A stretch of 64,000 nt of DNA from Bacillota bacterium. GTDB lineage: Bacteria; Bacillota; UBA994. Below the pieces are notes generated by a model. That model saw nothing but the letters and a program-made list of their open reading frames with translations, was not told where the DNA came from and did no database searches. Shown piece by piece: positions 1-64,000 of this stretch. Within the stretch, counting starts at the first letter, position 1, and every line of letters begins with the position of its first letter. The position numbers and the translations under genes are program-made. The DNA lies in NCBI GenBank assembly GCA_018333655.1, contig JAGXTJ010000044.1:62001-126000 (forward strand), written 5' to 3'.

Positions 1-43
1 CTTTGACCACGCGTGTAATGAGGCGTAACTAGAACGGGGGGCT

Positions 44-532
44 ATGCTAGGGATGCGGACTTTGCCAGGCAAGCAAGCCGGGGGCTTTACTCTTATTGAG
101 TTACTGGTAGTCGTAGCCCTACTTGCCCTCATCGCGGGGATGGCTGTGCCGCGTGTTTCTGCTATCTTGCTCGATCTAAGCTTAATCGCCGAGGCAAGAT
201 ATGCCCACTCCCACGCGCAGGCTGTGCGCCAGTTCGCCATTATGCGCGGCAGTGCGGTAAGTATACACTATTTTAGCTCTGCCCCGGCCCGGATTCTAGT
301 AATCGACCCTCAGTCAGGGGTAGCGGTATCAGAGTTTACAGAGCGCATTTTACCGGCTGGTTTCCGACTCGAACCCGTTTTACATGGCTCAAAAGTTGTG
401 ACCTTTAACGCGCGGGGCGAGGCAACATGGCATCCCTCTGCCGCGCAATTGATTGTTATCCGTGCGCCACATGGGCAGACGCGCAGCTTACGCTTTCACA
501 GTGCGGGGCGAATTATGTTTTTAAACCCGTAG
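44..532 (+). CDS. Type IV prepilin-like / pseudopilin protein
   Basis: The 162-residue product has a short basic leader and then the class III prepilin signal GGFTLIELLVV at about residues 13-23 (cleavage between Gly and Phe, Glu at +5). The hydrophobic helix that follows runs to about residue 40. Such proteins are cleaved and methylated by a PilD-type peptidase and assembled into type IV pili or pseudopili. The C-terminal 120 residues have the small beta-rich look of GspH/FimT minor pseudopilins, but I cannot assign a specific subunit. ATG at 44 follows a G-rich ribosome site; ATG at 53 is an alternative. The pilMNO-like genes downstream support a pilus or competence apparatus. Bases 1-32 probably hold the tail of an upstream gene (stops at 26-28 and 30-32 in two frames). 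Confidence 0.85.
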   Translation: MLGMRTLPGKQAGGFTLIELLVVVALLALIAGMAVPRVSAILLDLSLIAEARYAHSHAQAVRQFAIMRGSAVSIHYFSSAPARILVIDPQSGVAVSEFTERILPAGFRLEPVLHGSKVVTFNARGEATWHPSAAQLIVIRAPHGQTRSLRFHSAGRIMFLNP

Positions 533-592
533 AGAAGGGTAGTTTATTGCTTAATGCCCTTTGTTTGCGTGGTGTCGTGATAGGAGGTACCT

Positions 593-1747
593 GTGCTAAT
601 GTCTTTTTTTACTGCCAGTAATGCCTGGCTGTACTTAGTCGCTTTGTTACTGCTGCTGCTCGTCGCGGGGTATTCTCTCTTGCGCTTACGCTCCAGCACC
701 AGAACAACCCTTGGCATTGACGTTGGCAATGCCCAAATTAAGATCGCGGAGTTAAGTGTGGGTAGGCGACCGGCCTTACTGCGCTACGCGATTGTGCCCA
801 CCCCTCCGGATGCGGTTCATAATGGCGTGGTTAAAGACGGAGAAGCTTTGGTACTCGTTATTGCTGATGCCATCGCTAGCGCTGGCTTTCGTTCGCGACG
901 TTGTACGGCAGTGTTAACGGGGCAGAATCTGCTGCTACGGCATATTGAGCTACCTGCTATGCCTACCGCGGAATTGCGTCAGGCTATAAAGTGGCAGTTT
1001 GAGCAATTTTTTCAGATTCGCCTAGCGGAGATGCTCACTGACTACCAAGTTATCTCGGCTGGCCCCGGGCAGCCCTCTACCGTCCTCCTTGTGGCCATGC
1101 AACGCGAGCCGATTATGTCCTTGGTAGACCACTTGCGGCGCGCCGGTCTTGTCGTTCTGGGCGTGGACATTGAGTCGCTGGCTGTGCAGCGCGCCATCGG
1201 CTTAACGCAGAGCGCGGACAAAACTAAGGTCACGGAAGCCGCGGTAGACTTTGGTGCGGGTACGACCAATGTAAGCATTTACCATCAAGGGCTACTGCAG
1301 GCCAGTCGTATATTAAACATCGGGGGCAATGACTTTACCAGTGCCATTGCCGCGTACTTTGACTTAGACCACGATTCGGCCGAGGCCCTTAAATTACGCC
1401 ATGGGCTGGCCACGGCGAGCGAGATTGGGCCCGCTGTAGCAGCAGTGCGAGACCGCTTGTTTGGCGAAATCTACAAGACCCTAGACTTTTATTTTACGGA
1501 ACATCGCGAGCAAAAATTGGCCAAGCTGACTATTGTCGGCGGGGGCAGTAATATGGCGGGCCTAGCCGTGCAAATTGACCATTTTTTAGGCGAAAACCAG
1601 GCCATGCTACTGGATACTTTTTCTGTAGAGCTACTTAACCCCCTGCATTTTGTGGAGCACAAGCTGGGGGAAGAGGAGGCCAAGCTGCTAGGGCCTGCGC
1701 TAGCCGTAGCCATTGGACTGGCGCTTGAAGAGGTGGTGACGCGATGA
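593..1747 (+). CDS. pilM: PilM-like type IV pilus assembly ATPase (actin fold) with N-terminal membrane helix
   Basis: The 384-residue protein carries the actin/FtsA-like fold of PilM: first phosphate loop LGIDVGNAQIKIAEL near residue 40, second phosphate loop AAVDFGAGTTNVSI near 215, and a nucleotide-binding IVGGGSNMAGL segment near 315. PilM normally sits on the cytoplasmic face of the pilus alignment complex and binds the N-terminus of PilN. Unusually, residues 10-31 are a strong hydrophobic segment (LYLVALLLLLLVAGY) ahead of the actin fold, whereas typical PilM is soluble. The GTG start at 593 lies 5 nt after AGGAGG (582-587); ATG at 599 is an alternative and would keep the helix. It overlaps pilN by 4 nt, so the two are translationally coupled. 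Confidence 0.87.
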   Translation: MLMSFFTASNAWLYLVALLLLLLVAGYSLLRLRSSTRTTLGIDVGNAQIKIAELSVGRRPALLRYAIVPTPPDAVHNGVVKDGEALVLVIADAIASAGFRSRRCTAVLTGQNLLLRHIELPAMPTAELRQAIKWQFEQFFQIRLAEMLTDYQVISAGPGQPSTVLLVAMQREPIMSLVDHLRRAGLVVLGVDIESLAVQRAIGLTQSADKTKVTEAAVDFGAGTTNVSIYHQGLLQASRILNIGGNDFTSAIAAYFDLDHDSAEALKLRHGLATASEIGPAVAAVRDRLFGEIYKTLDFYFTEHREQKLAKLTIVGGGSNMAGLAVQIDHFLGENQAMLLDTFSVELLNPLHFVEHKLGEEEAKLLGPALAVAIGLALEEVVTR

Positions 1748-2268
1748 AAGTAAATTTACTGCCACTAGAGATGAGGCGGCGGAGTGACTTAAGCCCGTAC
1801 CAGCGCTACCTAGGTGGTTTTGTCGCGGCATTGGTGCTCCTACCCATGCTCTACACCCTGATGGTGTACCTAGATACCAATCGCTTAAGCCGTGAAGAGG
1901 CAGCTTTAGAGGCGCGTCTAGAAGTGCTGCGCCCCTTGGAGGGGCTACTCGCCGAGCGAAATACCTTGGCGCAAGAGGTGCAGGTATTACGGCAGGCGAT
2001 GGCGGCGCGCGAGAAATTTGCGCCAAGTATTTACCTAGAGGAGATGCTTAAGTTACTGCCCCCGCAGACTATTTTGGCTGATCTTGCGCTCGACCGCGAG
2101 ACCTTGCGCTTTAGCGGCACCCTCGGCAGTTATACCGAGGCCGCCTACTTGCTGGTCTTGTTTGAGTCGTCACCTCTTTTTGCCAACCCTGTACTTTCAC
2201 ATTTGACCGCGGATGAGGCGGGGTTTGCTTATGACTTTACAGTAGAGCTTGCGGGGGGTGAGGAGTGA
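1744..2268 (+). CDS. pilN: PilN-like type IV pilus alignment protein
   Basis: This 174-residue protein begins MKVNLLPLEMRRR; the N-terminal NLLP motif is the segment by which PilN binds PilM in characterised systems. One transmembrane helix follows at about residues 23-43. Next come a coiled-coil stretch rich in Glu, Leu and Arg (about 50-95) and a small alpha/beta domain. The bitopic topology and gene order match PilN. It overlaps pilM upstream and abuts the next gene, consistent with one operon encoding the PilM-PilN-PilO subcomplex. Confidence 0.82.
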   Translation: MKVNLLPLEMRRRSDLSPYQRYLGGFVAALVLLPMLYTLMVYLDTNRLSREEAALEARLEVLRPLEGLLAERNTLAQEVQVLRQAMAAREKFAPSIYLEEMLKLLPPQTILADLALDRETLRFSGTLGSYTEAAYLLVLFESSPLFANPVLSHLTADEAGFAYDFTVELAGGEE

Positions 2269-2846
2269 TGAAAGTAAACATCAGTCCGCGCGAAAAGCGG
2301 CTGCTGGCGGGGCTACTCACGTTCGTGCTCTTTTTAAGCTACTACCTCTTTGTTTTAGAACCCTTGCTGGCACGGCAGGCCAGACTACAAACGAGCATTG
2401 CTGACAAAAGGATAGAAGTACAGCGCCTGCAGCCGCTCGAAGCACAGGCGCCACAGCTACGGCAAGAAATTACCGCGCTAGAGAGCGACTTAGCGGCTTT
2501 GCAGGACTTAGGGCGGCCACTGCCCTTGCCCGATGTGCTAGTTACTTTGGAGCGCTTGGCAGAGACATGGCAAGTGGAGCTCGAGGCACTTGGTCTGCAG
2601 GGGGTTGTCCCTGAGACGGGTGGGGCACTTAACTTGCGGTTTAGCACGCAGTATGCCTCCTTTAGTGGTTTTCTGCTCGACTTAGAGCGGCTCGACCACA
2701 GCTTCTTGCTTTCATCTCTACGCCTTGCCTCGACCGGAGTGGCGGTCGATGTTGACCTTGCTTTTAGCATCTTTAGTGGTGTCATACCGCCCCGCGACGA
2801 TATCTTAGTACCATGGCGACTTTCGCCCTTTAATACACGGAGGTAG
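2268..2846 (+). CDS. pilO: PilO-like type IV pilus alignment protein
   Basis: The 192-residue product has a basic N-terminus, one membrane helix at about residues 13-31 (AGLLTFVLFLSYYLFVLEPL), a coiled coil at about 35-85, and a C-terminal ferredoxin-like region typical of PilO. Third position after PilM and PilN supports the call. The ATG at 2268 shares a base with the pilN stop; GTG at 2265 is also possible but overlaps the ribosome site. No secretin, PilP or PilQ follows, as expected for a Gram-positive-type (monoderm) pilus. A hairpin terminator lies 45 nt downstream. Confidence 0.8.
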   Translation: MKVNISPREKRLLAGLLTFVLFLSYYLFVLEPLLARQARLQTSIADKRIEVQRLQPLEAQAPQLRQEITALESDLAALQDLGRPLPLPDVLVTLERLAETWQVELEALGLQGVVPETGGALNLRFSTQYASFSGFLLDLERLDHSFLLSSLRLASTGVAVDVDLAFSIFSGVIPPRDDILVPWRLSPFNTRR

Positions 2847-2891
2847 ACTTGTTGTATGGCAAGCTGTTCGGCTTACACTTACTGCGATAGG

Positions 2892-2919
2892 GCCGCCTGC
2901 TTTTCTGCGGGTGGCTTTT
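2892..2919 (+). terminator. Rho-independent terminator after pilO
   Basis: A 9-bp stem, GCCGCCTGC (2892-2900) with GCGGGTGGC (2907-2915), closes over a 6-nt loop with two G-U pairs and is followed by TTTT. It separates the pilus operon from aroK. Confidence 0.75.
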
Positions 2920-2978
2920 CTGTATACTTATTGTATGTGTAGGCGCACGTGAGAGCTAGTCGGTAAAGGGGGAGTTTT

Positions 2979-3506
2979 ATGAAAATTATTCTCATTGGCA
3001 TGATGGGTAGCGCTAAGAGCACCGTGGGGAGGCTTCTCGCGGCACAACTTCATTGTCCGCTTCTCGATCTAGACAACATGATTGAAGAGCAGTGCCAGCA
3101 AGCTATATATGAGATTTTTGCCGAGCGCGGAGAGGGCTATTTTCGCCAGCTCGAGGCAGCTGCCATGCTGAAGCTAGCCGCCCAGGCCGGGCCGGCGGTG
3201 ATTTCACTTGGTGGGGGAGCCATACTGAACAGCACGGCCATGGACGTACTTAAAGACACAGGGCGAGTGATTTACTTGCGCGCTACTCCAGCACATCTGG
3301 CCAAACGCCTAGCCTACAGTGCCGAAAAGCGCCCCCTGCTGCTAGATGCCCCGGATCAGCTCGCTCGCCTTACCGATATTCTTGCCCTGCGGCGCCACAT
3401 CTACGAGCACTATGCCCATTTAATCCTTGATTCCGACAACAAGAATAGTGCCGCTCTCGCTGCCGAAATTTTGCAGTGGTGTAGCAGTGCCGATGCTCTT
3501 AGTTAA
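2979..3506 (+). CDS. aroK: Shikimate kinase
   Basis: This 175-residue protein phosphorylates shikimate at the 3-hydroxyl with ATP, the fifth step of chorismate synthesis. Family signatures are in place: the P-loop at residues 7-15, the shikimate-binding Asp in LLDLDNMIEE (about 32-38), RGEGYFRQLE with its binding Arg (about 53), and SLGGGAI (about 79). The P-loop reads GMMGSAKST: the Gly that normally precedes the catalytic Lys (GxxxxGK[ST]) is Ala. Everything else looks intact, so it is probably active but may bind nucleotide differently. Another chorismate-pathway gene, aroQ, follows within about 100 nt. Confidence 0.9.
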   Translation: MKIILIGMMGSAKSTVGRLLAAQLHCPLLDLDNMIEEQCQQAIYEIFAERGEGYFRQLEAAAMLKLAAQAGPAVISLGGGAILNSTAMDVLKDTGRVIYLRATPAHLAKRLAYSAEKRPLLLDAPDQLARLTDILALRRHIYEHYAHLILDSDNKNSAALAAEILQWCSSADALS

Positions 3507-3608
3507 AGGCCCTACAGTACAAAAACTACGCGGTGGGGCATGCAGGATTTTCTTACCTACCTAGAGAAAGTTCTTGTAGTTAAAGATGCAATCAAGGAGG
3601 TATTTCTG

Positions 3609-4064
3609 TTGCCGAATGTCTTAGTTATACATGGCCCTAACTTGAATATGTTGGGGCAGCGCGAAAAGCGCATTTACGGCACAACCACTTTGCCCGAGTT
3701 AAACAACATGCTCATGGCCGCAGCCACGGCTTTGCAGTGGGACGTCAGTATAGTGCAGAGTAACTCTGAGGGTGATATTGTAACCGCCATTCATGAAGCC
3801 TGCGGTCACTACGAATGTATTATTATTAATCCTGCTGCCTACACACACTACAGCATCGCCATACGCGATGCTATCGCCGCCTGTTCTGTGCCCACGATTG
3901 AGGTTCATCTATCCAATATCTACCAGCGTGAGGAATTTCGGCATAAATCCGTTATCGCTCCGGTCAGCGTAGGGCAGATTAGTGGTTTTGGCCCCTATGG
4001 GTATGTACTGGCCCTGCATGCCGCCGCTAATCTTATCGGCACCTCTCCGGCGATACAAAGTTAG
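3609..4064 (+). CDS. aroQ: Type II 3-dehydroquinate dehydratase
   Basis: The enzyme converts 3-dehydroquinate to 3-dehydroshikimate by trans elimination in the shikimate pathway and is usually a dodecamer. Visible signatures are the N-terminal VIHGPNLNMLGQRE, the catalytic Tyr in RIYGTTTL, NPAAYTHYSIAIRDA, and VHLSNIYQREEFRHKS with the catalytic His. I place the start at TTG 3609, 8 nt after AAGGAGG (3594-3600); this gives 151 residues, the usual family length, and removes an unconserved 23-residue extension that begins at ATG 3540. It lies in the same direction as aroK. Confidence 0.93.
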   Translation: MPNVLVIHGPNLNMLGQREKRIYGTTTLPELNNMLMAAATALQWDVSIVQSNSEGDIVTAIHEACGHYECIIINPAAYTHYSIAIRDAIAACSVPTIEVHLSNIYQREEFRHKSVIAPVSVGQISGFGPYGYVLALHAAANLIGTSPAIQS

Positions 4065-4117
4065 TAGCTCTGCTGGTTGTTAAGCGAAATTATACCAATT
4101 TGAGGGGGGAATTATAA

Positions 4118-5185
4118 ATGAACTCGCGACTAGAGAAACTACGCCTAGCACTGCCCGAGGACGTCGACGCCCTGCTTATCTTAAAGCCCGACAACCGCAC
4201 ATACATCAGTGGCTTTACCGGCTCTAATGCCTTTGTGGTCGTAGGCCGAGAGGCAGCCATCTTGCTCACAGACTTCCGTTATGTCGAGCAAGCCACCTTG
4301 GAGTGCCCCGATTTTACCGTTAGTGATTATGCCCCGGTTATGACTGACAGCTTAAACGCCGCTCTTGCCGCCGCGAACATTAAGTCGCTGGCCTTTGAGA
4401 GTGATTTTGTTACCGTCAGCCAGCATGAAATGCTGCAGGAGAAACTCACGGCAAGGCTACTACCCACTACTGGTCTGGTGGAAAACTTGCGCCAGGTAAA
4501 AGACGCCGCTGAAATCGAGGCCATGCGTCAGGCGGCCCTTATCGCTGAAGCAGCTTTGGCCGAGGTCTTGCCTCTTATCAAGGTCGGGGTCAGTGAAAAA
4601 TATATCGCTCTAAACCTCGAGTTCGCTCTGCGACGCCTTGGGGCTTCACGCCTGCCCTTTGATATTATAGCCGCCTCTGGGCCTCGCTCGAGCCTGCCCC
4701 ATGGTCGGGCCACAGAACGTCTCATAGAATGCGGAGATTTCTTGACGCTTGACTTTGGCGCTGTGTACAATGGTTATTGCTGCGACATGACCCGCACCTT
4801 TGTCGTGGGTGCAGAGCCTACACCCGAACAGAGTAAAGTGTATGGCACAGTGCTCGAGGCGCAACTAGCGTCACTGGCCGCCATTAGACCGGGAATGATC
4901 GGCCGCGAGCTAGACCAAGTAGCGCGCGATATCATCACCGCGCACGGCTATGGTGAGAGGTTTGGGCACGGCCTAGGACATGGGGTGGGTCGCGCCGTGC
5001 ACGAAGGACCTGGTGGAGGCAGTAAATCCGAAGACAAGTACCTCCCCGGCATGGTCATCACCATTGAACCCGGCATCTACTTGCCGGAATGGGGTGGGGT
5101 GCGCATTGAAGACATGGTGCTCATCACGGATGACGGCTACAAGAACTTTAACAGCTACCCCAAGGCACTGACTCGCGTCGGCTAG
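4118..5185 (+). CDS. pepP: Xaa-Pro aminopeptidase, M24 family
   Basis: This 355-residue cytoplasmic metallopeptidase would release the N-terminal residue preceding proline. Residues 1-125 form the creatinase-like N-terminal domain (TYISGFTGSNAFVVV) and 130-355 the pita-bread catalytic domain. The metal ligands are visible: Asp in LDFGAVYNGYCCDMTRTF (two Asp), His in FGHGLGHGVGRAVHEGP, Glu in ITIEPGIYLPEWGG and the final Glu in VRIEDMV. Placement immediately before efp is a common Bacillota arrangement. The ATG at 4118 follows GAGGGGGG. Confidence 0.93.
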   Translation: MNSRLEKLRLALPEDVDALLILKPDNRTYISGFTGSNAFVVVGREAAILLTDFRYVEQATLECPDFTVSDYAPVMTDSLNAALAAANIKSLAFESDFVTVSQHEMLQEKLTARLLPTTGLVENLRQVKDAAEIEAMRQAALIAEAALAEVLPLIKVGVSEKYIALNLEFALRRLGASRLPFDIIAASGPRSSLPHGRATERLIECGDFLTLDFGAVYNGYCCDMTRTFVVGAEPTPEQSKVYGTVLEAQLASLAAIRPGMIGRELDQVARDIITAHGYGERFGHGLGHGVGRAVHEGPGGGSKSEDKYLPGMVITIEPGIYLPEWGGVRIEDMVLITDDGYKNFNSYPKALTRVG

Positions 5186-5225
5186 TCAAAGAGCAGTAAA
5201 GCCCTATATTTAGGAGGATGCAGCA

Positions 5226-5783
5226 ATGATTTCAACAAGCGAATTTCGTACGGGCCTGACGGTGGAAATAGATGGTGTGGTCTACCAAATCATCGACTTC
5301 CAGCACGTCAAACCCGGTAAAGGGGCGGCCTTTGTGCGCGCCAAGCTAAAAAATGTCATGACTGGCGGCGTGCAAGAGATGACTTTTCGCGCGGGTGAAA
5401 AAGTGAACCGTGCTCATGTGGAACGCCGCACCATGCAGTACCTCTACGATACGGGCGATTTCTACACTTTTATGGACACCGAGAACTATGAGCAAATGAA
5501 TGTCAATCACGCCACTATCGGGGACGACATCAAATACCTGAAGCCCAATGAGAATATTAGTCTACTTATGTACCAGGAAAGAGTAATGGGGGTTGAGCTG
5601 CCTTTCTATGTGGAGCTCACCGTTGCCGATACCGCCCCCGGCTACCGCGGCGACACCGCCACGGGGGGCAGTAAACCAGCCACTATGGAGACAGGCTTAG
5701 TTATCAATGTGCCCTTCTTTATCAATGTCGGCGACAAACTGCGCATTGACACGCGCACCAAGGAATATCTCGATCGGGCTTAA
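5226..5783 (+). CDS. efp: Translation elongation factor P
   Basis: EF-P binds stalled ribosomes and promotes peptide-bond formation at polyproline stretches. The 185-residue length and three beta-barrel domains match the family. The loop [14 protein letters not shown] carries the exposed Lys-32, the position that is modified in many bacteria; no modification enzyme is visible nearby. The C-terminal domain signature [16 protein letters not shown] is present. The ATG follows TAGGAGG at good spacing, 40 nt after the M24 peptidase. Confidence 0.97.
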
Positions 5784-5803
5784 TTTGTGGGAGGTGCCTC
5801 TAC

Positions 5804-7093
5804 ATGCTGTTGACAGGCGACCAATTGCGCCAGATTTTTGCTCATACCTCTCCCTTTACGGCGAACGGAACATTAAAGCCGGAAGGAGAGCGCGTGACCC
5901 TGCTCGCCGCTAATGCCAATTTCCCCCTCGAGCTACAATTTCGCGCCTTCGCCATGGCTGCAGCAGCAGGCGATTGTTCTCCCATCATTGTGCAGATTAG
6001 CCAAAATTCTGCCGAAGCCGCCGCCGGAGACCCTGGCAAGGTTCCGCCCCTTAAAGGTGTAGAGCACTACAGCCCGGATACTAATGTCGTGCTAGGCGCG
6101 CAAATTGCTGCGGCCCAACTTGCCCGCTACGCGCGCGAGTACAACGCGCCCTATGTCGCGCTTTCGCTCGACCACTTTAAAGTGCCGTCCTTTCCGCAGG
6201 CAGAGCCGCCACAGGTTGCTGGGCTCTCTTACGAGCTGGCCGAGGCCAAGGTGCAGCATGCCCTTGACCATATGCGGCCCGTGTTTGGTGCAGAAGCAGA
6301 GCTAGATATCCGCACGCGCGAGCTCTACTGCCACTACCTCTTAAGCCCCGCCTATGTGCGCTTTAAGCGCGATTTTGCCCGCATTGTGGAGTTGGTGCGC
6401 CCCGCATGGGGTATGATTGATACCGAGCACCTGCCGCCCGCCCTTGATTTTGTGGTGACGCGCGACATTCGCGATACAGTGCGCCACCTAGTCGGCAATG
6501 AGGAGATTATTATCGAAGCGGAGTTTGGTGCGACTGGCACAAGTGGGCAAGCCCTAGACTACAAGAAACTTAGGGGCGCGGAGTTAGATCATTTTGCGGC
6601 ACAGGTAGTCTCTTTCATTCAATATACAGGTGCCGATGCCATCGCCTACCCCATCGGCATGGAACATGCCGCCAAAAAAGATAAGCGTCATGAACCAGAT
6701 ATAGAGAGGATAGAGGTAGTACAGACGGCACTCTACCAAGCCCTTGGCCGGTACATACCTTTTGCTCAGCATGGGGGTTCGGGTGCGGCTAAAATTGCCC
6801 GTGGTCTCGTAGGCAAGAACAATGTCAATACCCATTTTCTCGTGGAGGGCTCACTCGCGGTAGGAGAGTACGCGGTCGCCCATATTGAAGCCATACGGGC
6901 CGGCGACAAAAAATACTGCGGCCCGGCCATCTTCACCCAGTACATGCAGGCGGTAGCGGCAGGTGCTCTAGGCAAGCTTAAAGAAACAGGCAGCCTTAAT
7001 TTGGGCAAGCAGCTTCGAGAGCACATGTCACTAGCCACACGTAAGCTACCCCGGGCCTCAGTAGGTACACCTATGGGGGCATATGACGAGTAA
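5804..7093 (+). CDS. Class II aldolase-family protein (fructose/tagatose-bisphosphate aldolase-like)
   Basis: The 429-residue product has TIM-barrel signatures of class II (zinc) aldolases in order: LSLDHFK near residue 121 (catalytic Asp and metal His), EAEFGATGTSG near 238, YPIGMEHAAKK near 283 (metal His), QHGGSGAAKI near 322 (matches the LHGGSG phosphate-binding motif) and NNVNTHF near 340. It is longer than the usual ~300-residue aldolase and the central EIG motif is altered, so the substrate may differ from fructose-1,6-bisphosphate. It lies 15 nt upstream of rex and 21 nt after efp, so it is probably cotranscribed with one or both. Confidence 0.75.
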   Translation: MLLTGDQLRQIFAHTSPFTANGTLKPEGERVTLLAANANFPLELQFRAFAMAAAAGDCSPIIVQISQNSAEAAAGDPGKVPPLKGVEHYSPDTNVVLGAQIAAAQLARYAREYNAPYVALSLDHFKVPSFPQAEPPQVAGLSYELAEAKVQHALDHMRPVFGAEAELDIRTRELYCHYLLSPAYVRFKRDFARIVELVRPAWGMIDTEHLPPALDFVVTRDIRDTVRHLVGNEEIIIEAEFGATGTSGQALDYKKLRGAELDHFAAQVVSFIQYTGADAIAYPIGMEHAAKKDKRHEPDIERIEVVQTALYQALGRYIPFAQHGGSGAAKIARGLVGKNNVNTHFLVEGSLAVGEYAVAHIEAIRAGDKKYCGPAIFTQYMQAVAAGALGKLKETGSLNLGKQLREHMSLATRKLPRASVGTPMGAYDE

Positions 7094-7107
7094 GGGAGGT
7101 TCTGTAG

Positions 7108-7737
7108 GTGGTTGTACAGATTCCGCGTCCCACCATTGAGCGTCTGCCCCTTTACTTACGCTGTCTTACACGTCTAGCTAGTAGTGGGGTGGAAGTGGTC
7201 TCTAGCGAGGAACTTGGCAAATTACTTGCCATCACCTCAGTGCAAATTCGCAAAGATTTGGCCTATTTCGGCGAGTTCGGGCGCAGGGGAGTCGGCTACG
7301 ATGTTTCTTCCTTGCTCGCGCAAGTTTCGCAAATTCTCGGTGTCGACCGAGCGCGCAAACTGGCCCTGGTTGGGGTGGGGCACCTTGGTCAAGCTCTCGC
7401 CAACTATGACGGTTTTCGTGAGCATGGCTTCAATATTTCGGCCGTTTTTGATGCTGACCCGAGCAAAATCGGGCTTACCATTGCCGGGCAGCGCGTTTTG
7501 CCGGTGCATCGCATCGGGGAGATGCTGCCCCAGATAGGTGTGGAAATGGCTATTCTCGCCGTACCGGCCCATGCTGCGCAAAAAGTTACCGACGCCCTGG
7601 TGCAGGCTGGCATCAAGGCCATCTGGAATTTTGCTCCGGTGCGGCTAATCGTGCCCGACCATGTCGAAATACGCCAAGAAAACATGATTGTCGGCCTACT
7701 CGCACTGTCTTACTACTTAGCGCAACGGGGCAAGTAA
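7108..7737 (+). CDS. rex: Redox-sensing transcriptional repressor Rex
   Basis: The 209-residue Rex has an N-terminal winged helix (about 1-75, LPLYLRCLTRLASSGVEVVS and SVQIRKDLAYFGEFG) and a Rossmann domain starting LVGVGHLGQALANY near residue 87. Rex dimers bind operators when NAD+ is high and release DNA when NADH rises, which derepresses NADH-oxidising fermentation and hydrogenase genes. The GTG start at 7108 follows GGGAGGTT. A hairpin lies directly after the gene, and the next operon (NAD-linked hydrogenase) carries a good Rex operator match at 7836-7853, so the target relation is visible in the sequence. Confidence 0.96.
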   Translation: MVVQIPRPTIERLPLYLRCLTRLASSGVEVVSSEELGKLLAITSVQIRKDLAYFGEFGRRGVGYDVSSLLAQVSQILGVDRARKLALVGVGHLGQALANYDGFREHGFNISAVFDADPSKIGLTIAGQRVLPVHRIGEMLPQIGVEMAILAVPAHAAQKVTDALVQAGIKAIWNFAPVRLIVPDHVEIRQENMIVGLLALSYYLAQRGK

Positions 7738-7751
7738 CCAATATTTTGCTT

Positions 7752-7773
7752 AACCAGCGCTCTGGCGCTGGTT
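7752..7773 (+). terminator. Hairpin after rex
   Basis: A perfect 9-bp stem, AACCAGCGC (7752-7760) and GCGCTGGTT (7765-7773), closes over TCTG. The downstream T-run is weak (AAGTCTTTG), so termination may be partial. Confidence 0.6.
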
Positions 7774-7794
7774 AAGTCTTTGCCCAAAACAGTG

Positions 7795-7823
7795 TTGACC
7801 ATGTATAAAACCCATGCTACAAT
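7795..7823 (+). promoter_or_regulatory. Sigma-A promoter of the hydrogenase operon
   Basis: TTGACC (7795-7800) and TACAAT (7818-7823) are separated by exactly 17 nt, one mismatch from consensus in each box. Expected transcription start is about 7830. It is the only strong promoter between rex and the hydrogenase genes. Confidence 0.8.
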
Positions 7824-7835
7824 TACAACTGGACA

Positions 7836-7853
7836 AAGTGATATTTTTCACAA
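7836..7853 (+). promoter_or_regulatory. Putative Rex operator
   Basis: The 18-mer AAGTGATATTTTTCACAA matches the Rex consensus TTGTGAAWWWWTTCACAA at 15 of 18 positions; the right half is perfect and the GTGA/TCAC core is a perfect palindrome. It begins a few bases after the expected start of transcription, so bound Rex would block initiation or early elongation. Confidence 0.75.
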
Positions 7854-7895
7854 AGACTAAATCATCTGACAAATCATGTGCGAGGTGGGACACCC

Positions 7896-8240
7896 ATGTT
7901 AACAGTTGCCGAACTTAACGAGATCAGATCCCGAGTGAGAAAACAGCTGCGCGTGCGTACCAATGGTTCAGCGGTGAAAGTCATTATTTCTGCTGGGACT
8001 ACGGCTATTGCTGCCGGTTCACGCGCTATTATGGCTGCTGCCCTCGACGAAATTGCTACTAAGGGGCTCTCTACCGTGCAAGTTGAGCAACGTGAAATTG
8101 ATGTCTTAGCAACCGAACAACCAGCGGTCATTATTTTAGCTCATGACGAAGAGATCTTAGTGAAGAACTGCACGCCAGATATGCTGCGTGAGCTCATGCA
8201 AAAAGCCGCGCAACAAAACGGCGAAGTAGCCGATTCCTAA
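7896..8240 (+). CDS. Cysteine-poor thioredoxin-like ferredoxin-fold protein of the hydrogenase operon
   Basis: The 114-residue product resembles the small (2Fe-2S)-ferredoxin-like subunit often encoded between NuoE- and NuoF-like subunits of NAD-linked hydrogenases. The family sequence normally begins with a Cys-containing AGTGC-like loop; here the loop reads VKVIISAGTTAIAAGSRAI and no [2Fe-2S] ligand set survives (a single Cys occurs late, in NCTPDM). It is therefore probably a structural subunit without a cluster. I chose ATG 7896 over GTG 7878 because GAGGTGG (7881-7887) sits 8 nt before it. It is the first gene of the Rex-controlled operon, 21 nt upstream of the NuoF-like gene. Confidence 0.72.
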   Translation: MLTVAELNEIRSRVRKQLRVRTNGSAVKVIISAGTTAIAAGSRAIMAAALDEIATKGLSTVQVEQREIDVLATEQPAVIILAHDEEILVKNCTPDMLRELMQKAAQQNGEVADS

Positions 8241-8261
8241 TATACGATAGGAGGTGCTGTT

Positions 8262-10052
8262 ATGGCCTATATACGCTCTCATGTTCTTGTTTGCGCTGGT
8301 ACCGGCTGTACGTCTTCTGGCTGTAAAGCCGTTGAGAACTCGATGCAGGCTGAAATCGCCAGATTAGGACTCGAAGAAGAAGTAAAGATAGTAGAAACAG
8401 GCTGTTTTGGTTTCTGTAAAATCGGCCCCATCGTCATGGTCTACCCCGAGGGCTCTTTTTACTGCCATGTTAAGCCGGAAGATGCTCCCGAATTAGTGAA
8501 CGAGCATCTCTTGAAGGGGCGCATGGTGGAGCGCTTGCTCTATCGCGACGTGCAAAACCCCAAGCCCACCGCTTTTTTTACTGATATCGACTTTTACAAG
8601 AAGCAGCAGCGCGTAGCTTTGGCTAACTGCGGCTCGATCGACGCGGAGAGCATAGAGGAGTACATCGGGGTGGATGGCTATCAGGCTCTCGCCCAAGTCG
8701 TTACCCAGATGACCCCGGCTGAAGTCATCCATGCTGTTAAGCAATCTGGTTTGCGCGGACGCGGGGGCGGTGGTTTTTCTACCGGTCTCAAGTGGGAGTT
8801 TGCGGCGCGCAGCGCAGGCCCAATTAAGTATGTCGTCTGCAATGCCGACGAAGGCGACCCAGGGGCTTTTATGGACCGCAGTATTCTGGAAGGCGACCCT
8901 CATTCTATTATCGAGGCCATGGCTATCGCTGGCTACGCCATTGGGGCTAGTCAGGGCTATGTGTATGTGCGAGCCGAGTACCCCATAGCGGTAAACCGAC
9001 TGGCTATTGCTATCGAGCACGCGCGCACATTGGGTGTTCTTGGCAGCGGCATCTTCGGCACGAAATTTAACTTTGATCTGTCTATACGCCTAGGCGCGGG
9101 TGCCTTTGTCTGCGGCGAGGAGACGGCTCTCTTGGCCTCTATCGAAGGCAAGCGCGGCATGCCTAAGCCACGTCCTCCTTACCCTGCGGTGCGGGGACTA
9201 TGGGACAAGCCCACACTCATTAACAATGTCGAGACCTTTGCCAATATCCCTAAAATCATTACCAAGGGTCCCGAGTGGTTTTCCGCCATGGGCACGGAGA
9301 AGTCCAAAGGAACCAAGGTCTTTGCCCTTGCCGGCAACATTAATAACACCGGCCTCGTAGAGGTGCCCATGGGCATCACCCTGCGAGAAATAATCTACGA
9401 TATTGGCGGCGGTATCCCCAATAAAAAGGCCTTTAAGGCTTGCCAGACGGGTGGACCTTCGGGCGGTTGCCTGCCCGCGTCTTACTTGGATACCCCCGTT
9501 GATTACGACAACCTTATCGCTGTAGGCTCCATGATGGGCTCTGGCGGACTTATCGTTATGGACGAAAGTAACTGCATGGTCGATGTGGCGCGCTTCTTCT
9601 TGGAGTTTACCCAGGAGGAATCTTGTGGCAAGTGTGTGCCTTGCCGCGAAGGTACGAAGCGCATGCTAGAGATACTAGAGGGTATTACTAAGGGGCATGG
9701 GCAGAGTGGGGACATCGACCTGCTGGAGGAACTTGCCGAGACGATTAAGGGCGCGTCTCTCTGTGGCCTAGGTCAGACGGCTCCTAACCCGGTACTCGCC
9801 ACCCTGCGCTTTTTCCGCGATGAGTTCTTGGCGCATGTTGTGGATAAAAAATGTCCGGCGGGCGTTTGCCAATCTCTCCTGACATACAGCATCATTTCCG
9901 AAAAATGCAAAGGCTGCACTCTGTGCAAGAAGGTTTGTCCTGTAGACGCCATAACCGGCAGCCTCAAGCAAGTGCATGCTATCGACAATGCCAAGTGTAT
10001 TAAGTGTGGCGCCTGTGTACCTAAGTGTCCCTTTAAAGCCATCGTACGCTAG
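8262..10052 (+). CDS. hydB: NAD-linked [FeFe] hydrogenase, NuoF-like beta subunit
   Basis: The 596-residue flavoprotein would exchange electrons between NAD(H) and the hydrogenase iron-sulfur chain. Domains in order: a thioredoxin-like [2Fe-2S] domain (Cys 11, 16, 48, 52), a NuoF FMN/NADH domain (GLRGRGGGGFSTGLKW near 165-180 and CNADEGDPGAF), a [4Fe-4S] site in ESCGKCVPCREGT near 453, and a C-terminal two-cluster ferredoxin (CKGCTLCKKVCP and CIKCGACVPKCP). This architecture matches HydB/HndC of trimeric or tetrameric NAD(P)-dependent, often electron-bifurcating hydrogenases; bifurcation itself cannot be shown from sequence. ATG follows AGGAGGTG. Confidence 0.94.
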   Translation: MAYIRSHVLVCAGTGCTSSGCKAVENSMQAEIARLGLEEEVKIVETGCFGFCKIGPIVMVYPEGSFYCHVKPEDAPELVNEHLLKGRMVERLLYRDVQNPKPTAFFTDIDFYKKQQRVALANCGSIDAESIEEYIGVDGYQALAQVVTQMTPAEVIHAVKQSGLRGRGGGGFSTGLKWEFAARSAGPIKYVVCNADEGDPGAFMDRSILEGDPHSIIEAMAIAGYAIGASQGYVYVRAEYPIAVNRLAIAIEHARTLGVLGSGIFGTKFNFDLSIRLGAGAFVCGEETALLASIEGKRGMPKPRPPYPAVRGLWDKPTLINNVETFANIPKIITKGPEWFSAMGTEKSKGTKVFALAGNINNTGLVEVPMGITLREIIYDIGGGIPNKKAFKACQTGGPSGGCLPASYLDTPVDYDNLIAVGSMMGSGGLIVMDESNCMVDVARFFLEFTQEESCGKCVPCREGTKRMLEILEGITKGHGQSGDIDLLEELAETIKGASLCGLGQTAPNPVLATLRFFRDEFLAHVVDKKCPAGVCQSLLTYSIISEKCKGCTLCKKVCPVDAITGSLKQVHAIDNAKCIKCGACVPKCPFKAIVR

Positions 10053-10072
10053 CCACGGAAAGGAGAATTTGC

Positions 10073-11797
10073 ATGGAACGACTTAAGCTAACTATAGACG
10101 GTACCCCGGTTGAGGTAGACCCCGGTTCCACAGTTCTCGATGCCGCAAGAAAAGCTGGCGTGCATGTTCCCACTTTGTGCTACCATCCTGAACTGCGCCT
10201 AGAGGGTTCCTGCCGCATTTGCGTCGTTGAGATTGAGGGTATGAAGACTCTGGCCGCCTCATGCGTTTATCCCGCCACGAGTGGCATGGTGGTCAGAACG
10301 AATTCTGAAGTGGTGCGCAAAACCCGCAAGTCCATAGTCGAACTTCTACTCGCCAATCATCCCCAAGATTGCCTCGTCTGTACTCGGCACGGCACCTGCG
10401 AGCTACAAGACCTCTCGCATCAGCTCAATGTGCGTAAGATTCGCTTTAAGGGCGAAAAACGCCAGCTAGCACTAGATGAGAGCAGTATCGCCGTCGTGCG
10501 CGACCCCAATAAGTGCATTCTCTGCGGTCGCTGCCTGCGCGTTTGCGAGCATACGCAAAAAGTATCGGCCATTGGTCTCTCCGGCCGCGGCTCGCACTCT
10601 GTCGTCACCACACCCTTTAACCATGGGCTAGCTGAAGGCCCCTGTGTCTCCTGCGGGCAGTGCATTAAAGTGTGCCCGGTAGCGGCCCTGCGTGAAAGAG
10701 ATGCCAGCGAACAAGTATGGAAGGCCTTGGCCAGCAAGAACTTGCATGTTGTCGTGCAGGTAGCCCCTGCTGTGCGCGCTGCCCTAGGCGAAGAGTTTGA
10801 TATGCGCCCCGGCTCCCTGGTTACGGAAAAGATGGTCACGGCTCTGCGCAGACTGGGTTTTGACCAAGTCTTTGACACCCAGTTCGCCGCCGATCTCACG
10901 GTCGTGGAAGAAGGGTACGAACTCCTCTCGCGCCTCGAAAAGAACGAGAATTTGCCGCAAATTAGCTCCTGCAGCCCTGGCTGGGTCCATTACGCTGAGC
11001 TTTTCTTCCCGGAGATGCTGGCTCATGTCTCTACTTGCAAGTCGCCGCAACAGATGTTTGGGGCGGTGGTCAAAACCTACTACGCCGAGCGCAATGGACT
11101 TGACCCCAAGAACATTTTTCATGTCGCTATCATGCCATGCACGGCCAAGAAGTTCGAAGCCAGCCGTAGCGAGATGGGTCGTAACGGAAGCCAGGATGTA
11201 GATGCGGTCCTTACCACTAGGGAACTCGCGTCCATGATTAAAGAAGCAGGCATTGATTTTGCCAACCTGCCGGACAGCGAATTTGACTTGCCGCTGGGTA
11301 TGTCTTCTGGCGCAGGCACCATCTTTGGTGTGACTGGCGGAGTCACCGAGGCAGTGCTACGCACCGTCTACGAGCTTAAGACCGGTAAAGAGCTAGATGA
11401 AGTAGAGTTTCATGCGGTGCGTGGTTTTGGCGGCGTAAGAGAGGCGCAAGTACCCCTCAATGGTTTAACTTTAAAAGTAGCCATTGTTAACTCCTTGGGT
11501 CAAGCAGAGAAAGTTCTGCAAAAGGTTAAGGCTGGGTTGGCGCACTACCACTTTATTGAGATTATGGGCTGCCTGGGCGGCTGTATTGGTGGCGGTGGAC
11601 AGCCCTTTAGCAAGGACGCCGATATCAAACAGAAACGAGCCTCGGCTCTATACCGTCAGGACCACTTAAAGCGTGTGCGCAAGGCCCATGACAATCCGGC
11701 CATTAAGGAGCTCTACCGTACTTTTCTCGGAGAGCCCAACGGACACAAGGCCCACGACCTACTTCACACACATTACCAAGAGCGTCCGCGCTACTAA
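10073..11797 (+). CDS. hydA: [FeFe] hydrogenase catalytic subunit (group A)
   Basis: The 574-residue catalytic subunit evolves or oxidises H2 at an H-cluster. N-terminal domains: a plant-type [2Fe-2S] domain (Cys 36, 47, 50, 64), a His-Cys [4Fe-4S] site (HPQDCLVCTRHGTC, 96-109), and two [4Fe-4S] clusters (CILCGRCLRVC and CVSCGQCIKVC). H-domain motifs: L1 SSCSPGW (298-304), L2 MPCTAKKFE (354-362), L3 EIMGCLGGCIGGGGQP (about 496-511). L1 differs from TSCCPxW: the Cys next to Pro, an H-cluster ligand in the Clostridium pasteurianum enzyme, is Ser. I believe this variant occurs in related NAD-linked enzymes. It lies between hydB and hydC. HydE, HydF and HydG maturases are not in the window. Confidence 0.95.
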   Translation: MERLKLTIDGTPVEVDPGSTVLDAARKAGVHVPTLCYHPELRLEGSCRICVVEIEGMKTLAASCVYPATSGMVVRTNSEVVRKTRKSIVELLLANHPQDCLVCTRHGTCELQDLSHQLNVRKIRFKGEKRQLALDESSIAVVRDPNKCILCGRCLRVCEHTQKVSAIGLSGRGSHSVVTTPFNHGLAEGPCVSCGQCIKVCPVAALRERDASEQVWKALASKNLHVVVQVAPAVRAALGEEFDMRPGSLVTEKMVTALRRLGFDQVFDTQFAADLTVVEEGYELLSRLEKNENLPQISSCSPGWVHYAELFFPEMLAHVSTCKSPQQMFGAVVKTYYAERNGLDPKNIFHVAIMPCTAKKFEASRSEMGRNGSQDVDAVLTTRELASMIKEAGIDFANLPDSEFDLPLGMSSGAGTIFGVTGGVTEAVLRTVYELKTGKELDEVEFHAVRGFGGVREAQVPLNGLTLKVAIVNSLGQAEKVLQKVKAGLAHYHFIEIMGCLGGCIGGGGQPFSKDADIKQKRASALYRQDHLKRVRKAHDNPAIKELYRTFLGEPNGHKAHDLLHTHYQERPRY

Positions 11798-11812
11798 TTG
11801 GGGGTGCAGTAC

Positions 11813-12349
11813 ATGACTTTAGAAAAAAAATGCCACACCTGTCCAGGCTGCGATGGGGCGCGTGATCCTAAGTTTGACGAACTAGACCAAGTCATAGCCG
11901 CACACAAGTCGCTTGAGGGTGCCCTCATCATGATTCTGCATAAAGCGCAGCAGATCTTCGGCTACCTGCCCGAGGAAGTACAGCGCTATGTGGCCAAGAC
12001 ACTTAACATTCCCCTCACCGATGTGTACGGCGTCACTACCTTTTACTCCTACTTCTCTCTCACGCCGCGCGGCAAGTACCGCATTGCCATTTGCATGGGC
12101 ACCGCCTGCTACGTGCGCGGCGCGGGCGAGCTGGTGACGGCCTTTGAGAAGCAACTAGACATTAAAGTCGGCCAGACTACGCCCGATCGTCTCTTTACCC
12201 TCGAAGTATCACGCTGCATAGGGGCCTGCGGTCTCGCCCCCGTACTAACAGTGAACGAGGACGTTTACGGCAATATCGGCGCGGACCGCGTTCCTTCTAT
12301 CATCACCAAGTACCGCGACCGTCAACAAGCTTTAGCGACTGGCAATTAG
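11813..12349 (+). CDS. hydC: NAD-linked [FeFe] hydrogenase, NuoE-like gamma subunit
   Basis: The 178-residue subunit has the NuoE helical bundle at its N-terminus and a thioredoxin-like [2Fe-2S] domain with ligands in CMGTACYVRGA and SRCIGACGLAP. It would relay electrons near the flavin of HydB. The N-terminus also carries CHTCPGC, which is outside the usual cluster set. I chose ATG 11813 with GGGGGTG 7 nt before it, rather than TTG 11798. The order here is small subunit-B-A-C; the more common Clostridial order has the NuoE gene first. The terminator hairpin begins within its last codons. Confidence 0.93.
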   Translation: MTLEKKCHTCPGCDGARDPKFDELDQVIAAHKSLEGALIMILHKAQQIFGYLPEEVQRYVAKTLNIPLTDVYGVTTFYSYFSLTPRGKYRIAICMGTACYVRGAGELVTAFEKQLDIKVGQTTPDRLFTLEVSRCIGACGLAPVLTVNEDVYGNIGADRVPSIITKYRDRQQALATGN

Positions 12350-12363
12350 CCAGTCCTTTTTTT
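12337..12363 (+). terminator. Terminator of the hydBAC operon
   Basis: GACTGGC (12337-12343) pairs perfectly with GCCAGTC (12349-12355) over AATTA and is followed by a run of seven T. The stop codon of hydC lies in the loop. Confidence 0.88.
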
Positions 12364-12377
12364 CTTGCCCACGCCCT

Positions 12378-12407
12378 CTGTCACAATCTTTGTTCTAGAG
12401 CTATAAT
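12378..12407 (+). promoter_or_regulatory. Possible promoter of the hydS operon
   Basis: TATAAT at 12402-12407 is a perfect -10 box; CTGTCA at 12378-12383 is a 4/6 match to -35 at 18-nt spacing. If used, the whole heptamer array at 12446-12704 would lie in a roughly 310-nt 5' leader of the transcript for the small [2Fe-2S] protein, HydS and the phosphatase. Confidence 0.45.
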
Positions 12408-12445
12408 TATAGTAACTCCACCCCTAACTCCCCGCCCCTCTTTTC

Positions 12446-12704
12446 CTGCCTCTTATTTCTTGCCTCTATCTTCCTGCCTCTTATTTCTTGCCTCTATCTT
12501 CTTGCTTCTATTCTCTTGCTTCCTGCTTCTTGCTTCTTGCCTCTATCTTCTTGCTTCTATTCTCTTGCCTCTTGCTTCTATTCTCTTGCTTCTTATCTCT
12601 TGCCTCTTGCTTCTTGCTTCTATTCTCTTGCCTCTTGCTTCTATTCTCTTGCCTCTTGCTTCTTGCTTCTATTCTCTTGCTTCTTGCTTCTTGCTTCTAT
12701 TCTC
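12446..12704 (+). repeat. Heptanucleotide tandem array 1 (37 units, all-pyrimidine except scattered G and A)
   Basis: The 259 bp divide without remainder into 37 consecutive 7-mers. The commonest are TTGCTTC, TATTCTC, TTGCCTC and TATCTTC, with CTGCCTC, TTATTTC, CTGCTTC and TTATCTC as variants; every unit ends in TC. Because 7 is not a multiple of 3, all three forward frames stay open with the same 7-residue periodicity (Leu-Ala-Ser-Cys-Phe type), which creates spurious leucine-rich ORFs. It fills almost all of the 375 nt between hydC and the next gene and ends 20 nt before the ATG at 12725. I see nothing protein-coding here. Confidence 0.95.
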
Positions 12705-12724
12705 TTGAACCGGGGTGTTGCACT

Positions 12725-12970
12725 ATGCGCGTTATAACATTATGCGTCGGTAGCTCCTGCTACCTGCGCGGTGCCCACAAAGTTGCCGAGGCTATTGAGC
12801 ACTTTATTACCAGGCACGGCCTCGCTGCCCAGGTGGAATTACAAGGGCACTTTTGTCTCAACCGTTGTTTAGAAGGTGTGGCCGCCGACCTCGACGGGCA
12901 CCCTTTGCCGCGCCTTACTCCTGCTAATACGGCAGATATAATGGCTCTGTACATGCTAAAGGAGGCGTAA
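12725..12970 (+). CDS. Small thioredoxin-like [2Fe-2S] ferredoxin
   Basis: The 81-residue product matches the C-terminal domain of NuoE/HydC: ligand pairs CVGSSC (Cys 7 and 12) and CLNRC (Cys 44 and 48). It lacks the NuoE N-terminal bundle. The open frame continues upstream through the heptamer array, but ATG 12725, preceded by GGGGTG, gives a protein that starts exactly at the domain. It ends 2 nt before hydS, so the two are almost certainly cotranslated, and it is a plausible electron partner or cluster donor for HydS. Confidence 0.85.
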   Translation: MRVITLCVGSSCYLRGAHKVAEAIEHFITRHGLAAQVELQGHFCLNRCLEGVAADLDGHPLPRLTPANTADIMALYMLKEA

Positions 12971-12972
12971 GC

Positions 12973-14607
12973 GTGGGAGCAATACAAGTACGACAAGGTT
13001 ATTGTAAGAGCTGCTATGCCTGTATCCGCGCCTGCGAAGTAAAGGCCACCTCTATACGCCGTGGCCAGGCTTCCATAATTGACGATGACTGCTTGTCTTG
13101 CGGCGAATGCCTCGCCCACTGTCCGCAGAAGGCTCGCGAAATTCGTAGCGACATAGAGGTTGTACGCAATTTGCTCAAAGGAGTCACGCCCTTGTGGGCC
13201 AGCCTTGCACCCGCAGCCGCGGTGGGCAAGTACACTCTGCTGGAATGGGAGACTAGGCTTATGCGGGCAGGTTTCGCCGGTGTCAGCCTTACGAGCTGGG
13301 GGGCAGTGCCAGTCGCCGCCGCCTACAACGAAGCCGCTCTACGCGAGGGCTGGGTGCTTACGACCGCCTGTCCTGCCGCGGTCAAACTTGTCTGCCGTTT
13401 TTTCCCTACGCTTACCTCGCATCTCGCCCCTGTGGCCTCGCCCATGCTCACCCATGCCGCCTGGCTTAAGGAGACCCATAAGGCCAAAGTGGTCTTCATT
13501 GGCCCTTGCGCCGCCAAAAAGACGGAGGCCCAAGGCAGTACGCACATGGCTGCAGCCCTCACTTTCGCTGAGGTGTTGCCTTTGTTGGCAGAGACTTCAC
13601 CTGCAGTTGACCGCGAGCATGCCAGCCTCTCTTTTTCTGCGCAAGGGCTGATGCACTTTCCTGTACCGGCGGGGCTCGCGTCGGCAGTCGATGTTCCGGT
13701 GCTGGCAGTTGACGGCGTTAGCGATCTATGGGGTTTTTTGCGGCGCGTGGAAAGGGGAGAGACGACTCCGCGAGGCATTGTCGAGATGTCTGCCTGTCGC
13801 GGTTCCTGCCTAGGGGGGCCGGCCGCTTTTTGCCGCGACCTCACGCTCTCGGAGCGCCGCGCCATGCTGGTTACTTTGCCTGAGGGGCGAGTACATAGCG
13901 CCCTGCCCCTACGCAGACACTTCTTGCCCCAGCCAGTTTTGCGCAACACGCCTAGCGACGCCGCCGTGGCCGATGTGCTTAACCTCTTAGGTAAAGCAGA
14001 CAAAGCGACAGAGTATAACTGCGGTGCTTGCGGCTACCATACTTGCCGTGACAAGGCCCTTGCGGTGGTAAATGGCCGTGCAGAGCTTGAGATGTGCCTT
14101 CCCTACATGCGTACTAAGGCGGAGTCTCTGGCCAATCTTATCCTCGCCTCTACACCGAATGCCGTCATCTTAGTGGACAGAGAACTGCATATTAGGGAGT
14201 GGAATGCCGCGGCGGAGCGCCTGTTTGGCATTCCGGAGGCACATGCGCTTCATAGAAATATCGCCGATTTTCTTCCCGCCGAAGACTATGCGGCTCTCTT
14301 TGCAAATTCTTTTTCTATACCGGGCAAAAAAATTAGCGTTATCCCGGGTGTAGTCACTCTTTTCACCGCCTCCTTGGTCAAGGGTGGTGAGTTAGCCATG
14401 GGCATCTATACAGACATCACCCGTCTTGAGGAGCAGGGTCAAGCCCTGCTTAAAGTGAGGCAAGAAACCATTGAGCGCGCGCAAGAAGTAATTAACAAGC
14501 AAATGCGCGTCGCGCAGGAGATAGCGAGCCTCTTAGGCGAGACCACGGCCGAGAGTAAAGTATTGCTCCTAAAACTGATGAAGGTAGTGCAGGGCGACGC
14601 CAAATGA
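12973..14607 (+). CDS. hydS: Sensory [FeFe] hydrogenase HydS with PAS domain (group C-like)
   Basis: The 544-residue protein has two N-terminal [4Fe-4S] clusters (Cys 11, 14, 17, 21 and 40, 43, 46, 50) and an H-domain with L1 TTACPAA (Cys-133), L2 IGPCAAKKTEA (Cys-179) and L3 EMSACRGSCLGG (Cys-275, Cys-279). A four-Cys Fe-S domain follows (350, 353, 358, 375), then a PAS domain (about 385-500) and a C-terminal helix. The L1 residue that shuttles protons in catalytic enzymes (Cys-299 of C. pasteurianum) is Ala-132, as in described HydS proteins, so a sensing role fits better than turnover. The GTG start at 12973 follows AGGAGG. The phosphatase gene overlaps its 3' end by 4 nt, as expected of a signalling pair. 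Confidence 0.9.
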   Translation: MGAIQVRQGYCKSCYACIRACEVKATSIRRGQASIIDDDCLSCGECLAHCPQKAREIRSDIEVVRNLLKGVTPLWASLAPAAAVGKYTLLEWETRLMRAGFAGVSLTSWGAVPVAAAYNEAALREGWVLTTACPAAVKLVCRFFPTLTSHLAPVASPMLTHAAWLKETHKAKVVFIGPCAAKKTEAQGSTHMAAALTFAEVLPLLAETSPAVDREHASLSFSAQGLMHFPVPAGLASAVDVPVLAVDGVSDLWGFLRRVERGETTPRGIVEMSACRGSCLGGPAAFCRDLTLSERRAMLVTLPEGRVHSALPLRRHFLPQPVLRNTPSDAAVADVLNLLGKADKATEYNCGACGYHTCRDKALAVVNGRAELEMCLPYMRTKAESLANLILASTPNAVILVDRELHIREWNAAAERLFGIPEAHALHRNIADFLPAEDYAALFANSFSIPGKKISVIPGVVTLFTASLVKGGELAMGIYTDITRLEEQGQALLKVRQETIERAQEVINKQMRVAQEIASLLGETTAESKVLLLKLMKVVQGDAK

Positions 14608-15773
14608 GTCTCTACTTCGAGACCTTTTCGCGACAACTTCACAAGTGGGGTGAGGAGCTGTGTGGCGACCATGTCGAAATCGTCCGCACCCCCGAGAACA
14701 TCATTATTACCCTCGCCGATGGTCTTGGTAGCGGGGTAAAAGCCAATATTCTCTCTACACTGACGACAAAAATAGCCGCCTCCATGCTTAAAGAAGGCGT
14801 GCACTTTGATGAAGTGATCTCCACCATGGCCGCGACCCTGCCGGTATGTAGTCAGCGCGGTGTGGCGTACTCCACCCTGACGATTTGTCAGATAAAGCCC
14901 AGTGGAGAATGCTACCTGGCCGAATTTGATAGCCCCGAGGCCATTTTTCTGCGGCGGGGAGAGTCACTGCTGCTGCCGCGCCATGAGCGCCTCGTCTTTG
15001 GCAAAGCCATTTTTGAGAGCCACTTTAACTTGCAACAAGGGGATACGGTGCTCTTTATCTCCGATGGCGTGATTCATGCCGGCATTGGCACGAGTCTTAA
15101 CATGGGCTGGCGCCTAGCGAATGTGGCCGCCTATGTCGCCAACCTGGCCCGCAAGAACACTAGTTTGCGCGGTATGGTCAGCTCGTTGGCTAACACTTGC
15201 CATCATCTCTATGCCGGCCGACCAGGTGATGACGCGACTATCGTCGGTCTTCGCGCTGGCTTGCCCAAGCACCTGGCGCTACTTACGGGTCCGCCACAAA
15301 ACATGGCCCTTGACGACATGGTCGTCGACCGTTTCATGTCTCTAGCGGCCATCAAAGTGATTTGTGGGGGAACAACGGCACAAATGGTCGCCCGACGCCT
15401 AAATGTGACTGTGTCGACGGCCATTAGCACTATGGACGAAGACGTACCACCTATCGCTACTATGCCCGGCATAGACCTGGTCACTGAAGGGATGCTCACC
15501 CTTACCGCCGCGCTCGCCATCATACGCAGCTTCGCCCTAGCGCAGGGGGACCTCTCAGACAGTAAGTTGCTCAAAAATAAGGATGGCGCGTCGCGCCTAG
15601 CCGATCTCCTCATGAACCACTGCACACATGTGCTGCTTCTCGTGGGCTGTGCGGTCAATGCCGCGCATATCGAGCACTTAGCGCCACAACTCGGCTTACG
15701 CCGCCAACTCACCACTGACTTGGCGCATTACTTGCGCTTGCTCGGCAAAGAAGTGGTAGTGGAATATTTTTAA
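14604..15773 (+). CDS. PP2C/SpoIIE-type serine phosphatase with unrecognised C-terminal domain
   Basis: Residues 1-220 form a PP2C/SpoIIE-like phosphatase domain: metal-binding Asp in LADGLGSGVKA (Asp-39), ISDGV (Asp-154) and GDDATIVGL (Asp-209, Asp-210). Residues 222-389 form a second region beginning KVICGGTTAQMVARRLNV that I do not recognise; it looks alpha/beta with conserved-looking Gly-rich turns. Such phosphatases dephosphorylate Ser/Thr on partners such as STAS anti-anti-sigma factors. The 4-nt overlap with hydS says that the sensor controls this enzyme or is controlled by it. The substrate is not identifiable in this operon. Confidence 0.85.
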   Translation: MSLYFETFSRQLHKWGEELCGDHVEIVRTPENIIITLADGLGSGVKANILSTLTTKIAASMLKEGVHFDEVISTMAATLPVCSQRGVAYSTLTICQIKPSGECYLAEFDSPEAIFLRRGESLLLPRHERLVFGKAIFESHFNLQQGDTVLFISDGVIHAGIGTSLNMGWRLANVAAYVANLARKNTSLRGMVSSLANTCHHLYAGRPGDDATIVGLRAGLPKHLALLTGPPQNMALDDMVVDRFMSLAAIKVICGGTTAQMVARRLNVTVSTAISTMDEDVPPIATMPGIDLVTEGMLTLTAALAIIRSFALAQGDLSDSKLLKNKDGASRLADLLMNHCTHVLLLVGCAVNAAHIEHLAPQLGLRRQLTTDLAHYLRLLGKEVVVEYF

Positions 15774-15791
15774 GCCGCCAGTGACGAAAAA

Positions 15792-15818
15792 CCCCCACAA
15801 GCATAATGCTTCTGGGGG
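15792..15818 (-). terminator. Terminator of the phosphohexomutase gene
   Basis: CCCCCACAAGCA (15792 on) pairs with TGCTTCTGGGGG (ending 15818) with one mismatch. On the minus strand the stem is followed by TTTTT, so it serves the minus-strand gene; on the plus strand no T-run follows, so it is at best weak for the phosphatase gene. Confidence 0.75.
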
Positions 15819-15827
15819 CAAATTTAC

Positions 15828-17240
15828 TTAAGTTCCCATTTCCCAGGGGATAGTTGTTCCAGGGTCGAATTTGGCATAGGCGTCTGACATTAAGCTAATG
15901 TAGTGGTCTAGGTCAGACGCTGTCTTGGCTTCGCAACGGGTGACAATTACTGGGCCTGTGTTTGAGGCACGAAAGAGGCCCCAGCCGTGGGGAAAGAGGA
16001 CGCGCACACCGTCGATGGTGATGACTTCGTAGTGCTTGGCGAATTCTTGCCGGAGCATTTCTACGACATTAAACTTTTCGGTGTCGGGACAAGGAATGCG
16101 CACTTCGGCCGTCGTATGGTACTGTGGCGCATCAGCCAGTAGCTCTGATAATTTGCTTGTGGTATTAGACATGATGCGTAGCAGGCGGCCGCAGGCGTAG
16201 AGAGCGTCATCAAAGCCGTAGTACTCATCGGCAAAAAAGATGTGCCCCGACATTTCACCCGTAAAGACGGCGTTAGTCTCCTTCATGCGCGCTTTAATGA
16301 GGCTGTGGCCTGTTTTACAAAACTCCGGACGCCCGCCGAGGCGTTGTACTTCATCTACAAGGGCCTGGGAGCACTTCACTTCTACCAAGCAAAGAGTGCC
16401 GGGATACTTGGGGAGTATTTCGCGCCAGAAGAGAATCATGAGCCTGTCACCCCAGACAAAGTCTCCGCGGTCATCGACCACGCCGATGCGGTCACCGTCG
16501 CCGTCAAAGGCCACCCCGAAGTCAGCTTTTTCTTCGAGTACTCGGCGGCGTAAGGCGACAAGATTTTTGGGCTTAACAGGGTCGGGCTCATGATTGGGGA
16601 AGGCGCCATCTGGGGTAAAGTAGAGGGGGATGTAATCTAAGTCTAAGGTGTCGAGGAAGGCACCGGTAAGCGGTCCTGCGCTACCATTGCCGCAATCGAC
16701 AACGACTTTTAAGCGGCGCGGTCCTAGCGGGAGTTTGTGCCGCAGGGTGGACAGGTACGCGTCCTCGATATTGTACTCGAGGTGTGTGATTTGCGACACA
16801 GGCTCTAGTGTGGTGGCGGCTACCTCGCTCGGTGGTAGTGTAGCGGCCAGGGCGCGTATTTTTTGAATCTCGCTGCCATAGATAGTGCTACTGCCGAGGA
16901 GCACTTTAAGACCATTGTCGGGAGGGGGATTGTGGCTGGCAGTTATCATCAGCCCGGCCTCAATTTTAAGGTGCTTGGAGGCAAAATAGAAGGCGGGGGA
17001 GGTCACTAAGCCTAGATTGGTGACCTTCATGCCATACTCCGCTGCTAGTGCTAGGATGGCCTGACTAATGCGTGGAGAACTCTGGCGGCAGTCCTGCCCG
17101 AGCAAAAACTCACGGTGGCCTTGTAGGGCAAAGTAAGTGAGCACGGCACGGATAAGTTCGTTAAGTGCGGCGGGGTGGAGATCACTTTCTGCATGACCGC
17201 GGATGTCGTATTCGCGAAAGATAAGTGGATTAACTGGCAC
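15828..17240 (-). CDS. Phosphomannomutase / phosphoglucomutase
   Basis: This is the only minus-strand gene in the window. The 470-residue alpha-D-phosphohexomutase interconverts hexose 1- and 6-phosphates for envelope polysaccharide precursors. Four family signatures are present: the phosphoserine loop MITASHNPPPDNGLK, the metal loop FDGDGDRIG, the sugar loop GEMSGHIFF and the phosphate-binding RASNTGPVIV. Start: GTG at 17240, seven bases after GAGAGGGG; the frame extends 12 codons upstream without a better site. The N-terminus NPLIFREYDIRG is typical of bifunctional PMM/PGM (AlgC) enzymes, but specificity cannot be told from sequence. Confidence 0.92.
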   Translation of the reverse strand: MPVNPLIFREYDIRGHAESDLHPAALNELIRAVLTYFALQGHREFLLGQDCRQSSPRISQAILALAAEYGMKVTNLGLVTSPAFYFASKHLKIEAGLMITASHNPPPDNGLKVLLGSSTIYGSEIQKIRALAATLPPSEVAATTLEPVSQITHLEYNIEDAYLSTLRHKLPLGPRRLKVVVDCGNGSAGPLTGAFLDTLDLDYIPLYFTPDGAFPNHEPDPVKPKNLVALRRRVLEEKADFGVAFDGDGDRIGVVDDRGDFVWGDRLMILFWREILPKYPGTLCLVEVKCSQALVDEVQRLGGRPEFCKTGHSLIKARMKETNAVFTGEMSGHIFFADEYYGFDDALYACGRLLRIMSNTTSKLSELLADAPQYHTTAEVRIPCPDTEKFNVVEMLRQEFAKHYEVITIDGVRVLFPHGWGLFRASNTGPVIVTRCEAKTASDLDHYISLMSDAYAKFDPGTTIPWEMGT

Positions 17241-17308
17241 GAAAAAACCCCTCTCATGGCGCATTATCTTTATCAATTTCGCTATTTTAAGGAAGTAACC
17301 TTATCTTG

Positions 17309-17407
17309 GTGGAACTTTGTAACCAAACTGCAACATTGAGCATAGAAGAAGCGATGCACAAGATGGCGAATGTCTCCAAGGAATTAGGCTTAGGTGAGGG
17401 AGTGTAG
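17309..17407 (+). CDS. Possible 32-residue small ORF upstream of cobO
   Basis: A frame from GTG 17309 (or TTG 17306) to TAG 17405-17407 reads as a 32-residue amphipathic peptide with the segment SIEEAMHKMANVSKELGLG. AAGGAAG lies at 17289-17295, somewhat far from the start. It ends 3 nt before the cobO start, so it could be a leader or coupled gene, but length alone makes chance quite possible. No homolog is recognised. Confidence 0.25.
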   Translation: MELCNQTATLSIEEAMHKMANVSKELGLGEGV

Positions 17408-17410
17408 TAA

Positions 17411-17932
17411 GTGGAACGCAAAGGTATAGTGATGGTGTACACTGGAAATGGCAAGGGCAAGACTACGGCAGCCTGTGGCTTGGTACTTCGGGCGGTAGGT
17501 CATGGGCACAAGGTAGCCTTTGTGCAATTTATGAAAGGTCAGCCCACAGGCGAGGTAGAGGCCATGCGAAAATTTTTGCCGGGTGTCGATGTTTTTCGCT
17601 ACGGTAGAGACGTTTTCGTCGACCAAAGTAACCCTGACCCTGAGGACGAGCAATTGGCTGCAGAGGGTTTACGCCAAGCCCTAGACCTGCTCGCGAGCGA
17701 TATTGACTTGCTGGTGCTTGATGAGGTCAATGTAGCGATTGACTATGGGCTCGTCTCGGCCGAAAAATTGGTGGCTGCCATACACCACCGCAGACCCCAG
17801 ATGACAGTTGTGCTCACCGGGCGTGGCCTAAGCCAGATGGTAGAAAATGTGGCCGACTTGATAAGTGAAGTGCGAGAGGTTCGTCACCACTGGCGGAAGG
17901 GAATACCGGCCCAGGTGGGGATAGAAGAATAA
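17411..17932 (+). CDS. cobO: Cob(I)alamin adenosyltransferase, CobO/BtuR family
   Basis: The 173-residue enzyme transfers the adenosyl group of ATP to Co(I) of corrinoids to make adenosylcobalamin. The P-loop variant GNGKGKTTAACG is at residues 13-24, followed by FVQFMKGQPTGE and VLDEVNVAIDYGLV, which match the CobO family rather than PduO or EutT. GTG start at 17411. It is the only corrinoid gene here, so it may serve salvage for a B12-dependent enzyme encoded elsewhere. No cobalamin riboswitch is visible in the 170 nt upstream. Confidence 0.92.
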   Translation: MERKGIVMVYTGNGKGKTTAACGLVLRAVGHGHKVAFVQFMKGQPTGEVEAMRKFLPGVDVFRYGRDVFVDQSNPDPEDEQLAAEGLRQALDLLASDIDLLVLDEVNVAIDYGLVSAEKLVAAIHHRRPQMTVVLTGRGLSQMVENVADLISEVREVRHHWRKGIPAQVGIEE

Positions 17933-17998
17933 AGGGTGCGGTATCTCCTATGTTTCGCTGGGGCAAGCTAGGCGAGAAACTGTTGTGGGGGGCGAGTT

Positions 17999-18286
17999 GT
18001 GGACAGACATGCTGTAGAGTGGCGCACTAAGGAGCTTAAGAGCCGCACGGAGAGCTTGAAGGCCTATGTCGGGCGACAGGCAGAGAGCAGTCAGAACCAC
18101 AAAGATGTACTGCTGCTCGAAACTGTCGCCTGTCTCACGGAACTCACCGAAATCACCGGCGAGTTACTAGAACAATATGTTCAGTTGATGTCGCAGTACG
18201 GCCTGCAGCAAGACTTTGCCGAAGAAACAGAGCAAGAGGAGATATACATGCTCTGCCCCCTGAGCCATGGAACTTGCCCAGAATAA
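17999..18286 (+). CDS. Unknown 95-residue helical protein
   Basis: I do not recognise this protein. It is charged and largely helical (residues 5-70 rich in Glu, Lys, Leu), with a Cys-containing tail MLCPLSHGTCPE that holds two Cys seven apart. The GTG at 17999 is preceded by a G-rich site. It stands alone between cobO and spoIIIA, with a strong terminator immediately after it. It could be a small regulatory or metal-binding protein. Confidence 0.65.
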   Translation: MDRHAVEWRTKELKSRTESLKAYVGRQAESSQNHKDVLLLETVACLTELTEITGELLEQYVQLMSQYGLQQDFAEETEQEEIYMLCPLSHGTCPE

Positions 18287-18292
18287 ACATAG

Positions 18293-18313
18293 GCGCCCCC
18301 GGGGGCGCTTTTT
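18293..18313 (+). terminator. Terminator before spoIIIA
   Basis: GCGCCCCC (18293-18300) and GGGGGCGC (18301-18308) form a perfect GC inverted repeat followed by TTTTTGTTTT. Confidence 0.88.
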
Positions 18314-18384
18314 GTTTTAGGGAAGTATTGTCCTAAAGGAGAGAGGTTGTTCATAGTAATGTAATCAGAAGGGCGGGTGAAAAC

Positions 18385-19281
18385 GTGGACAAGACACCAA
18401 GCAGTGAATGGACTAGCCTCCTTAGGTATATGCCGTCTTCCTGGCACGAAGTACTGAGCCCGCTGTTGTTTTTCGAACTACGTGTGCGGGTGGACAAACC
18501 ACTGCAAATCGTGGCGAGAGGTGGAGAGAGACTGCTACCCCTAACGGCCACAAGTCGAGACATTAAGCACCTGGTGGCTGCTTTCTCGCAGAGTTCGCTT
18601 TATGCCTTTGAAGAGGAACTCAAGCAGGGCTACATAACACTGCCGGGTGGGCATCGCGTGGGATTTGCCGGCAAGGTGCTGCAGGACGGCGCGGGCAAAG
18701 TGAGAGGGCTAAAAGACATATCGTCCCTATGTTTGCGCGTGGCGCGCACTGTGCCGGGTTGTGCCGACCGCTTGCTGTCCTCTTTGCTCGACCCAGGGGG
18801 GGTGCCCTACCACACCTTACTAATTTCTCCACCACAAGGTGGCAAGACAACAATGCTGCGGGATATTGTGCGGCAAGTGAGCGATGGCGGCCAGCGCGTG
18901 TGTGTGGTAGATGAACGCTCAGAAATCGCTGGCTGCTACCAAGGAAGGCCGCAGTTAGATGTGGGTAGGAGGACTGATGTTCTAGATGCCTGCCCCAAGG
19001 CCCAGGGCATGTTGATGGCTCTGCGCGCTCTATCGCCTAATGTACTCGTCACCGACGAAGTAGGGCGCGCCGAAGACGTAGCGGCCATTGAAGAGGCCCT
19101 AAATGCCGGGGTACGGGTGCTGGCCACCGCGCATGGTGCCAATTTGGGTGATGTAGCGCGACGCCCACAATTAGCGCCGCTCATGGGGAGAAATTTGTTC
19201 CAGAGGGTGGTCATCATGAGTACCCGCTGTGGCCCTGGCACTGTTGAGTATGTTGGCGAGCCCTTGTCAGCAGGATGTTAG
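18385..19281 (+). CDS. spoIIIAA: Stage III sporulation protein AA, secretion-type ATPase
   Basis: The 298-residue product is a PilT/GspE-like ATPase of the mother cell that powers or gates the SpoIIIA-SpoIIQ channel needed for SigG activity in the engulfed forespore. Walker A reads SPPQGGKTTMLRDI near residue 153, and the Walker B-like VLVTDEVGRAEDV lies near 215. An N-terminal domain of about 130 residues precedes the ATPase core. The GTG start at 18385 begins the eight-gene spoIIIA operon. It overlaps spoIIIAB by 7 nt. Confidence 0.96.
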   Translation: MDKTPSSEWTSLLRYMPSSWHEVLSPLLFFELRVRVDKPLQIVARGGERLLPLTATSRDIKHLVAAFSQSSLYAFEEELKQGYITLPGGHRVGFAGKVLQDGAGKVRGLKDISSLCLRVARTVPGCADRLLSSLLDPGGVPYHTLLISPPQGGKTTMLRDIVRQVSDGGQRVCVVDERSEIAGCYQGRPQLDVGRRTDVLDACPKAQGMLMALRALSPNVLVTDEVGRAEDVAAIEEALNAGVRVLATAHGANLGDVARRPQLAPLMGRNLFQRVVIMSTRCGPGTVEYVGEPLSAGC

Positions 19282-19805
19282 ACCTAAGATTTATCTTAAG
19301 CGTGGCCTGCTTTGGCTTGGTTCTTTCTGGCTCGGCCATGATCGGCTTTGGCATCGCCAAAAATTATGCCGATCGTCCTCGGCAGCTGCAGAGCCTTCGC
19401 ACCGGCGTGGAAATGCTGCTGACTGAGATCGTCTATGCGGCTACACCATTGTCTGAAGCCTTAAGCGGGGTGGGCAAAACGCAGGCCCAACCTATCGCCG
19501 AGTTTTTTGCCGAGGTGGGTACTGGCATTTCTGAGATGATGACCGTAAATGAGGCCTGGGCCAGGGGGCTAGAAGGCCTGCAGTTTTCTTCGGCCTTACT
19601 ACTGCCTGATCTCGAAGTGCTGCGTTCCCTAGGGGAGGTCCTCGGCGTGAGCAGTAGAGAAGACCAAGAGCGACACTTGCTCTTAGCCTGCCAGCGGCTG
19701 CACGCCCTGCATGTAGCCGCAACAGATGAAGCCAGCCGCAATGTGCGCATGTGGCGGTATCTTGGGTTTCTCATTGGGGTGGTCGTCGTTATCATCATCT
19801 TGTAG
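19275..19805 (+). CDS. spoIIIAB: Stage III sporulation protein AB
   Basis: The 176-residue membrane protein has a helix at each end (about 5-25 and 157-176) and a cytoplasmic helical region with LQSLRTGVEMLLTEIVY. The fold resembles type II secretion GspF fragments. It belongs to the mother-cell side of the SpoIIIA complex. Start ATG 19275 lies inside the end of spoIIIAA. Confidence 0.94.
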   Translation: MLDLRFILSVACFGLVLSGSAMIGFGIAKNYADRPRQLQSLRTGVEMLLTEIVYAATPLSEALSGVGKTQAQPIAEFFAEVGTGISEMMTVNEAWARGLEGLQFSSALLLPDLEVLRSLGEVLGVSSREDQERHLLLACQRLHALHVAATDEASRNVRMWRYLGFLIGVVVVIIIL

Positions 19806-19819
19806 TGGGGGGGTCCTAT

Positions 19820-20020
19820 ATGGAGATGAACTTTAGAGACATGATGCAAATGACAGCCTTTTTGCTAGCTTTAGGGATTATCTATAATCTGCTCTACAAT
19901 TGGGACCGCAAAGAGTCAGCAGGGCTGGTGATGATAACGGGCGTAGTAATGGTTCTCACCTACTTGGTGTACCAGGTGGTGGCCCTGTTTCGGGCCATAC
20001 AAACACTGATGCACTTCTAA
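19820..20020 (+). CDS. spoIIIAC: Stage III sporulation protein AC
   Basis: The 66-residue protein has two membrane helices (about 12-28 and 36-60) joined by NWDRKESAG, the family's hallmark. I use ATG 19820, after GGGGGGG; a longer frame from 19751 overlaps spoIIIAB and is not conserved. It is part of the SpoIIIA channel. Confidence 0.94.
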   Translation: MEMNFRDMMQMTAFLLALGIIYNLLYNWDRKESAGLVMITGVVMVLTYLVYQVVALFRAIQTLMHF

Positions 20021-20021
20021 A

Positions 20022-20408
20022 ATGGGTATCTTTCATTTTGTGATTTTAGCGGTGGCAGTGTCGATGGCGACCTTGATCTTAAAACAGTTCCGACCTGAAC
20101 TAGGACTAGTCCTCGTAGTGGTGGCCTCGGTGGCGCTGATGATGACACTACTAAGTCGCATGGCGGTGGTCATGGCGCTAGTTGAAGAAGTAGCGCAAAG
20201 GGCGGATATTGGGAGCCTACATCTTAACACAATTTTTAGGATTATGGGGGTTGCCTTTGTGGCTGAATTTGGAGCTATGCTCTGCAAAGATGCCGGCGAG
20301 AACGCTCTCTCCGCCAAGGTGGAGCTGGCCGGCAAGCTGATTATCCTTGGTCTGTCGGTACCCTTGGTGCTAGTGATACTAGAGACTTTGTTGCGGCTGA
20401 TTCCCTGA
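20022..20408 (+). CDS. spoIIIAD: Stage III sporulation protein AD
   Basis: The 128-residue product has about four membrane helices and the conserved loop VAFVAEFGAMLCKDAGENALSAKVELAGK. It forms the channel base with AC and AE. It starts one base after the spoIIIAC stop, with no clear ribosome site of its own, so translation is probably coupled. Confidence 0.95.
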   Translation: MGIFHFVILAVAVSMATLILKQFRPELGLVLVVVASVALMMTLLSRMAVVMALVEEVAQRADIGSLHLNTIFRIMGVAFVAEFGAMLCKDAGENALSAKVELAGKLIILGLSVPLVLVILETLLRLIP

Positions 20409-20415
20409 GGTAGAA

Positions 20416-21603
20416 ATGAGACGGATAAAGATACTTTTAGGCGTCGTGTTGACCTTGCTACTACTACTGTGCCTAGCTCCACAGGCCCACGGCTCGGAGC
20501 AAGCAGGTGGGCTAGAACTTGACGCCGTACTCAATCAACAACTGCGTGAACTCAATTTGCACTCTTTCGAAGAGGTGCTGCGCGATGTGGAAGAAGAGTA
20601 TGCGGGGTTTGTTCCTGAGCTTACTATAGAGGGTCTGACTTTGGGCTTGGGGGGCAGTGGGGGGCTGAACCCGCGCCAAGTGCTTATCAACTTAAGCCGT
20701 TTTGCATTGGGGGAAGTATCGCGGCAAACTTCTCTTCTCGGGAGGATTATTGTTGTAGCGATGCTCTGCGTGCTGATGAAAAAAATGCAGGACAGTTTTG
20801 GGGGCAGCGTCGGCAATGCCGCCTATGGCGTCTGTTTTTTAGTGCTAGTGGGCGTCGTTTTGCAGAGTTTCTCTCTACTGACCCGCGAGGTGATGAATGC
20901 GGTAGAGCTTATGATAAGCCTTCTTTATAGCTTGCTACCAGTTCTGTTATCACTCCTAGTGTCGCTAGGTGCCGCAGGTTCGGCGGCGCTCTTTCATCCG
21001 CTAGTCGCGGCAACAGCGACGACTGTCAGCACAGTGGTCAGGAATTTAGTGATACCACTTATTTATTTCGCGGGGATTCTCACTTTGCTTAATGCTCTAT
21101 CCGATAAAGTGCAGGTCAGCAAACTAGCCAGTCTACTAAAAGACTTGAGTATCGCCATTCTCGGCATTTCCTTTACCGTCTTTGTCGGTCTCAGTGTGGT
21201 GCAGGGCACGGCTGCTGGTGTGGCCGATGGCATTGCTCTGCGCACGGCGAAATATGCAGTGAAAAACTTTATTCCTGTAGTGGGTGGTTTGTTCGCCGAC
21301 GTTTTTGAAACGGTGGCCGGGGCTTCGCTGCTCCTTAAGAACGGGATCGGTATAACTGGTCTACTTGCTGTGTTTATCCTGTGCGCTATGCCGGCTCTTA
21401 AAGTATTAGTCGTAGTCTTTATTTACCGCCTGGCTGCAGCCATTATCCAGCCCATGGGTGTTACCCCGGTGGCCGAGGCCTTGAGCAATTTGGCAAGCAT
21501 ACTCACCGTGTTGGCAGGGGCGCTCATTACGGTGGGTATCATGTTCTTTATATTGATTACCATCGTTATTGGCGCGGGCAATGCTACGTTATCAATTAGG
21601 TGA
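20416..21603 (+). CDS. spoIIIAE: Stage III sporulation protein AE
   Basis: The 395-residue polytopic protein begins with a cleavable-looking signal (residues 1-26, ending AQAHG), followed by an extracytoplasmic segment and about seven membrane helices. The central loop ALRTAKYAVKNFIPVVGG is typical of the family. Its start is 7 nt after spoIIIAD. Confidence 0.95.
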   Translation: MRRIKILLGVVLTLLLLLCLAPQAHGSEQAGGLELDAVLNQQLRELNLHSFEEVLRDVEEEYAGFVPELTIEGLTLGLGGSGGLNPRQVLINLSRFALGEVSRQTSLLGRIIVVAMLCVLMKKMQDSFGGSVGNAAYGVCFLVLVGVVLQSFSLLTREVMNAVELMISLLYSLLPVLLSLLVSLGAAGSAALFHPLVAATATTVSTVVRNLVIPLIYFAGILTLLNALSDKVQVSKLASLLKDLSIAILGISFTVFVGLSVVQGTAAGVADGIALRTAKYAVKNFIPVVGGLFADVFETVAGASLLLKNGIGITGLLAVFILCAMPALKVLVVVFIYRLAAAIIQPMGVTPVAEALSNLASILTVLAGALITVGIMFFILITIVIGAGNATLSIR

Positions 21604-21614
21604 GGGGCAGAAGC

Positions 21615-22151
21615 ATGATGGAGTTTTTGCGCCTGTGGGTGCAGGATATTGTGGTGTTACTAGTTTTGGCCCTGGTAGTAGATATGGCGCTGCCTAGTGG
21701 GCCGCAAAAGCGCTATGTCGATTACGCACTGGGTTTGATGTTGTTGCTGCTTCTTTTGAACCCAGTCAAGCACATTTTAGACAATGAACTGAATGTAGCT
21801 GCCATGCTAGCCCAGGCGGAGGCGGAAAGCGACAGGAGGCTTATGGTCCATGAACCACTCTCGGCCCAATCGACCTGGCTGACTTACAGAATGATACTGG
21901 AGGACCGTATCTCGGAACTGGCGGCAGAGCATAAGGAGGTCATCACCGCGCAAGCGGAAGTGAGCCTTGAACAAGCAGAGGGGAGCGCTAATTTTGGCCG
22001 TCCGACCGCTATTTTGCTGACTATACAGGTGCATGCCAGTGTTTTGCCGGGCGGGGCAGAGGAGGCACACTTAAACAGCGACATCAAGGAGCGACTGGCT
22101 GAGGTCTACGGCATAGAACAGGCTCACATAGCCATAGAATTTACCAGATAG
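21615..22151 (+). CDS. spoIIIAF: Stage III sporulation protein AF
   Basis: The 178-residue protein has two N-terminal membrane helices (about 6-24 and 35-52, with PSGPQKRYVDYALGL between) and an extracytoplasmic ring-building-like domain. I use ATG 21615, since AGGGGC lies 6 nt upstream; GTG 21600 would overlap spoIIIAE. Confidence 0.93.
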   Translation: MMEFLRLWVQDIVVLLVLALVVDMALPSGPQKRYVDYALGLMLLLLLLNPVKHILDNELNVAAMLAQAEAESDRRLMVHEPLSAQSTWLTYRMILEDRISELAAEHKEVITAQAEVSLEQAEGSANFGRPTAILLTIQVHASVLPGGAEEAHLNSDIKERLAEVYGIEQAHIAIEFTR

Positions 22152-22163
22152 GAGTGTTACGAC

Positions 22164-22766
22164 TTGGCAAAGGAATTAAATCGCCCGGCGGCTTGGGAGA
22201 CTACTTTGGCGGCCTCGCTGTACAAGTTAGCTGAAAATAGAAGGGCACAGATGATCTTGGCCATCATTCTGCTGCTCCTAGCGATAAGGATGTTTATCCC
22301 GCCAAGCGCGCCTGCCGACCGGGGAACGGTGAGCACCGAGCAAGTGCTGCCTAGTAAGTGGGCTAGTGTGGAGGAGTACCAACTAAGCCTGGAGCGACAA
22401 CTAGCTCTCACCCTCTCCCAAATGCAAGGGGTTGGGCAAGTGACAGTGATGCTCACCTTAGGAACCACTTTCGACCAGCAGTTAGCTGTCAATGTACAGC
22501 AAACTACGCGCACCACCGAGGAAAGAGATGGGACAGGTGTAAGCAATATGACGAAGGAGAAGATAATGTCTTCTCAACCGGTGATGTCGCGCGTAGGGGG
22601 GGGTGAAAGTATTGTGGTCACTACCGAACTTATGCCGCGCATCAAGGGGGTATTGATAGTCGCCACCGGGGCGAAAGATGCTAGGATTCAGGAGTCCTTA
22701 ATGCGAGCGGCACAAACAATTCTCTCGTTACCCGCGCATAAAGTGCAAGTATTACCAGGAAAATAG
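22164..22766 (+). CDS. spoIIIAG: Stage III sporulation protein AG
   Basis: The 200-residue bitopic protein has one membrane helix at about 29-45 and an extracytoplasmic domain related to EscJ/PrgK ring proteins; in Bacillus this protein forms a large ring in the intermembrane space. The segment SRVGGGESIVVTTELMPRIKGVLIVATGA is characteristic (cited by position 146-174). TTG start at 22164, ten bases after AGGAG. Confidence 0.94.
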   Translation: MAKELNRPAAWETTLAASLYKLAENRRAQMILAIILLLLAIRMFIPPSAPADRGTVSTEQVLPSKWASVEEYQLSLERQLALTLSQMQGVGQVTVMLTLGTTFDQQLAVNVQQTTRTTEERDGTGVSNMTKEKIMSSQPVMSRVGGGESIVVTTELMPRIKGVLIVATGAKDARIQESLMRAAQTILSLPAHKVQVLPGK

Positions 22767-22779
22767 GAGGTAGAGAACG

Positions 22780-23301
22780 ATGTTGATCGATAAGAAGATG
22801 TTAGCGAAATTTCTTTTGACGGTGGGAGTGGTCGGCGGAGCGATGTACTACACCTTGTCATGGCTTTCACCCCCGCCACGCACAGTCAGCAAACTTGAGC
22901 CTCTAGAAGTAGGTGAAGTCCTGCCCGTAGTGGCCCCCGTCACGCCACCCGAACGAGATTTTTTTGCTGAGCACCGTATGGAGAGGGCCCGTGAACGAAG
23001 TGAGCGCATAGAGCTGCTGCGTGAGATTGTTAGCAATGTCAATAGCACGCCAGAAGCTCGCAGCAAGGCCCAAATGGAGCTAATAAACATCGGCAGCATC
23101 AGGGAAACAGAGATGCAAGTGGAGCGCTTAATCCTCGGGCAGGGTTTTAGCGATACCGTTATCTTTTTTGGCAGTGGCTCAGCAGAGGCCATTGTGCGCG
23201 CCCCCTCCCTTACTCAAGTAGAGGCACTTGGCATAGCTGATGTCATTCGCAGTGTAGCCGGAGTGAGGCTACAGAACATTAGGGTGCGCTTCCGCAAATA
23301 A
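22780..23301 (+). CDS. spoIIIAH: Stage III sporulation protein AH
   Basis: The 173-residue protein has an N-terminal membrane helix (about 8-28) and a C-terminal ring-building domain that binds SpoIIQ in known systems. The region ERARERSERIELLREIVSN is a typical charged helix. It ends the spoIIIA operon; a new promoter follows at once. Confidence 0.94.
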   Translation: MLIDKKMLAKFLLTVGVVGGAMYYTLSWLSPPPRTVSKLEPLEVGEVLPVVAPVTPPERDFFAEHRMERARERSERIELLREIVSNVNSTPEARSKAQMELINIGSIRETEMQVERLILGQGFSDTVIFFGSGSAEAIVRAPSLTQVEALGIADVIRSVAGVRLQNIRVRFRK

Positions 23302-23303
23302 CG

Positions 23304-23333
23304 TTGTACCGTCTTTGCAGGTTCTGGTATAAT
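23304..23333 (+). promoter_or_regulatory. Sigma-A promoter of the Asp23/AmaP cluster
   Basis: TTGTAC (23304-23309), 18-nt spacer, perfect TATAAT (23328-23333). It lies 30 nt before the TTG start of the Asp23-family gene and uncouples this cluster from spoIIIA. Confidence 0.75.
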
Positions 23334-23362
23334 AAGCCCGTAACCTTAGGAGGTGATTTGTC

Positions 23363-23740
23363 TTGGAGAAAGCTCTCCAACATGGCTCATACGAAGTGGG
23401 AACTCTGCGTATAGAGCCTGATGTAGTCGGTGCTATCGCTGGCCTAGCGGCAAGCGAAGTGCCAGGAGTGGCAGGAATGAGTGGTGTCTCGCTCGTAGAG
23501 ATGCTCCGCAAAAGCAACCTATCCAAGGGTGTCAGGGTGACCATAGGTGAGCGAGAGGCAATTGTAGATTTATACATTGTGCTCGAGTACGGCGTGAAGA
23601 TTCCTGAAGTGGCACAGCGGGTTCAAGAAAATGTGCGCAACGCCATTGAGACCATGACTAGCCTGCAAGTAGTCGAAGTTAATGTGCACATTCAATCGGT
23701 CATTATTCAAGAAGCCAGAGAAGAAGCGCTATCGAGTTAG
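23363..23740 (+). CDS. Asp23/Gls24 family envelope stress protein
   Basis: The 125-residue protein (YqhY/Asp23 family) has GTLRIEPDVVGAIAGLAASE, VPGVAGM and a C-terminal VVEVNVHIQSVII, all family signatures. Members are abundant cytoplasmic proteins anchored to the membrane by AmaP and linked to envelope stress or control of fatty-acid synthesis. TTG start at 23363, 8 nt after AGGAGGTG. It is followed by amaP-like and DUF2273 genes, the usual triplet. Confidence 0.93.
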   Translation: MEKALQHGSYEVGTLRIEPDVVGAIAGLAASEVPGVAGMSGVSLVEMLRKSNLSKGVRVTIGEREAIVDLYIVLEYGVKIPEVAQRVQENVRNAIETMTSLQVVEVNVHIQSVIIQEAREEALSS

Positions 23741-23764
23741 GCATCGAGAAGGGGGTGCTGTCGG

Positions 23765-24298
23765 GTGAATATCTTTGATCGCATAATGTTGTCTTTGTAC
23801 ACCCTTGCAGTCGCAGTTGTTACGCTCTTGGTCGTCGGAGCATACCTTAATTTTCCCCCAGGTTGGGGCTATGAGGATCTCGGGCTCCTGCTGACTCGGT
23901 GGGAACTGATCCCGGTTGCGATTTACTTCTTCGTTTTTAGCGTGCGTTTCTTAGTGTCAGGCTTGCGCCGAGATCGTCCGTCCAAGGCTGCCATAACCCA
24001 CCAAGGCGAGCTTGGTGATGTGCGTATTGCTGTGAGTGCTGTGCGCAATTTGGCGCTCCGCACGGCCCAAAATGTCCGCGGTGTGCATACGGCGAAAGCC
24101 AGAGTGCAGCTTGGCGAACCGGGCCTGCAAGTTTCTCTTGAGGTGTCGGTGGCGCAGGGTAGCCATATCCCTACTTTGACGACCATCCTCCAAGAAGAGG
24201 TCAAGCGCAATTTAGAGGTAAGTACGGGGGTTACCGTCCTTGCCGTCAAAGTGCTAGTGGTGGAAATGTCACCTGCCCCCAAGCATAGGTTGCAGTAG
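23765..24298 (+). CDS. amaP: Alkaline shock response membrane anchor protein AmaP
   Basis: The 177-residue product has two N-terminal membrane helices (about 8-28 and 50-68) and a C-terminal Asp23-like domain. In Staphylococcus AmaP tethers Asp23 to the membrane. GTG start at 23765. It is 24 nt after the Asp23-family gene. Confidence 0.9.
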   Translation: MNIFDRIMLSLYTLAVAVVTLLVVGAYLNFPPGWGYEDLGLLLTRWELIPVAIYFFVFSVRFLVSGLRRDRPSKAAITHQGELGDVRIAVSAVRNLALRTAQNVRGVHTAKARVQLGEPGLQVSLEVSVAQGSHIPTLTTILQEEVKRNLEVSTGVTVLAVKVLVVEMSPAPKHRLQ

Positions 24299-24306
24299 GT
24301 GTTGAC

Positions 24307-24525
24307 ATGAATAGTGGTTTAAGGCAGTTACTGCTGCTTTACCGGGGCAGACTTATCGGCACTACCCTTGGTATCGTGTTGGCACTGATGTGGATTTTTT
24401 TAGGGTTTTGGAGCATGGCCTTTGTCGTGGTCTGCGGAGTGGTTGGCTACTACATCGGCGTGCGGTTTGACGGCGACGAAGATTTTCGCGCGTTCTTAGA
24501 GCGTGTGCTGCCGCCCGTTGACTAG
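24307..24525 (+). CDS. DUF2273 small membrane protein
   Basis: The 72-residue protein has two membrane helices split by FWSM and a short acidic tail (FDGDEDFRAFLERVLPP). DUF2273 proteins accompany Asp23 and AmaP; their own function is not known. It overlaps the terminator at its 3' end. Confidence 0.9.
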   Translation: MNSGLRQLLLLYRGRLIGTTLGIVLALMWIFLGFWSMAFVVVCGVVGYYIGVRFDGDEDFRAFLERVLPPVD

Positions 24526-24551
24526 AACCACCTGTTTAGAGGTGGTTTTTT
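24526..24551 (+). terminator. Terminator after the Asp23/AmaP cluster
   Basis: AACCACCT (24526-24533) pairs perfectly with AGGTGGTT (24540-24547), loop GTTTAG, followed by T5-6. Confidence 0.88.
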
Positions 24552-24593
24552 CATGGTATATTAAGTTAACACGTCAAACAGGGGAGTGTTTTT

Positions 24594-25010
24594 TTGAGTA
24601 GACGCAACGCAAGGGAGGCGGCCCTACAGTCGCTGTTTCAGTTAGAAGTCGGGCAGATGAGCGCTAAAGACGCCCTTTACTTCGCACTCGAAGTGACGGC
24701 ACTGCCGGAGAAAGATGAGGCCTATGCCCGCACTGTGGTAGCCATGGCCACTGCAAAATGGGACGAGATTAACGGCCTGATCAGCCAATTTGCCGAAGAA
24801 TGGTCTTTAGATAGATTGGCACGTGTAGACCGTGCTATTTTGCGACTTTCGATCGCGGAGATGCTCCTTAATGCCCACGATACACCAGTAAGCGTAGTTA
24901 TCGATGAGGGACTTGAGCTCGCCAAAGAATACAGCACGGAGGAATCTAGTCGCTTTATCCACGGCATTTTGGGCAGTGTAGCGAGTAGTCTTGGCTGGGT
25001 ACAAACATGA
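24594..25010 (+). CDS. nusB: Transcription antitermination factor NusB
   Basis: The 138-residue all-helical protein binds boxA RNA with NusE (S10) during rRNA antitermination. Signatures: N-terminal SRRNAREAALQSLFQLE and C-terminal PVSVVIDEGLELAKEYS with FIHGILG. TTG start at 24594, 7 nt after GGGGAG. Position next to the Asp23 cluster and folD-xseAB-ispA-dxs is conserved across Bacillota. Confidence 0.97.
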   Translation: MSRRNAREAALQSLFQLEVGQMSAKDALYFALEVTALPEKDEAYARTVVAMATAKWDEINGLISQFAEEWSLDRLARVDRAILRLSIAEMLLNAHDTPVSVVIDEGLELAKEYSTEESSRFIHGILGSVASSLGWVQT

Positions 25011-25963
25011 AGTCGGCCGTCCTAGGCATTGACACAAGCAACTACACTACTTCCTTGGCCATGGTGTCGGCTAGCGGCGATGTTCTTGTGGATTCCCGCC
25101 AACTCTTGCCTGTCAAGGAAGGCGATGTAGGGCTCAGGCAGACTGACGCCCTATTTTTGCATGTACGTCAGTGGCCAGAGGTATTGCAACAAGGTGAGCT
25201 CAGCAGCCTGCAGATTAGCGCGGTGGCTGTAGCCACGCGCCCTACCCCTCAGTCGGGCTCATACATGCCTGTGTTCCTGGCGGGACAGGCCTTTGCCGCC
25301 ACGGTGGCACGAGTGTTAAATGTGCCCCTCATCGAATTTTCGCATCAGGAAGGGCATATGCGGGCGGCACTACTCCACCACGGTATGATTAGTACCTCTT
25401 TTGTAGCCGTGCAAATTTCGGGGGGCACGACAGATGTTTTACAGGCTACTCCGAAGCTAGAGGGGGGCTTCGATATCGCCCTGCTTGCCGAGAGCAGTGA
25501 TTTGCATGCCGGGCAGTTCATCGACCGCGTGGGTGTACATATGGGTTTAGCTTTCCCTTGTGGTAGGGCCATGGACAAACTTGCCGCCGACTATGCCTTG
25601 GCGGGTGGCGAGCCACTACCCATACCTTCTGCGGTAAAGGCAGGTTCGATTAGCTTCTCGGGGCCAGCTTCTCATGCCCTGCGTGCGCTAGATAGAGGCC
25701 AGGATAAAGGAGCTGTGGCTCTAGGCGTTTTTCGTTGCATCAGTAACTCTTTAGAGAAGGTGCTGCGTGAGCGCGGGGAAGGTAAAGAGAAAGTTCTTCT
25801 CTGTGGGGGGGTCGCGGCCAACACACATATTAGGCAGCGCCTGATGGCTCGCCTGCGCCGGCGCGAGTTCGTGCTGGCCCCGCCCCATTTAGCGGGGGAT
25901 AATGCGGTGGGTATAGCGGTTTTGGGTTTAGATAGAATGCGGAGCAGGGGTCATTTGTGTTAA
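25007..25963 (+). CDS. TsaD/Kae1-family (M22) paralogue
   Basis: The 318-residue ASKHA-fold protein is related to TsaD, which makes the t6A tRNA modification. It keeps IDTSNYTTSLA, the metal-binding His region EFSHQEGHMRAAL, ISGGTTDVL and LLCGGVAANTHIR. It is shorter and more divergent than canonical TsaD, and its place after nusB is typical of a second Clostridial M22 protein usually annotated O-sialoglycoprotein endopeptidase. A true tsaD with tsaB and tsaE is presumably elsewhere. It overlaps nusB by 4 nt. Confidence 0.85.
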   Translation: MKSAVLGIDTSNYTTSLAMVSASGDVLVDSRQLLPVKEGDVGLRQTDALFLHVRQWPEVLQQGELSSLQISAVAVATRPTPQSGSYMPVFLAGQAFAATVARVLNVPLIEFSHQEGHMRAALLHHGMISTSFVAVQISGGTTDVLQATPKLEGGFDIALLAESSDLHAGQFIDRVGVHMGLAFPCGRAMDKLAADYALAGGEPLPIPSAVKAGSISFSGPASHALRALDRGQDKGAVALGVFRCISNSLEKVLRERGEGKEKVLLCGGVAANTHIRQRLMARLRRREFVLAPPHLAGDNAVGIAVLGLDRMRSRGHLC

Positions 25964-25997
25964 AATCTCAATGAAAGACTGTGAGGGGGTTCGTACA

Positions 25998-26837
25998 TTG
26001 GCAAAAGTTATTGATGGCAAGGCGCTAGCCAAGAGTATTCGTGAAGATGTGGCCAGGGAGATCGCCGCGCTAGATTACAAACCAAATTTAGCGGTTGTTT
26101 TGGTAGGGAGTGACCCAGCTTCGGCTACCTATGTGGGCATGAAAGAAAAAGCTTGCCATGATGTGGGCATGGCCTCGCATGCCTACCGACTCTCTGCCGA
26201 CATTTCGCAAGGGGAGTTGATGACTCTCATTGCGCGGCTAAACTCTGACCCTACGGTCAGTGGAATTTTAGTACAAATACCGTTACCGCGCCAACTCGAC
26301 CAGATGGCGATTTTCGGGGCGATTCGGCGCGACAAAGATGTGGATGGTTTTCATCCCATGAATGTCGGCTTGCTGAACTTAGGGCTGCCTGGCTCGTTAG
26401 TGCCATGTACTCCAGCGGGGGTTATGGAGATGCTAAAGTCGATTGACTACAATTTGAAGGGCAAGCATGTGGTCGTCGTAGGGCGCAGCAATGTCGTCGG
26501 CAAGCCGATGTCAACCCTCGCCCTGCTGGCCGACGCTACCGTGACCATTTGCCACCGCTACACAGAAAATTTGGCGTTTCATACCCGTCAAGCTGATGTC
26601 TTGGTAGTGGCCGTCGGCAAAGTGAACTTGATAACCAAGGATATGGTCAAGCCTGGCGCTGTCGTTATCGACGTGGGCACGAATCGCGTGGGTAAAAGTT
26701 TGGTCGGTGACGTAGATTACGAGGGCGTGGCAGAGGTGGCGTCATACATAACGCCTGTCCCAGGCGGCGTAGGTCCGATGACGATCGCCATGTTGCTTAA
26801 GAACACCCTTGAGGCGGCAAAAATGCAGCATGCTTGA
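25998..26837 (+). CDS. folD: Bifunctional methylenetetrahydrofolate dehydrogenase / cyclohydrolase
   Basis: FolD oxidises methylene-THF with NAD(P)+ and hydrolyses methenyl-THF in one-carbon metabolism. Signatures: the YVGMKEKACHDVG catalytic Lys region, QIPLPRQL, KDVDGFHP, PCTPAGVMEML, VVGRSNVVGKP and PVPGGVGPMT. I use TTG 25998, 9 nt after GAGGGGG (25982-25988), giving 279 residues; the frame opens at ATG 25971 but that would place the ribosome site inside the gene. It overlaps xseA by 8 nt. Confidence 0.96.
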   Translation: MAKVIDGKALAKSIREDVAREIAALDYKPNLAVVLVGSDPASATYVGMKEKACHDVGMASHAYRLSADISQGELMTLIARLNSDPTVSGILVQIPLPRQLDQMAIFGAIRRDKDVDGFHPMNVGLLNLGLPGSLVPCTPAGVMEMLKSIDYNLKGKHVVVVGRSNVVGKPMSTLALLADATVTICHRYTENLAFHTRQADVLVVAVGKVNLITKDMVKPGAVVIDVGTNRVGKSLVGDVDYEGVAEVASYITPVPGGVGPMTIAMLLKNTLEAAKMQHA

Positions 26838-28029
26838 GGCTATTTCTGTCCATAATTTGACTCGCCTGGTGCGAGAGCTGCTCGAAGGGAGTGCGCTCCT
26901 TAAGAACTTCTGGGTGACGGGGGAAGTAAGCAACTTTAAGGCGCATTCCTCCGGGCATTGCTATTTTACGCTAAAGGATGACCAGAGCAGCGTGCGCTGC
27001 GTCATGTGGCGGAGCAGGACGCCGAGCCTGCGTTTTCGCCCTACCGATGGCATGAGGGTTATGGCGCGAGGCAGTATTGGCGTCTACGAGCGGGATGGTA
27101 CTTACCAGTTTTATGCCGATCAGCTAGAGCCTGATGGACTTGGTTCACTTTATGCCGCCTATGAGCAGTTAAAGGCTAAACTTGAGGCGGAAGGGCTTTT
27201 TAGCCCGAGCCGTAAGAGGAAGCTACCCCGCTTTCCGCGTGTGGTGGCCTTGGTCACTTCTCCTACTAGTGCGGCGGTACAGGACATGGTCAAGGTGCTA
27301 GGGCGTCGGTGGCCCCTAGCTACAGTTTTAGTGATACCGGTCATTGTGCAAGGAGCTTTAGCTGTGCCCTCCCTTGTCGCTGCCCTCGCCAGTTTGCAAA
27401 ACTACCCAGATGTAGATGTCGCCATTGTCGGCCGGGGGGGTGGCTCTATAGAGGACCTCTGGGCCTTTAACGATGAGGCTGTGGCCCGGGCGATAGCGAA
27501 TTGTGTGTGCCCCGTTGTTTCTGCGGTAGGACATGAGACTGATTTCACCATTGCCGATTTCGTGGCCGACCAGAGGGGTGAGACGCCCTCGGCTGCAGCC
27601 ATGCTGGTGGTGCCCGATATAGATGACCTACTGCGACAAGTAGGAGTCCAGAGCGGCCGCTTGGCGCGGGGTATCGAGAGGAAGCGAGCCTTGTGGCGCC
27701 AGCAAATCGACGTTTTATCCTCTCGCTTGGCTTACGCCTCACCTAGGCAGCGCATCACAGAGCACAGAGTAAGGCGCGGAGAACTCGCCCGGCGACTAAC
27801 GCAGTCGGTGGTGTTTCTCTTGGCTAAGGAACGCAGTCGGATGCGTACAGAAGCCGCTCGCCTACAGGCGCTCAGCCCGCTCAATGTGTTGGCGAGAGGC
27901 TACTCGGTAACGCGTAGCTCGTCTGGTAGGGTCATCAGGGCGGAAGCCGATGTAAGCATCGGTGACCATTTAGAAACAACTTTACTGCGAGGCACTATTG
28001 TTTCTGTAGTGACAGGGAAAGGAGAATGA
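26830..28029 (+). CDS. xseA: Exodeoxyribonuclease VII large subunit
   Basis: The 399-residue subunit has an N-terminal OB-fold (VTGEVSNFKAHSSGHCYFTLKD), the central catalytic region with VALVTSPTSAAVQDM, IVGRGGGSIEDLWAFNDE and SAVGHETDFTIADFVAD, and a coiled-coil C-terminus that binds XseB. It degrades single-stranded DNA from both ends. Start ATG 26830, since the conserved N-terminus LEAISVHNLTRL begins there. Confidence 0.96.
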   Translation: MLEAISVHNLTRLVRELLEGSALLKNFWVTGEVSNFKAHSSGHCYFTLKDDQSSVRCVMWRSRTPSLRFRPTDGMRVMARGSIGVYERDGTYQFYADQLEPDGLGSLYAAYEQLKAKLEAEGLFSPSRKRKLPRFPRVVALVTSPTSAAVQDMVKVLGRRWPLATVLVIPVIVQGALAVPSLVAALASLQNYPDVDVAIVGRGGGSIEDLWAFNDEAVARAIANCVCPVVSAVGHETDFTIADFVADQRGETPSAAAMLVVPDIDDLLRQVGVQSGRLARGIERKRALWRQQIDVLSSRLAYASPRQRITEHRVRRGELARRLTQSVVFLLAKERSRMRTEAARLQALSPLNVLARGYSVTRSSSGRVIRAEADVSIGDHLETTLLRGTIVSVVTGKGE

Positions 28030-28031
28030 CG

Positions 28032-28250
28032 ATGACCTTTGAAAAGGCCCTGCAAGAACTAGAGACCATCGTATCTAGATTGGAAAATGGCGAAGTGACC
28101 CTAGAACAAGCGCTCGAGATGTACGCGGAGGGTGTGCGACTGCTCGCCATCTGTGAAGCGGCGCTCTCACACGCGGAACAAAAAGTCGAAATTCTGGTCA
28201 AGGATGAGCGGAAGCCTTTCCTACCTGAGGTCAGCAGTGAAAACATTTGA
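28032..28250 (+). CDS. xseB: Exodeoxyribonuclease VII small subunit
   Basis: The 72-residue helical-hairpin protein starts MTFEKALQELETIVSRLE and has LEQALEMYAEGVRL and AEQKVEIL, all family signatures. Start ATG 28032, 7 nt after AAAGGAG, is preferred over ATG 28026, which overlaps the xseA stop. It overlaps ispA by 14 nt. Confidence 0.95.
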   Translation: MTFEKALQELETIVSRLENGEVTLEQALEMYAEGVRLLAICEAALSHAEQKVEILVKDERKPFLPEVSSENI

Positions 28251-29124
28251 TCTTAAGCACTACGTTCATTTAGTAAATGAAGCGCTAGAAATATACTTGC
28301 CCGGCGAAAAGGAGCACCCTGCCACCATTCATGCCGCCATGCGCTACAGCGTTTTTAGTGGTGGCAAACGTCTCCGTCCGGCCATGGCGATAGCTACATA
28401 CCAGATGTTTGGCGGCAAGGCCACTAGTATTATGCCGGCAGCCGCGGCCATTGAGTGTATCCACACTTACTCTCTGGTGCACGACGATTTGCCAGCGATG
28501 GACGACGACGATTTTAGGCGGGGCAGGGCCAGTTGCCACAAGGTGTATGGCGAAGCGATAGCCATCTTGACAGGAGACGCGCTCTTAACCCTAGCTTTTG
28601 AGCTAATGGTCAACCGTTTGCCAGAGTTTCATAGCGCGAGCAAAGTCTTGCAAGCCACAGCAGAATTAGCCCTCGCGGCTGGCACTTATGGTTTGGTAGG
28701 GGGGCAGGTAGTAGATATATTATCTGAGAACAAAGAATTGGCCCTTCCCTTGCCTACCTTAGAATACATACACTCTCACAAGACGGGGGCTTTAATCACC
28801 GCTGCGGTGAGGATGGGGGCCATTTTGGCAGGCGCTGTTGATAGCGAGCTAGCTCTCTTGACACGCTATGCGGCCCACTTGGGCTTAGGTTTTCAGATTC
28901 GCGATGATATTTTAGATGCAACACAGAGTGCCGAAGTTTTGGGTAAGACCGCGGGCAAGGACAGCGCCGCGGGTAAACTGACCTATGTTTCGGTCTTAGG
29001 GTTAGCGGGAGCCGAAGAAAAACTAAGAAAGTGCCACGCGGCATGTTATGACGCTCTGAGCTCGCTAGGGGGCAGTGAAATGCTGCGTCAGGCTGCCGAT
29101 ATCTGCTTGACAAAAAACAAATAG
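28237..29124 (+). CDS. ispA: Polyprenyl (farnesyl/geranylgeranyl) diphosphate synthase
   Basis: The 295-residue prenyl transferase condenses isopentenyl diphosphate with allylic diphosphates. First aspartate-rich motif DDLPAMDDDD with RRGR after it, second motif DDILDAT, and GGKRLRP near the N-terminus. I choose GTG 28237, 6 nt after GAGG, because the upstream frame to 28132 only covers xseB in another frame. Neighbouring dxs supplies the DOXP precursor pathway. Confidence 0.95.
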   Translation: MKTFDLKHYVHLVNEALEIYLPGEKEHPATIHAAMRYSVFSGGKRLRPAMAIATYQMFGGKATSIMPAAAAIECIHTYSLVHDDLPAMDDDDFRRGRASCHKVYGEAIAILTGDALLTLAFELMVNRLPEFHSASKVLQATAELALAAGTYGLVGGQVVDILSENKELALPLPTLEYIHSHKTGALITAAVRMGAILAGAVDSELALLTRYAAHLGLGFQIRDDILDATQSAEVLGKTAGKDSAAGKLTYVSVLGLAGAEEKLRKCHAACYDALSSLGGSEMLRQAADICLTKNK

Positions 29125-29139
29125 GTAGGGAGGCTTGTT

Positions 29140-29580
29140 ATGCCTTGGCTTCAGAATCTGACGTCTAATCCCATATTGTATCGCTCACTTTTGGCCTGGG
29201 CCATAGCCCAAGGCCTAAAGGTTGTCGTGGCCTGGTGGAAGTCCGGCTACTTTAGTTGGGAGCGACTTTATGGGGCAGGTGGCATGCCTTCGTCCCATTC
29301 GGCCATCACCAGCTCCTTGGTCGCCTCTGTAATTCGTGTAGAGGGCTTCGCCAGCTCCTACACCGCGGTTGCCCTCATTTTTGCCTTCATAGTGATGTAT
29401 GACGCCACAGGTGTCCGTCAAGCCGCCGGCAAACATGCGGAGGCCTTAAATAAGATCATCATTCAATCGCGCTTGAACGGTCATGTCTCCGAAATTCCAC
29501 TTAAAGAATTGTTGGGACACACACCGCTAGAGGTACTAGCTGGGGCGATACTGGGTTTAGTCGTGGGTGGATGGCAGTAG
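29140..29580 (+). CDS. Divergent PAP2-family membrane protein (DUF212, YuiD-like)
   Basis: The 146-residue membrane protein carries GAGGMPSSHSAITSSL, with the PSSH signature of acid phosphatase/vanadium haloperoxidase enzymes, and DATGVRQAAGKHAEALN, typical of DUF212. Substrate unknown; a lipid-phosphate or polyprenyl-phosphate phosphatase would suit its position between ispA and dxs, but this is inference. Confidence 0.9.
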   Translation: MPWLQNLTSNPILYRSLLAWAIAQGLKVVVAWWKSGYFSWERLYGAGGMPSSHSAITSSLVASVIRVEGFASSYTAVALIFAFIVMYDATGVRQAAGKHAEALNKIIIQSRLNGHVSEIPLKELLGHTPLEVLAGAILGLVVGGWQ

Positions 29581-29610
29581 TGCATCAAAGCCGTTCTACA
29601 AGGAGGAACC

Positions 29611-31455
29611 ATGGTTTTAGAGAGGATTAGTGGCCCTGAAGATGTGAAGCAGCTACGTGGCAGTGAATTGCGCGCTCTGGCCGCGGAACTTAGGCAGGAG
29701 ATTATTGCCGGTGTGGCTAAGACCGGCGGGCACTTGGCATCGAATCTGGGCGTGGTTGAGCTTACCGTGGCCTTACATAGAGAGTTTTCGACGCCGCAAG
29801 ACTTATTGGTATGGGATGTAGGGCATCAAACTTATGCCCATAAATTGCTCACGGGGAGAAGGCAACAATTTGCTACCCTACGTCAAGAGGGTGGGTTGAG
29901 TGGTTTCCCTAAGCGGAGTGAGAGTTGTCACGATGCCTTTGATACTGGCCACAGCACAACTTCTATTTCTGCTTCCTTAGGCTTGGCTGAGGCGAAGCGC
30001 ATGAAGGGCGAAGTAGCCCATGTAGTGGCCATCATAGGGGATGGCGCTTTGACGGGTGGAATGGCCTGGGAGTCTATTAACCATGCCGCGCACCTCAACA
30101 AGCCTCTCATTGTCATTTTAAATGACAATGAAATGTCCATTGCCCCAAATGTGGGCTCCATTTCTAAGTACCTCGCCGCACTCCGCACCCTGCCTTTTTA
30201 TCAGAGGACAAAAAGAGAAGTGCAGGGAGTGCTCAAGGGCATACCTCGTGTCGGTTCCCTGCTGGCTTCACTTATCCTGCGTGCTAAGAGCAGCTTAAAG
30301 TACCTTGTCGTGCGAGGCATGGTCTTTGAAGAGCTCGGCTTTACCTACCTTGGCCCTGTGGATGGCCACAACATAGCCGATTTGCGGGCAGCTTTGCGAC
30401 AGGCCAAGCAGATCGGAAGTCCCGTTCTCTTGCATTGTGTTACAAAAAAAGGCAGGGGCTACGCGCCTGCCGAAAGTCGTCCGGAACAATTTCATGGCGT
30501 GGGGCCCTTTGATATCGCCACGGGGGCTCGTCTCACGAACGGCGGACAAAAAAGTTTTACCGAGCTCTTTGGTGAAACCATCTGCCTTAAGGCGTCAGCC
30601 GACAGCCGCATTGTAGCCATTACGGCTGCCATGCAAGAGGGCACTGGTCTAGGTAAATTTTCTACGAGGTATCCTGCTCGTCTTTATGACGTGGGTATTG
30701 CTGAGCAACATGCTGTGACCTTTGCCGCAGGGCTAGCAGCAGGGGGAGCCAAGCCTATCGTGGCCATTTACTCCTCTTTTTTGCAGCGCGCTTACGATCA
30801 AGTGCTGCATGATGTCAGCCTACAAAAGTTGCCGGTAGTTTTCTGTCTGGACCGGGCTGGCGTGGTAGGCGAAGATGGCGAAACTCACCATGGCATTTAT
30901 GATTTGTCTTACTTGCGTACCATACCCGGCATGACTATTTTGGCGCCATCCGGAGGCGATGACTTTGCCTACTTACTCGGTGAAGCTCTGCAAGCGCATG
31001 GCCCAGTGGCCTTGCGTTACCCGCGGGACGAAGCGGGGCAGTATGGCTTGTCTAGCTCTCTCACCGGCAGTTACCAAGGAGACGAGGGGCCGTTGGTGCT
31101 GCTTGTTGGTGTAGGGCCACTAGTCAAGGAGTGTCTCGAGGCCGCTGCAGTCATCAGACAAGGGGGCAGGAAGGTGGGCGTGTACTATGCGCCGCAGGTG
31201 TGGCCCTTGCCAACGGAACTAGTCGCCCTCGCCCATCGGACACCCTTGGTAGTAACGGTGGAAGACAATGTATTGCCAGGTGGTTTTGGGGCCTCTTTGC
31301 AGGAGGCCTTGGCTGGCTCTGGCTACTTAGGGAGAGTTAGGAGCCTAGGCTTTACAGATGGTTTTGTCGGCCAGGCGTCTCGCGCTCGCTTGCTCGAGCG
31401 AGCAGGACTCACTGCTGGTAGCATTGTTGCTTTGGTAGGTCGCCATGCAGATTAA
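29611..31455 (+). CDS. dxs: 1-deoxy-D-xylulose-5-phosphate synthase
   Basis: The 614-residue thiamine diphosphate enzyme joins pyruvate and glyceraldehyde 3-phosphate, the first step of the MEP isoprenoid pathway. Signatures: SNLGVVELTVALHREF, VWDVGHQTYAHKLL, ThDP-binding GDGALTGGMAWESIN ... NDNEMSIA, and DVGIAEQHAVTFAAGLA in the pyrimidine-binding domain. ATG 29611 follows AAGGAGGAA. It overlaps tlyA by 11 nt. Confidence 0.97.
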   Translation: MVLERISGPEDVKQLRGSELRALAAELRQEIIAGVAKTGGHLASNLGVVELTVALHREFSTPQDLLVWDVGHQTYAHKLLTGRRQQFATLRQEGGLSGFPKRSESCHDAFDTGHSTTSISASLGLAEAKRMKGEVAHVVAIIGDGALTGGMAWESINHAAHLNKPLIVILNDNEMSIAPNVGSISKYLAALRTLPFYQRTKREVQGVLKGIPRVGSLLASLILRAKSSLKYLVVRGMVFEELGFTYLGPVDGHNIADLRAALRQAKQIGSPVLLHCVTKKGRGYAPAESRPEQFHGVGPFDIATGARLTNGGQKSFTELFGETICLKASADSRIVAITAAMQEGTGLGKFSTRYPARLYDVGIAEQHAVTFAAGLAAGGAKPIVAIYSSFLQRAYDQVLHDVSLQKLPVVFCLDRAGVVGEDGETHHGIYDLSYLRTIPGMTILAPSGGDDFAYLLGEALQAHGPVALRYPRDEAGQYGLSSSLTGSYQGDEGPLVLLVGVGPLVKECLEAAAVIRQGGRKVGVYYAPQVWPLPTELVALAHRTPLVVTVEDNVLPGGFGASLQEALAGSGYLGRVRSLGFTDGFVGQASRARLLERAGLTAGSIVALVGRHAD

Positions 31456-32245
31456 AAAAGTACGTTTAGACGTTTTGTTAGTGTCCAAAGGCTTGGCCGA
31501 GACACGCGAAAAAGCGCAGGCTCTCATTGCCGCGGGCTTGGTTTCAGTCGCTGGCGTGCGCCGTGACAAATGTGGTCATGCCTACCCTAAGGAAGCAGAA
31601 GTAACCGTTTCCATGCCGCAGAGGTACGTGTCACGCGGTGGTCTTAAACTTGAGAAAGCCATAGCTGCATTTAACATCGACTTTGCCGGCAAGTATGTGC
31701 TAGATGTTGGTGCCTCAACGGGGGGATTTACGGACTGCGCCCTGCAGCATGGGGCCAGTGGTGTGATCGCTGTAGACGTGGGCAAGGGGCAGCTCGCTTG
31801 GAAATTGCGCGAAGATGCGCGCGTGACAGTTCTTGAAAAGACCAATGTGCGCTACTTAGAAAGGGCAGACCTTCCCTACGTCCCGGCCATGGCCCTGGTT
31901 GATGTCTCCTTTATTTCTTTGCGCTTGGTGCTTCCGGTCCTCCACAAGTTGCTTAGTGAGGGTGGAGAGGTCATTGCCCTTATTAAGCCGCAATTTGAGG
32001 CCGGCAAAGAGGTTGTGAGCCGGGGAGAAGGGGTAGTAAGGGAAGAAAAAGTACATATCGCTGTGCTAGAAAGTGTTTTGCAGAGTGCTCGAGAACTATC
32101 CTGGGGATTGTGTGGCTTGACATTTTCACCTCTTCGTGGGCCAGAAGGCAATATCGAATTTCTCGGCTGGTGGCGGCTTGGCAAAGCAGACCAAGTAGTC
32201 GCTGAAGTCGAGAAAGTTGTGCTAGCTGCACATCACTTGTGCTAG
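31445..32245 (+). CDS. tlyA: TlyA-family rRNA 2'-O-methyltransferase / hemolysin-like protein
   Basis: The 266-residue protein has an N-terminal S4 RNA-binding domain (KVRLDVLLVSKGLAETREKA) and an FtsJ-like methyltransferase domain (YVLDVGASTGGFTDCAL). TlyA methylates cytidine 2'-O positions in rRNA; in mycobacteria this governs capreomycin sensitivity. The last eight codons and the stop come from the 20-bp tandem repeat that begins at 32219, so the C-terminal residues were set by the repeat. Confidence 0.92.
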   Translation: MQIKKVRLDVLLVSKGLAETREKAQALIAAGLVSVAGVRRDKCGHAYPKEAEVTVSMPQRYVSRGGLKLEKAIAAFNIDFAGKYVLDVGASTGGFTDCALQHGASGVIAVDVGKGQLAWKLREDARVTVLEKTNVRYLERADLPYVPAMALVDVSFISLRLVLPVLHKLLSEGGEVIALIKPQFEAGKEVVSRGEGVVREEKVHIAVLESVLQSARELSWGLCGLTFSPLRGPEGNIEFLGWWRLGKADQVVAEVEKVVLAAHHLC

Positions 32246-32292
32246 CTGCACATCACTTGTGCTAGCTGCACATCACTTGTGCTAGCTGCACA
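32219..32292 (+). repeat. 20-bp tandem repeat, 3.7 copies, overlapping the end of tlyA
   Basis: The unit GTGCTAGCTGCACATCACTT occurs at 32219-32238, 32239-32258 and 32259-32278, all identical, followed by a partial copy to 32292. Each unit holds a GTGC...GCAC inverted repeat and the palindrome GCTAGC. The tlyA stop codon lies in the second unit. Identical copies point to recent expansion and a variable-number locus. Confidence 0.97.
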
Positions 32293-32341
32293 CTAAGAGC
32301 TACTCTAGCTTGGGGAAATGAGTGGAAAGGAGGAGCGCTAC

Positions 32342-33181
32342 ATGGCTATAGGAGTAGTAGGAAATCTCGATAAGCCTTTGACCGAAGGGGTGACTAGGGT
32401 CATCGTCGCTGAGTTCGCAGCTAATGAAGGAACATTGATGCTGCCAAACTGTCTTGCCGAGCGTATTGGTATGCCGAGCTTAGGCTTTTCCGATGAAGAG
32501 TTAGCCGAGAAATGCTCTGCCATGATTGTTCTAGGTGGGGACGGGACACTGCTATCCTTCGCGCGTAGTTGGCCCTTCTGGGGAATGCCGCTCTTGGGTG
32601 TAAACTTGGGAAATTTGGGCTTCTTAACGGAAGTAGAAGAGGCGGATGTGCTGCGGGCAGTGGCTGTACTTAAGCGCGGGGCACATACCATTCAGGAGCG
32701 CATGATGCTAAAGGTAGTAGTACATCGTGAGTGCCGCCAGGTGTATGAATCGTTTGTGTTAAATGACTGCGTAGTCACCAAAGGCGCCTTCGCGCGTATG
32801 ATTCGTCTTGAAGTGCATATAGGCAACAATTTCTTTAAGACTTTTCCCGCTGATGGAGTAATTATCAGCACGCCCACTGGGTCTACGGCCTATTCATTGT
32901 CCGCAGGCGGACCAATAGTCGATCCCAGTATGCGACTGATGCTCTTGACACCGATTTGTCCTCATATGTTACAGGCACGCCCCCTGGTGGTGTCGCCCCA
33001 TGATCGCATTGCCATCCGGGTACATTCTGTACACGAAGATGTGGTCCTGACCCTAGACGGTCAAGAGGGTGTGCGCCTATACCCCAAGGACGAAGTCATC
33101 ATTGAGAGCGCGGATATCGTCACCCGTCTCATTAAGATTACCCCCCGCAGCTTCTACGATGTGCTGCGCTACAAACTCTAA
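32342..33181 (+). CDS. nadK: NAD kinase
   Basis: The 279-residue kinase makes NADP+ from NAD+. Signatures: VLGGDGTLL near residue 66, GVNLGNLGFLTEVE, FVLNDCVV and STPTGSTAYSLSAGG. I use ATG 32342, after AAGGAGG (32327-32333), instead of the frame start at 32318. The family usually sits between tlyA and recN in Bacillota, as here. Confidence 0.95.
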   Translation: MAIGVVGNLDKPLTEGVTRVIVAEFAANEGTLMLPNCLAERIGMPSLGFSDEELAEKCSAMIVLGGDGTLLSFARSWPFWGMPLLGVNLGNLGFLTEVEEADVLRAVAVLKRGAHTIQERMMLKVVVHRECRQVYESFVLNDCVVTKGAFARMIRLEVHIGNNFFKTFPADGVIISTPTGSTAYSLSAGGPIVDPSMRLMLLTPICPHMLQARPLVVSPHDRIAIRVHSVHEDVVLTLDGQEGVRLYPKDEVIIESADIVTRLIKITPRSFYDVLRYKL

Positions 33182-33218
33182 CCCAGCCCCGCTCTAAACA
33201 GTCTTCTCCTCTTGATCC

Positions 33219-33407
33219 TTGTTTCTCGTTTCTTTCTTCCTGCTTCCTGCCTCCTGTTTCCTGTCTCCTGTTTCCTGCTTCTTGCCTCTTGTTTCTTTCT
33301 TCCTGTTTCTTGTTTCTTGCCTCTTGTTTCCTGTTTCTTGCTTCCTGTTTCTTTCTTCCTGTTTCTTGCCTCCTGCTTCTTGCCTCTTGTTTCTTGTTTC
33401 TCACTTC
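33219..33407 (+). repeat. Heptanucleotide tandem array 2 (27 units)
   Basis: The 189 bp divide exactly into 27 seven-mers, mostly YTGYYTC: CTGTTTC, TTGTTTC, TTGCCTC, CTGCTTC, TTGCTTC, CTGCCTC, with TTTCTTC, CTGTCTC, TCGTTTC and TCACTTC as variants. A degenerate TTGATCC precedes it. It fills most of the 244 nt between nadK and recN and ends 19 nt before the recN ATG. Open frames through it on both strands are an artefact of the 7-nt period. Confidence 0.95.
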
Positions 33408-33425
33408 TCATGCCGGGGGTGGCCT

Positions 33426-35129
33426 ATGCTTGAAAGACTGATTATTCGCAATCTTGCCGTTGTTGAGGGGCTAGACTTAGAACTTCACCCGGGGCTCACT
33501 GTTTTGTCGGGGGAAACCGGGGCAGGAAAGTCAATTATAGTGGATGCCCTCAGCTTGCTCCTGGGGGGAAGAGCGTCTAGCGAGATGATTCGCTCGGGGG
33601 CGGACAAGGCTTTTGTGCAGGGAGTTTTTTCTATCTCTGCGCCTGCCGCACTGCAACTGCTCGCTGAATTTGGTATTGAGGACGCCCTTGGTGAAAGTGC
33701 CACGCGGGAGACTATCATCACCCGCGAAATTAGCGCGGCGAAGTCCGTCTGTCGCGTCAATGGCCGTATCGTCACCCAAGCGACGCTTAAAGCTCTGGGA
33801 GACCACCTAGCCGATATGCATGGTCAACATGAGCATCAATCGCTGTTGCAGCCGTCGCGGCACCTAGGCTTGATAGACCGCTTTGCCGGGGCGGAAGGAG
33901 CGGAGCTCCTCGCTAGCTTATCTGTCGAGGCAGAATTGTATCGTCAGTACAAGCGAGAGCTTGGTGAACTGACGAGTGATGAACGGGAGCGCGTGCGACA
34001 AAGCGATTTGTTGTCCTATCAGATTGCTGAGATTGCGGCGGCACGCCTGCGGCCAGGCGAAGAAGATGAGCACAAGGCCGAGAGAATGCGGCTCTTAAAT
34101 TTCGAAAAGCTACATACTGCCGTAGAGCGGTCGTTTATCGACTTGTTCGCGGGGCAAGGGAAGAACAAAGCCGTGGTCGACGTTTTAGGGCGTGCGCAAA
34201 ATGACTTGCGCGAAGCAAGCCGCCATGCCCCAGAGCTTCAGGAAGTAGCAGGCTTGTTAGAACAAGCCTCATACCTAGTTGATGATGCTTGTCGTACGCT
34301 AGGCAAATTTAAGGATAACTTGACCTTTGAGCCCGCACGACTGACTAGCATCGAAGAAAGACTTGACGCCATAGGGAAATTGAAACGCAAGTATGGCGAT
34401 AGCGTGGAACAGATACTGCTGTTCGCGAAAGCCGCGGAGGAGAGTCTGTTGCGACTGCACAATTCTCGCGAGCGGGCTACTGTTTTGCAGGGCAAGCTAA
34501 AGAAACATTTCGCGCAATATGAAGCCTTGGCGGCACGTCTGCGAGTTTTGCGGCTGGCCAAGGGCGAACAATTAGCTCAGTCCTGCACAGAAAACCTCCG
34601 GGATTTAGGCATGAAGGAGGCTGACCTCCGGGTGGTGATGCGTCCCCAGGAAGCGTCACTGGTCAACGCAGCGGGGACTGAGATGATGGAATTCTTGTTT
34701 ACGGCCAACCCCGGCGAAGGGTTGAAGCCGCTCGGCAAGATAGCGTCGGGAGGCGAGATCTCGCGCGTGATGTTGGCGCTAAAGGCCGTTTTTAGTGGCT
34801 TAGACGACATACCAACCTTGGTTTTTGATGAGATTGACAGTGGCGTGGGCGGTAAGGCGGCGCAAGCTGTGGCCGAGAAAATAGCGAGCGTGAGTAACGG
34901 CCGGCAGGTAATCTGCATATCTCATCTAGCACCGATTGCTGCCTTTGCTGATCACCATTTATGTGTGCAAAAAAAGATTCTGGCCGACAAAACTGTTACC
35001 GAAGTGCAACATCTCGATATGGAAGGGCGCAGTCGTGAGTTGGCGCGCATGTTGAGTGGAGCAGAAAGTGCTGCCGCCATGACCCATGCCCAAGAATTGC
35101 TAGCTATGCGCAAGAGAGTTCGTAAGTAG
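33426..35129 (+). CDS. recN: DNA repair protein RecN
   Basis: The 567-residue SMC-like ATPase acts early in double-strand break repair. N-terminus MLERLIIRNLAVVEG, Walker A GETGAGKSIIVDAL near 33, long central coiled coil, then signature motif IASGGEISRVMLALK and Walker B LVFDEIDSGVGG near 470. ATG 33426 follows GGGGGTGG; the open frame extends 69 codons upstream only because of the heptamer array. Length is standard. Confidence 0.96.
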   Translation: MLERLIIRNLAVVEGLDLELHPGLTVLSGETGAGKSIIVDALSLLLGGRASSEMIRSGADKAFVQGVFSISAPAALQLLAEFGIEDALGESATRETIITREISAAKSVCRVNGRIVTQATLKALGDHLADMHGQHEHQSLLQPSRHLGLIDRFAGAEGAELLASLSVEAELYRQYKRELGELTSDERERVRQSDLLSYQIAEIAAARLRPGEEDEHKAERMRLLNFEKLHTAVERSFIDLFAGQGKNKAVVDVLGRAQNDLREASRHAPELQEVAGLLEQASYLVDDACRTLGKFKDNLTFEPARLTSIEERLDAIGKLKRKYGDSVEQILLFAKAAEESLLRLHNSRERATVLQGKLKKHFAQYEALAARLRVLRLAKGEQLAQSCTENLRDLGMKEADLRVVMRPQEASLVNAAGTEMMEFLFTANPGEGLKPLGKIASGGEISRVMLALKAVFSGLDDIPTLVFDEIDSGVGGKAAQAVAEKIASVSNGRQVICISHLAPIAAFADHHLCVQKKILADKTVTEVQHLDMEGRSRELARMLSGAESAAAMTHAQELLAMRKRVRK

Positions 35130-35274
35130 GCACAGCCGCCCTAAGAGCTTTTCGCCAGAAATTTGTTGTCTGCACTGCCAGCAACAGGTCTGTTATTATG
35201 TTAACTAGCGAGGATAGTAGTTTTTCGCCTTGGTTAACTTACAAGCAGACTCGTTTGTTGAAAGGGGTGCAGCC

Positions 35275-36624
35275 GTGAAAAGGCAAACTCTAAATACCCT
35301 ACTAGGGTGTATATTTTCAGCCTTAGTGCTCTTGATATCGCTTAGTCCCGAGGCGAGAAGTATCTATGCTCTGCCTCTTGCGCTCCGTGTGACAGAAGGC
35401 AGTTCAGTGATGCTGCCAATTAAGCTACCGTTTTCTTTGGGGGTTTCCTTAGATCAAGCTGGGATGCTACGCATTAATGGCACTGAGCTCGGCCTAGAAG
35501 CTGTAAATTTTTGTCTCAGCCGACCGCTAGCGCTAGAGCCTGTGGAGCAAGGGACAGTGGAGTTACGCCTTAGCTTGCTTGGGCTAACCTTACGCCGCAT
35601 TAGTCTCGAAATAGTGCCAGCCATTCATCTGGTGCCAGCTGGACATTCTCTGGGTGTTAGTCTGCACTCTGACGGGCTAATGGTGGTGGGCTTTGCCAAT
35701 GTTCGTGGGCAGGAGGCAGTTTTGTCGCCTGGGAGAGAAGCGGGCCTGCGCCTAGGCGATCGCATACTGGCTGCTGCGGGAGTTGATCGACCAGATGCCC
35801 ATACCTTAGGCCAGATAACCGACGAAGTTGGGCGGCAGGGCCAGCAAGTACCTTTAACGGTGGGGCGTGAAGAGGGCAAGGTGGACACAGTAGTGCGCCC
35901 CCATTACTGCGTAGAAAGCCGGCAATTCCGACTGGGTATTTTCGTGCGGGAAAGTGCAGTAGGTGTTGGCACACTGACCTTTGTGGACAGGGAATCGATG
36001 ATGTATGGTGCCCTAGGGCATGTAATCTCAGATGTGGATACCGGCAAGCCAGTGGAGGTAGGCAGCGGAACTGTGGTGCGCGCCACCGTAACCTCCATTG
36101 AGTCGGGTACGCGTGGGGTGCCAGGGGAAAAACGCAGTATTTTTGTGGAGGAGCATAACGAAGTGGGCTCCATCACGAAAAACACGCCATTTGGCATTTT
36201 TGGGGAGATCTATACTGATATGACGCATGGTAGAGAGCCGGTTGCTATTGCGCTACGGGATCAGGTGCGCGAGGGGCCTGCCTACATCTACACAGTGATC
36301 GAAGGGGAGAAAGTTGAGCGCTTCGCCATAGAGCTGCAGCGCGTCTCTCGGCAACAGTTTACCCCAGGTGGGAAGGGCCTAGTAGTTAAAGTTACCGACG
36401 AGCGTCTCCTCGCGAAGACAGGGGGCATAGTGCAAGGCATGTCTGGGAGCCCTATCTTACAGGATGGCAAGCTAGTGGGAGCGGTCACACATGTGTTTGT
36501 CAACGATCCGAGCCGAGGATACGGGATTTTTGTGGAGTGGATGGTGGGAGAATCCGGGCTATTAGAGCGGAGAGAGGAAGTCGCACCCACCTTCTTTTAC
36601 AGGCGTCATTGGCGCGCCTCGTAA
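35275..36624 (+). CDS. spoIVB: SpoIVB peptidase (sigma-K checkpoint serine protease)
   Basis: The 449-residue S55 protease has an N-terminal signal/anchor (about 8-28), a PDZ domain around residues 135-205 (GREAGLRLGDRILAAAG), and the S55 protease domain with catalytic His in YGALGHVIS and Ser in GMSGSPILQDG. In Bacillus it is secreted from the forespore to trigger pro-SigK processing and cleaves SpoIIQ. GTG 35275 follows AAAGGGGTG. Its place between recN and spo0A is universal in spore formers. Confidence 0.96.
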   Translation: MKRQTLNTLLGCIFSALVLLISLSPEARSIYALPLALRVTEGSSVMLPIKLPFSLGVSLDQAGMLRINGTELGLEAVNFCLSRPLALEPVEQGTVELRLSLLGLTLRRISLEIVPAIHLVPAGHSLGVSLHSDGLMVVGFANVRGQEAVLSPGREAGLRLGDRILAAAGVDRPDAHTLGQITDEVGRQGQQVPLTVGREEGKVDTVVRPHYCVESRQFRLGIFVRESAVGVGTLTFVDRESMMYGALGHVISDVDTGKPVEVGSGTVVRATVTSIESGTRGVPGEKRSIFVEEHNEVGSITKNTPFGIFGEIYTDMTHGREPVAIALRDQVREGPAYIYTVIEGEKVERFAIELQRVSRQQFTPGGKGLVVKVTDERLLAKTGGIVQGMSGSPILQDGKLVGAVTHVFVNDPSRGYGIFVEWMVGESGLLERREEVAPTFFYRRHWRAS

Positions 36625-36633
36625 AGATACAAA

Positions 36634-36662
36634 AGCACTGGCCTCAGCCGGTGCTTTTTTCT
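36634..36662 (+). terminator. Terminator after spoIVB
   Basis: AGCACTGGC (36634-36642) pairs with GCCGGTGCT (36647-36655), loop CTCA, then a run of T. Confidence 0.88.
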
Positions 36663-36712
36663 TAATAAAAGTGTGAGATTAGTCGTTTTATTTTGCAGTA
36701 ATGAATTTTCTG

Positions 36713-36742
36713 GCAGGAATACTATATTGCCTTGGCGAAATC
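36713..36742 (+). promoter_or_regulatory. Putative sigma-H promoter of spo0A
   Basis: GCAGGAATA (36713-36721) fits the sigma-H -35 pattern RnAGGAwWW fully; after 12 nt GGCGAAATC (36734-36742) matches RnnGAATww with one core mismatch (GAAA for GAAT). Expected start about 36748, 35 nt before the spo0A TTG. The Bacillus spo0A gene is also partly sigma-H driven. I see no Spo0A box (TTCGACA) nearby. Confidence 0.6.
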
Positions 36743-36782
36743 ATTTCGTTAGGTATAGTTGGCTGAATGGGAGGGGACTCTT

Positions 36783-37553
36783 TTGGGGGACAAAATCAAG
36801 GTTCTCATTGTGGATGACAACCGAGACTTTTGCGAGCTGCTGAGTGAATTTTTGTCAAAACGGCCGGAGCTCCAAGTAGTGGGGATGGGGCATAATGGCG
36901 ACGAAGCCCTGCGTCTAATGCAGAGCTTGAAGCCTCACGTTTGCGTTCTGGACATTATTATGCCGCATCTAGATGGCATAGGGGTGTTAGAGCGCATGGC
37001 TGCACTGCCGGAAAAAGATCGCCCGAAGACGATTATGCTTACGGCGATTGGACAGGAACAGATGACAAAAAGGGTCTTAGAATTGGGAGCTAGCTATTAT
37101 ATTTTAAAACCTTTTAATCTCGAAACTCTAGCCGAGCGCATTCAGCAACTGGTCGTGAGCGAGCCACTGCCTCGCATACCTGTCTTCGAGAAGCAGCAAA
37201 CGCGGCATCTTGAGCAAAAGATTTCGGACTTACTTCATGACCTTGGCGTTCCTGCTAACATAAGGGGTTACCAGTATTTAAGAGAAGCCATTACCTTGGT
37301 GACGGGTGAGCTGCAGCTTTTAAACAGTATAACAAAAATACTCTATCCAAAAATCGCCAAGCAGTATGAATCCACGCCTAGCAGAGTGGAAAGAGCTATT
37401 CGCCATGCCATCGAGGTAGCCTGGGCGCGGGGTAATGTGGAAGCGATCAACCGGCTCTTTGGCTACACCGTAGACTATCGACGAGGCAAGCCCACAAATT
37501 CTGAGTTTATTGCTAAAGTGGCCGACCGCCTGAGGCTAGAAAGGGCGGTCTAG
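36783..37553 (+). CDS. spo0A: Sporulation master regulator Spo0A
   Basis: The 256-residue response regulator has a receiver domain (Asp-11, Asp-12, phospho-acceptor Asp-57 in [11 protein letters not shown], Lys in YILKPF) and the C-terminal Spo0A DNA-binding domain, where the recognition helix [17 protein letters not shown] is typical. TTG 36783 is preceded by GGGAGGGG (36769-36776). Phosphorylated Spo0A activates spoIIA and spoIIG operons. A sigma-H-like promoter lies upstream. Confidence 0.97.
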
Positions 37554-37580
37554 GAGATAATTATACAAGGCGCCAAGATA

Positions 37581-37674
37581 GGCTGCTCCTTCTGATATTC
37601 TCCCCCTCAGTCTGTAAGATGAATTTTTATCTCATCTGTAAAACTGGGGTGGAGAATATCATTTTGGGACAGCC
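37581..37674 (+). other. Long imperfect inverted repeat / structured RNA element between spo0A and buk
   Basis: GGCTG (37581-37585) pairs with CAGCC (37670-37674); GATATTCTCC (37594-37603) pairs perfectly with GGAGAATATC (37651-37660); CCTCAGT (37605-37611) pairs with ACTGGGG (37643-37649) with one G-U; an apical AGATGA/TCATCT hairpin completes it. About 30 pairs over 94 nt, then TTTTGTGCTTTT. It could be an elaborate spo0A terminator, a leader of the buk operon, or a MITE; no target-site duplication is evident. Confidence 0.7.
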
Positions 37675-37773
37675 TTTTGTGCTTTTCTAAACACGCAATT
37701 TTCTTTTAAAAGGTTTCTTCCACAAGGAGAAGTATTATTATTGATGATAGACTGTGTTGAAAGAGGTGTACTT

Positions 37774-38850
37774 TTGACCAAGTATGTCTTACTGATTATT
37801 AACCCTGGCAGTACTTCAACCAAGGTCGCTCTCTACGAGGGTAGTGAGTGCTACAGACAAGAAAATCTAAGTCATTCGGCGGAGGATTTGGCGCTCTACC
37901 CTGAAGTGGTCGCCCAATATCCCTTCAGACTGCAGAAAGTAGAGGAATTCCTCGCCTCTGTTCTCGCTGACTTGGGTGGCGAAGCTAGACTTGATGCCGT
38001 GGCTGGTATCGGTGGCTTGTTGCGCCCACTACAAGGCGGGACTTATGTCGTGAATGAGGCTCTAATTCTAGACTTGCAGCAGGGTGTTCAAGGTCAGCAC
38101 GCTTCAAATTTAGGTGGACTACTTGCGGCAGGCATTGCCAGTCGCTTCGGGGTCGGGGCCTACATTGTGGACCCTGTGGCGGTGGACGAGTTTGAAGATG
38201 TTTCTCGCCTTTCCGGGCACCCTTTAATAGTACGTCGTAGTCTGAGTCATGCCTTGAATATTAAGGCTGTAGCGCGCCGTGTCTGTCATGAGCACGGGCA
38301 GAGCCTAGCTCTCTGCAATTTTGTGGTAGCCCACTTGGGTGGCGGGATATCGGTGGCGGCACTGCGTGGAGGCCGCATCATCGATGTAAACAATGCCAAT
38401 GAGATGGGTCCTTTTTCACCTGAGCGCACAGGTTCCTTGCCGGCGGGAGATTTGGCGCGTCTATGTTTTAGCGGCAAATTCACCGCGGCCGAGATGAAGA
38501 AACAGATTGCTGGTCAGGGTGGTATGGTGGCTTACTTAGCCACGAATGATGTCCGTGAAGCATATCGTCGGGCAGATCAAGGTGATGCCTTCGCAAAATT
38601 GGTAATTTCTGCCATGACCTACCAGATAGGCAAAGAGATAGGCAGCATGGCCGCCGCGCTACAGGGCAGGGTGGATGCCGTCATTCTAACCGGAGGACTT
38701 GCGAACTCGCAGCGCTTTGTGCAAGAGATTGCCCAGTATGTTGATTTTATCGCCCCACTTCGTGTCTGCCCGGGTGAGGATGAGATGCTAGCTCTCGCCG
38801 AAGGCGTGTGCCGGGTTTTGGACGGAGACGAAGAGGCTAATATATATTAA
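37774..38850 (+). CDS. buk: Butyrate kinase (copy 1)
   Basis: The 358-residue ASKHA-fold kinase converts butyryl-phosphate (or branched acyl-phosphate) plus ADP to acid plus ATP. Signatures: INPGSTSTKVALYEG, HASNLGGLLA, HLGGGISVAAL, ERTGSLPAGDLARL and ILTGGLANS. TTG 37774 follows AGAGGTG and gives MTKYVLLIINPGS, aligned with copy 2 and the same length; ATG 37741 would add an unconserved 11 residues. It precedes ptb by 15 nt. Confidence 0.94.
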   Translation: MTKYVLLIINPGSTSTKVALYEGSECYRQENLSHSAEDLALYPEVVAQYPFRLQKVEEFLASVLADLGGEARLDAVAGIGGLLRPLQGGTYVVNEALILDLQQGVQGQHASNLGGLLAAGIASRFGVGAYIVDPVAVDEFEDVSRLSGHPLIVRRSLSHALNIKAVARRVCHEHGQSLALCNFVVAHLGGGISVAALRGGRIIDVNNANEMGPFSPERTGSLPAGDLARLCFSGKFTAAEMKKQIAGQGGMVAYLATNDVREAYRRADQGDAFAKLVISAMTYQIGKEIGSMAAALQGRVDAVILTGGLANSQRFVQEIAQYVDFIAPLRVCPGEDEMLALAEGVCRVLDGDEEANIY

Positions 38851-38865
38851 TGGAGGTGTCGATAA

Positions 38866-39768
38866 TTGATTAAGTCATTTACAGAGCTGCTCGCACAAGC
38901 TAAGCAAGGTCCGCGACGGAGGGTGGCAGTTGCCGCCGCTGAAGATGTCGAAGTTATCTCTGCACTCTACGCCGCGCAGAGTGCCGGCATAGCCGAGGCC
39001 TTTTTAGTGGGAGACGCCGAGAAAATTCGCTCGTTGGCTGCCGAGGCCCATATTTCTTTAAGCGGTATGGAAATCATTGATGTGCCTGACAAGATGTTGG
39101 CGGCCAAGGCGGCAGTTAGCCTAGTGCGCGAAGGTCGGGCGCAGATGTTGATGAAAGGACTTATTGGGACGGCTGATATTCTGCGCGCCGTGCTCGACAA
39201 AGAACAAGGACTGCGCAGTGGTCGCGTCTTGAGTCATGTGGCCATTATCGAAGTGCCGACTTACCATAAACTCTTGTTTATGAGTGATGGTGGTCAAAAT
39301 ATTGCTCCTGACCTGGCGCAAAAAGCAGAAATACTGCAGAACGCGGTTGATATAGCTCGTGCCCTGGGTGTGGTAAGGCCGAAAGTAGCTCCCTTGGCGG
39401 CCGTAGAAGTTGTCAACCCCAAAATGCAGGCCACTGTCGATGCTTACGAGCTGCAGTTGATGGCGCAGCGCGGTGAGCTAAAGGATTGCCTAGTGCATGG
39501 TCCCTTGGCGCTCGATGGTGCCATTAGCGCTGAGGCCGCAGAGCACAAGGGCATTAAGTCGCAAGTGGCGGGTGATGTCGATGTCTTGCTTGTGCCAAAT
39601 ATTGAGGTTGGCAATGTACTCTACAAGACTCTTGTGTACCTATCGCGCGCCCGCGTAGCAGGGCTTATCGCTGGTGCCACGGCCCCCATCGTACTGACTT
39701 CACGTTCTGATTCACCCGAGTCCAAGCTTTTATCTATTGCCTGTGCAAGCGTTGTTGCGGGGAGGTAG
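38866..39768 (+). CDS. ptb: Phosphate butyryltransferase
   Basis: The 300-residue PTA/PTB-family enzyme converts acyl-CoA and phosphate into acyl-phosphate. It carries LMKGLIGTADILRAVLD, MSDGGQNIAPDLAQK, EVVNPKMQATVDA, and VHGPLALDGAISAEAA. TTG start 38866, 7 nt after GGAGGTG. Sandwiched between two buk genes, it feeds both kinases; together with the oxidoreductase downstream this makes ATP from 2-oxoacids. Confidence 0.95.
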   Translation: MIKSFTELLAQAKQGPRRRVAVAAAEDVEVISALYAAQSAGIAEAFLVGDAEKIRSLAAEAHISLSGMEIIDVPDKMLAAKAAVSLVREGRAQMLMKGLIGTADILRAVLDKEQGLRSGRVLSHVAIIEVPTYHKLLFMSDGGQNIAPDLAQKAEILQNAVDIARALGVVRPKVAPLAAVEVVNPKMQATVDAYELQLMAQRGELKDCLVHGPLALDGAISAEAAEHKGIKSQVAGDVDVLLVPNIEVGNVLYKTLVYLSRARVAGLIAGATAPIVLTSRSDSPESKLLSIACASVVAGR

Positions 39769-39772
39769 CATT

Positions 39773-40849
39773 ATGACAAAGCATTTCATTTTATCGATTA
39801 ATCCTGGCTCAACCTCGACTAAGATCGCTCTCTTTGAAAATGACAGCCTGCTTATGGAAGATAACCTCAGCCACTCGAATGAGGACTTAGCGCCTTTTAA
39901 GCGCATCGCCGACCAGTATTCATTCCGCCGCCAAGTTATCGTGAATTTCCTCACAGACCGGGGTTTTGACGTTGCCAAACTATCTGCCGTGGTGGGTAGA
40001 GGAGGCTTGCTTAAGCCCATTGCGTCGGGAACCTATGCGGTAAATGACGCTATGGTGCGCGACTTGCATGCTGCAGAACGGGGGGAGCATGCCAGTAACT
40101 TAGGTGGTCTCCTGGCCAAGGACTTAGCAGATGAACTAGGGATTCCTTCTTTTATAGTTGACCCAGTGGTAGTGGACGAATTACAGGACGTAGCGCGGCT
40201 GTCTGGCCACCCCGCCATTACACGTCGCAGCATTTTTCACGCGCTTAATCAAAAGGCTGTCGCCAAGCGCTATGCGCGCGCCAAGGGAGTGGACTACAAA
40301 GCAATTAATGTCATTGTTGCCCATCTTGGTGGTGGCGTGTCGGTGGGTGCCCACTGTCAGGGTCGTGTCATCGATGTCAACAATGCGCTCGATGGCGATG
40401 GACCATTTTCGCCGGAACGTAGCGGCAGCTTGCCTGCGGGTGACTTGGCTAGACTTTGTTACAGTGGCCAGTACACTTTGGAGCAAGTAAAGAAAATGCT
40501 CACTGGACAAGGCGGCATGGTGGCCTATCTTGGCACTAATGATGGCCGTGAAGTGACGCGCCGCATGGAAGCTGGTGATGCGCAGGCGGGGTTGGTGTTT
40601 AAAGCCTTTGCTTACCAAGTAGCCAAAGAGATTGGCGCGATGGCCGCTGCACTGAAGGGTAAGGTTGACGTGATTATCCTCACCGGAGGTTTAGCCCACA
40701 ACAGTAAGTACCTTGTCCCCTGGATAAGCGAAGCCGTTTCTTTCATCGCCCCTCTGGAAATTATGCCCGGTGAGGGCGAGATGTCGGCTCTCTGTGAAGG
40801 CGCGCTGCGGGTTATCATGGGCCTTGAAGAAGCCCGCGACTATGTCTAG
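39773..40849 (+). CDS. buk: Butyrate kinase (copy 2)
   Basis: A second 358-residue Buk, clearly paralogous to copy 1 over its whole length (NPGSTSTKIALFEN, HASNLGGLLAKDLA, HLGGGVSVGAH, ERSGSLPAGDLARL, ILTGGLAHN) but well diverged, so the duplication is not recent. ATG 39773 lies 4 nt after the ptb stop with GGGGAGG upstream; the frame extends to 39737 inside ptb. The two kinases may differ in chain length or branching of the acyl group. Confidence 0.94.
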   Translation: MTKHFILSINPGSTSTKIALFENDSLLMEDNLSHSNEDLAPFKRIADQYSFRRQVIVNFLTDRGFDVAKLSAVVGRGGLLKPIASGTYAVNDAMVRDLHAAERGEHASNLGGLLAKDLADELGIPSFIVDPVVVDELQDVARLSGHPAITRRSIFHALNQKAVAKRYARAKGVDYKAINVIVAHLGGGVSVGAHCQGRVIDVNNALDGDGPFSPERSGSLPAGDLARLCYSGQYTLEQVKKMLTGQGGMVAYLGTNDGREVTRRMEAGDAQAGLVFKAFAYQVAKEIGAMAAALKGKVDVIILTGGLAHNSKYLVPWISEAVSFIAPLEIMPGEGEMSALCEGALRVIMGLEEARDYV

Positions 40850-41537
40850 GCTGTGGCAGCACCGCGTGACCATTATCACCGGGGGCTATGGCAGCGGTAA
40901 AACAGAAGTTGCCATAAACCTGAGTCTGCGTAAGCGACAGTTTTACGAGGCAGACCCCATCTCCCTGGTTGATCTTGACATAGTAAATCCTTACTTTCGT
41001 AGTCGCGACAAAGTAGAGCTGCTAGAGAGGCGTGGGGTGGACGTGGTGGCTCCTGTAGGGGAGTTGCGTCATGCCGATTTGCCCGCGCTTCCGCCAAGTA
41101 TTGGCGGTCTCCTCAGCGATACCAACAAGCAAGTAGTCCTCGATGTGGGAGGAGACCCTGCGGGAGCGACGGTGTTAGGGCGCTACCGAGATATCCTCAG
41201 CGAGACCCCTTACGACATGTTCTTGGTTGTGAACCCACATCGCCCAACTACCAGTACGGTTCCTGCAGTGCTAGAGCTGATGCAGGCCCTAGAGCACAAG
41301 GCGCGGCTTAAAATCACCGCCTTCTGCAATAACACCAATCTTATGGGACTGACCGTACCCGAGGATGTGGTACGCGGACAGGACTTTCTGCACGAGTTAG
41401 AAGTAAGAACGGGGCTTTCGACTGCCTTTGTCAGCTGCAAGGCTGAAATTGCGCCTAGAGTAAGTTCTTTGTTGCCAAACCACACTATTTTACCACTCGA
41501 ATTGCATATGCTACCTCCATGGGTTAGTGGAGGATAA
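40842..41537 (+). CDS. P-loop nucleotide-binding protein of unknown function
   Basis: The 231-residue protein has a Walker A GGYGSGKTEVAINLSL near its N-terminus, DLDIVNPYFRSRD after it and LDVGGDPAGATVLGRY, reminiscent of MinD/CobB-type switch regions. I know of no assigned role. It sits between buk and the oxidoreductase genes, overlapping buk by 8 nt, so a maturation, insertion or regulatory role for the oxidoreductase is possible. Start ATG 40842; the open frame extends further upstream inside buk. Confidence 0.8.
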   Translation: MSRLWQHRVTIITGGYGSGKTEVAINLSLRKRQFYEADPISLVDLDIVNPYFRSRDKVELLERRGVDVVAPVGELRHADLPALPPSIGGLLSDTNKQVVLDVGGDPAGATVLGRYRDILSETPYDMFLVVNPHRPTTSTVPAVLELMQALEHKARLKITAFCNNTNLMGLTVPEDVVRGQDFLHELEVRTGLSTAFVSCKAEIAPRVSSLLPNHTILPLELHMLPPWVSGG

Positions 41538-41569
41538 CTATGAGGGAAACTATGAGGGGAGGTTTATTC

Positions 41570-41773
41570 ATGGCCCAAGTTGTTTTTAACGAAGAGAGAT
41601 GTAAAGGATGCGAGCTGTGTACCATTGTCTGTCCGGTCAAGATAGTAATTATGCAGGAAAAGTACAACAAGCGAGGTTTTAGTCCTGCCGGGGTAAGTGA
41701 CATGTCCAAGTGTATTGGGTGCGCGGCTTGTGCCCGCATCTGTCCCGATGTAGTCATTACGGTTCAAAAGTAG
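41570..41773 (+). CDS. vorD: 2-oxoacid:ferredoxin oxidoreductase delta subunit (ferredoxin)
   Basis: The 67-residue ferredoxin has two [4Fe-4S] binding motifs, CKGCELCTIVCP and CIGCAACARICP. It would carry electrons from the catalytic subunits to soluble ferredoxin. ATG 41570 follows GGGGAGGT; the frame opens 30 nt earlier. Delta-alpha-beta-gamma order is typical of Vor/Kor operons. Confidence 0.93.
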   Translation: MAQVVFNEERCKGCELCTIVCPVKIVIMQEKYNKRGFSPAGVSDMSKCIGCAACARICPDVVITVQK

Positions 41774-41784
41774 GAGGGTGAAGT

Positions 41785-42858
41785 ATGGGTCAACGTGTCT
41801 TGATGAAGGGTAATGAAGCCATTGCCGAAGCGGCTATAAAAGCGGGTTGCCTTTTTTTCTTCGGGTATCCGATTACCCCCCAGAACGAGCTGCCTGAATA
41901 TATGTCGCGCCGCATGCCAGAGGTAGGAGGCACCTTTGTGCAGGCGGAGAGCGAAGTGGCGGCCATAAACATGGTGTATGGGGCGGCTGGCGCTGGGGCG
42001 AGAGTGATGACCTCCTCTTCTAGCCCAGGAATCAGTTTGAAACAAGAGGGAATCTCCTACATGGCAGGGGCTGAACTGCCCGCTGTTATCGTCAATATCG
42101 TGCGCGGCGGCCCTGGTCTGGGCAGTATCCAGCCCGGGCAGGGAGATTATTTTCAGTCTGTAAAGGGCGGCGGGCATGGTGACTACAAACTGGTGGTCTT
42201 GGCTCCCGCTAATTTGCAGGAAGCTGTCGATTTAGTAACAGAAGCCTTCGATATCGCCGATCAGTACCGCAACCCCGTCCTCATTCTGGGGGATGGCCTA
42301 CTGGGCCAGATGATGGAACCGGTAGAATTTAGGCCCCTGCCTGAGCGCAGTTTGCCGCCTAAAGACTGGGCGACGAATGGTTTGCGCAACCATAGAGGGC
42401 ATAAAAATGTAGTCAATTCACTGGTGCTGCAGGCCGTTGGTTTGGAAGCGCACAATGTGCACCTGCAAGCCAAGTATGCTCGTATCAAGGACGCTGAGCA
42501 AAAGGCGGAGCTACTCTACTGTGATGACGCCGAGGTCGTGGTTGTCGCTTATGGCTCGACGGCGCGTATAGCGAAGACCGCCATCCTAGAATTGCGTGAA
42601 AAAGGGCATAAAGTTGGCTTACTCAGGCCCATTACCCTATGGCCGTTCCCAGAAAATGCTTTCAACGCGATTATACCCACCGTCAAGACTTTCTTGTGCC
42701 TGGAGATGAGTGCCGGGCAAATGGTCGAAGATGTGCGCTTAGTAATTAACGGCCGGAGGCCTGTGGAGTTTTACGGACGCATGGGGGGCATTGTCCCTAC
42801 TCCAGAAGAGATTGCGGCCCGAATCCTTGAGAGCATGGGGGTGACTAGTAATGGCTAA
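41785..42858 (+). CDS. vorB: 2-oxoacid:ferredoxin oxidoreductase alpha subunit (2-oxoisovalerate type likely)
   Basis: The 357-residue subunit corresponds to domains I and II of pyruvate:ferredoxin oxidoreductase. It has [53 protein letters not shown] and [18 protein letters not shown], which best resemble VorB/KorA proteins. Whether the substrate is 2-oxoisovalerate, 2-oxoglutarate or another 2-oxoacid cannot be read from sequence; ptb and buk upstream favour branched-chain 2-oxoacids. It overlaps the beta gene by 8 nt. Confidence 0.9.
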
Positions 42859-43603
42859 AGTGTTTGGCTATCCTGATTCTCTCACCGATATGCCGACCCA
42901 CTACTGTCCAGGATGCACGCATGGCATTATTCATCGTCTTATTGCCGAAGTTATCGACGAGCTAGGTATAGTCGATAGAACGGTAGGAGTAGCTCCGGTT
43001 GGCTGCGCAGTCTTGGCCTACAACTACTTCACTTGTGATATGCAAGAGGCCGCGCACGGCAGGGCTCCTGCTGTGGCGACTGGTATCAAGCGTGTTATTC
43101 CCGATGGCATTGTCTTTACCTATCAAGGGGACGGAGACTTGGCATCCATAGGTTGTGCGGAGATAGTGCATGCCGCTGCCCGGGGTGAGCAAATTACTAC
43201 CGTATTCGTTAACAATGGCATCTATGGCATGACGGGTGGACAAATGGCGCCCACCACTCTCCCCGGTGATAAAACTTCGACTTCTCCTTACGGCCGCGAC
43301 ACTATTAAGCAAGGTTTTCCGATTAGAGTCTCGGAGATGTTGGCGACCCTAGATGGTCCGGCTTACATCGCCAGGGTGTCAGTGCACAATGTGGCGCATA
43401 TCGTGAAGGCTAAACGTGCCATTAAGAAGGCCTTTGAGTACCAAGTGGCCGGTAAAGGCTTTACTCTAGTTGAGGTTCTCTCTACTTGCCCTACGAACTG
43501 GGGTCTCACGCCGAAAGAATCGCTCGACAAGGTGCAGCGCGACATGATGCCTTACTACCCCTTGGGCGAGTACAAAGACATCGAGGCAGGTGAGAAGAAG
43601 TGA
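42851..43603 (+). CDS. vorA: 2-oxoacid:ferredoxin oxidoreductase beta subunit, ThDP-binding
   Basis: The 250-residue subunit binds thiamine diphosphate and one [4Fe-4S] cluster: [28 protein letters not shown], the ThDP motif [14 protein letters not shown], and [20 protein letters not shown] near the C-terminus is also family-typical. It overlaps both neighbours by a few bases. Confidence 0.93.
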
Positions 43604-44148
43604 CTTTAGACGTTATTATGGCGGGTTTTGGTGGACAAGGTGTCATGCTCATGGGGCAACTTTTGACCTATGCGGGCATGGTTCTGGGGAAACAAGTCTC
43701 CTGGATGCCCTCTTACGGGCCAGAAATGCGGGGTGGCACTGCTAATTGCACCGTGATTGTCTCCGATGAAGAAATTGGGTCTCCGGTAGTGACGCGTCCC
43801 GATGTGGTGATTGCCCTCAACTTGCCTTCTCTCGATAAATTTGAAGAAGTGGTTGAAGTCGGCGGAGTGCTCATCTACAATAGCTCTCTAATCAAGCGCC
43901 GGCCCACTCGCACTGATATTCGCGTTATAGAGATTGCGGCGAATGACATCGCGGCAGAGCTTGGTAACCCTCGCGTAGCTAACATGGTGGCCCTTGGCGC
44001 CTTGCTCGAAGCGACCCGTGTAGTTAGTGACGAGAGTATGGAACAGGCTCTTAGGAAAGCGCTCCCCGCCCACAGGCAAGACATGCTACCCCTCAATATG
44101 CAAGCCATTAGCCTGGGTCGTGCCGCGGTGAACCTAACTCTCGTCTAG
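43600..44148 (+). CDS. vorC: 2-oxoacid:ferredoxin oxidoreductase gamma subunit
   Basis: The 182-residue subunit corresponds to domain III of pyruvate oxidoreductase: [32 protein letters not shown] and [13 protein letters not shown] start overlaps the beta subunit stop. It is the last gene of the operon, followed by a strong terminator. Confidence 0.93.
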
Positions 44149-44174
44149 AGGACCCTACAACACCGCACTACAAA

Positions 44175-44205
44175 ACCTCCCCGTCTACCATAGGGGGAGG
44201 TTTTT
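44175..44205 (+). terminator. Terminator after the oxidoreductase operon
   Basis: ACCTCCCC (44175-44182) pairs with GGGGAGGT (44194-44201), extended by flanking A-T pairs, then TTTTT. Confidence 0.9.
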
Positions 44206-44305
44206 GTAGCATCAGATTTCACCCTTGCCCCCGAGTAGGACTTATGAAAGTAGGACGCCCCGCATAGCATATAGAGCTAATGTAATGGGGGAGGGCTATG
44301 GTGTA

Positions 44306-44926
44306 GTGAAGACGGATGTTTTTCTAGAGCACTTGCGGGAGCGCTGGCTGGCCTTTACTTTATCTGTGGCCATGTTTGTCATCGGCACGATAAGCGGAGC
44401 CATCACGATTACCGCCGTCACTTTTCACCAGAGACAGGACTTAATTCGCTACATCAACACTTACTTTGACAGCATCATGGTGGGGACTCTTGAAGCTCCG
44501 CCTTGGCAAAGTGTTTTGTGGGCAAACTTTCAAGTAGTGGCGATGGTGTGGCTTTGTGGTCTGTTGGTCTTTGGTGTACCTGCGATTCTTATCTTGTTGC
44601 TTATGCGCGGCTTTATCATTGGCTTCAGCGTGGGTTTTCTAGTAGAGGAGTTTGGACTACGGGGCTTCTTCTTTGCGCTCTCATCCATTATTCCCCACAA
44701 TCTTCTGGCCGTACCCGCCCTAGTGGGACTAAGCGCACTAAGCATATCTTTTTCCTTGGCAGTCATCTTTGGGGCCAGGTCACGCGCAGTTTTACGTAAA
44801 AGTGGCTCACCCATCACCAGATTTGCCCTCCATACCATTCCTTATGTAGGGCTCATGGTGCTAGCTAGCCTAGTAGAGGTCTTTGTCACCCCGGTGTTTA
44901 TTCGCGCGGCACAGGCACTGTTTTAG
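44306..44926 (+). CDS. spoIIM: Stage II sporulation protein M
   Basis: The 206-residue polytopic protein is part of the SpoIID-SpoIIM-SpoIIP engulfment machinery that remodels septal peptidoglycan. About five membrane helices, the family loop LRGFFFALSSIIPHNLLAVPAL and an amphipathic N-terminal region are visible. GTG 44306, 11 nt after GGGAGG, gives the usual length; ATG 44285 is the alternative. Clustering with xerD and the spoIIA region follows the Bacillota arrangement. Confidence 0.92.
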   Translation: MKTDVFLEHLRERWLAFTLSVAMFVIGTISGAITITAVTFHQRQDLIRYINTYFDSIMVGTLEAPPWQSVLWANFQVVAMVWLCGLLVFGVPAILILLLMRGFIIGFSVGFLVEEFGLRGFFFALSSIIPHNLLAVPALVGLSALSISFSLAVIFGARSRAVLRKSGSPITRFALHTIPYVGLMVLASLVEVFVTPVFIRAAQALF

Positions 44927-45054
44927 AGTTTCCCGTTGTGGTATATTGACTAAGAAAGCAGGGGCAGAATAATTGCCTGGGAAATAGACCCAAAGCGTCA
45001 TTTTGCGACGTGCTTCGACGCACTTTGTTGTATTTTGTACTGAGGAGTTCTGAC

Positions 45055-46194
45055 ATGCGATACCTAAAGACGCTTTTTTGTCTTGTGCTGATAGTTCTTT
45101 TGGTGGCTAACACGGCCTCGTCTGTTTCTCTGGTCGCCTCACGAGCAGTACTAGTAGCGCAGGGAGGGTCTGATCTTCTCTTTAATCGGGGAGCTGATGT
45201 ACGTCACCCACCTGCTAGTATAACCAAGGTCTTGACAGCGATATTGGCGCTAGAGAGAGGTAATCTCGACGCTCAAGTCACCTTTAGCCAGCAGGCCGTG
45301 TCTGTGGGGGGCTCTTCGCTGAACGCTAGGGCGGGTGATACCTTCACCCTGCGCGATCTTGTCTATGCCGCCATGTTGATTTCCGCCAATGACGCTAGTA
45401 ACGCCATAGCGGAACACTTAGCGGGTAGCCTAGATAGTTTTAACGAGATGATGAATGAGCGCGCCATCGAATTAGGTATGCGAAATTCTCAGTTTCGCAA
45501 TGCCCACGGCATGCCGGAGCAGGGGCATTTCTCCACCGCAAGGGACCTCGCTCTACTCGGGCTCCACGCCCACACCGTCCCTCTCTTTACAGAGATTGCG
45601 GGAACTGAGCGCTATGTTTTAAGTAGCGGCCGGGTGCTACACAACCAGAACCGTCTCCTCGGGGAGTACTGGGGTGTCAAGGGTGGGAAAACTGGTTTTA
45701 CAGATGAGGCTGGACAATGTCTGCTTCTCATTGCCGAGCGGGGCGGCTTGGTGCTAGTTAGCGTAGTGCTAGGTTCTGAGGGTCGTAATCTTTGGTCGGA
45801 CTCCGAGGCACTACTCAACTTTGGCTTCAATAATTTTACACGCCAAGTGCTCGTCAGTGCTAGACAAACGCTCGGGCTACTTGAAGTGCCCTTGGCGGGA
45901 GAAGTATTGGTGGTGGCCAAGAACGAGCTCTCTCGCGTTGTTCGCACCGCTGTAGTGAGACAAGCCGTGCCGCACATAGATTTAGAGCTGCAGAAGAGTC
46001 TGTGGCCACCCCTTAAGCCGGGACAAGTGGTGGGAGAAGCCATCGTCACGGCGGACGGCGCACAACTAGGTAGGGTGGAATTAACCGTTCCCTCCTATGT
46101 GCCTCTCTTTACTGCAGCGCGTGTCAGTATAGTCATAGGTGTAATGACGCTATTCTTTGCGGTGGTCAAGTTGAGACGGAGGTGGCGCAGATGA
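45055..46194 (+). CDS. D-alanyl-D-alanine carboxypeptidase, S11 family (first copy)
   Basis: The 379-residue penicillin-binding protein has a signal peptide (1-28) and S11 active-site motifs: S55-I-T-K58, S-A-N near 112 and KTG near 212. The C-terminus (about 360-374) is a membrane helix with a basic end RRRWRR. It removes terminal D-Ala from peptidoglycan stem peptides. ATG 45055 follows GAGGAG. It overlaps ddl by 4 nt. Confidence 0.93.
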   Translation: MRYLKTLFCLVLIVLLVANTASSVSLVASRAVLVAQGGSDLLFNRGADVRHPPASITKVLTAILALERGNLDAQVTFSQQAVSVGGSSLNARAGDTFTLRDLVYAAMLISANDASNAIAEHLAGSLDSFNEMMNERAIELGMRNSQFRNAHGMPEQGHFSTARDLALLGLHAHTVPLFTEIAGTERYVLSSGRVLHNQNRLLGEYWGVKGGKTGFTDEAGQCLLLIAERGGLVLVSVVLGSEGRNLWSDSEALLNFGFNNFTRQVLVSARQTLGLLEVPLAGEVLVVAKNELSRVVRTAVVRQAVPHIDLELQKSLWPPLKPGQVVGEAIVTADGAQLGRVELTVPSYVPLFTAARVSIVIGVMTLFFAVVKLRRRWRR

Positions 46195-47252
46195 AAGAGC
46201 GCATCATTATCCTTTTTGGAGGACGTTCCGCCGAGCACGAAGTTTCTGTGCAATCAGCAAAATCGGTCATCTCTAATCTAGACGAGAGAGAATTCGTGCC
46301 GCTTCCCGTTGGTATTACCAAGAGTGGAAGGTGGGTAGCGGGGCTTGACCCGAGAGAAGTCCTCGCCCGTGGCGATAAAGCAGTGCTAGAGCCCCCGACA
46401 GAGGAAGCAAGCTCTATCGCCACCATCTTGGCGCAGGGTGATGTGGTTTTCCCGGTGCTGCACGGTCCTTTCGGTGAAGATGGCAAAATGCAGGGTTTAC
46501 TGGAAATCATGGATATTCCCTATGTCGGGTCGGGGGTGGCAAGTTCGGCGCTAGGAATGGACAAGATCTTCCAAAAAATCATCTACCGTCAAATGGGCCT
46601 CCCAGTCGTCGAATTTTTGTGGACTAGCGCTTTTTCTTACGAAAAAAAACCTACGGACTTCCTTCTACGTGTAAAAGAGCAACTAGGTTTTCCGTGCTTT
46701 GTCAAGCCTGCTAATATGGGATCAAGTGTCGGTATTAACAAGGCACTCGATGAAGAATCACTCCGCCAGTGTGTTTCTATCGCGCTCCGATACGACCGCA
46801 AAGTACTAGTAGAGAAGCTTGCTAAAGGGCGTGAAATTGAATGCAGTGTCATGGGCAATGACGAACCCTGTGCCTCGTTGCCAGGTGAAATTGTGCCCAA
46901 TGATGACTACTACAGCTACACCGCCAAGTACGAGTCGCCGTCTACACTCTACATACCAGCGGCTTTGACACCACAGCAAGTTGTAGAAGTACAGACTTTA
47001 GCTCTCAAGGCCTACGAGGCCTTAGACTGCGCTGGGCTAGCGAGGGTTGACTTCTTCCTCACTGCTCAAGGCCAAATTTACGTGAACGAACTAAACACCA
47101 TGCCTGGGTTTACTGCTATCTCTATGTATCCTAAAATGTGGGAAGCGTCGGGCGTTTCGTATGCCGCGCTTATCAGTAAGCTAATTCGCCTTGCCCAAGC
47201 GAAGTACGCCGAGAAACGCAGGATTTCCGTAAGTCATAGAGAATCATTATAG
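46191..47252 (+). CDS. ddl: D-alanine--D-alanine ligase
   Basis: The 353-residue ATP-grasp enzyme makes D-Ala-D-Ala for peptidoglycan. Signatures: ILFGGRSAEHEVSVQSA, HGPFGEDGKMQGLLE, FVKPANMGSSVGI, and YVNELNTMPGFT. I use ATG 46191, with GGAGGTGG upstream and ATGA overlap with the preceding gene. Confidence 0.96.
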   Translation: MKERIIILFGGRSAEHEVSVQSAKSVISNLDEREFVPLPVGITKSGRWVAGLDPREVLARGDKAVLEPPTEEASSIATILAQGDVVFPVLHGPFGEDGKMQGLLEIMDIPYVGSGVASSALGMDKIFQKIIYRQMGLPVVEFLWTSAFSYEKKPTDFLLRVKEQLGFPCFVKPANMGSSVGINKALDEESLRQCVSIALRYDRKVLVEKLAKGREIECSVMGNDEPCASLPGEIVPNDDYYSYTAKYESPSTLYIPAALTPQQVVEVQTLALKAYEALDCAGLARVDFFLTAQGQIYVNELNTMPGFTAISMYPKMWEASGVSYAALISKLIRLAQAKYAEKRRISVSHRESL

Positions 47253-47288
47253 GCGAAGGTTCGGTCAAAATAATAGGAGGTGTTCTTT

Positions 47289-48494
47289 TTGAGTCCTAGA
47301 TTGGCACAGAGGGGCATGGACATACCTGCCTCACCCATACGCAAGCTTGTTCCTTTTGCAGATGCGGCGAAGGAACGGGGCACCAAGGTGTATCATCTAA
47401 ACATCGGTCAACCAGATATCGAGACCCCGGCACAGATGTGGGACAAAATCAGGCATTTCGACGAAAAGGTGCTCGCCTATGGACCTTCTAATGGTCTGCT
47501 CGAGTTCCGCCAAGGCTTGGCTAAGTATTATGCAAATTATGGTGTTCATGTAAAGCCGAGCGAGATTATTGTCACCACTGGCGGTAGTGAGGCTCTGCTC
47601 TTTGCCATGCTGGCTACTTGTGATCCGGGGGATGAAGTCCTCGTTCCTGAACCCTTTTACGCCAACTACAATGGTTTTGCTGTGTATGGCACCATCACCA
47701 TCGTGCCCGTGACTACCTTGGCTGAAGATGGCTTTCGCCTGCCCGCTAAGGAACGTTTTGCCGCGAAGATAACGCCGCGTACCCGTGCCATACTTATCAG
47801 TAATCCCGGCAACCCCACGGGCGTGGTCTACACTAAGGCTGAACTAGAGGTGCTGGCAGAATTAGCCATAGAGCATGACCTCTTTATCATCGCCGATGAA
47901 GTGTACCGCGAATTCATTTATGACGGAGAAGAGTTCACCAGCATTATGACCATACCTGGTATGGCCGAGCACGCCATTATAGCCGACAGTATCAGCAAGC
48001 GTTTTAGCGCTTGTGGTGCTCGTGTGGGCAATATAGTTACCCACAACAAAACACTGCTCGATTCCATGATGCGTTTCGCACAAGCTAGGCTGTGCCCGCC
48101 CACTCTCGAACAGTATGGCGCCATAGGTGCTTTAGAGGTTCCTGAATCATACTTTGCGGATGTGCTGGTCGAATATCAAAAGCGCCGCGACATAGTTTAC
48201 GCGGGCGTGATGAGTATTCCTGGCGCAGTTTGCAAGCAGCCTAAGGGGGCCTTCTATGTCGTGGCCAAGCTACCTATTGATGATGGGGATGCCTTTGCGG
48301 AGTGGATGTTAGCAAAGTTTAGTTTAGAGGGAGCAACCACCATGGTGGCCCCTGCCGCTGGTTTTTACGCGACGCCTGGCTTAGGCCGCGATGAAGTGCG
48401 CATTGCCTACGTGCTGAATTCTGCTGACTTAGAACGAGCCATGCACATCTTAGCCAAGGGCGTTCTAGCATACAGGCAAGAGAAGGGGCTCTAG
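47289..48494 (+). CDS. Pyridoxal-phosphate aminotransferase, class I/II
   Basis: The 401-residue fold-type I aminotransferase has NIGQPDIETP, GPSNGLLEFRQGLA, NPGNPTGVVYTK and the PLP Lys in SISKRFSACGARVG. It is similar to aspartate-like or aromatic aminotransferases; the amino donor is not determinable. TTG 47289 lies 9 nt after AGGAGG (47274-47279); GTG 47280 is inside the ribosome site. It could supply 2-oxoacids to the oxidoreductase cluster a few kb upstream. Confidence 0.9.
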   Translation: MSPRLAQRGMDIPASPIRKLVPFADAAKERGTKVYHLNIGQPDIETPAQMWDKIRHFDEKVLAYGPSNGLLEFRQGLAKYYANYGVHVKPSEIIVTTGGSEALLFAMLATCDPGDEVLVPEPFYANYNGFAVYGTITIVPVTTLAEDGFRLPAKERFAAKITPRTRAILISNPGNPTGVVYTKAELEVLAELAIEHDLFIIADEVYREFIYDGEEFTSIMTIPGMAEHAIIADSISKRFSACGARVGNIVTHNKTLLDSMMRFAQARLCPPTLEQYGAIGALEVPESYFADVLVEYQKRRDIVYAGVMSIPGAVCKQPKGAFYVVAKLPIDDGDAFAEWMLAKFSLEGATTMVAPAAGFYATPGLGRDEVRIAYVLNSADLERAMHILAKGVLAYRQEKGL

Positions 48495-48575
48495 CATTTC
48501 TCTGTTCTAATACCCCCCCTACGCGCATAAATGTTAACGATAGTTTATGGGGCGAAATAGGGGGGGGAGAGCTCT

Positions 48576-48824
48576 ATGTGGGTTGTAACTTTGGGACCCT
48601 TCCGCGGCAAGCGCATGCAGGGTGTGAAGCTTGTGGCTATGGTGATTGCAGTGCTACTGCTGGCTTTGTTGATTTGGCAAATTGCAGGTCTTTTGACCGC
48701 ACCAGAACCTGTACTGGAGCAGCGTGCTTTAGATGCGGCGCTCGCGGCTGAGGGCCTGCCTGAGGCAGGCTTCCTAGGGAGACTCTTGGCGCATTTGCGA
48801 CTGTGGTACAGAGAAGGTTTCTGA
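48576..48824 (+). CDS. Small membrane protein, DUF4227/YqzK-like
   Basis: The 82-residue protein has a basic N-terminus, a membrane helix at about 19-40 and a C-terminal helix (FLGRLLAHLRLWYREGF) that resembles the end of YqzK (DUF4227). In Bacillus yqzK lies just upstream of xerD, the same place. I rely on position and this short similarity, so the family call is tentative; the gene itself has a good G-rich ribosome site. Confidence 0.6.
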   Translation: MWVVTLGPFRGKRMQGVKLVAMVIAVLLLALLIWQIAGLLTAPEPVLEQRALDAALAAEGLPEAGFLGRLLAHLRLWYREGF

Positions 48825-48828
48825 AACC

Positions 48829-48850
48829 CCCCCTCACCAGGGGGATTTTC
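48829..48850 (+). terminator. Hairpin before xerD
   Basis: A run of C (48829-48833) faces GGGGG (48840-48844) across a short loop and is followed by ATTTTCTT. The stem is short. Confidence 0.55.
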
Positions 48851-48936
48851 TTCGCCTAGGCCTCCTTGGCCAGAGAGGAATTATTGTGGCGACGACGAAT
48901 TATAATAGCCATAGACTGTGCAGAGGGAGGATTGGC

Positions 48937-49821
48937 GTGGAGACATACATTAGGGAATATCTTGACCATATCGGGGTTGAGCAGGGGTTAGCAAAAAACA
49001 CCTTGGAATCCTATGGGCGAGATCTACGCCAGTTCAAAGATTACATGGTACAAGCCGCCCTAGATTGGCAACAACTAGACCGGCAGCAAATTCGCCTGTA
49101 TCTAGAACAATTGCGCAATCAAGGAAAGTCTACGGCTACAGTATCACGCTGCCTTTCGTCAATTCGTTCATTTTTTCGCTTTCTTCATCGCGAAGGCAAG
49201 CTATCGTACGACCCGGCGGCAGCGCTCGATACGCCCAAGGTGCATAAGCGACTGCCAAAAGTGCTTAACTTGCATGAAGTCGAGAGACTTCTCTTTGAGC
49301 CAACTGACGCGACTCCAGCGGGGCTCCGGGACAAGGCCATGTTTGAAGTGCTATATGCCACAGGCATCCGTGTATCAGAGTTGGTATCGCTCCAGATGAT
49401 CGACGTCAACTTGGAGGTAGGGGTGTTGCGTTGCTTTGGCAAGGGTGACAAAGAACGCATGGTGCCTTTAGGCTCGGTAGCTGTAACAGCGCTTAACTCC
49501 TACATCGCTAAAGGGCGCCCAAAAATGGTGCAGAGAGCTATAGTCGCCTCCCTTTTTGTTAATCACCATGGGCGACAAATGACTCGGCAAGGTTTTTGGA
49601 AGTTATTCAAGAAGCATGCCAAGGAAGCCCAAATACCAGTCAATGTCACCCCTCATACCATGCGCCACTCGTTCGCCACACATCTACTCGAGAACGGCGC
49701 TGATCTGAGAGCAGTACAAGAGATGCTTGGTCATGCTGATATCAGCACTACGCAAATTTACACACATGTAACTAAATCACGGCTGCGGGAAGTCTATGAC
49801 AAGGCTCATCCGCGTGCATAG
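48937..49821 (+). CDS. xerD: Tyrosine recombinase XerD
   Basis: The 294-residue recombinase resolves chromosome dimers at dif with XerC. N-terminal SAM-like domain (YIREYLDHIGVEQGLAKNTL), then catalytic Arg in ATGIRVSEL (about 145), Lys in GKGDKERMVPL, HTMRHSFATHLL, GHADISTTQIYTHV with the nucleophilic Tyr near 274. GTG 48937 follows GGGAGG. TATAAT at 48901-48906 may be the -10 box, but no good -35 is seen. Neighbours deoB and pdp match the Bacillota order. Confidence 0.95.
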   Translation: METYIREYLDHIGVEQGLAKNTLESYGRDLRQFKDYMVQAALDWQQLDRQQIRLYLEQLRNQGKSTATVSRCLSSIRSFFRFLHREGKLSYDPAAALDTPKVHKRLPKVLNLHEVERLLFEPTDATPAGLRDKAMFEVLYATGIRVSELVSLQMIDVNLEVGVLRCFGKGDKERMVPLGSVAVTALNSYIAKGRPKMVQRAIVASLFVNHHGRQMTRQGFWKLFKKHAKEAQIPVNVTPHTMRHSFATHLLENGADLRAVQEMLGHADISTTQIYTHVTKSRLREVYDKAHPRA

Positions 49822-49832
49822 GAGGCATTTTC

Positions 49833-51002
49833 GTGCAGAAAAAAATAGTCCTAATCGTGCTAGATAGCCTGGGAATTGGTGCTCTGCCCGATGCGGAGGA
49901 GTACGGAGACCTAGGTAGCAATACTTTGAAACACGTCTTGGATGCCAACCCAGAATTGAGTCTGCCTAATCTAGCCAAGCTCGGTCTGGGGCAGGTACTC
50001 CCCCACGCCGGGCTACCTTGTTCTCTGCCGCTGCAAGGGTTTTTTGGGCGTGCTATGACACGCTCGCGTGGCAAAGACACCATCACTGGGCACTGGGAAA
50101 TGGCCGGTCTAGTGCAGGACGAGCCCTTTCTTACCTTTCCCCATGGTTTTCCTGCCTCAGTGGTCGCCGAGTTGACTAAGAGAACTGGCCGGAGCTTTCT
50201 CGGCAATGTGGTGGCCTCAGGGACCGAGATTCTGGTGGAGTTAGGGCAGCAACACGTAGAAACTGGTTCGCCCATACTCTATACTTCTGCCGACAGCGTT
50301 ATGCAAATTGCCGCCCATGAGTCAGTTGTGCCTCTTCTGGAGCTCTACGCAATTTGCCGTACAGCCCGGGAGCTAATGCAAGGTGAAAATCGCGTGGCGA
50401 GGATTATTGCTCGCCCCTTCACTGGCACAAATACTTTTAGCAGGACTGTCAATCGCAAAGATTACGCAGTTGCTCCTCCCACGCCCACTCTGCTCGATGT
50501 GCTCTCTAACACGGGGTATCCGGTGGTTGGAATTGGTAAGATATGTGATATATACATGGGCCGCGGCGCTACCAACTGCCTTAAGACCGACAACAATGCC
50601 GAGGGTATGCAGAAGACAGAGAGAGAATACCTACAGGCGGAAAGTGGACTCATTTTTACAAACCTCGTTGATTACGACATGCTTTACGGTCATCGCAATG
50701 ACGCTAAGGGTTACGGGCAGGCCTTGCTGGAGTTTGACATCTGGCTAGGTCAGTTCATGGCGCAAATTTCCCCCGGAGACTACCTGTTTATTGTCGCCGA
50801 CCATGGGTGTGACCCGCTGCACCCCGGCACGGACCATACGCGCGAATATGTGCCGCTCTTAGTGTACAATCCTGCCCTGAGCGAGACATGTGCCCTCGGT
50901 GATCGGACAACATTAGCTGACGTGGCGGCAACTATCGCTGACCTGTTCGACTTACCAGAGAGGTTTGCAGGAACCTCATTTAAGGAGATGCTAGTGCAGT
51001 AA
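49833..51002 (+). CDS. deoB: Phosphopentomutase
   Basis: The 389-residue alkaline phosphatase-superfamily enzyme interconverts (deoxy)ribose 1- and 5-phosphate. Signatures: VLDSLGIGALPDAEEYGD, GKDTITGHWEMAG, VVGIGKICDIYMG and VADHGCDPLHPGTDHTREY. GTG start at 49833. The stop codon's last base overlaps the pdp start, so nucleoside salvage genes are coupled. Confidence 0.97.
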   Translation: MQKKIVLIVLDSLGIGALPDAEEYGDLGSNTLKHVLDANPELSLPNLAKLGLGQVLPHAGLPCSLPLQGFFGRAMTRSRGKDTITGHWEMAGLVQDEPFLTFPHGFPASVVAELTKRTGRSFLGNVVASGTEILVELGQQHVETGSPILYTSADSVMQIAAHESVVPLLELYAICRTARELMQGENRVARIIARPFTGTNTFSRTVNRKDYAVAPPTPTLLDVLSNTGYPVVGIGKICDIYMGRGATNCLKTDNNAEGMQKTEREYLQAESGLIFTNLVDYDMLYGHRNDAKGYGQALLEFDIWLGQFMAQISPGDYLFIVADHGCDPLHPGTDHTREYVPLLVYNPALSETCALGDRTTLADVAATIADLFDLPERFAGTSFKEMLVQ

Positions 51003-52288
51003 TGATAAGATTTTACGATGTTATAAAGAAAAAAAGAGATGGTATGGCCCTCAGCACCGCGGAAATTGACTTCTTTGTACAGGGGATAGTCGACCATAGT
51101 ATTCCCGACTACCAGCAGAGTGCGTTTCTCATGGCGATCTTCTTTCGCGGTATGGACGAGAGAGAGACGGCGGATTTAACTATGGCCATGGTGAGATCGG
51201 GCACGCAGATCGAACTCAAGATGCCTAAAGCGGTAGATAAGCACTCTACTGGCGGAGTTGCCGACACCACTACCCTCGTTGTGGCACCAATCGTTGCGGC
51301 TTGTGGCGTGCCTGTCGCGAAAATGAGTGGTCGCGGTTTAGGGCACACGGGGGGGACCGTCGATAAACTTGAGAGTATTCCCGGTTTCTCTACGTCGCTG
51401 ACCATGGAGCAATTTCGCAAGCAAGTCGCGCAGATTGGCCTGTCTATCATCTCAGCTACCGCCGAGGTAGTCCCGGCGGATAAAGTGCTCTATGCTTTGC
51501 GCGATGTTACGGCCACCATTGATAGCATTCCGCTCATTGCCAGCTCCATCATGAGCAAGAAATTAGCTGCTGGTGCGACTCACATTGTCCTTGATGTCAA
51601 ATTTGGACGCGGAGCATTTATGGCCAAGTATAGCGATGCCGAACGCTTGGCGCGGACGATGATTGGTATCGGGACTCGACTCGGGCGCCCTACAGTAGTC
51701 CTGTTGACCAGTATGGATGCTCCGCTCGGCAGTAGCATTGGCAATGCCTTAGAGATTAAAGAGGCCCTTGCCATTTTGACTGGGCAAGGAGGTTCAGCTG
51801 ATCTCTGCCATGTTTCTCTGGCGCTAGCACGTGAGATGATCCTACATTACTACCCTAGTATGACTGTGGACGAGGCCTGGCAAGCAGCCAAGGAGGCTTT
51901 GGTTTCGGGACGTGCTCTCGCTAAGTGGAATGAAATGGTGGCAGCGCAAGGAGGCGACTTGAAGCAAGGTTTGCCCCAGGCGAAGTTTTGTGAGAATGTG
52001 CGGGCTTCGCGCGGGGGTTACATTCAGTCCATCGACCCCTTGCTGCTAGGGAGCATGTCCGTGGAGATCGGTGCGGGCCGTAGTAAAAAGGGAGACCTCA
52101 TTGACTACGCTGCTGGTTTTGTTATCGAGGCGCGTGTAGGCGATTATGTGGAGCAAGGAGCGCCCCTCCTGCAAGTTCACTCTAGCAGTCCTGTAACTGC
52201 CGAGTTCTTGGCACGACTTGCTGTGGCGTTTACCATAGTTGACCAACAACCAGAGACCTCGGCGTGGCGCATCGAACGTATCGTCTAA
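51002..52288 (+). CDS. pdp: Pyrimidine-nucleoside phosphorylase
   Basis: The 428-residue phosphorylase cleaves pyrimidine nucleosides to base and pentose 1-phosphate, the substrate for DeoB. Signatures: DKHSTGGVADTTTLVVAP, KMSGRGLGHTGGTVDKLE, SIMSKKLAAGA and LDVKFGRGAFM. The start overlaps deoB by one base. Confidence 0.96.
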   Translation: MIRFYDVIKKKRDGMALSTAEIDFFVQGIVDHSIPDYQQSAFLMAIFFRGMDERETADLTMAMVRSGTQIELKMPKAVDKHSTGGVADTTTLVVAPIVAACGVPVAKMSGRGLGHTGGTVDKLESIPGFSTSLTMEQFRKQVAQIGLSIISATAEVVPADKVLYALRDVTATIDSIPLIASSIMSKKLAAGATHIVLDVKFGRGAFMAKYSDAERLARTMIGIGTRLGRPTVVLLTSMDAPLGSSIGNALEIKEALAILTGQGGSADLCHVSLALAREMILHYYPSMTVDEAWQAAKEALVSGRALAKWNEMVAAQGGDLKQGLPQAKFCENVRASRGGYIQSIDPLLLGSMSVEIGAGRSKKGDLIDYAAGFVIEARVGDYVEQGAPLLQVHSSSPVTAEFLARLAVAFTIVDQQPETSAWRIERIV

Positions 52289-52349
52289 TCAGTATGTAAT
52301 TTCTCACGGCAGGGGTATGCTAAGAGAAAAGTGCTGAGGAGGACTACAC

Positions 52350-53525
52350 TTGTCACAGCGGCATATCCTGGCAGTCGTCGCGATTTTGTGTCTCTGTCTT
52401 ATTCCTATCCCCGTTGTCGAGGCCACAGCCACAAATCGAAGCCTCCCTGCGATGGCGTTGTCGGAGGCCCTCCGGGTTCCACAGGCGCTATTGATGGATA
52501 TGGGAACGGGCACCATTCTCTTGGCGAAGGACGAGCATCAACAGAGGCCTATTGCCAGTCTGACCAAAATTATGACCAAGCTCTTGGTCTTAGAAGCGAT
52601 AGAAGCAAATCGCATCACATGGGATGATCAGGTGCGCATTAGTAGCCACGCACGCCAGTACGGAGGCTCGCAAATTTGGCTGGAAGAGGGCGAAGTTCTT
52701 ACCGTCGAGCAGCTGTTTTTGGCTGTGGCAGTAGTCTCGGCCAATGATGCCGCGGTAGCCCTGTCAGAGTTTATTGCCGGCAGTGAGGTAGGCTTTGTTG
52801 CCCTTATGAATGAAAGAGCGCGTGGGCTAGGAATGACCAACACCAATTTTACCAGCGCTTGTGGACTCGACATCGGTCAGCCCTTCTCCTCAGCTTACGA
52901 TGTAGCTCTGATGACGCGCGCCTTACTTAAGCATGAGAGAGTGCACGACTTTGTCAGTATCAGGGTAACTCACCTCGAACGGGCGCGCGTGCGCAGTATG
53001 CTCGCTAATACCAATCGCCATCTCCTGGCCACCTACCCAGGTTATGACGGTCTTAAGACCGGCTGGACAACGAAAGCTGGTTGGTGTTTGTCTGCGACAG
53101 CTAAGCGCGGCCAACTGCGTCTAATTGCCATCGTTCTAGGTGGAAACACCCCGGCAGAGCGCAACAGCGATATAGTGCAACTCCTAGATTATGGCTTCGC
53201 CACTTACGAGGGGAAGCGCGTCGTGGAAAAGGGCCAAGAAGTAGGCCTCGCTCGGGTACAAAAAGGTCAGACGGAGCAAGTGAAGCTTTATGCTGCAGAC
53301 TACTTGGATATTATTTTTCCTAAGGGCCAGAAGAGCGCCTGGGAGCAGAAAACCGAATTCTTCGCTGTGGAGGCGCCAGTGGCTGCGGGTCAGATTATGG
53401 GTAGACTGACGATCCTTCAGGACGGCAAGGTTGTAAGACAAGTTGACTTAATGGCGGCAGAGAATGTACCTCGCGCTTCGGCCTTTCTTTTCTTTAACCG
53501 ACTATGGCGCCGCTTACTGCGCTAG
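52350..53525 (+). CDS. dacF: D-alanyl-D-alanine carboxypeptidase DacF
   Basis: The 391-residue S11 penicillin-binding protein has a signal peptide (1-26) and S70-L-T-K73, S-A-N near 130 and KTG in GLKTGWTTKAG. It lies immediately before spoIIAA as in Bacillus, where dacF is read through into spoIIA. TTG 52350 lies after GAGGAGG. The C-terminal helix ends SAFLFFNRLWRRLLR. Confidence 0.94.
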   Translation: MSQRHILAVVAILCLCLIPIPVVEATATNRSLPAMALSEALRVPQALLMDMGTGTILLAKDEHQQRPIASLTKIMTKLLVLEAIEANRITWDDQVRISSHARQYGGSQIWLEEGEVLTVEQLFLAVAVVSANDAAVALSEFIAGSEVGFVALMNERARGLGMTNTNFTSACGLDIGQPFSSAYDVALMTRALLKHERVHDFVSIRVTHLERARVRSMLANTNRHLLATYPGYDGLKTGWTTKAGWCLSATAKRGQLRLIAIVLGGNTPAERNSDIVQLLDYGFATYEGKRVVEKGQEVGLARVQKGQTEQVKLYAADYLDIIFPKGQKSAWEQKTEFFAVEAPVAAGQIMGRLTILQDGKVVRQVDLMAAENVPRASAFLFFNRLWRRLLR

Positions 53526-53541
53526 CTACAAACTACCGCAT

Positions 53542-53562
53542 CCCCCATTTTGGGGGTTTTTT
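53542..53562 (+). terminator. Terminator after dacF
   Basis: CCCCC (53542-53546) pairs with GGGGG (53552-53556), loop ATTTT, then six T. Confidence 0.8.
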
Positions 53563-53572
53563 CTTTGTTGCG

Positions 53573-53601
53573 GCAGGATTTGTTTGCCAAGGAGAGAATC
53601 C
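53573..53601 (+). promoter_or_regulatory. Sigma-H promoter of the spoIIA operon
   Basis: GCAGGATTT (53573-53581) fits RnAGGAwWW fully; after 11 nt AGAGAATCC (53593-53601) holds the GAAT core of RnnGAATww. The spacing is canonical and the start would fall about 20 nt before the spoIIAA ATG, just upstream of its ribosome site GGGAGG. Bacillus spoIIA uses sigma-H with Spo0A~P. No clear Spo0A box is seen. Confidence 0.75.
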
Positions 53602-53625
53602 CATAGCAAAGGGAGGTTGACGTTA

Positions 53626-53967
53626 ATGGAGATTGATTTGAGATACCGCGGTAATGTCTTAGTGGTGACACTGAAAGGTGAGTTAGACCACCACGCCGCC
53701 GACAAACTGCGGCAGCTGGTGGAAAAAGAGCTGGACAAGGAGATAGCCATCCATCTTTTGTTCAATTTGCCCGGTCTTACTTTTATGGATAGCTCTGGCT
53801 TAGGCGTCATACTAGGTCGCTACCGGAGGGTTAATGCTGCGGGTGGCAAAGTAGGTGCCTGCTCGTTGCACCCATATATAGAGCGGTTGTACCAAATGGC
53901 AGGGCTACCTCGCATTATCCCGGTCTATGAATCCGAAGAGGCGGCGCTCGTTTCACTGAAGAGATAG
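53626..53967 (+). CDS. spoIIAA: Anti-sigma-F factor antagonist SpoIIAA
   Basis: The 113-residue STAS protein, when unphosphorylated, releases SigF from SpoIIAB. The phosphorylation loop TFMDSSGLGVILGRY (Ser-56/57) is intact. ATG 53626 after GGGAGG is chosen; the open frame upstream runs into the dacF end. It is also a possible substrate type for SpoIIE-like phosphatases such as the one beside hydS, but its own partner is normally SpoIIE. Confidence 0.96.
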   Translation: MEIDLRYRGNVLVVTLKGELDHHAADKLRQLVEKELDKEIAIHLLFNLPGLTFMDSSGLGVILGRYRRVNAAGGKVGACSLHPYIERLYQMAGLPRIIPVYESEEAALVSLKR

Positions 53968-53987
53968 CTGAGAAATGGGGGAAAAAA

Positions 53988-54419
53988 ATGGAAAATTGGT
54001 TCGAGCTGCGCCTGCCTGCGCTGTCACAAAACGAAAAGTTTGCGCGCACTACAGCTGCTCTTTTTGCTCTTCAGGCGGGTGACTGGTCACTAGTAGAGAT
54101 AAATGAAATCAAAACGGCAGTGTCAGAAGCGGTGACTAATGCCATTATTCATGGCTACCATGAGTGCTGCGGCGAAATTATAGTAAGTGGCACAGTGGCA
54201 GCGGGTGTTGTGGAATTTACTATCTCTGATGCCGGACAGGGCATTGCTGATGTAGAGACAGCCCGTCAACCGTTATTTACAACCAAACCTGAGCACGAAC
54301 GCAGCGGTCTTGGGTTTACGGTCATGGAGAATTTCATGGATGAGGTAGAGATAGACTCAACACTTGGGCAGGGGACTAAGGTGAAGATGACTAAGTACCT
54401 CCTGCGTAAAGTACAATAG
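53988..54419 (+). CDS. spoIIAB: Anti-sigma-F factor and serine kinase SpoIIAB
   Basis: The 143-residue GHKL kinase binds SigF and phosphorylates SpoIIAA. N box AVSEAVTNAIIHGY, D box SDAGQGIADVE and G box RSGLGFTVMENFMD are present. It lies 20 nt after spoIIAA and 7 nt before sigF. Confidence 0.96.
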   Translation: MENWFELRLPALSQNEKFARTTAALFALQAGDWSLVEINEIKTAVSEAVTNAIIHGYHECCGEIIVSGTVAAGVVEFTISDAGQGIADVETARQPLFTTKPEHERSGLGFTVMENFMDEVEIDSTLGQGTKVKMTKYLLRKVQ

Positions 54420-54426
54420 AGCCGTA

Positions 54427-55191
54427 ATGAGCACGATAAACGCCAAGAAGGTAGCCAGTGGTCCCGTGCTGAGCGAAGCTGATACACAAGCACACTTGCG
54501 TAGTCTTCGCGCTGGAGATAAGTCAGTCCGTGAGAAAATGCTCCTAGGTCACGCACGTCTCGTGTATTCGCTCGTGACTCGTTTTTTAAACAGTGGACAC
54601 GATCCCGAAGACCTCTTTCAAATTGGCTGTATCGGCCTCTTGAAGGCCATAGACAGATTTGATCTTAATATCGGGGTGAGATTCTCTACCTATGCCGTTC
54701 CCCTGATCATCGGGGAGATTCGCCGCTTTTTGCGCGATGACGGGCCTATAAAAGTGTCGCGTTCTATCAAGGAGACGGCACATCGAGTGCGAAAATGTAG
54801 CGAAACATTACGGGCCGAACTGGGTAGGGATGCCCGTCTTAGCGAAATCGCCGCCTCGCTCGAGTTAAATGAAGAAGAGATTGTCTCGGCATTGCTTGCT
54901 ATGCGCCCCATGGCTTCATTGGAAGAGAAGATATCTTCGTCCGACAGTAACTCTATGTACTTGGTTGACTGTCTTAAACTAGAGGAACCGGTGCAAGAGG
55001 CAGTAGTGGAGAACATCGCCCTGCAACAGCTAATGGCCAGTCTGTCGCCCAAGGAACAGCGTATTATTACCGCTAGGTACTTCGAAAACAGGACGCAGTC
55101 TCAAGTGGCTAGTGAGCTCGGTGTTAGTCAAGTGCAGATTTCGCGCTTAGAAAAAGCAATTTTAGCTCGCTTGCGCCGGCTCCTCGACTAG
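54427..55191 (+). CDS. sigF: RNA polymerase sigma-F factor
   Basis: The 254-residue forespore sigma factor has region 2 (GHDPEDLFQIGCIGLLKAID, FSTYAVPLIIGEIRRFLRDD), region 3 and region 4 (TQSQVASELGVSQVQISRLE). It drives early forespore genes after release from SpoIIAB. Length and order are normal. The spoVA genes follow about 0.5 kb on. Confidence 0.97.
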   Translation: MSTINAKKVASGPVLSEADTQAHLRSLRAGDKSVREKMLLGHARLVYSLVTRFLNSGHDPEDLFQIGCIGLLKAIDRFDLNIGVRFSTYAVPLIIGEIRRFLRDDGPIKVSRSIKETAHRVRKCSETLRAELGRDARLSEIAASLELNEEEIVSALLAMRPMASLEEKISSSDSNSMYLVDCLKLEEPVQEAVVENIALQQLMASLSPKEQRIITARYFENRTQSQVASELGVSQVQISRLEKAILARLRRLLD

Positions 55192-55271
55192 CTACATGAT
55201 TTGATAAGTTGTGGAGATACTAGGTTTGAGCGACCAAGTAAGGTTGCACCCTGACAACCGAGGTGGAAGAC

Positions 55272-55454
55272 ATGCGGCTCCGGCGAAAACAGATGTACGT
55301 GGTTGCTCTGGCAGCAATGCTCACAATTGTTGCTTGGTCGTGGTGGTACCTCTCTGTGCGCCAAGATGATAGGAGACCCCATGGCGCAACGATGGTCAGG
55401 CTACAGCTGACAAATGAGGAGGTGCGACATGGCGCAAGTGGTAAAAGTTCTTGA
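55272..55454 (+). CDS. Unknown small membrane-anchored protein
   Basis: The 60-residue product has a basic start (MRLRRKQ), a membrane helix at about 8-26 (YVVALAAMLTIVAWSWWY) and a polar tail. Ribosome site GAGGTGG lies before ATG 55272. It overlaps the dodecin gene by 26 nt in another frame. I recognise no family; Bacillus has spoVAA and spoVAB at this place instead. Confidence 0.5.
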   Translation: MRLRRKQMYVVALAAMLTIVAWSWWYLSVRQDDRRPHGATMVRLQLTNEEVRHGASGKSS

Positions 55455-55641
55455 GTTGGTGGGTGACTCCACCCGTGGTTGGCAAGAGGCAATTGAAAAC
55501 GCAGTGCAGGAGGCCGCACGCACCGTCGACAATATTACCGGAGTAGAAGTCTACAATATGACTGGCAATGTGGAGAGAGGACACATAGTGGAATATAAAG
55601 CCAATGTGAAAGTGGCTTTTCTCGTAGAACCACAGCGCTGA
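55429..55641 (+). CDS. Dodecin family flavin-binding protein
   Basis: The 70-residue protein forms a 12-mer that stores flavin or CoA in known cases. It has VVKVLELVGDSTRGWQEAIE and the central VRGVEVYNMTG-like segment TGVEVYNMTGNVERG plus the C-terminal YKANVKVAF. ATG 55429 follows AGGAGGTG. Its presence between sigF and spoVAC is unusual to me; it may be read with the sporulation genes. Confidence 0.9.
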   Translation: MAQVVKVLELVGDSTRGWQEAIENAVQEAARTVDNITGVEVYNMTGNVERGHIVEYKANVKVAFLVEPQR

Positions 55642-55647
55642 AGTGAG

Positions 55648-55676
55648 GATGTCCCGTTTCGCGGGGCATCTTCTTC
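55648..55676 (+). terminator. Terminator after the dodecin gene
   Basis: GATGTCCCG (55648-55656) pairs with CGGGGCATC (55662-55670) with one G-U, then TTCTTCTT. Confidence 0.8.
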
Positions 55677-55678
55677 TT

Positions 55679-55708
55679 GTATTATCCTTTTCTCTCTTGT
55701 GAACAATA
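55679..55708 (+). promoter_or_regulatory. Possible forespore (sigma-G/F) promoter of spoVA
   Basis: TGTATT (55679-55684) and AACAATA (55702-55708), 17 nt apart, resemble sigma-G elements (TGMATA and CATAMTA) only partly. The position between a terminator and spoVAC, with spoVA forespore-specific in all known cases, supports a promoter here. Confidence 0.35.
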
Positions 55709-55725
55709 GAGGGGGAGGTGTGACG

Positions 55726-56193
55726 ATGGTTGGCAGCAAGGCTCGTAAAAAACAGTTGCAGCGCAAAGACTACCAGCAACTGAGTGCGCAAAAGAGGTTG
55801 AAGATTCCTGTATGGCGGAACACCTTAGTGGCCTTTGTGGTAGGAGGATTAGTTTCGGTGCTTGGTCAAGGACTGATCTTTTTCTATATATGGTTGGGAT
55901 TTAAGGAGGAGCAGGCGGCGAGTCCGATGGTGGCAACACTGATATTGATTGCCTCTATTTTGACAGGCCTTGGAGTGTGGGATTACCTCGGGCAGTTTGC
56001 GGGGGCTGGGGTAGGGGTGCCAGTCACCGGCTTTGCCAATTCCATTGTCTCTTCGGCGATAGAGTTTAAGCGTGAGGGCTACATCTTGGGTGTGGGAGGA
56101 CGCATGTTTCAGTTGGCTGGGCCGGTTATTGTTTACGGTGCGGTTACAGCCTTCGTTGTGGGACTTATACACGCCTTGGTGCAGTGGTTATGA
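55726..56193 (+). CDS. spoVAC: SpoVAC, spore dipicolinic acid channel protein
   Basis: The 155-residue membrane protein has about four helices and the conserved segment LGVWDYLGQFAGAGVGVPVTGFANS. SpoVAC is a mechanosensitive-type channel for dipicolinate uptake in the forespore and release at germination. ATG 55726 follows GGGGGAGGTG. It overlaps spoVAD by 4 nt. Confidence 0.96.
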   Translation: MVGSKARKKQLQRKDYQQLSAQKRLKIPVWRNTLVAFVVGGLVSVLGQGLIFFYIWLGFKEEQAASPMVATLILIASILTGLGVWDYLGQFAGAGVGVPVTGFANSIVSSAIEFKREGYILGVGGRMFQLAGPVIVYGAVTAFVVGLIHALVQWL

Positions 56194-57248
56194 AGGCGCG
56201 GAAGAAAGTCGGTTTGCAGTCTATGGTTTTCTCGCGGCCGGTGGCGATTCTTAGTTCGGCTGCTTGCGTGGGCCCACTCGAAGGGGCAGGTCCCCTGCAG
56301 GGGAGCTTTGACGTGGTCTACCCTGACCTGCTAATTGGCGCTAAGAGTTGGGAAGCAGCGGAAACAACTATGATCAAAGAGGCGGTAGAGATCGCACTCG
56401 GCAAAGGCAGTTTGTCCACCCAAAGCGTGGACTACTTACTGGCAGGGGACTTGCTCAACCAGTGTATTGCGGCTAACTTCGCGGCTCGCGATCTAGGCAT
56501 ACCCATGCTAGGTTTGTACGGCGCTTGTTCCACCATGGCGGAGTCGGCAGGTCTTGGGGCGGTACTCATTGATGGCGGTTTTGCCCAGTACACGGTGGCA
56601 GCTGCTTCTAGTCATAATGCTACTTCTGAACGTCAGTACCGTTATCCAACTGAGTACGGAGGACAACGACCGCCCTACAGCCAGCATACCGTTACTGCGG
56701 CTGGGGCGCTACTCCTTAGTAATGGCCTCCACTGCCAAAGTCCCATGCCGCGCATTACGCACTTTACCGTAGGCAAGGTCTGTGATCTAGGTATCAAGGA
56801 TCCCTTCGACATGGGCTCGGCCATGGCTCCAGCCGCAGCTGACACCTTGCTAAGGCACTTCGCCGATCTGGCTTTAGCGGCGGACCATTACGACCTAGTA
56901 GTGACAGGCGACCTAGCCTATGTTGGCCACGCTATCCTTAAAGAACTGCTGCATCAATCCAATTTGGACTTGGGGAGTCGCCTTAACGACTGCGGGCTGA
57001 TGATTTATGACCGCCATGAACAGCCTGTCTTTGCCGGTGGCTCTGGTTGCGGTTCTAGCGCCGCCGTTCTTTGTGGCTACCTCCTAGACATGCTCAGCTC
57101 CTACACCATAAAGCGTCTCTTGTTAGTCGGCACAGGAGCACTGCTTAGCCCTGTTACCTACCAGCAAGGCGAGACCATCCCCTGTGTTGCTCATGCTGTC
57201 GCTATAGAAATGTGCCATGACCATTTGGCAGATGAGGAGTTACGATGA
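56190..57248 (+). CDS. spoVAD: SpoVAD, dipicolinic acid-binding thiolase-fold protein
   Basis: The 352-residue protein has a thiolase-like fold (LYGACSTMAESAGLGAVLID, TAAGALLLSN, AGGSGCGSSAAV). In Bacillus it sits on the spore inner membrane and binds dipicolinic acid. ATG 56190 shares bases with the spoVAC stop. Confidence 0.95.
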   Translation: MKARKKVGLQSMVFSRPVAILSSAACVGPLEGAGPLQGSFDVVYPDLLIGAKSWEAAETTMIKEAVEIALGKGSLSTQSVDYLLAGDLLNQCIAANFAARDLGIPMLGLYGACSTMAESAGLGAVLIDGGFAQYTVAAASSHNATSERQYRYPTEYGGQRPPYSQHTVTAAGALLLSNGLHCQSPMPRITHFTVGKVCDLGIKDPFDMGSAMAPAAADTLLRHFADLALAADHYDLVVTGDLAYVGHAILKELLHQSNLDLGSRLNDCGLMIYDRHEQPVFAGGSGCGSSAAVLCGYLLDMLSSYTIKRLLLVGTGALLSPVTYQQGETIPCVAHAVAIEMCHDHLADEELR

Positions 57249-57595
57249 TATTTCTCTATGCCTTCTTAGTGGGTGGGGCAATCTGTGCTATCGGCCAATT
57301 ACTCATCGACCTAACCCCGTTGACCCCTGCTCACGTTCTCACGGTCCTAGTTGTCGCTGGGGGCGTCCTCTCTGGCCTTGGAATGTATGGCCCCTTGGTA
57401 GAATGGTCGGGGGCAGGTGCGTCAGTCCCCATAACGAGTTTCGGCCATCAATTAGTGCAAGGCGCATTACAAGAAAAGGCCACAGCGGGGCTTTACGGAG
57501 TCATGGGTGGGATTTTTGACCTGACTAGTTCGGGAATTACTGCGGCTATAGTCTTTGGTTTCTTCTGTGCCCTTATTTTTGACCCTAAAGGATAG
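57245..57595 (+). CDS. spoVAE: SpoVAE, membrane component of the dipicolinic acid channel
   Basis: The 116-residue membrane protein has about three helices and GMYGPLVEWSGAGASVPITSFGH, homologous to the same region of SpoVAC. It overlaps spoVAD by 4 nt and ends the operon. Confidence 0.95.
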   Translation: MIFLYAFLVGGAICAIGQLLIDLTPLTPAHVLTVLVVAGGVLSGLGMYGPLVEWSGAGASVPITSFGHQLVQGALQEKATAGLYGVMGGIFDLTSSGITAAIVFGFFCALIFDPKG

Positions 57596-57607
57596 CAGTG
57601 CCCTGCG

Positions 57608-57642
57608 CAATCGCGTTATGTTGGGAACGCGGTTGTGTTTTT
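57608..57642 (+). terminator. Terminator after spoVAE
   Basis: CAATCGCGTT (57608-57617) pairs with AACGCGGTTG (57626-57635) with one G-U, loop ATGTTGGG, then TGTTTTTC. Confidence 0.82.
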
Positions 57643-57645
57643 CTA

Positions 57646-57654
57646 TGCTATAAT
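57646..57654 (+). promoter_or_regulatory. Extended -10 promoter of the DHH-CBS-polymerase gene
   Basis: TGCTATAAT combines an extended -10 (TGn) with a perfect TATAAT (57649-57654), 28 nt before the GTG start. No -35 box is obvious, as is common with extended -10 promoters. Confidence 0.55.
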
Positions 57655-57681
57655 TAGGTAGTCATGTGTGGGGGTGTTTAG

Positions 57682-60297
57682 GTGGAGGTAGTAGTATGCC
57701 ATGCCAATGCCGATTTTGACGCCCTAGGGTCATTAGTTGCTACTAAAGTACTAAGACCCAGGGCGCTAGCTTGTTTTCCGGGCCATATTAACAAGAAGGT
57801 GCGCGAGCTCTATTCACTCTACAAGGACAGTCTCAATATTACATCCGCTGACCATATCAATGTGCAAGAAGTTACCCATCTTTATGTGCTAGATACACAG
57901 CGCCCCGAACGTATTGGTAAATTCAAATCCATTTTTGAGCGCAGCGACGTGCGCTTAAGCATTATCGACCATCATCCCTTACAGAGTAATCTGCCCTCAT
58001 GGGCCAAGCTGCAAGTAGAAATGGTAGGGGCCACTACCACCCTGTTGGTGGAAGAGATTGCGAGCAGGGGGTTATTTCTCAGCCCCAGCCAAGCCACGGT
58101 GATGGCAGTCGGTATCTATTCAGACACTGCGTGCCTAACCTCTGGCACCACATCGCCTAGGGACGCCAAGGCGGTGGCTTTTCTCCTCAGCCAGCAGGCT
58201 AACTTAGAGGTCATTGCTAGTTATGTTCGTAGCCCGCTGAGCGATGGGCAGCGCACCCTCTTTGAAGAATTGCTCACTGCCTCTCGTGAAGTGTCTGTGA
58301 AAGACGCTAAGATAAGGCTAACCTCATGTGAGGTCAACGAATATGTGGACGGACTTGCCGTGTTGGCTTCACGGCTGGCTGAAATTGATGACTGTGATGC
58401 CTGTATTGTGGCTGTGAATATGGATGGACGAGTGCATATAGTAGGGCGTAGCAAGAATGACCGCGTGAACATGCATGCCCTGATGCGTCATTTTGGGGGC
58501 AGCGGACATCAGCAAGCTGCGGCCGCCACCGTCAAGGGTAAAGGGATAGTGGAGCTCCTGGACTTGATTGAGCAAGTTTTGCCAAGCGTAGTCGAGCCAC
58601 CCCTTCGCGCTAAGGATATTATGAGTTCGCCGGTAAAAAGTGTTGACCCCGAGATGACCATGGAAGAGGCCGGGCACATGATGCTACGCAGTGGTCACAG
58701 CGGCTTGCCTGTGGTCCAAGGCGGTAGCTTAATCGGCATTATTTCTAGGCGCGATCTCGACAAGGCCAATCATCATGGACTGCAAAATGCTCCCGTCAAA
58801 GGGTTTATGTCTACTGTGGTCGTTACCGTAAACGGAGAAGCCTCCATGGATGAAGTGCAACGTTTAATGATGGGTAAAGACATCGGTCGCTTGCCCGTGG
58901 TAGATGCAGAGGGCGGCATCATCGGCATAGTCACGCGCACAGATGTGTTGCGTACCTTGCACGGCAAAAGCTACCCACATTGGTATCAGACCACTTTTCG
59001 TTCGCAGCCTGAGGCGCTTGACTTAGAGCTGCCTAACATTGCCCCCTTACTGGAAAAGCACTTGGGCAACAAAACGATTGGCCTCTTGCTCTTGATTGGG
59101 CAGGAAGCGGAGCGGTATGGCGCTAAAGTATACCTTGTGGGCGGTCTGGTGCGAGATATATTGGTGGGCTATCCCAATGTAGATATAGATTTAGTAGTAG
59201 AGCCTGAGGCCATTCCTATCGCTAAAATCGTGGCCAAGCTGCTAGGGGCTGAATGCGTTGATTACCCAAAGTTTGGCACGGCGACCCTCACCCTGCCCTC
59301 AGGTGATCAGATTGATTTTGCCACGGCGCGCACTGAATTCTATGCGATGCCAGCGGCCATGCCTGATGTAGAATATGCGACTATAAGACAAGACCTCTAT
59401 CGGCGTGATTTCACCATCAACACTCTCGCTGTGCCGCTTAGCTCATCTCTGTTTGGTAATTTGCTTGATTTTTACGGGGGGCGAGATGATCTTCAAGCAG
59501 GATTGGTACGAGTGCTCTACAACCTAAGTTTTGTCGAAGACCCTACCCGCATCATACGTGCCGTGCGATTTGAGCAACGATATGGCTACGCCTTAGAAGA
59601 ACAAACGGAACGTTTTTTACGCCATGCCCTCGACAATGGTGTGCTGGAGAAAGTTTCGCGCGAGAAGTTGCGCGAGGAGTTACGTTTGTTGTTTGTCGAG
59701 GCGTCGGCCCCCCGAGCCATCCTACGCATGGACGAGCTAGCTATCTGGCCACATATCTTGCCACAGTTTCGGCTAACTGATCGGCAAATAGATGTCTTAC
59801 GCACTGTGACCCAGGTGGATTTAACAGAGCTCGATGTGTTTGCTATTTACAGCACGGTATTGTTTCTGTACCGGCCCTATGCAGAATGGCCGCCACTTAT
59901 TGAGAGCCTTAAATTGCCACGCAAAGCACGCGATGTCGCCCTTGAGGTGATGGAACAAGCGGCACAGATACTCGGTGCCCTCTCTCTGGAAGAAGCGAAT
60001 TTAGCAGAATTACTTCTTATGTACGAGCCCCTACATGCCGAGACAAAAGTAATACTTGGCGCACTGGCTAGTAAAGAGGGAGCCAAAAGAATAGAGGCCA
60101 TGCAAGCATTAGGCTCTGTCAAAATGTCTCTCAAAGGTCAGGATCTTATCGAGCGTGGCATTGCTCCAGGGCCGCTTCTTGGCAGGCTGCTGCGAGATAT
60201 TAAGAAAGCTCGTCTCGAACGCCTAGTAGCAAGCAGGGAAGACGAGCTGGAATACCTCGATTTGCTCCTCGAGCGCAACCAAAAGGGAGGAAACTAA
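57682..60297 (+). CDS. DHH-CBS-polyA polymerase fusion (tRNA nucleotidyltransferase-related)
   Basis: The 871-residue protein has an N-terminal DHH phosphoesterase (HANADFDALGSL, DHHPL, GGSGHQQAAAATV; about 1-310), two CBS domains (about 312-430), and a class II nucleotidyltransferase head (VYLVGGLVRDILVGYPNVDIDLVV near 480) with helical RNA-binding C-terminus. Such fusions are found in Clostridia and other phyla; one part is thought to add A to tRNA 3' ends (CCA or A-adding), the other to act on nucleotides or RNA. The DHH motif set looks complete. GTG 57682. A single-purpose cca gene may exist elsewhere. Confidence 0.9.
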   Translation: MEVVVCHANADFDALGSLVATKVLRPRALACFPGHINKKVRELYSLYKDSLNITSADHINVQEVTHLYVLDTQRPERIGKFKSIFERSDVRLSIIDHHPLQSNLPSWAKLQVEMVGATTTLLVEEIASRGLFLSPSQATVMAVGIYSDTACLTSGTTSPRDAKAVAFLLSQQANLEVIASYVRSPLSDGQRTLFEELLTASREVSVKDAKIRLTSCEVNEYVDGLAVLASRLAEIDDCDACIVAVNMDGRVHIVGRSKNDRVNMHALMRHFGGSGHQQAAAATVKGKGIVELLDLIEQVLPSVVEPPLRAKDIMSSPVKSVDPEMTMEEAGHMMLRSGHSGLPVVQGGSLIGIISRRDLDKANHHGLQNAPVKGFMSTVVVTVNGEASMDEVQRLMMGKDIGRLPVVDAEGGIIGIVTRTDVLRTLHGKSYPHWYQTTFRSQPEALDLELPNIAPLLEKHLGNKTIGLLLLIGQEAERYGAKVYLVGGLVRDILVGYPNVDIDLVVEPEAIPIAKIVAKLLGAECVDYPKFGTATLTLPSGDQIDFATARTEFYAMPAAMPDVEYATIRQDLYRRDFTINTLAVPLSSSLFGNLLDFYGGRDDLQAGLVRVLYNLSFVEDPTRIIRAVRFEQRYGYALEEQTERFLRHALDNGVLEKVSREKLREELRLLFVEASAPRAILRMDELAIWPHILPQFRLTDRQIDVLRTVTQVDLTELDVFAIYSTVLFLYRPYAEWPPLIESLKLPRKARDVALEVMEQAAQILGALSLEEANLAELLLMYEPLHAETKVILGALASKEGAKRIEAMQALGSVKMSLKGQDLIERGIAPGPLLGRLLRDIKKARLERLVASREDELEYLDLLLERNQKGGN

Positions 60298-60299
60298 GC

Positions 60300-60950
60300 A
60301 TGGACTTACTAGCACTGCTTCCGGAAAACTTAATCTTTTTGCTGCCTGCGTTGCTCTTGGCACTAACAGTGCATGAATTTGCACATGCCTATGTGTCGCA
60401 TCGCTTGGGAGACCCCACGCCCAAGTGGCAAGGCAGGCTGACGCTCAATCCTATCGCGCATATCGATCCCGTTGGTTTTCTCATGATCATGTTCTTTCGC
60501 TTTGGCTGGGGCAAAGCCGTAGAGATTGACCCTAAGTACTACCGCAACCGGCGGCAGGGGATGGTGCTCGTTTCTGTGGCTGGCCCTGCTGCGAACATTG
60601 TTACTGCCTTTGTCTTAGTGGTCGCACACATTCTCGTTATGATACTGAACCCTGCTCAAATGGGGGGCTTTGTGGGGGAACTGCTTAGCACGGCCATTTC
60701 GCTGAACATTTTTCTGGCCGTCTTTAATTTGCTGCCCATACCGCCCCTTGATGGCTCTAAAATACTTGCTGGTCTACTGCCGGGTAAGTACTCATATCGT
60801 TTTCAGTCGTTCACAAATCAATGGGGCATGTTGCTGTTGTTAGTAGTCGTCATGACCGGCATTACATCATATACGGTGCTACCTATTGGTGGCTTCTTGC
60901 TTGACATGATGTACGGAGTGGTACTAGCTTTTGTCGGGATTTTTGTATGA
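60300..60950 (+). CDS. Site-2 protease family (M50) membrane metalloprotease
   Basis: The 216-residue polytopic protein has zinc motif TVHEFAHAYVSHRLGD near residue 23 and NLLPIPPLDGSKI near 147, which supplies the third ligand. This is the short YwhC/rseP-like subgroup with no PDZ domain. It starts 2 nt after the polymerase stop and overlaps scpA by 4 nt. Substrate unknown. Confidence 0.92.
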   Translation: MDLLALLPENLIFLLPALLLALTVHEFAHAYVSHRLGDPTPKWQGRLTLNPIAHIDPVGFLMIMFFRFGWGKAVEIDPKYYRNRRQGMVLVSVAGPAANIVTAFVLVVAHILVMILNPAQMGGFVGELLSTAISLNIFLAVFNLLPIPPLDGSKILAGLLPGKYSYRFQSFTNQWGMLLLLVVVMTGITSYTVLPIGGFLLDMMYGVVLAFVGIFV

Positions 60951-61678
60951 GTGAAGTAGTAGTCAGCTGCGAGAATTTCTCGGGATCTTTTGCCAAGCTC
61001 GTGCGCCTGCTCGTGGAGCATGAAATGGATATACTGTCTGTGCGCTTAGAGAACATTGTCGCGCAGGTCATCGAAACTATTATGGACTGCTATGCGCCTT
61101 TGTCTGTCGATGAGGCAGGAGTGCAGTTGGTGCTTTGTTCTACACTCCTGCGACTGAAGTCGCGTCGGCTACTGCCTGCTGACGAAGTAGAAGAGACTGA
61201 GGCTCTGGCGACTATAAGTTCCACCCTGCCGCCGTCTCTCGCGGCGGATTTTCCCTATGAAAATTATCGTGAGGTTGTGTTAGTACTCGAAAACTTGGCC
61301 TCTCAGTCGGCCCTGCTCAGTCCGCGTGGCGCAACAGGGGCTCTAGACATGCCCACAGCCAATGTCTTACTCGGTAAAGTATCGCTGCTTTCGTTAACGG
61401 CAGCGTTTGAGCAGGCGCTGCGCACGCGGAGCCCCCATTTTCTCGAAATAGCGCCGCCCGAGTGCTCCTTGCCTTGGGCCATGGATGTACTGCGCCGCAC
61501 TATCGGAAGGCAGGGCAGGGTTCAGTTTGCGCAGATTCTTCCTGCCACTTGCTCTAGACTCGAGATAATCATGATTTTCTTAGGACTGCTAGAACTGATT
61601 CGCTTGGGAGAAGTCGTGCTCCATGGCGAATCGACTAATTTTTACTTAGAGAGCAAGGAGGGCGGCCAAGTTGCTTAG
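60947..61678 (+). CDS. scpA: Segregation and condensation protein ScpA
   Basis: The 243-residue kleisin bridges SMC heads with ScpB. The N-terminus FSGSFAKLVRLLVEHEMDIL aligns with the usual FEGPLDLLLHLIDKQEIDI, but the GPLDLLL core is altered. The region LCSTLLRLKSRRLLP and a C-terminal winged helix (QGRVQFAQILPAT, IIMIFLGLLELIRLGEV) are recognisable. It precedes scpB with an 8-nt overlap, as usual. Confidence 0.88.
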   Translation: MSEVVVSCENFSGSFAKLVRLLVEHEMDILSVRLENIVAQVIETIMDCYAPLSVDEAGVQLVLCSTLLRLKSRRLLPADEVEETEALATISSTLPPSLAADFPYENYREVVLVLENLASQSALLSPRGATGALDMPTANVLLGKVSLLSLTAAFEQALRTRSPHFLEIAPPECSLPWAMDVLRRTIGRQGRVQFAQILPATCSRLEIIMIFLGLLELIRLGEVVLHGESTNFYLESKEGGQVA

Positions 61679-62177
61679 TAAACAGGGGTTGCTCGAAGCG
61701 CTTCTCTTTGCTTCCGGCGAACCTATCGAAAAGACCCGACTCCGGGAACTGCTATCCCTAGACGAGAAAAGCCTAGACCTTCTGGTGGAACAATTAGAGT
61801 GTAGCTTTGCTGAGGCAACGCGAGGCGTACAGCTCCGGTATACTAACGATAGTTTACAGCTATTGACGAAACCAGAAGCTGCTGATTTAGTGCTACGACT
61901 TACCGCGGTACGGCAGTACCGGTTGTCGCAACCGACACTTGAGGTTCTAGCGATTGTGGCCTACAAGCAGCCCATTACAAGGGCAGAAATCGAAGAAATA
62001 CGCGGAGTTAAGTGTGAGCGGGCCTTACTGACATTAGCGGAAAAAGAGTTAGTGTGTGAAGTGGGGCGCAAAGACACCATCGGTCGCCCCATACTATATG
62101 GCACTACCGAACGCTTCCTGCATCACTTCAACCTCCGTTCGCTCAAGGATTTGCCAACACCCGGCTTGCTACCTTAA
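61671..62177 (+). CDS. scpB: Segregation and condensation protein ScpB
   Basis: The 168-residue protein has two winged helices: LLEALLFASGEPIEKTRL and QPTLEVLAIVAYKQPITRAEIEEIRGV (positions about 83-109), then GRPILYGTTERFLHHFNL. TTG 61671 lies 9 nt after AAGGAGGG. With ScpA and SMC it compacts chromosomes. Confidence 0.95.
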   Translation: MLSKQGLLEALLFASGEPIEKTRLRELLSLDEKSLDLLVEQLECSFAEATRGVQLRYTNDSLQLLTKPEAADLVLRLTAVRQYRLSQPTLEVLAIVAYKQPITRAEIEEIRGVKCERALLTLAEKELVCEVGRKDTIGRPILYGTTERFLHHFNLRSLKDLPTPGLLP

Positions 62178-62206
62178 AGGCGCGCTGCATGCGCGCCTTT
62201 AGTTTT
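62176..62206 (+). terminator. Terminator after scpB
   Basis: AAAGGCGCGC (62176-62185) pairs perfectly with GCGCGCCTTT (62191-62200), loop TGCAT, then AGTTTT. It begins in the scpB stop codon. Confidence 0.8.
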
Positions 62207-62242
62207 GGACACATTAGAACAATGGGTCTAAGTAGGTGTGTC

Positions 62243-62989
62243 ATGGAGCTGCAAATTTTAGCCATCATGTTAGTCGTGCTAGGCGTGGTGGCACTCTTAC
62301 TAGCAAAAGCTGAGGTCGAGTTAAAGTATGAGCGCAAAGGGTCTGATGATCGCGTTACCATTCGCATGCTCGGCCCCTATGGCGTAGTTTTCCAGCGCAC
62401 AGAGGTTTCTGTGGTAGATCTTGGCCCCACCCTGGAGTCCTTGCGATTAGAAGTGCAGGTGACCACCAAGGAAGAAGTGGGAGATGCTCCTGTTGTTGAC
62501 TACCGCATGGAGGCTGATATCAGCGACAGCCAGAAGCTGCTGCGACTAGCGCGGGCGGTGCAGGGCTTAGTACAGGATTACCGACGAGTCATCCAGTACG
62601 CAGAGCGAAGAACTAAATTGCGCTCCCTATCATGGCAGACCGCCATTGGTACGGGAGATGCGGCCTCTACAGCGATTCTCTGCGGCATGCTCTGGGGTTT
62701 AAAGGGCATGCTCCTCGGGTCACTACAGTCTCGCCTCACCATAGAGGACAAAAACATGACCATAGCGGTCTTTCCGAGCTTTAACGAGCGCAAATTCCAG
62801 ACCTTCTTGCACTGCATATTGTCCTTGCGAGTCGTACATATTATAGGTGCAGGCTATATTCTATGGAAAGAAAAACGTAAGCGTAAAAAAAGGGGTGAAC
62901 GCAGTGGAAAGTCATCCAATCCAAGGGCTGATGAAGACAGCCATGGAAAGCATTCAGGACATGGTAGACGTCAACACCATTGTTGGTGA
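62243..62989 (+). CDS. DUF2953 membrane protein (YtfI-like)
   Basis: The 248-residue protein has an N-terminal membrane helix (about 3-22) and the DUF2953 core LSWQTAIGTGDAASTAILCGMLWGL near 145-170. Function unknown; the gene pairs with ytfJ in spore formers. ATG 62243 starts at the helix. The last 28 codons, including a basic and His-rich tail, overlap the ytfJ gene by 86 nt in another frame, so the tail may be a recent extension or ytfJ starts later. Confidence 0.85.
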   Translation: MELQILAIMLVVLGVVALLLAKAEVELKYERKGSDDRVTIRMLGPYGVVFQRTEVSVVDLGPTLESLRLEVQVTTKEEVGDAPVVDYRMEADISDSQKLLRLARAVQGLVQDYRRVIQYAERRTKLRSLSWQTAIGTGDAASTAILCGMLWGLKGMLLGSLQSRLTIEDKNMTIAVFPSFNERKFQTFLHCILSLRVVHIIGAGYILWKEKRKRKKRGERSGKSSNPRADEDSHGKHSGHGRRQHHCW

Positions 62990-63317
62990 TCCGGTGGAAA
63001 CGCCAGATGGCAGTGTAATCATGCCCATTTCTCGCGTGACTTTTGGATTTGCCGCAGGTGGCAGTGAGTTTGATGTGGGCAAGGTACAAGCGGACGGAGG
63101 TTACCCGTTTGGCGGTGGCTCCGGTGCCGGGGTAACTTTACAACCGGTGGCCTTCCTAGTTGTGGGTGGAGGCAATATTCGCTTGCTGCCAGTCGATGCG
63201 AACACTATGGCGGAGCGTATTTTGGATGTAGCGCCTCAACTAATTCAACAAATCGGCTCCATGTTGAAACCGCCGATACCCCAAAATCGTAATGGCAGTA
63301 CCCCCTCGACACCTTAA
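62904..63317 (+). CDS. ytfJ: Sporulation protein YtfJ (GerW family)
   Basis: The 137-residue protein matches YtfJ: HPIQGLMKTAMESIQDMVDVN, TIVGDPVETPDGSVIMPISRV and the Gly-rich FGGGSGAGVTLQPVAFLVV. In Bacillus GerW is needed for germination with alanine. GTG 62904, after AAAGGGGTG, gives the conserved N-terminus. The gene is 86 nt inside the DUF2953 frame. Confidence 0.94.
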   Translation: MESHPIQGLMKTAMESIQDMVDVNTIVGDPVETPDGSVIMPISRVTFGFAAGGSEFDVGKVQADGGYPFGGGSGAGVTLQPVAFLVVGGGNIRLLPVDANTMAERILDVAPQLIQQIGSMLKPPIPQNRNGSTPSTP

Positions 63318-63339
63318 TGACCTCGACTGACGCCCACGA

Positions 63340-63365
63340 AAAGAGACCTCGCGGTCTCTTTTTGC
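63340..63365 (+). terminator. Terminator after ytfJ
   Basis: AAAGAGACC (63340-63348) pairs perfectly with GGTCTCTTT (63353-63361), loop TCGC, then TTT. Confidence 0.88.
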
Positions 63366-63420
63366 ATGTGCTAGGTGTTTTCTGCTCGCCATATACTCTA
63401 AAGAGGCGAGGGGGTGCATC

Positions 63421-64000
63421 TTGGTGCGGGCTGTAGCGGTCCTCATAGCGATTATTATGGGCTTAGGCTGCTTTTTCACAAGTGGCGAGGCCCTAGGTGT
63501 GGCTGCTAGGGCCGCCATCCTTATGGATGTCAACAGCGGCCGCGTTCTCTATGGCAAGAACATACATTCTCGCCTGCCGATGGCTAGTCTCACCAAGATT
63601 ATGACGGCCCTGCTGGCAGCAGAAAGCGGAAAACTAGACGAGTTGGTTACGGTGCAGGAGGAATGGATAACTGTTCCCCCAAGCAATATCTGGCTTACTG
63701 CGGGGGAAAGTATTAGCCTGCGCAATTTAGTCTATGGCCTGTTGTTGCGGTCCGGCAATGATGCGGCGATGTCTATCGCTTACTTCTTGGCGGGGGGAGT
63801 GGCACCCTTTAGCCAGGCCATGAATAAACGGGCAAAGGAGCTTGGCGCGCTCGACACTAATTTCAGTAATCCACATGGCCTCCATGCGCGAGATCACTAC
63901 TCCACTGCCTACGATTTAGCACTTATAACACGAAGCCTGCTTCACAATCCCTTTTTGCGGTCGGTTGTCAGAACAGAACGGTTCGATAGTCGGAGATACG
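63421..64000 (+). CDS. dacB: D-alanyl-D-alanine carboxypeptidase, S11 family (third copy, cut by the window end)
   Basis: Only the first 193 codons are inside the window. The reading frame has a signal peptide (about 1-25), RAAILMDVNSGRVLYGKN, the active-site S-L-T-K near residue 60, S-G-N-D near 118, and NPHGLHARDHYSTAYDLALI. The KTG box lies beyond the end. TTG 63421 or GTG 63424 follows GAGGGGG. Position after scpAB-ytfJ matches dacB of spore formers, which modifies spore cortex peptidoglycan; the symbol is therefore by synteny. Confidence 0.85.
   Translation, partial: MVRAVAVLIAIIMGLGCFFTSGEALGVAARAAILMDVNSGRVLYGKNIHSRLPMASLTKIMTALLAAESGKLDELVTVQEEWITVPPSNIWLTAGESISLRNLVYGLLLRSGNDAAMSIAYFLAGGVAPFSQAMNKRAKELGALDTNFSNPHGLHARDHYSTAYDLALITRSLLHNPFLRSVVRTERFDSRRY

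Follow-up and report, generated by a model that had tools for sequence, protein, structure and literature searches.

Organization of the Module and Its Surroundings

Positions 12725-15773 of the window (the whole stretch of 64,000 nucleotides analyzed here) encode, in this order, an 81-aa [2Fe-2S] protein, the putative sensory hydrogenase HydS (544 aa) and a SpoIIE/RsbU-type PP2C phosphatase (389 aa). The gene of the small [2Fe-2S] protein (12725..12970, + strand) begins with an ATG at 12725 and extends through its stop codon to 12970. It is followed, after a gap of 2 nt, by hydS (12973..14607, +), which starts with a GTG preceded by an AGGAGG at 12960-12965, and whose product matches PF02906, PF04060, PAS and Fer4 models. 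The phosphatase gene (14604..15773, +) starts with an ATG at 14604 and overlaps hydS by 4 nt (ATGA). The three-gene module proposed in the initial annotation is therefore real, with its open reading frames, gap and overlap as claimed.

Upstream of the module are the genes of a catalytic NAD(H)-linked hydrogenase, identified with Pfam: hydB (8262-10052, +), hydA (10073-11797, +; also over the cut-off of NF040763) and hydC/nuoE (11798-12349, +). A rex gene is also located within this hydrogenase gene cluster (Pfam). The module had been described as sitting directly after the hydrogenase; the two are indeed adjacent, but an intrinsic terminator right behind hydC/nuoE (12337..12362, +, or 12337-12355 in a narrower delimitation; 7-bp stem and T run, folding z-score -3.3) and a promoter-like site (CTGTCA-18-TATAAT, 12378..12407, +) intervene, the latter being weak evidence, as such sites are no commoner in the region than expected by chance. 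These are followed by a polypyrimidine repeat of approximately 265 bp. The same genome encodes HydF and carries a second, hfsABCD-like module (L009), with the order small [2Fe-2S] protein, HydS, phosphatase and HydA2.

HydS and Its Assignment to Group C3

Judged by its sequence, HydS is a putative sensory [FeFe] hydrogenase of group C3 (M2f), a known kind that HydDB labels 'phosphatase-linked (putative)' (PMC5037454). The H-cluster ligands Cys133 (codon 13369-13371), Cys179 (13507-13509), Cys275 (13795-13797) and Cys279 (13807-13809), all encoded on the + strand, are invariant in 74 aligned HydS, and the AlphaFold2 model (pLDDT 90) displays an [FeFe]-hydrogenase fold. The N-terminal ferredoxin cysteines are present, corresponding to two [4Fe-4S] sites (Fer4). 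A Cx2Cx4Cx16C [4Fe-4S] site (Cys350, 353, 358 and 375; 14020..14097, +; PF04060), with all four cysteines invariant, lies between the H-domain and a PAS domain modelled at about residues 386-485 (14128..14427, +; PF00989, E 4e-10, over the cut-off). Leaving the H-cluster aside, HydS and the small protein together contain four invariant FeS sites. A CpI-numbered comparison shows that proton-pathway residues of group A are missing: the proton-shuttle position C299 corresponds to Ala132; the E279 and S319 positions are likewise Ala, the E282 position is Glu, and the equivalents of K358 and E361 are retained. The ligands, the replacement of the proton-shuttle Cys, the extra Fe-S sites and the PAS domain had been read correctly in the initial annotation, and its group C assignment agrees with HydDB group C3 in ligand set, FeS sites, PAS and overlapping PP2C gene. 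As the C299 position varies widely among the 74 HydS (A in 30, C in 28 and S in 8), Ala132 is no hallmark of sensing.

The window HydS has in common with Thermotoga maritima HydS and group C3 (PMC5037454, PMC10055695) the H-cluster ligands, two [4Fe-4S] sites, the Cx2Cx4Cx16C site, PAS and a linked phosphatase. It also resembles TmHydS in its second-sphere A/G/S residues at CpI C299/M353/M497, and differs at the position of TmHydS Y223 (CpI F417), where it has Phe instead of Tyr. In a tree that covered HydS, group A and HydA2, HydS proteins were placed apart from the other two, and those of the window type formed a long-branched subclade. The notion of HydS as a hydrogenase fossil was ruled out, as its H-cluster ligands persist together with the counterparts of K358 and E361, and as H-domains of its clade share 58-70% identity.

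The Phosphatase and Its Strict Linkage to HydS

The overlapping gene does encode a PP2C phosphatase, as had been proposed: its product matches PF07228 over the cut-off (E 5e-19), and the closest folds to its model (pLDDT 90) are SpoIIE/RsbU-type phosphatases. Moreover, the metal-binding residues D22, D39, D154, D209 and D210 are invariant in 61 relatives. The phosphatase lacks an N-terminal regulatory region of its own, as judged from the model, in which the PP2C fold begins at residue 4, and from the GD motif, found at residues 20-24 in 59 of the 61 relatives. At its other end lies an alpha/beta domain of approximately 165 aa (residues 222-389; 15267..15770, +) with no Pfam or PDB sequence match, a Pfam search returning noise only. 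This domain without Pfam match is described here for the first time and is confined to the HydS-linked phosphatase family (61 genomes). A faint resemblance to a sugar-isomerase (SIS) fold (E 0.06) was unsupported by profile comparison, in which the SIS and DeoRC readings reached probabilities of 0.3 and 2%, with very thin comparison profiles.

HydS was found directly upstream, on the same strand, in 91 of 91 related phosphatase loci, mostly with an overlap of 4 or 1 nt; this arrangement goes far beyond chance, and its strictness is a new observation. No fused HydS-phosphatase gene occurred among the loci compared. The module parts co-occur across 61 genomes, the phosphatase is decayed where HydS is absent, and the sequence identities of HydS and phosphatase correlate between the two chains, a correlation to which shared descent contributes too.

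A candidate for the contact between the two proteins is a helical segment near the C terminus of HydS (residues 506-535; 14488..14577, +), which is almost invariant. Its mean majority residue in the HydS alignment is 0.85, with boundaries set after viewing the alignment, whereas the H-domain reaches 0.53 and PAS 0.44; the wider C-terminal region (0.64) does not exceed the FeS domain (0.69) in conservation. Significant matches to the segment were restricted to HydS (16 genomes). This conservation suggests that the helix is likely the phosphatase contact, a proposal made here for the first time.

RsbP, RsbU and SpoIIE are phosphatases that act as partner-switching regulators. The window phosphatase shares their PP2C fold and metal ligands, and RsbP likewise has PAS and coiled coil as input. 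It differs in that sensor and phosphatase are separate chains, with no N-terminal input segment and an extra C-terminal domain, and in that the cognate STAS and kinase genes of a partner-switching module (PP2C, STAS, HATPase kinase) are absent beside it. No cognate kinase or substrate gene adjoins the window module, and no STAS or HATPase neighbour recurs among 80 loci, six of which have an APH/RIO-type kinase gene next to the module. A search of the genome itself with PF01740 and PF13466 detected SpoIIAA as the only STAS protein, which weakens the idea of a STAS output and renders doubtful the earlier suggestion of STAS proteins as targets. SpoIIAA (within ORF 53464-53967) and SpoIIAB (53988-54419) are encoded in the window, together with a sigma factor.

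The Small [2Fe-2S] Protein Is Related to the A5 Domain of HydA

The first gene had been taken to encode a stand-alone NuoE-type [2Fe-2S] protein. It is free-standing, matches PF01257 over the cut-off and has the [2Fe-2S] ligand cysteines (Cys 7, 12, 44 and 48, invariant in 62 relatives), but its kinship is with the HydA C-terminal domain rather than with NuoE/HydC. Its best PDB match is the C-terminal domain of T. maritima HydA (571-638, E 7e-15). In a tree of such domains (83 columns), it falls into a single clade with those fused to HydA (support 97/93) and is nearer to them than to NuoE/HydC or to the N-terminal domains of HydB. On these sequence relationships, we identify the protein, for the first time, as the C-terminal 'A5' [2Fe-2S] domain of bifurcating HydA occurring as a protein of its own, and not as a generic NuoE. 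Thus, what is the tail of HydA in T. maritima (PDB 7P5H; PMC9499530) is, in the window, a separate protein of the same domain family and clade.

Comparison of loci qualifies the small protein as a near-constant part of the HydS-phosphatase module. In 80/83 loci an A5-type domain was present, as a separate protein or as part of the neighbouring HydA; a free-standing [2Fe-2S] gene lay upstream in 73 of the 77 phosphatase loci with enough flanking sequence, and 12 loci had the domain as a fusion with HydA. In the set of 61 relatives, only genomes with the HydS module contained A5-type domains. From gene order alone, the small protein is probably HfsA (ACU11594.1 in PMC5707799) of Thermoanaerobacterium, a genus with no locus among those retrieved for comparison.

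Proposed Mechanism and Alternative Explanations

Overall, we consider it fairly probable that the locus is best explained as a group C3 (M2f) H2/redox signalling module. The mechanism set out next goes beyond what the sequences show: we infer in it that H2 is the signal, that helix and phosphatase dock, which way the switch works, what the phosphatase acts on and what the A5-type protein does. HydS would bear an H-cluster but lack the usual proton pathway, and it would read H2, or H2-linked redox poise, with no fast turnover. Changes of state at the H-cluster and at the Cx2Cx4Cx16C [4Fe-4S] cluster would be passed on to the PAS domain and to the coiled coil behind it, and the C-terminal helix would then dock in trans on the co-translated PP2C and switch it. 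HydS and phosphatase would in effect be an RsbP (PAS, coiled coil, PP2C) split into two chains, and the phosphatase may dephosphorylate a Ser/Thr phosphoprotein controlling fermentation and hydrogenase genes. As for the small protein, its being a detached form of a HydA domain suggests that catalytic enzyme and sensor are coupled, and it could act as an electron tap or as a dock. A more speculative extension, which we regard as possible and advance only tentatively, is that the A5 [2Fe-2S] cluster, which is electronically isolated in bifurcating HydA, serves signalling and not bifurcation, with the free protein or the HydA tail docking on HydS and passing the redox state of the enzyme or H2 electrons to the switch within one wired unit. 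Should this hold, catalytic hydrogenase and sensor would share an output, namely the phosphatase with its extra C-terminal domain.

Alternatively, the small protein could be a subunit of the catalytic HydABC, unrelated to sensing and close to hydS only through the shared locus. Its homology to the HydA domain and the 12 fusions agree with this, but the small gene also precedes hydS where the adjacent hydrogenase is only a HydA2 without the A5 domain (e.g., L032, L035, L041). Moreover, fused and free copies coexist at several loci (L033, L036, L052, L062, L071), and HydA with an A5-type tail was found in 0/35 genomes without the HydS module, so that we hold this explanation to be rather doubtful. 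Another possibility is that the FeS clusters and the [2Fe-2S] protein let the module sense the redox poise of the cell, as set by reduced ferredoxin or NADH, with the H-cluster as only an electron outlet and H2 being secondary. Such a role would be in agreement with the four invariant non-H-cluster sites, with the thioredoxin-like [2Fe-2S] family of the small protein, which serves NADH-linked complexes, and with the presence of rex in the hydrogenase cluster. Nevertheless, conservation of all H-cluster ligands and of the K358/E361 equivalents exceeds the needs of an outlet of convenience, and T. maritima HydS does bind an H-cluster, with slow H2 turnover (PMC10055695); we judge this reading unlikely.

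Coupling of H2 to sporulation, by action of the phosphatase on SpoIIAA, appears highly improbable. The SpoIIE-like fold and the presence in the window of SpoIIAA, the sole STAS protein that the genome search detected, with SpoIIAB and the sigma factor would be compatible with it. However, the genome already has a SpoIIE-like frame (846 aa, C2:53812), in some lineages the gene next to the module is for an APH/RIO-type kinase rather than a STAS protein, and the phenotypes described for related modules concern fermentation (PMC5707799, PMC6776011).

Relation to Known Systems

Two published results speak in favour of the proposed signalling module: deletion of hfsA/hfsB resulted in higher adhE transcripts and ethanol (PMC5707799), and in Ruminococcus albus a cluster that includes a group C hydrogenase and a phosphatase is regulated in an H2-dependent manner (PMC6776011). 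In Thermoanaerobacterium hfsABCD and the R. albus HydS/HydA2 cluster (PMC5707799, PMC11837493, PMC6776011), HydS is followed by a phosphatase as in the window; the window module, in contrast, adjoins HydABC and not HydA2. The signal transduction of sensory [FeFe] hydrogenases was called unknown in a 2024 review (PMC11376134). The present comparison narrows the problem to one HydS helix, one phosphatase family, one phosphatase domain and one small [2Fe-2S] protein, the last of which also suggests where the A5 cluster of T. maritima HydA belongs. This bears on how the fermentation products of anaerobes, ethanol versus acetate plus H2, depend on the H2 level, both in the rumen and in strains used for biofuel. 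Finally, a HydS-like protein at locus L010, without PAS and beside a histidine-kinase-like ATPase, resembles the M2e HydS of Thermoanaerobacter mathranii (PMC8163306), a type from which HydS of the window differs by its PAS domain and linked phosphatase.

Organization and Linkage of the Module

The ORF coordinates bear out the positions initially annotated for the three genes: the small [2Fe-2S] protein of 81 aa (12725-12970) has its stop codon 2 nt before the GTG start of HydS (12973-14607), which shares an ATGA overlap with the phosphatase (14604-15773). The module had been placed directly after the catalytic hydrogenase and does adjoin the hydBAC genes, but an intrinsic terminator directly behind hydC/nuoE (12337-12355; folding z -3.3), a promoter-like site (12378-12407), of a kind whose frequency here does not exceed chance, and then a polypyrimidine repeat (12442-12707) lie in between. 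The module is a neighbour of the hydBAC genes but probably does not merely continue their transcript. In the nearest relatives (L023, L111), the gap between nuoE and the small gene is only about 120 nt, and the repeat array lengthens the corresponding gap in the window by about 250 nt. A second polypyrimidine array occurs at 33210-33401; both arrays are degenerate and intergenic, with units of 7, 14 and 21 nt (e.g., TCTTGCT).

HydS was found directly upstream of the phosphatase, on the same strand, in 91 of 91 loci. Of these, 80 come from named genome contigs, one is the window, and genome searches supplied the other 10, two of them on the contigs that also gave L023 and L024; as the loci were picked by phosphatase similarity, this linkage describes this phosphatase family. 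The pair itself is already known, as HydDB group C3 (PMC5037454), in agreement with the initial annotation. A free-standing small gene was missing from 18 of the 91 loci, and in 14 of these 18 the flanks are short or truncated. The addition of six loci brought to 83 those with enough upstream sequence: the small gene is free in 75, the adjacent HydA instead carries an A5-type domain at its C-terminus, as a fusion, in five (L078, L103-L106), and neither form is present in three (L044, L056, L084). Seven further HydA proteins carry the fused domain, mostly alongside a free copy. Moreover, pairwise identities are correlated between HydS and the phosphatase (r 0.71), HydS and the small protein (0.61), and the phosphatase and the small protein (0.52), which fits a co-inherited unit and is no proof of contact. 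In one relative (L020, 3-1498; G003:C131), HydS is split between two reading frames, through either a real frameshift or an assembly error.

The Small Protein Is an A5-Type Domain

The small protein had been described as a stand-alone NuoE-type protein, but profile matches and trees place it closer to the A5 domain of HydA. The profile of its family hits T. maritima HydA at the C-terminal domain (571-638) with E 7e-15, whereas the best HydC/NuoE match is weaker (2e-11). In the trees, the free proteins, including that of the window, and the HydA-fused domains, including that of T. maritima, fall on one side of a branch, with the NuoE C-terminal, HydB N-terminal and HydA2-linked domains on the other (support 97/93, from only 83 columns). 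In T. maritima, cluster A5 sits in this HydA domain, at a distance of over 30 A from every other cluster; the other bifurcating HydA that have been characterised lack the domain, and its authors considered that it may not be essential to bifurcation (PMC9499530). In the same organism, the one for which A5 is known from a structure, hydS shares an operon with another hydrogenase (PMC10055695).

A5-type domains (at least 55 bits; next matches at most 47) were detected in 24 of 61 relatives' genomes. The phosphatase is also present in 23 of these, while in the 24th HydS is cut by a contig end. Among the 37 genomes lacking the domain, three contain a phosphatase sequence: that of G012 is at a contig end, that of G019 (L216, 1587-2726) is without HydS, has lost conserved PP2C residues and lacks the conserved CG and GSGVKAN residues, and that of G043 (L220, 907-1514) consists of fragments only; the latter two appear decayed. 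HydA-A5 fusions occur in 10 of the 61 genomes, all ten with the module (p 6e-5, a value inflated by shared ancestry, although the ten genomes span nine families).

HydS and the Phosphatase

HydS comprises two N-terminal [4Fe-4S] sites, the H-cluster domain, a Cx2Cx4Cx16C site and a PAS domain. The H-cluster ligands (C133, C179, C275, C279) do not vary across 74 HydS. Ala132 is equivalent to CpI C299, and the positions of CpI E279 and S319 are also occupied by Ala. The CpI numbering follows a sequence whose 574 aa equal the length of PDB chain 1c4a_A and which gives the published numbers for the ligands. T. maritima HydS has the same second-sphere A/G/S (CpI C299, M353, M497), as A131, G177 and S267 (PMC10055695). 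The HydS model (pLDDT 90) shows, in order, an [FeFe]-hydrogenase fold, the PAS domain and two helices, a long one at 483-521 and another at 526-540. The C-terminal core (506-535) is near-invariant, with a mean majority residue of 0.85 against 0.53 in the H-domain and 0.44 in PAS; its limits were set once the alignment had been seen, and the value for the wider stretch 486-544 is 0.64. Its significant matches, in 16 genomes, are in HydS only.

The phosphatase has the full PP2C Asp set, and its model (pLDDT 90) best matches the folds of SpoIIE/RsbU-type phosphatases. RsbU, RsbP and SpoIIE have a regulatory N-terminus, whereas the window phosphatase lacks one, as its chain starts at the first PP2C strand. 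Its C-terminus forms an alpha/beta domain of ~165 aa with near-invariant loops, for which no credible Pfam or PDB match was obtained, and which was not found outside this phosphatase family in 61 genomes. Because of the conserved HydS core and the missing regulatory region of the phosphatase, the pair resembles RsbP, and would correspond to this protein split into two chains.

In a literature search without most subscription journals, we found no paper that equates the small protein with the HydA A5 domain or that describes its near-constant presence, the conserved HydS C-terminal helix or the phosphatase C-terminal domain, and none combining these features; all four are thus apparently new.

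Possible Output of the Module

STAS proteins had been put forward as the output, which is doubtful, as the sole STAS protein detected in the genome is SpoIIAA, encoded in the window. Three HATPase_c_2 proteins scored over the cut-off in the genome (SpoIIAB, the ATPase of L010 and one in a 614-aa frame), and one Hanks-type kinase is also encoded. The spoIIAA-spoIIAB-sigma factor operon (53464-55191) and a spoIIIA-like gene run (about 18385-22151) suggest, from gene content, that the organism is a spore former.

Our best guess is that the phosphatase target lies in fermentation, based on adhE neighbours and on reports from other bacteria. A full or partial adhE lies upstream of the module in five loci. 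In T. saccharolyticum, adhE transcripts and ethanol both increase when hfsA or hfsB is lost, for which hfsC and hfsD are required (PMC5707799), and in R. albus the corresponding cluster is down 111-fold in co-culture (PMC6776011). In addition, an APH/RIO-type kinase gene adjoins the module in six loci, upstream of the small gene in L077, L080, L085, L094 and L097, and at 2724-3551 in L093; in L085, L094 and L097, it is placed between adhE and the small gene. It is possible that this kinase opposes the phosphatase.

Other Hydrogenase Loci of the Genome

A second complete module (L009) lies about 36 kb away on the opposite strand, in the order small [2Fe-2S], HydS2, phosphatase, second [2Fe-2S], HydA2, the same as in the Thermoanaerobacterium hfsABCD cluster. 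A third locus (L010) encodes a HydS-like protein without PAS (9478-11244), resembling the M2e type (PMC8163306); encoded beside it are a 147-aa HATPase, DRTGG and PHP proteins, and a second HydABC. L010 may represent a third, kinase-linked H2 sensor. As HydF is encoded in the genome, H-clusters can presumably be matured in this organism.

The HydA proteins of the window (10073-11797), L010 (3395-5212), L023 and L024 read SSCSPGW, with Cys at CpI 299 and Ser at 300, the latter position being regarded as that of an H-cluster ligand. A. woodii HydA1 aligned in the same way, and Cys-Cys occupies CpI 299-300 in 19 of 21 scored neighbouring HydA. Lastly, a 120-aa ORF between rex and hydB (7878-8240) is related, at 44 bits, to the thioredoxin-like [2Fe-2S] protein encoded at L010; its product, having a single Cys, is probably without a cluster.
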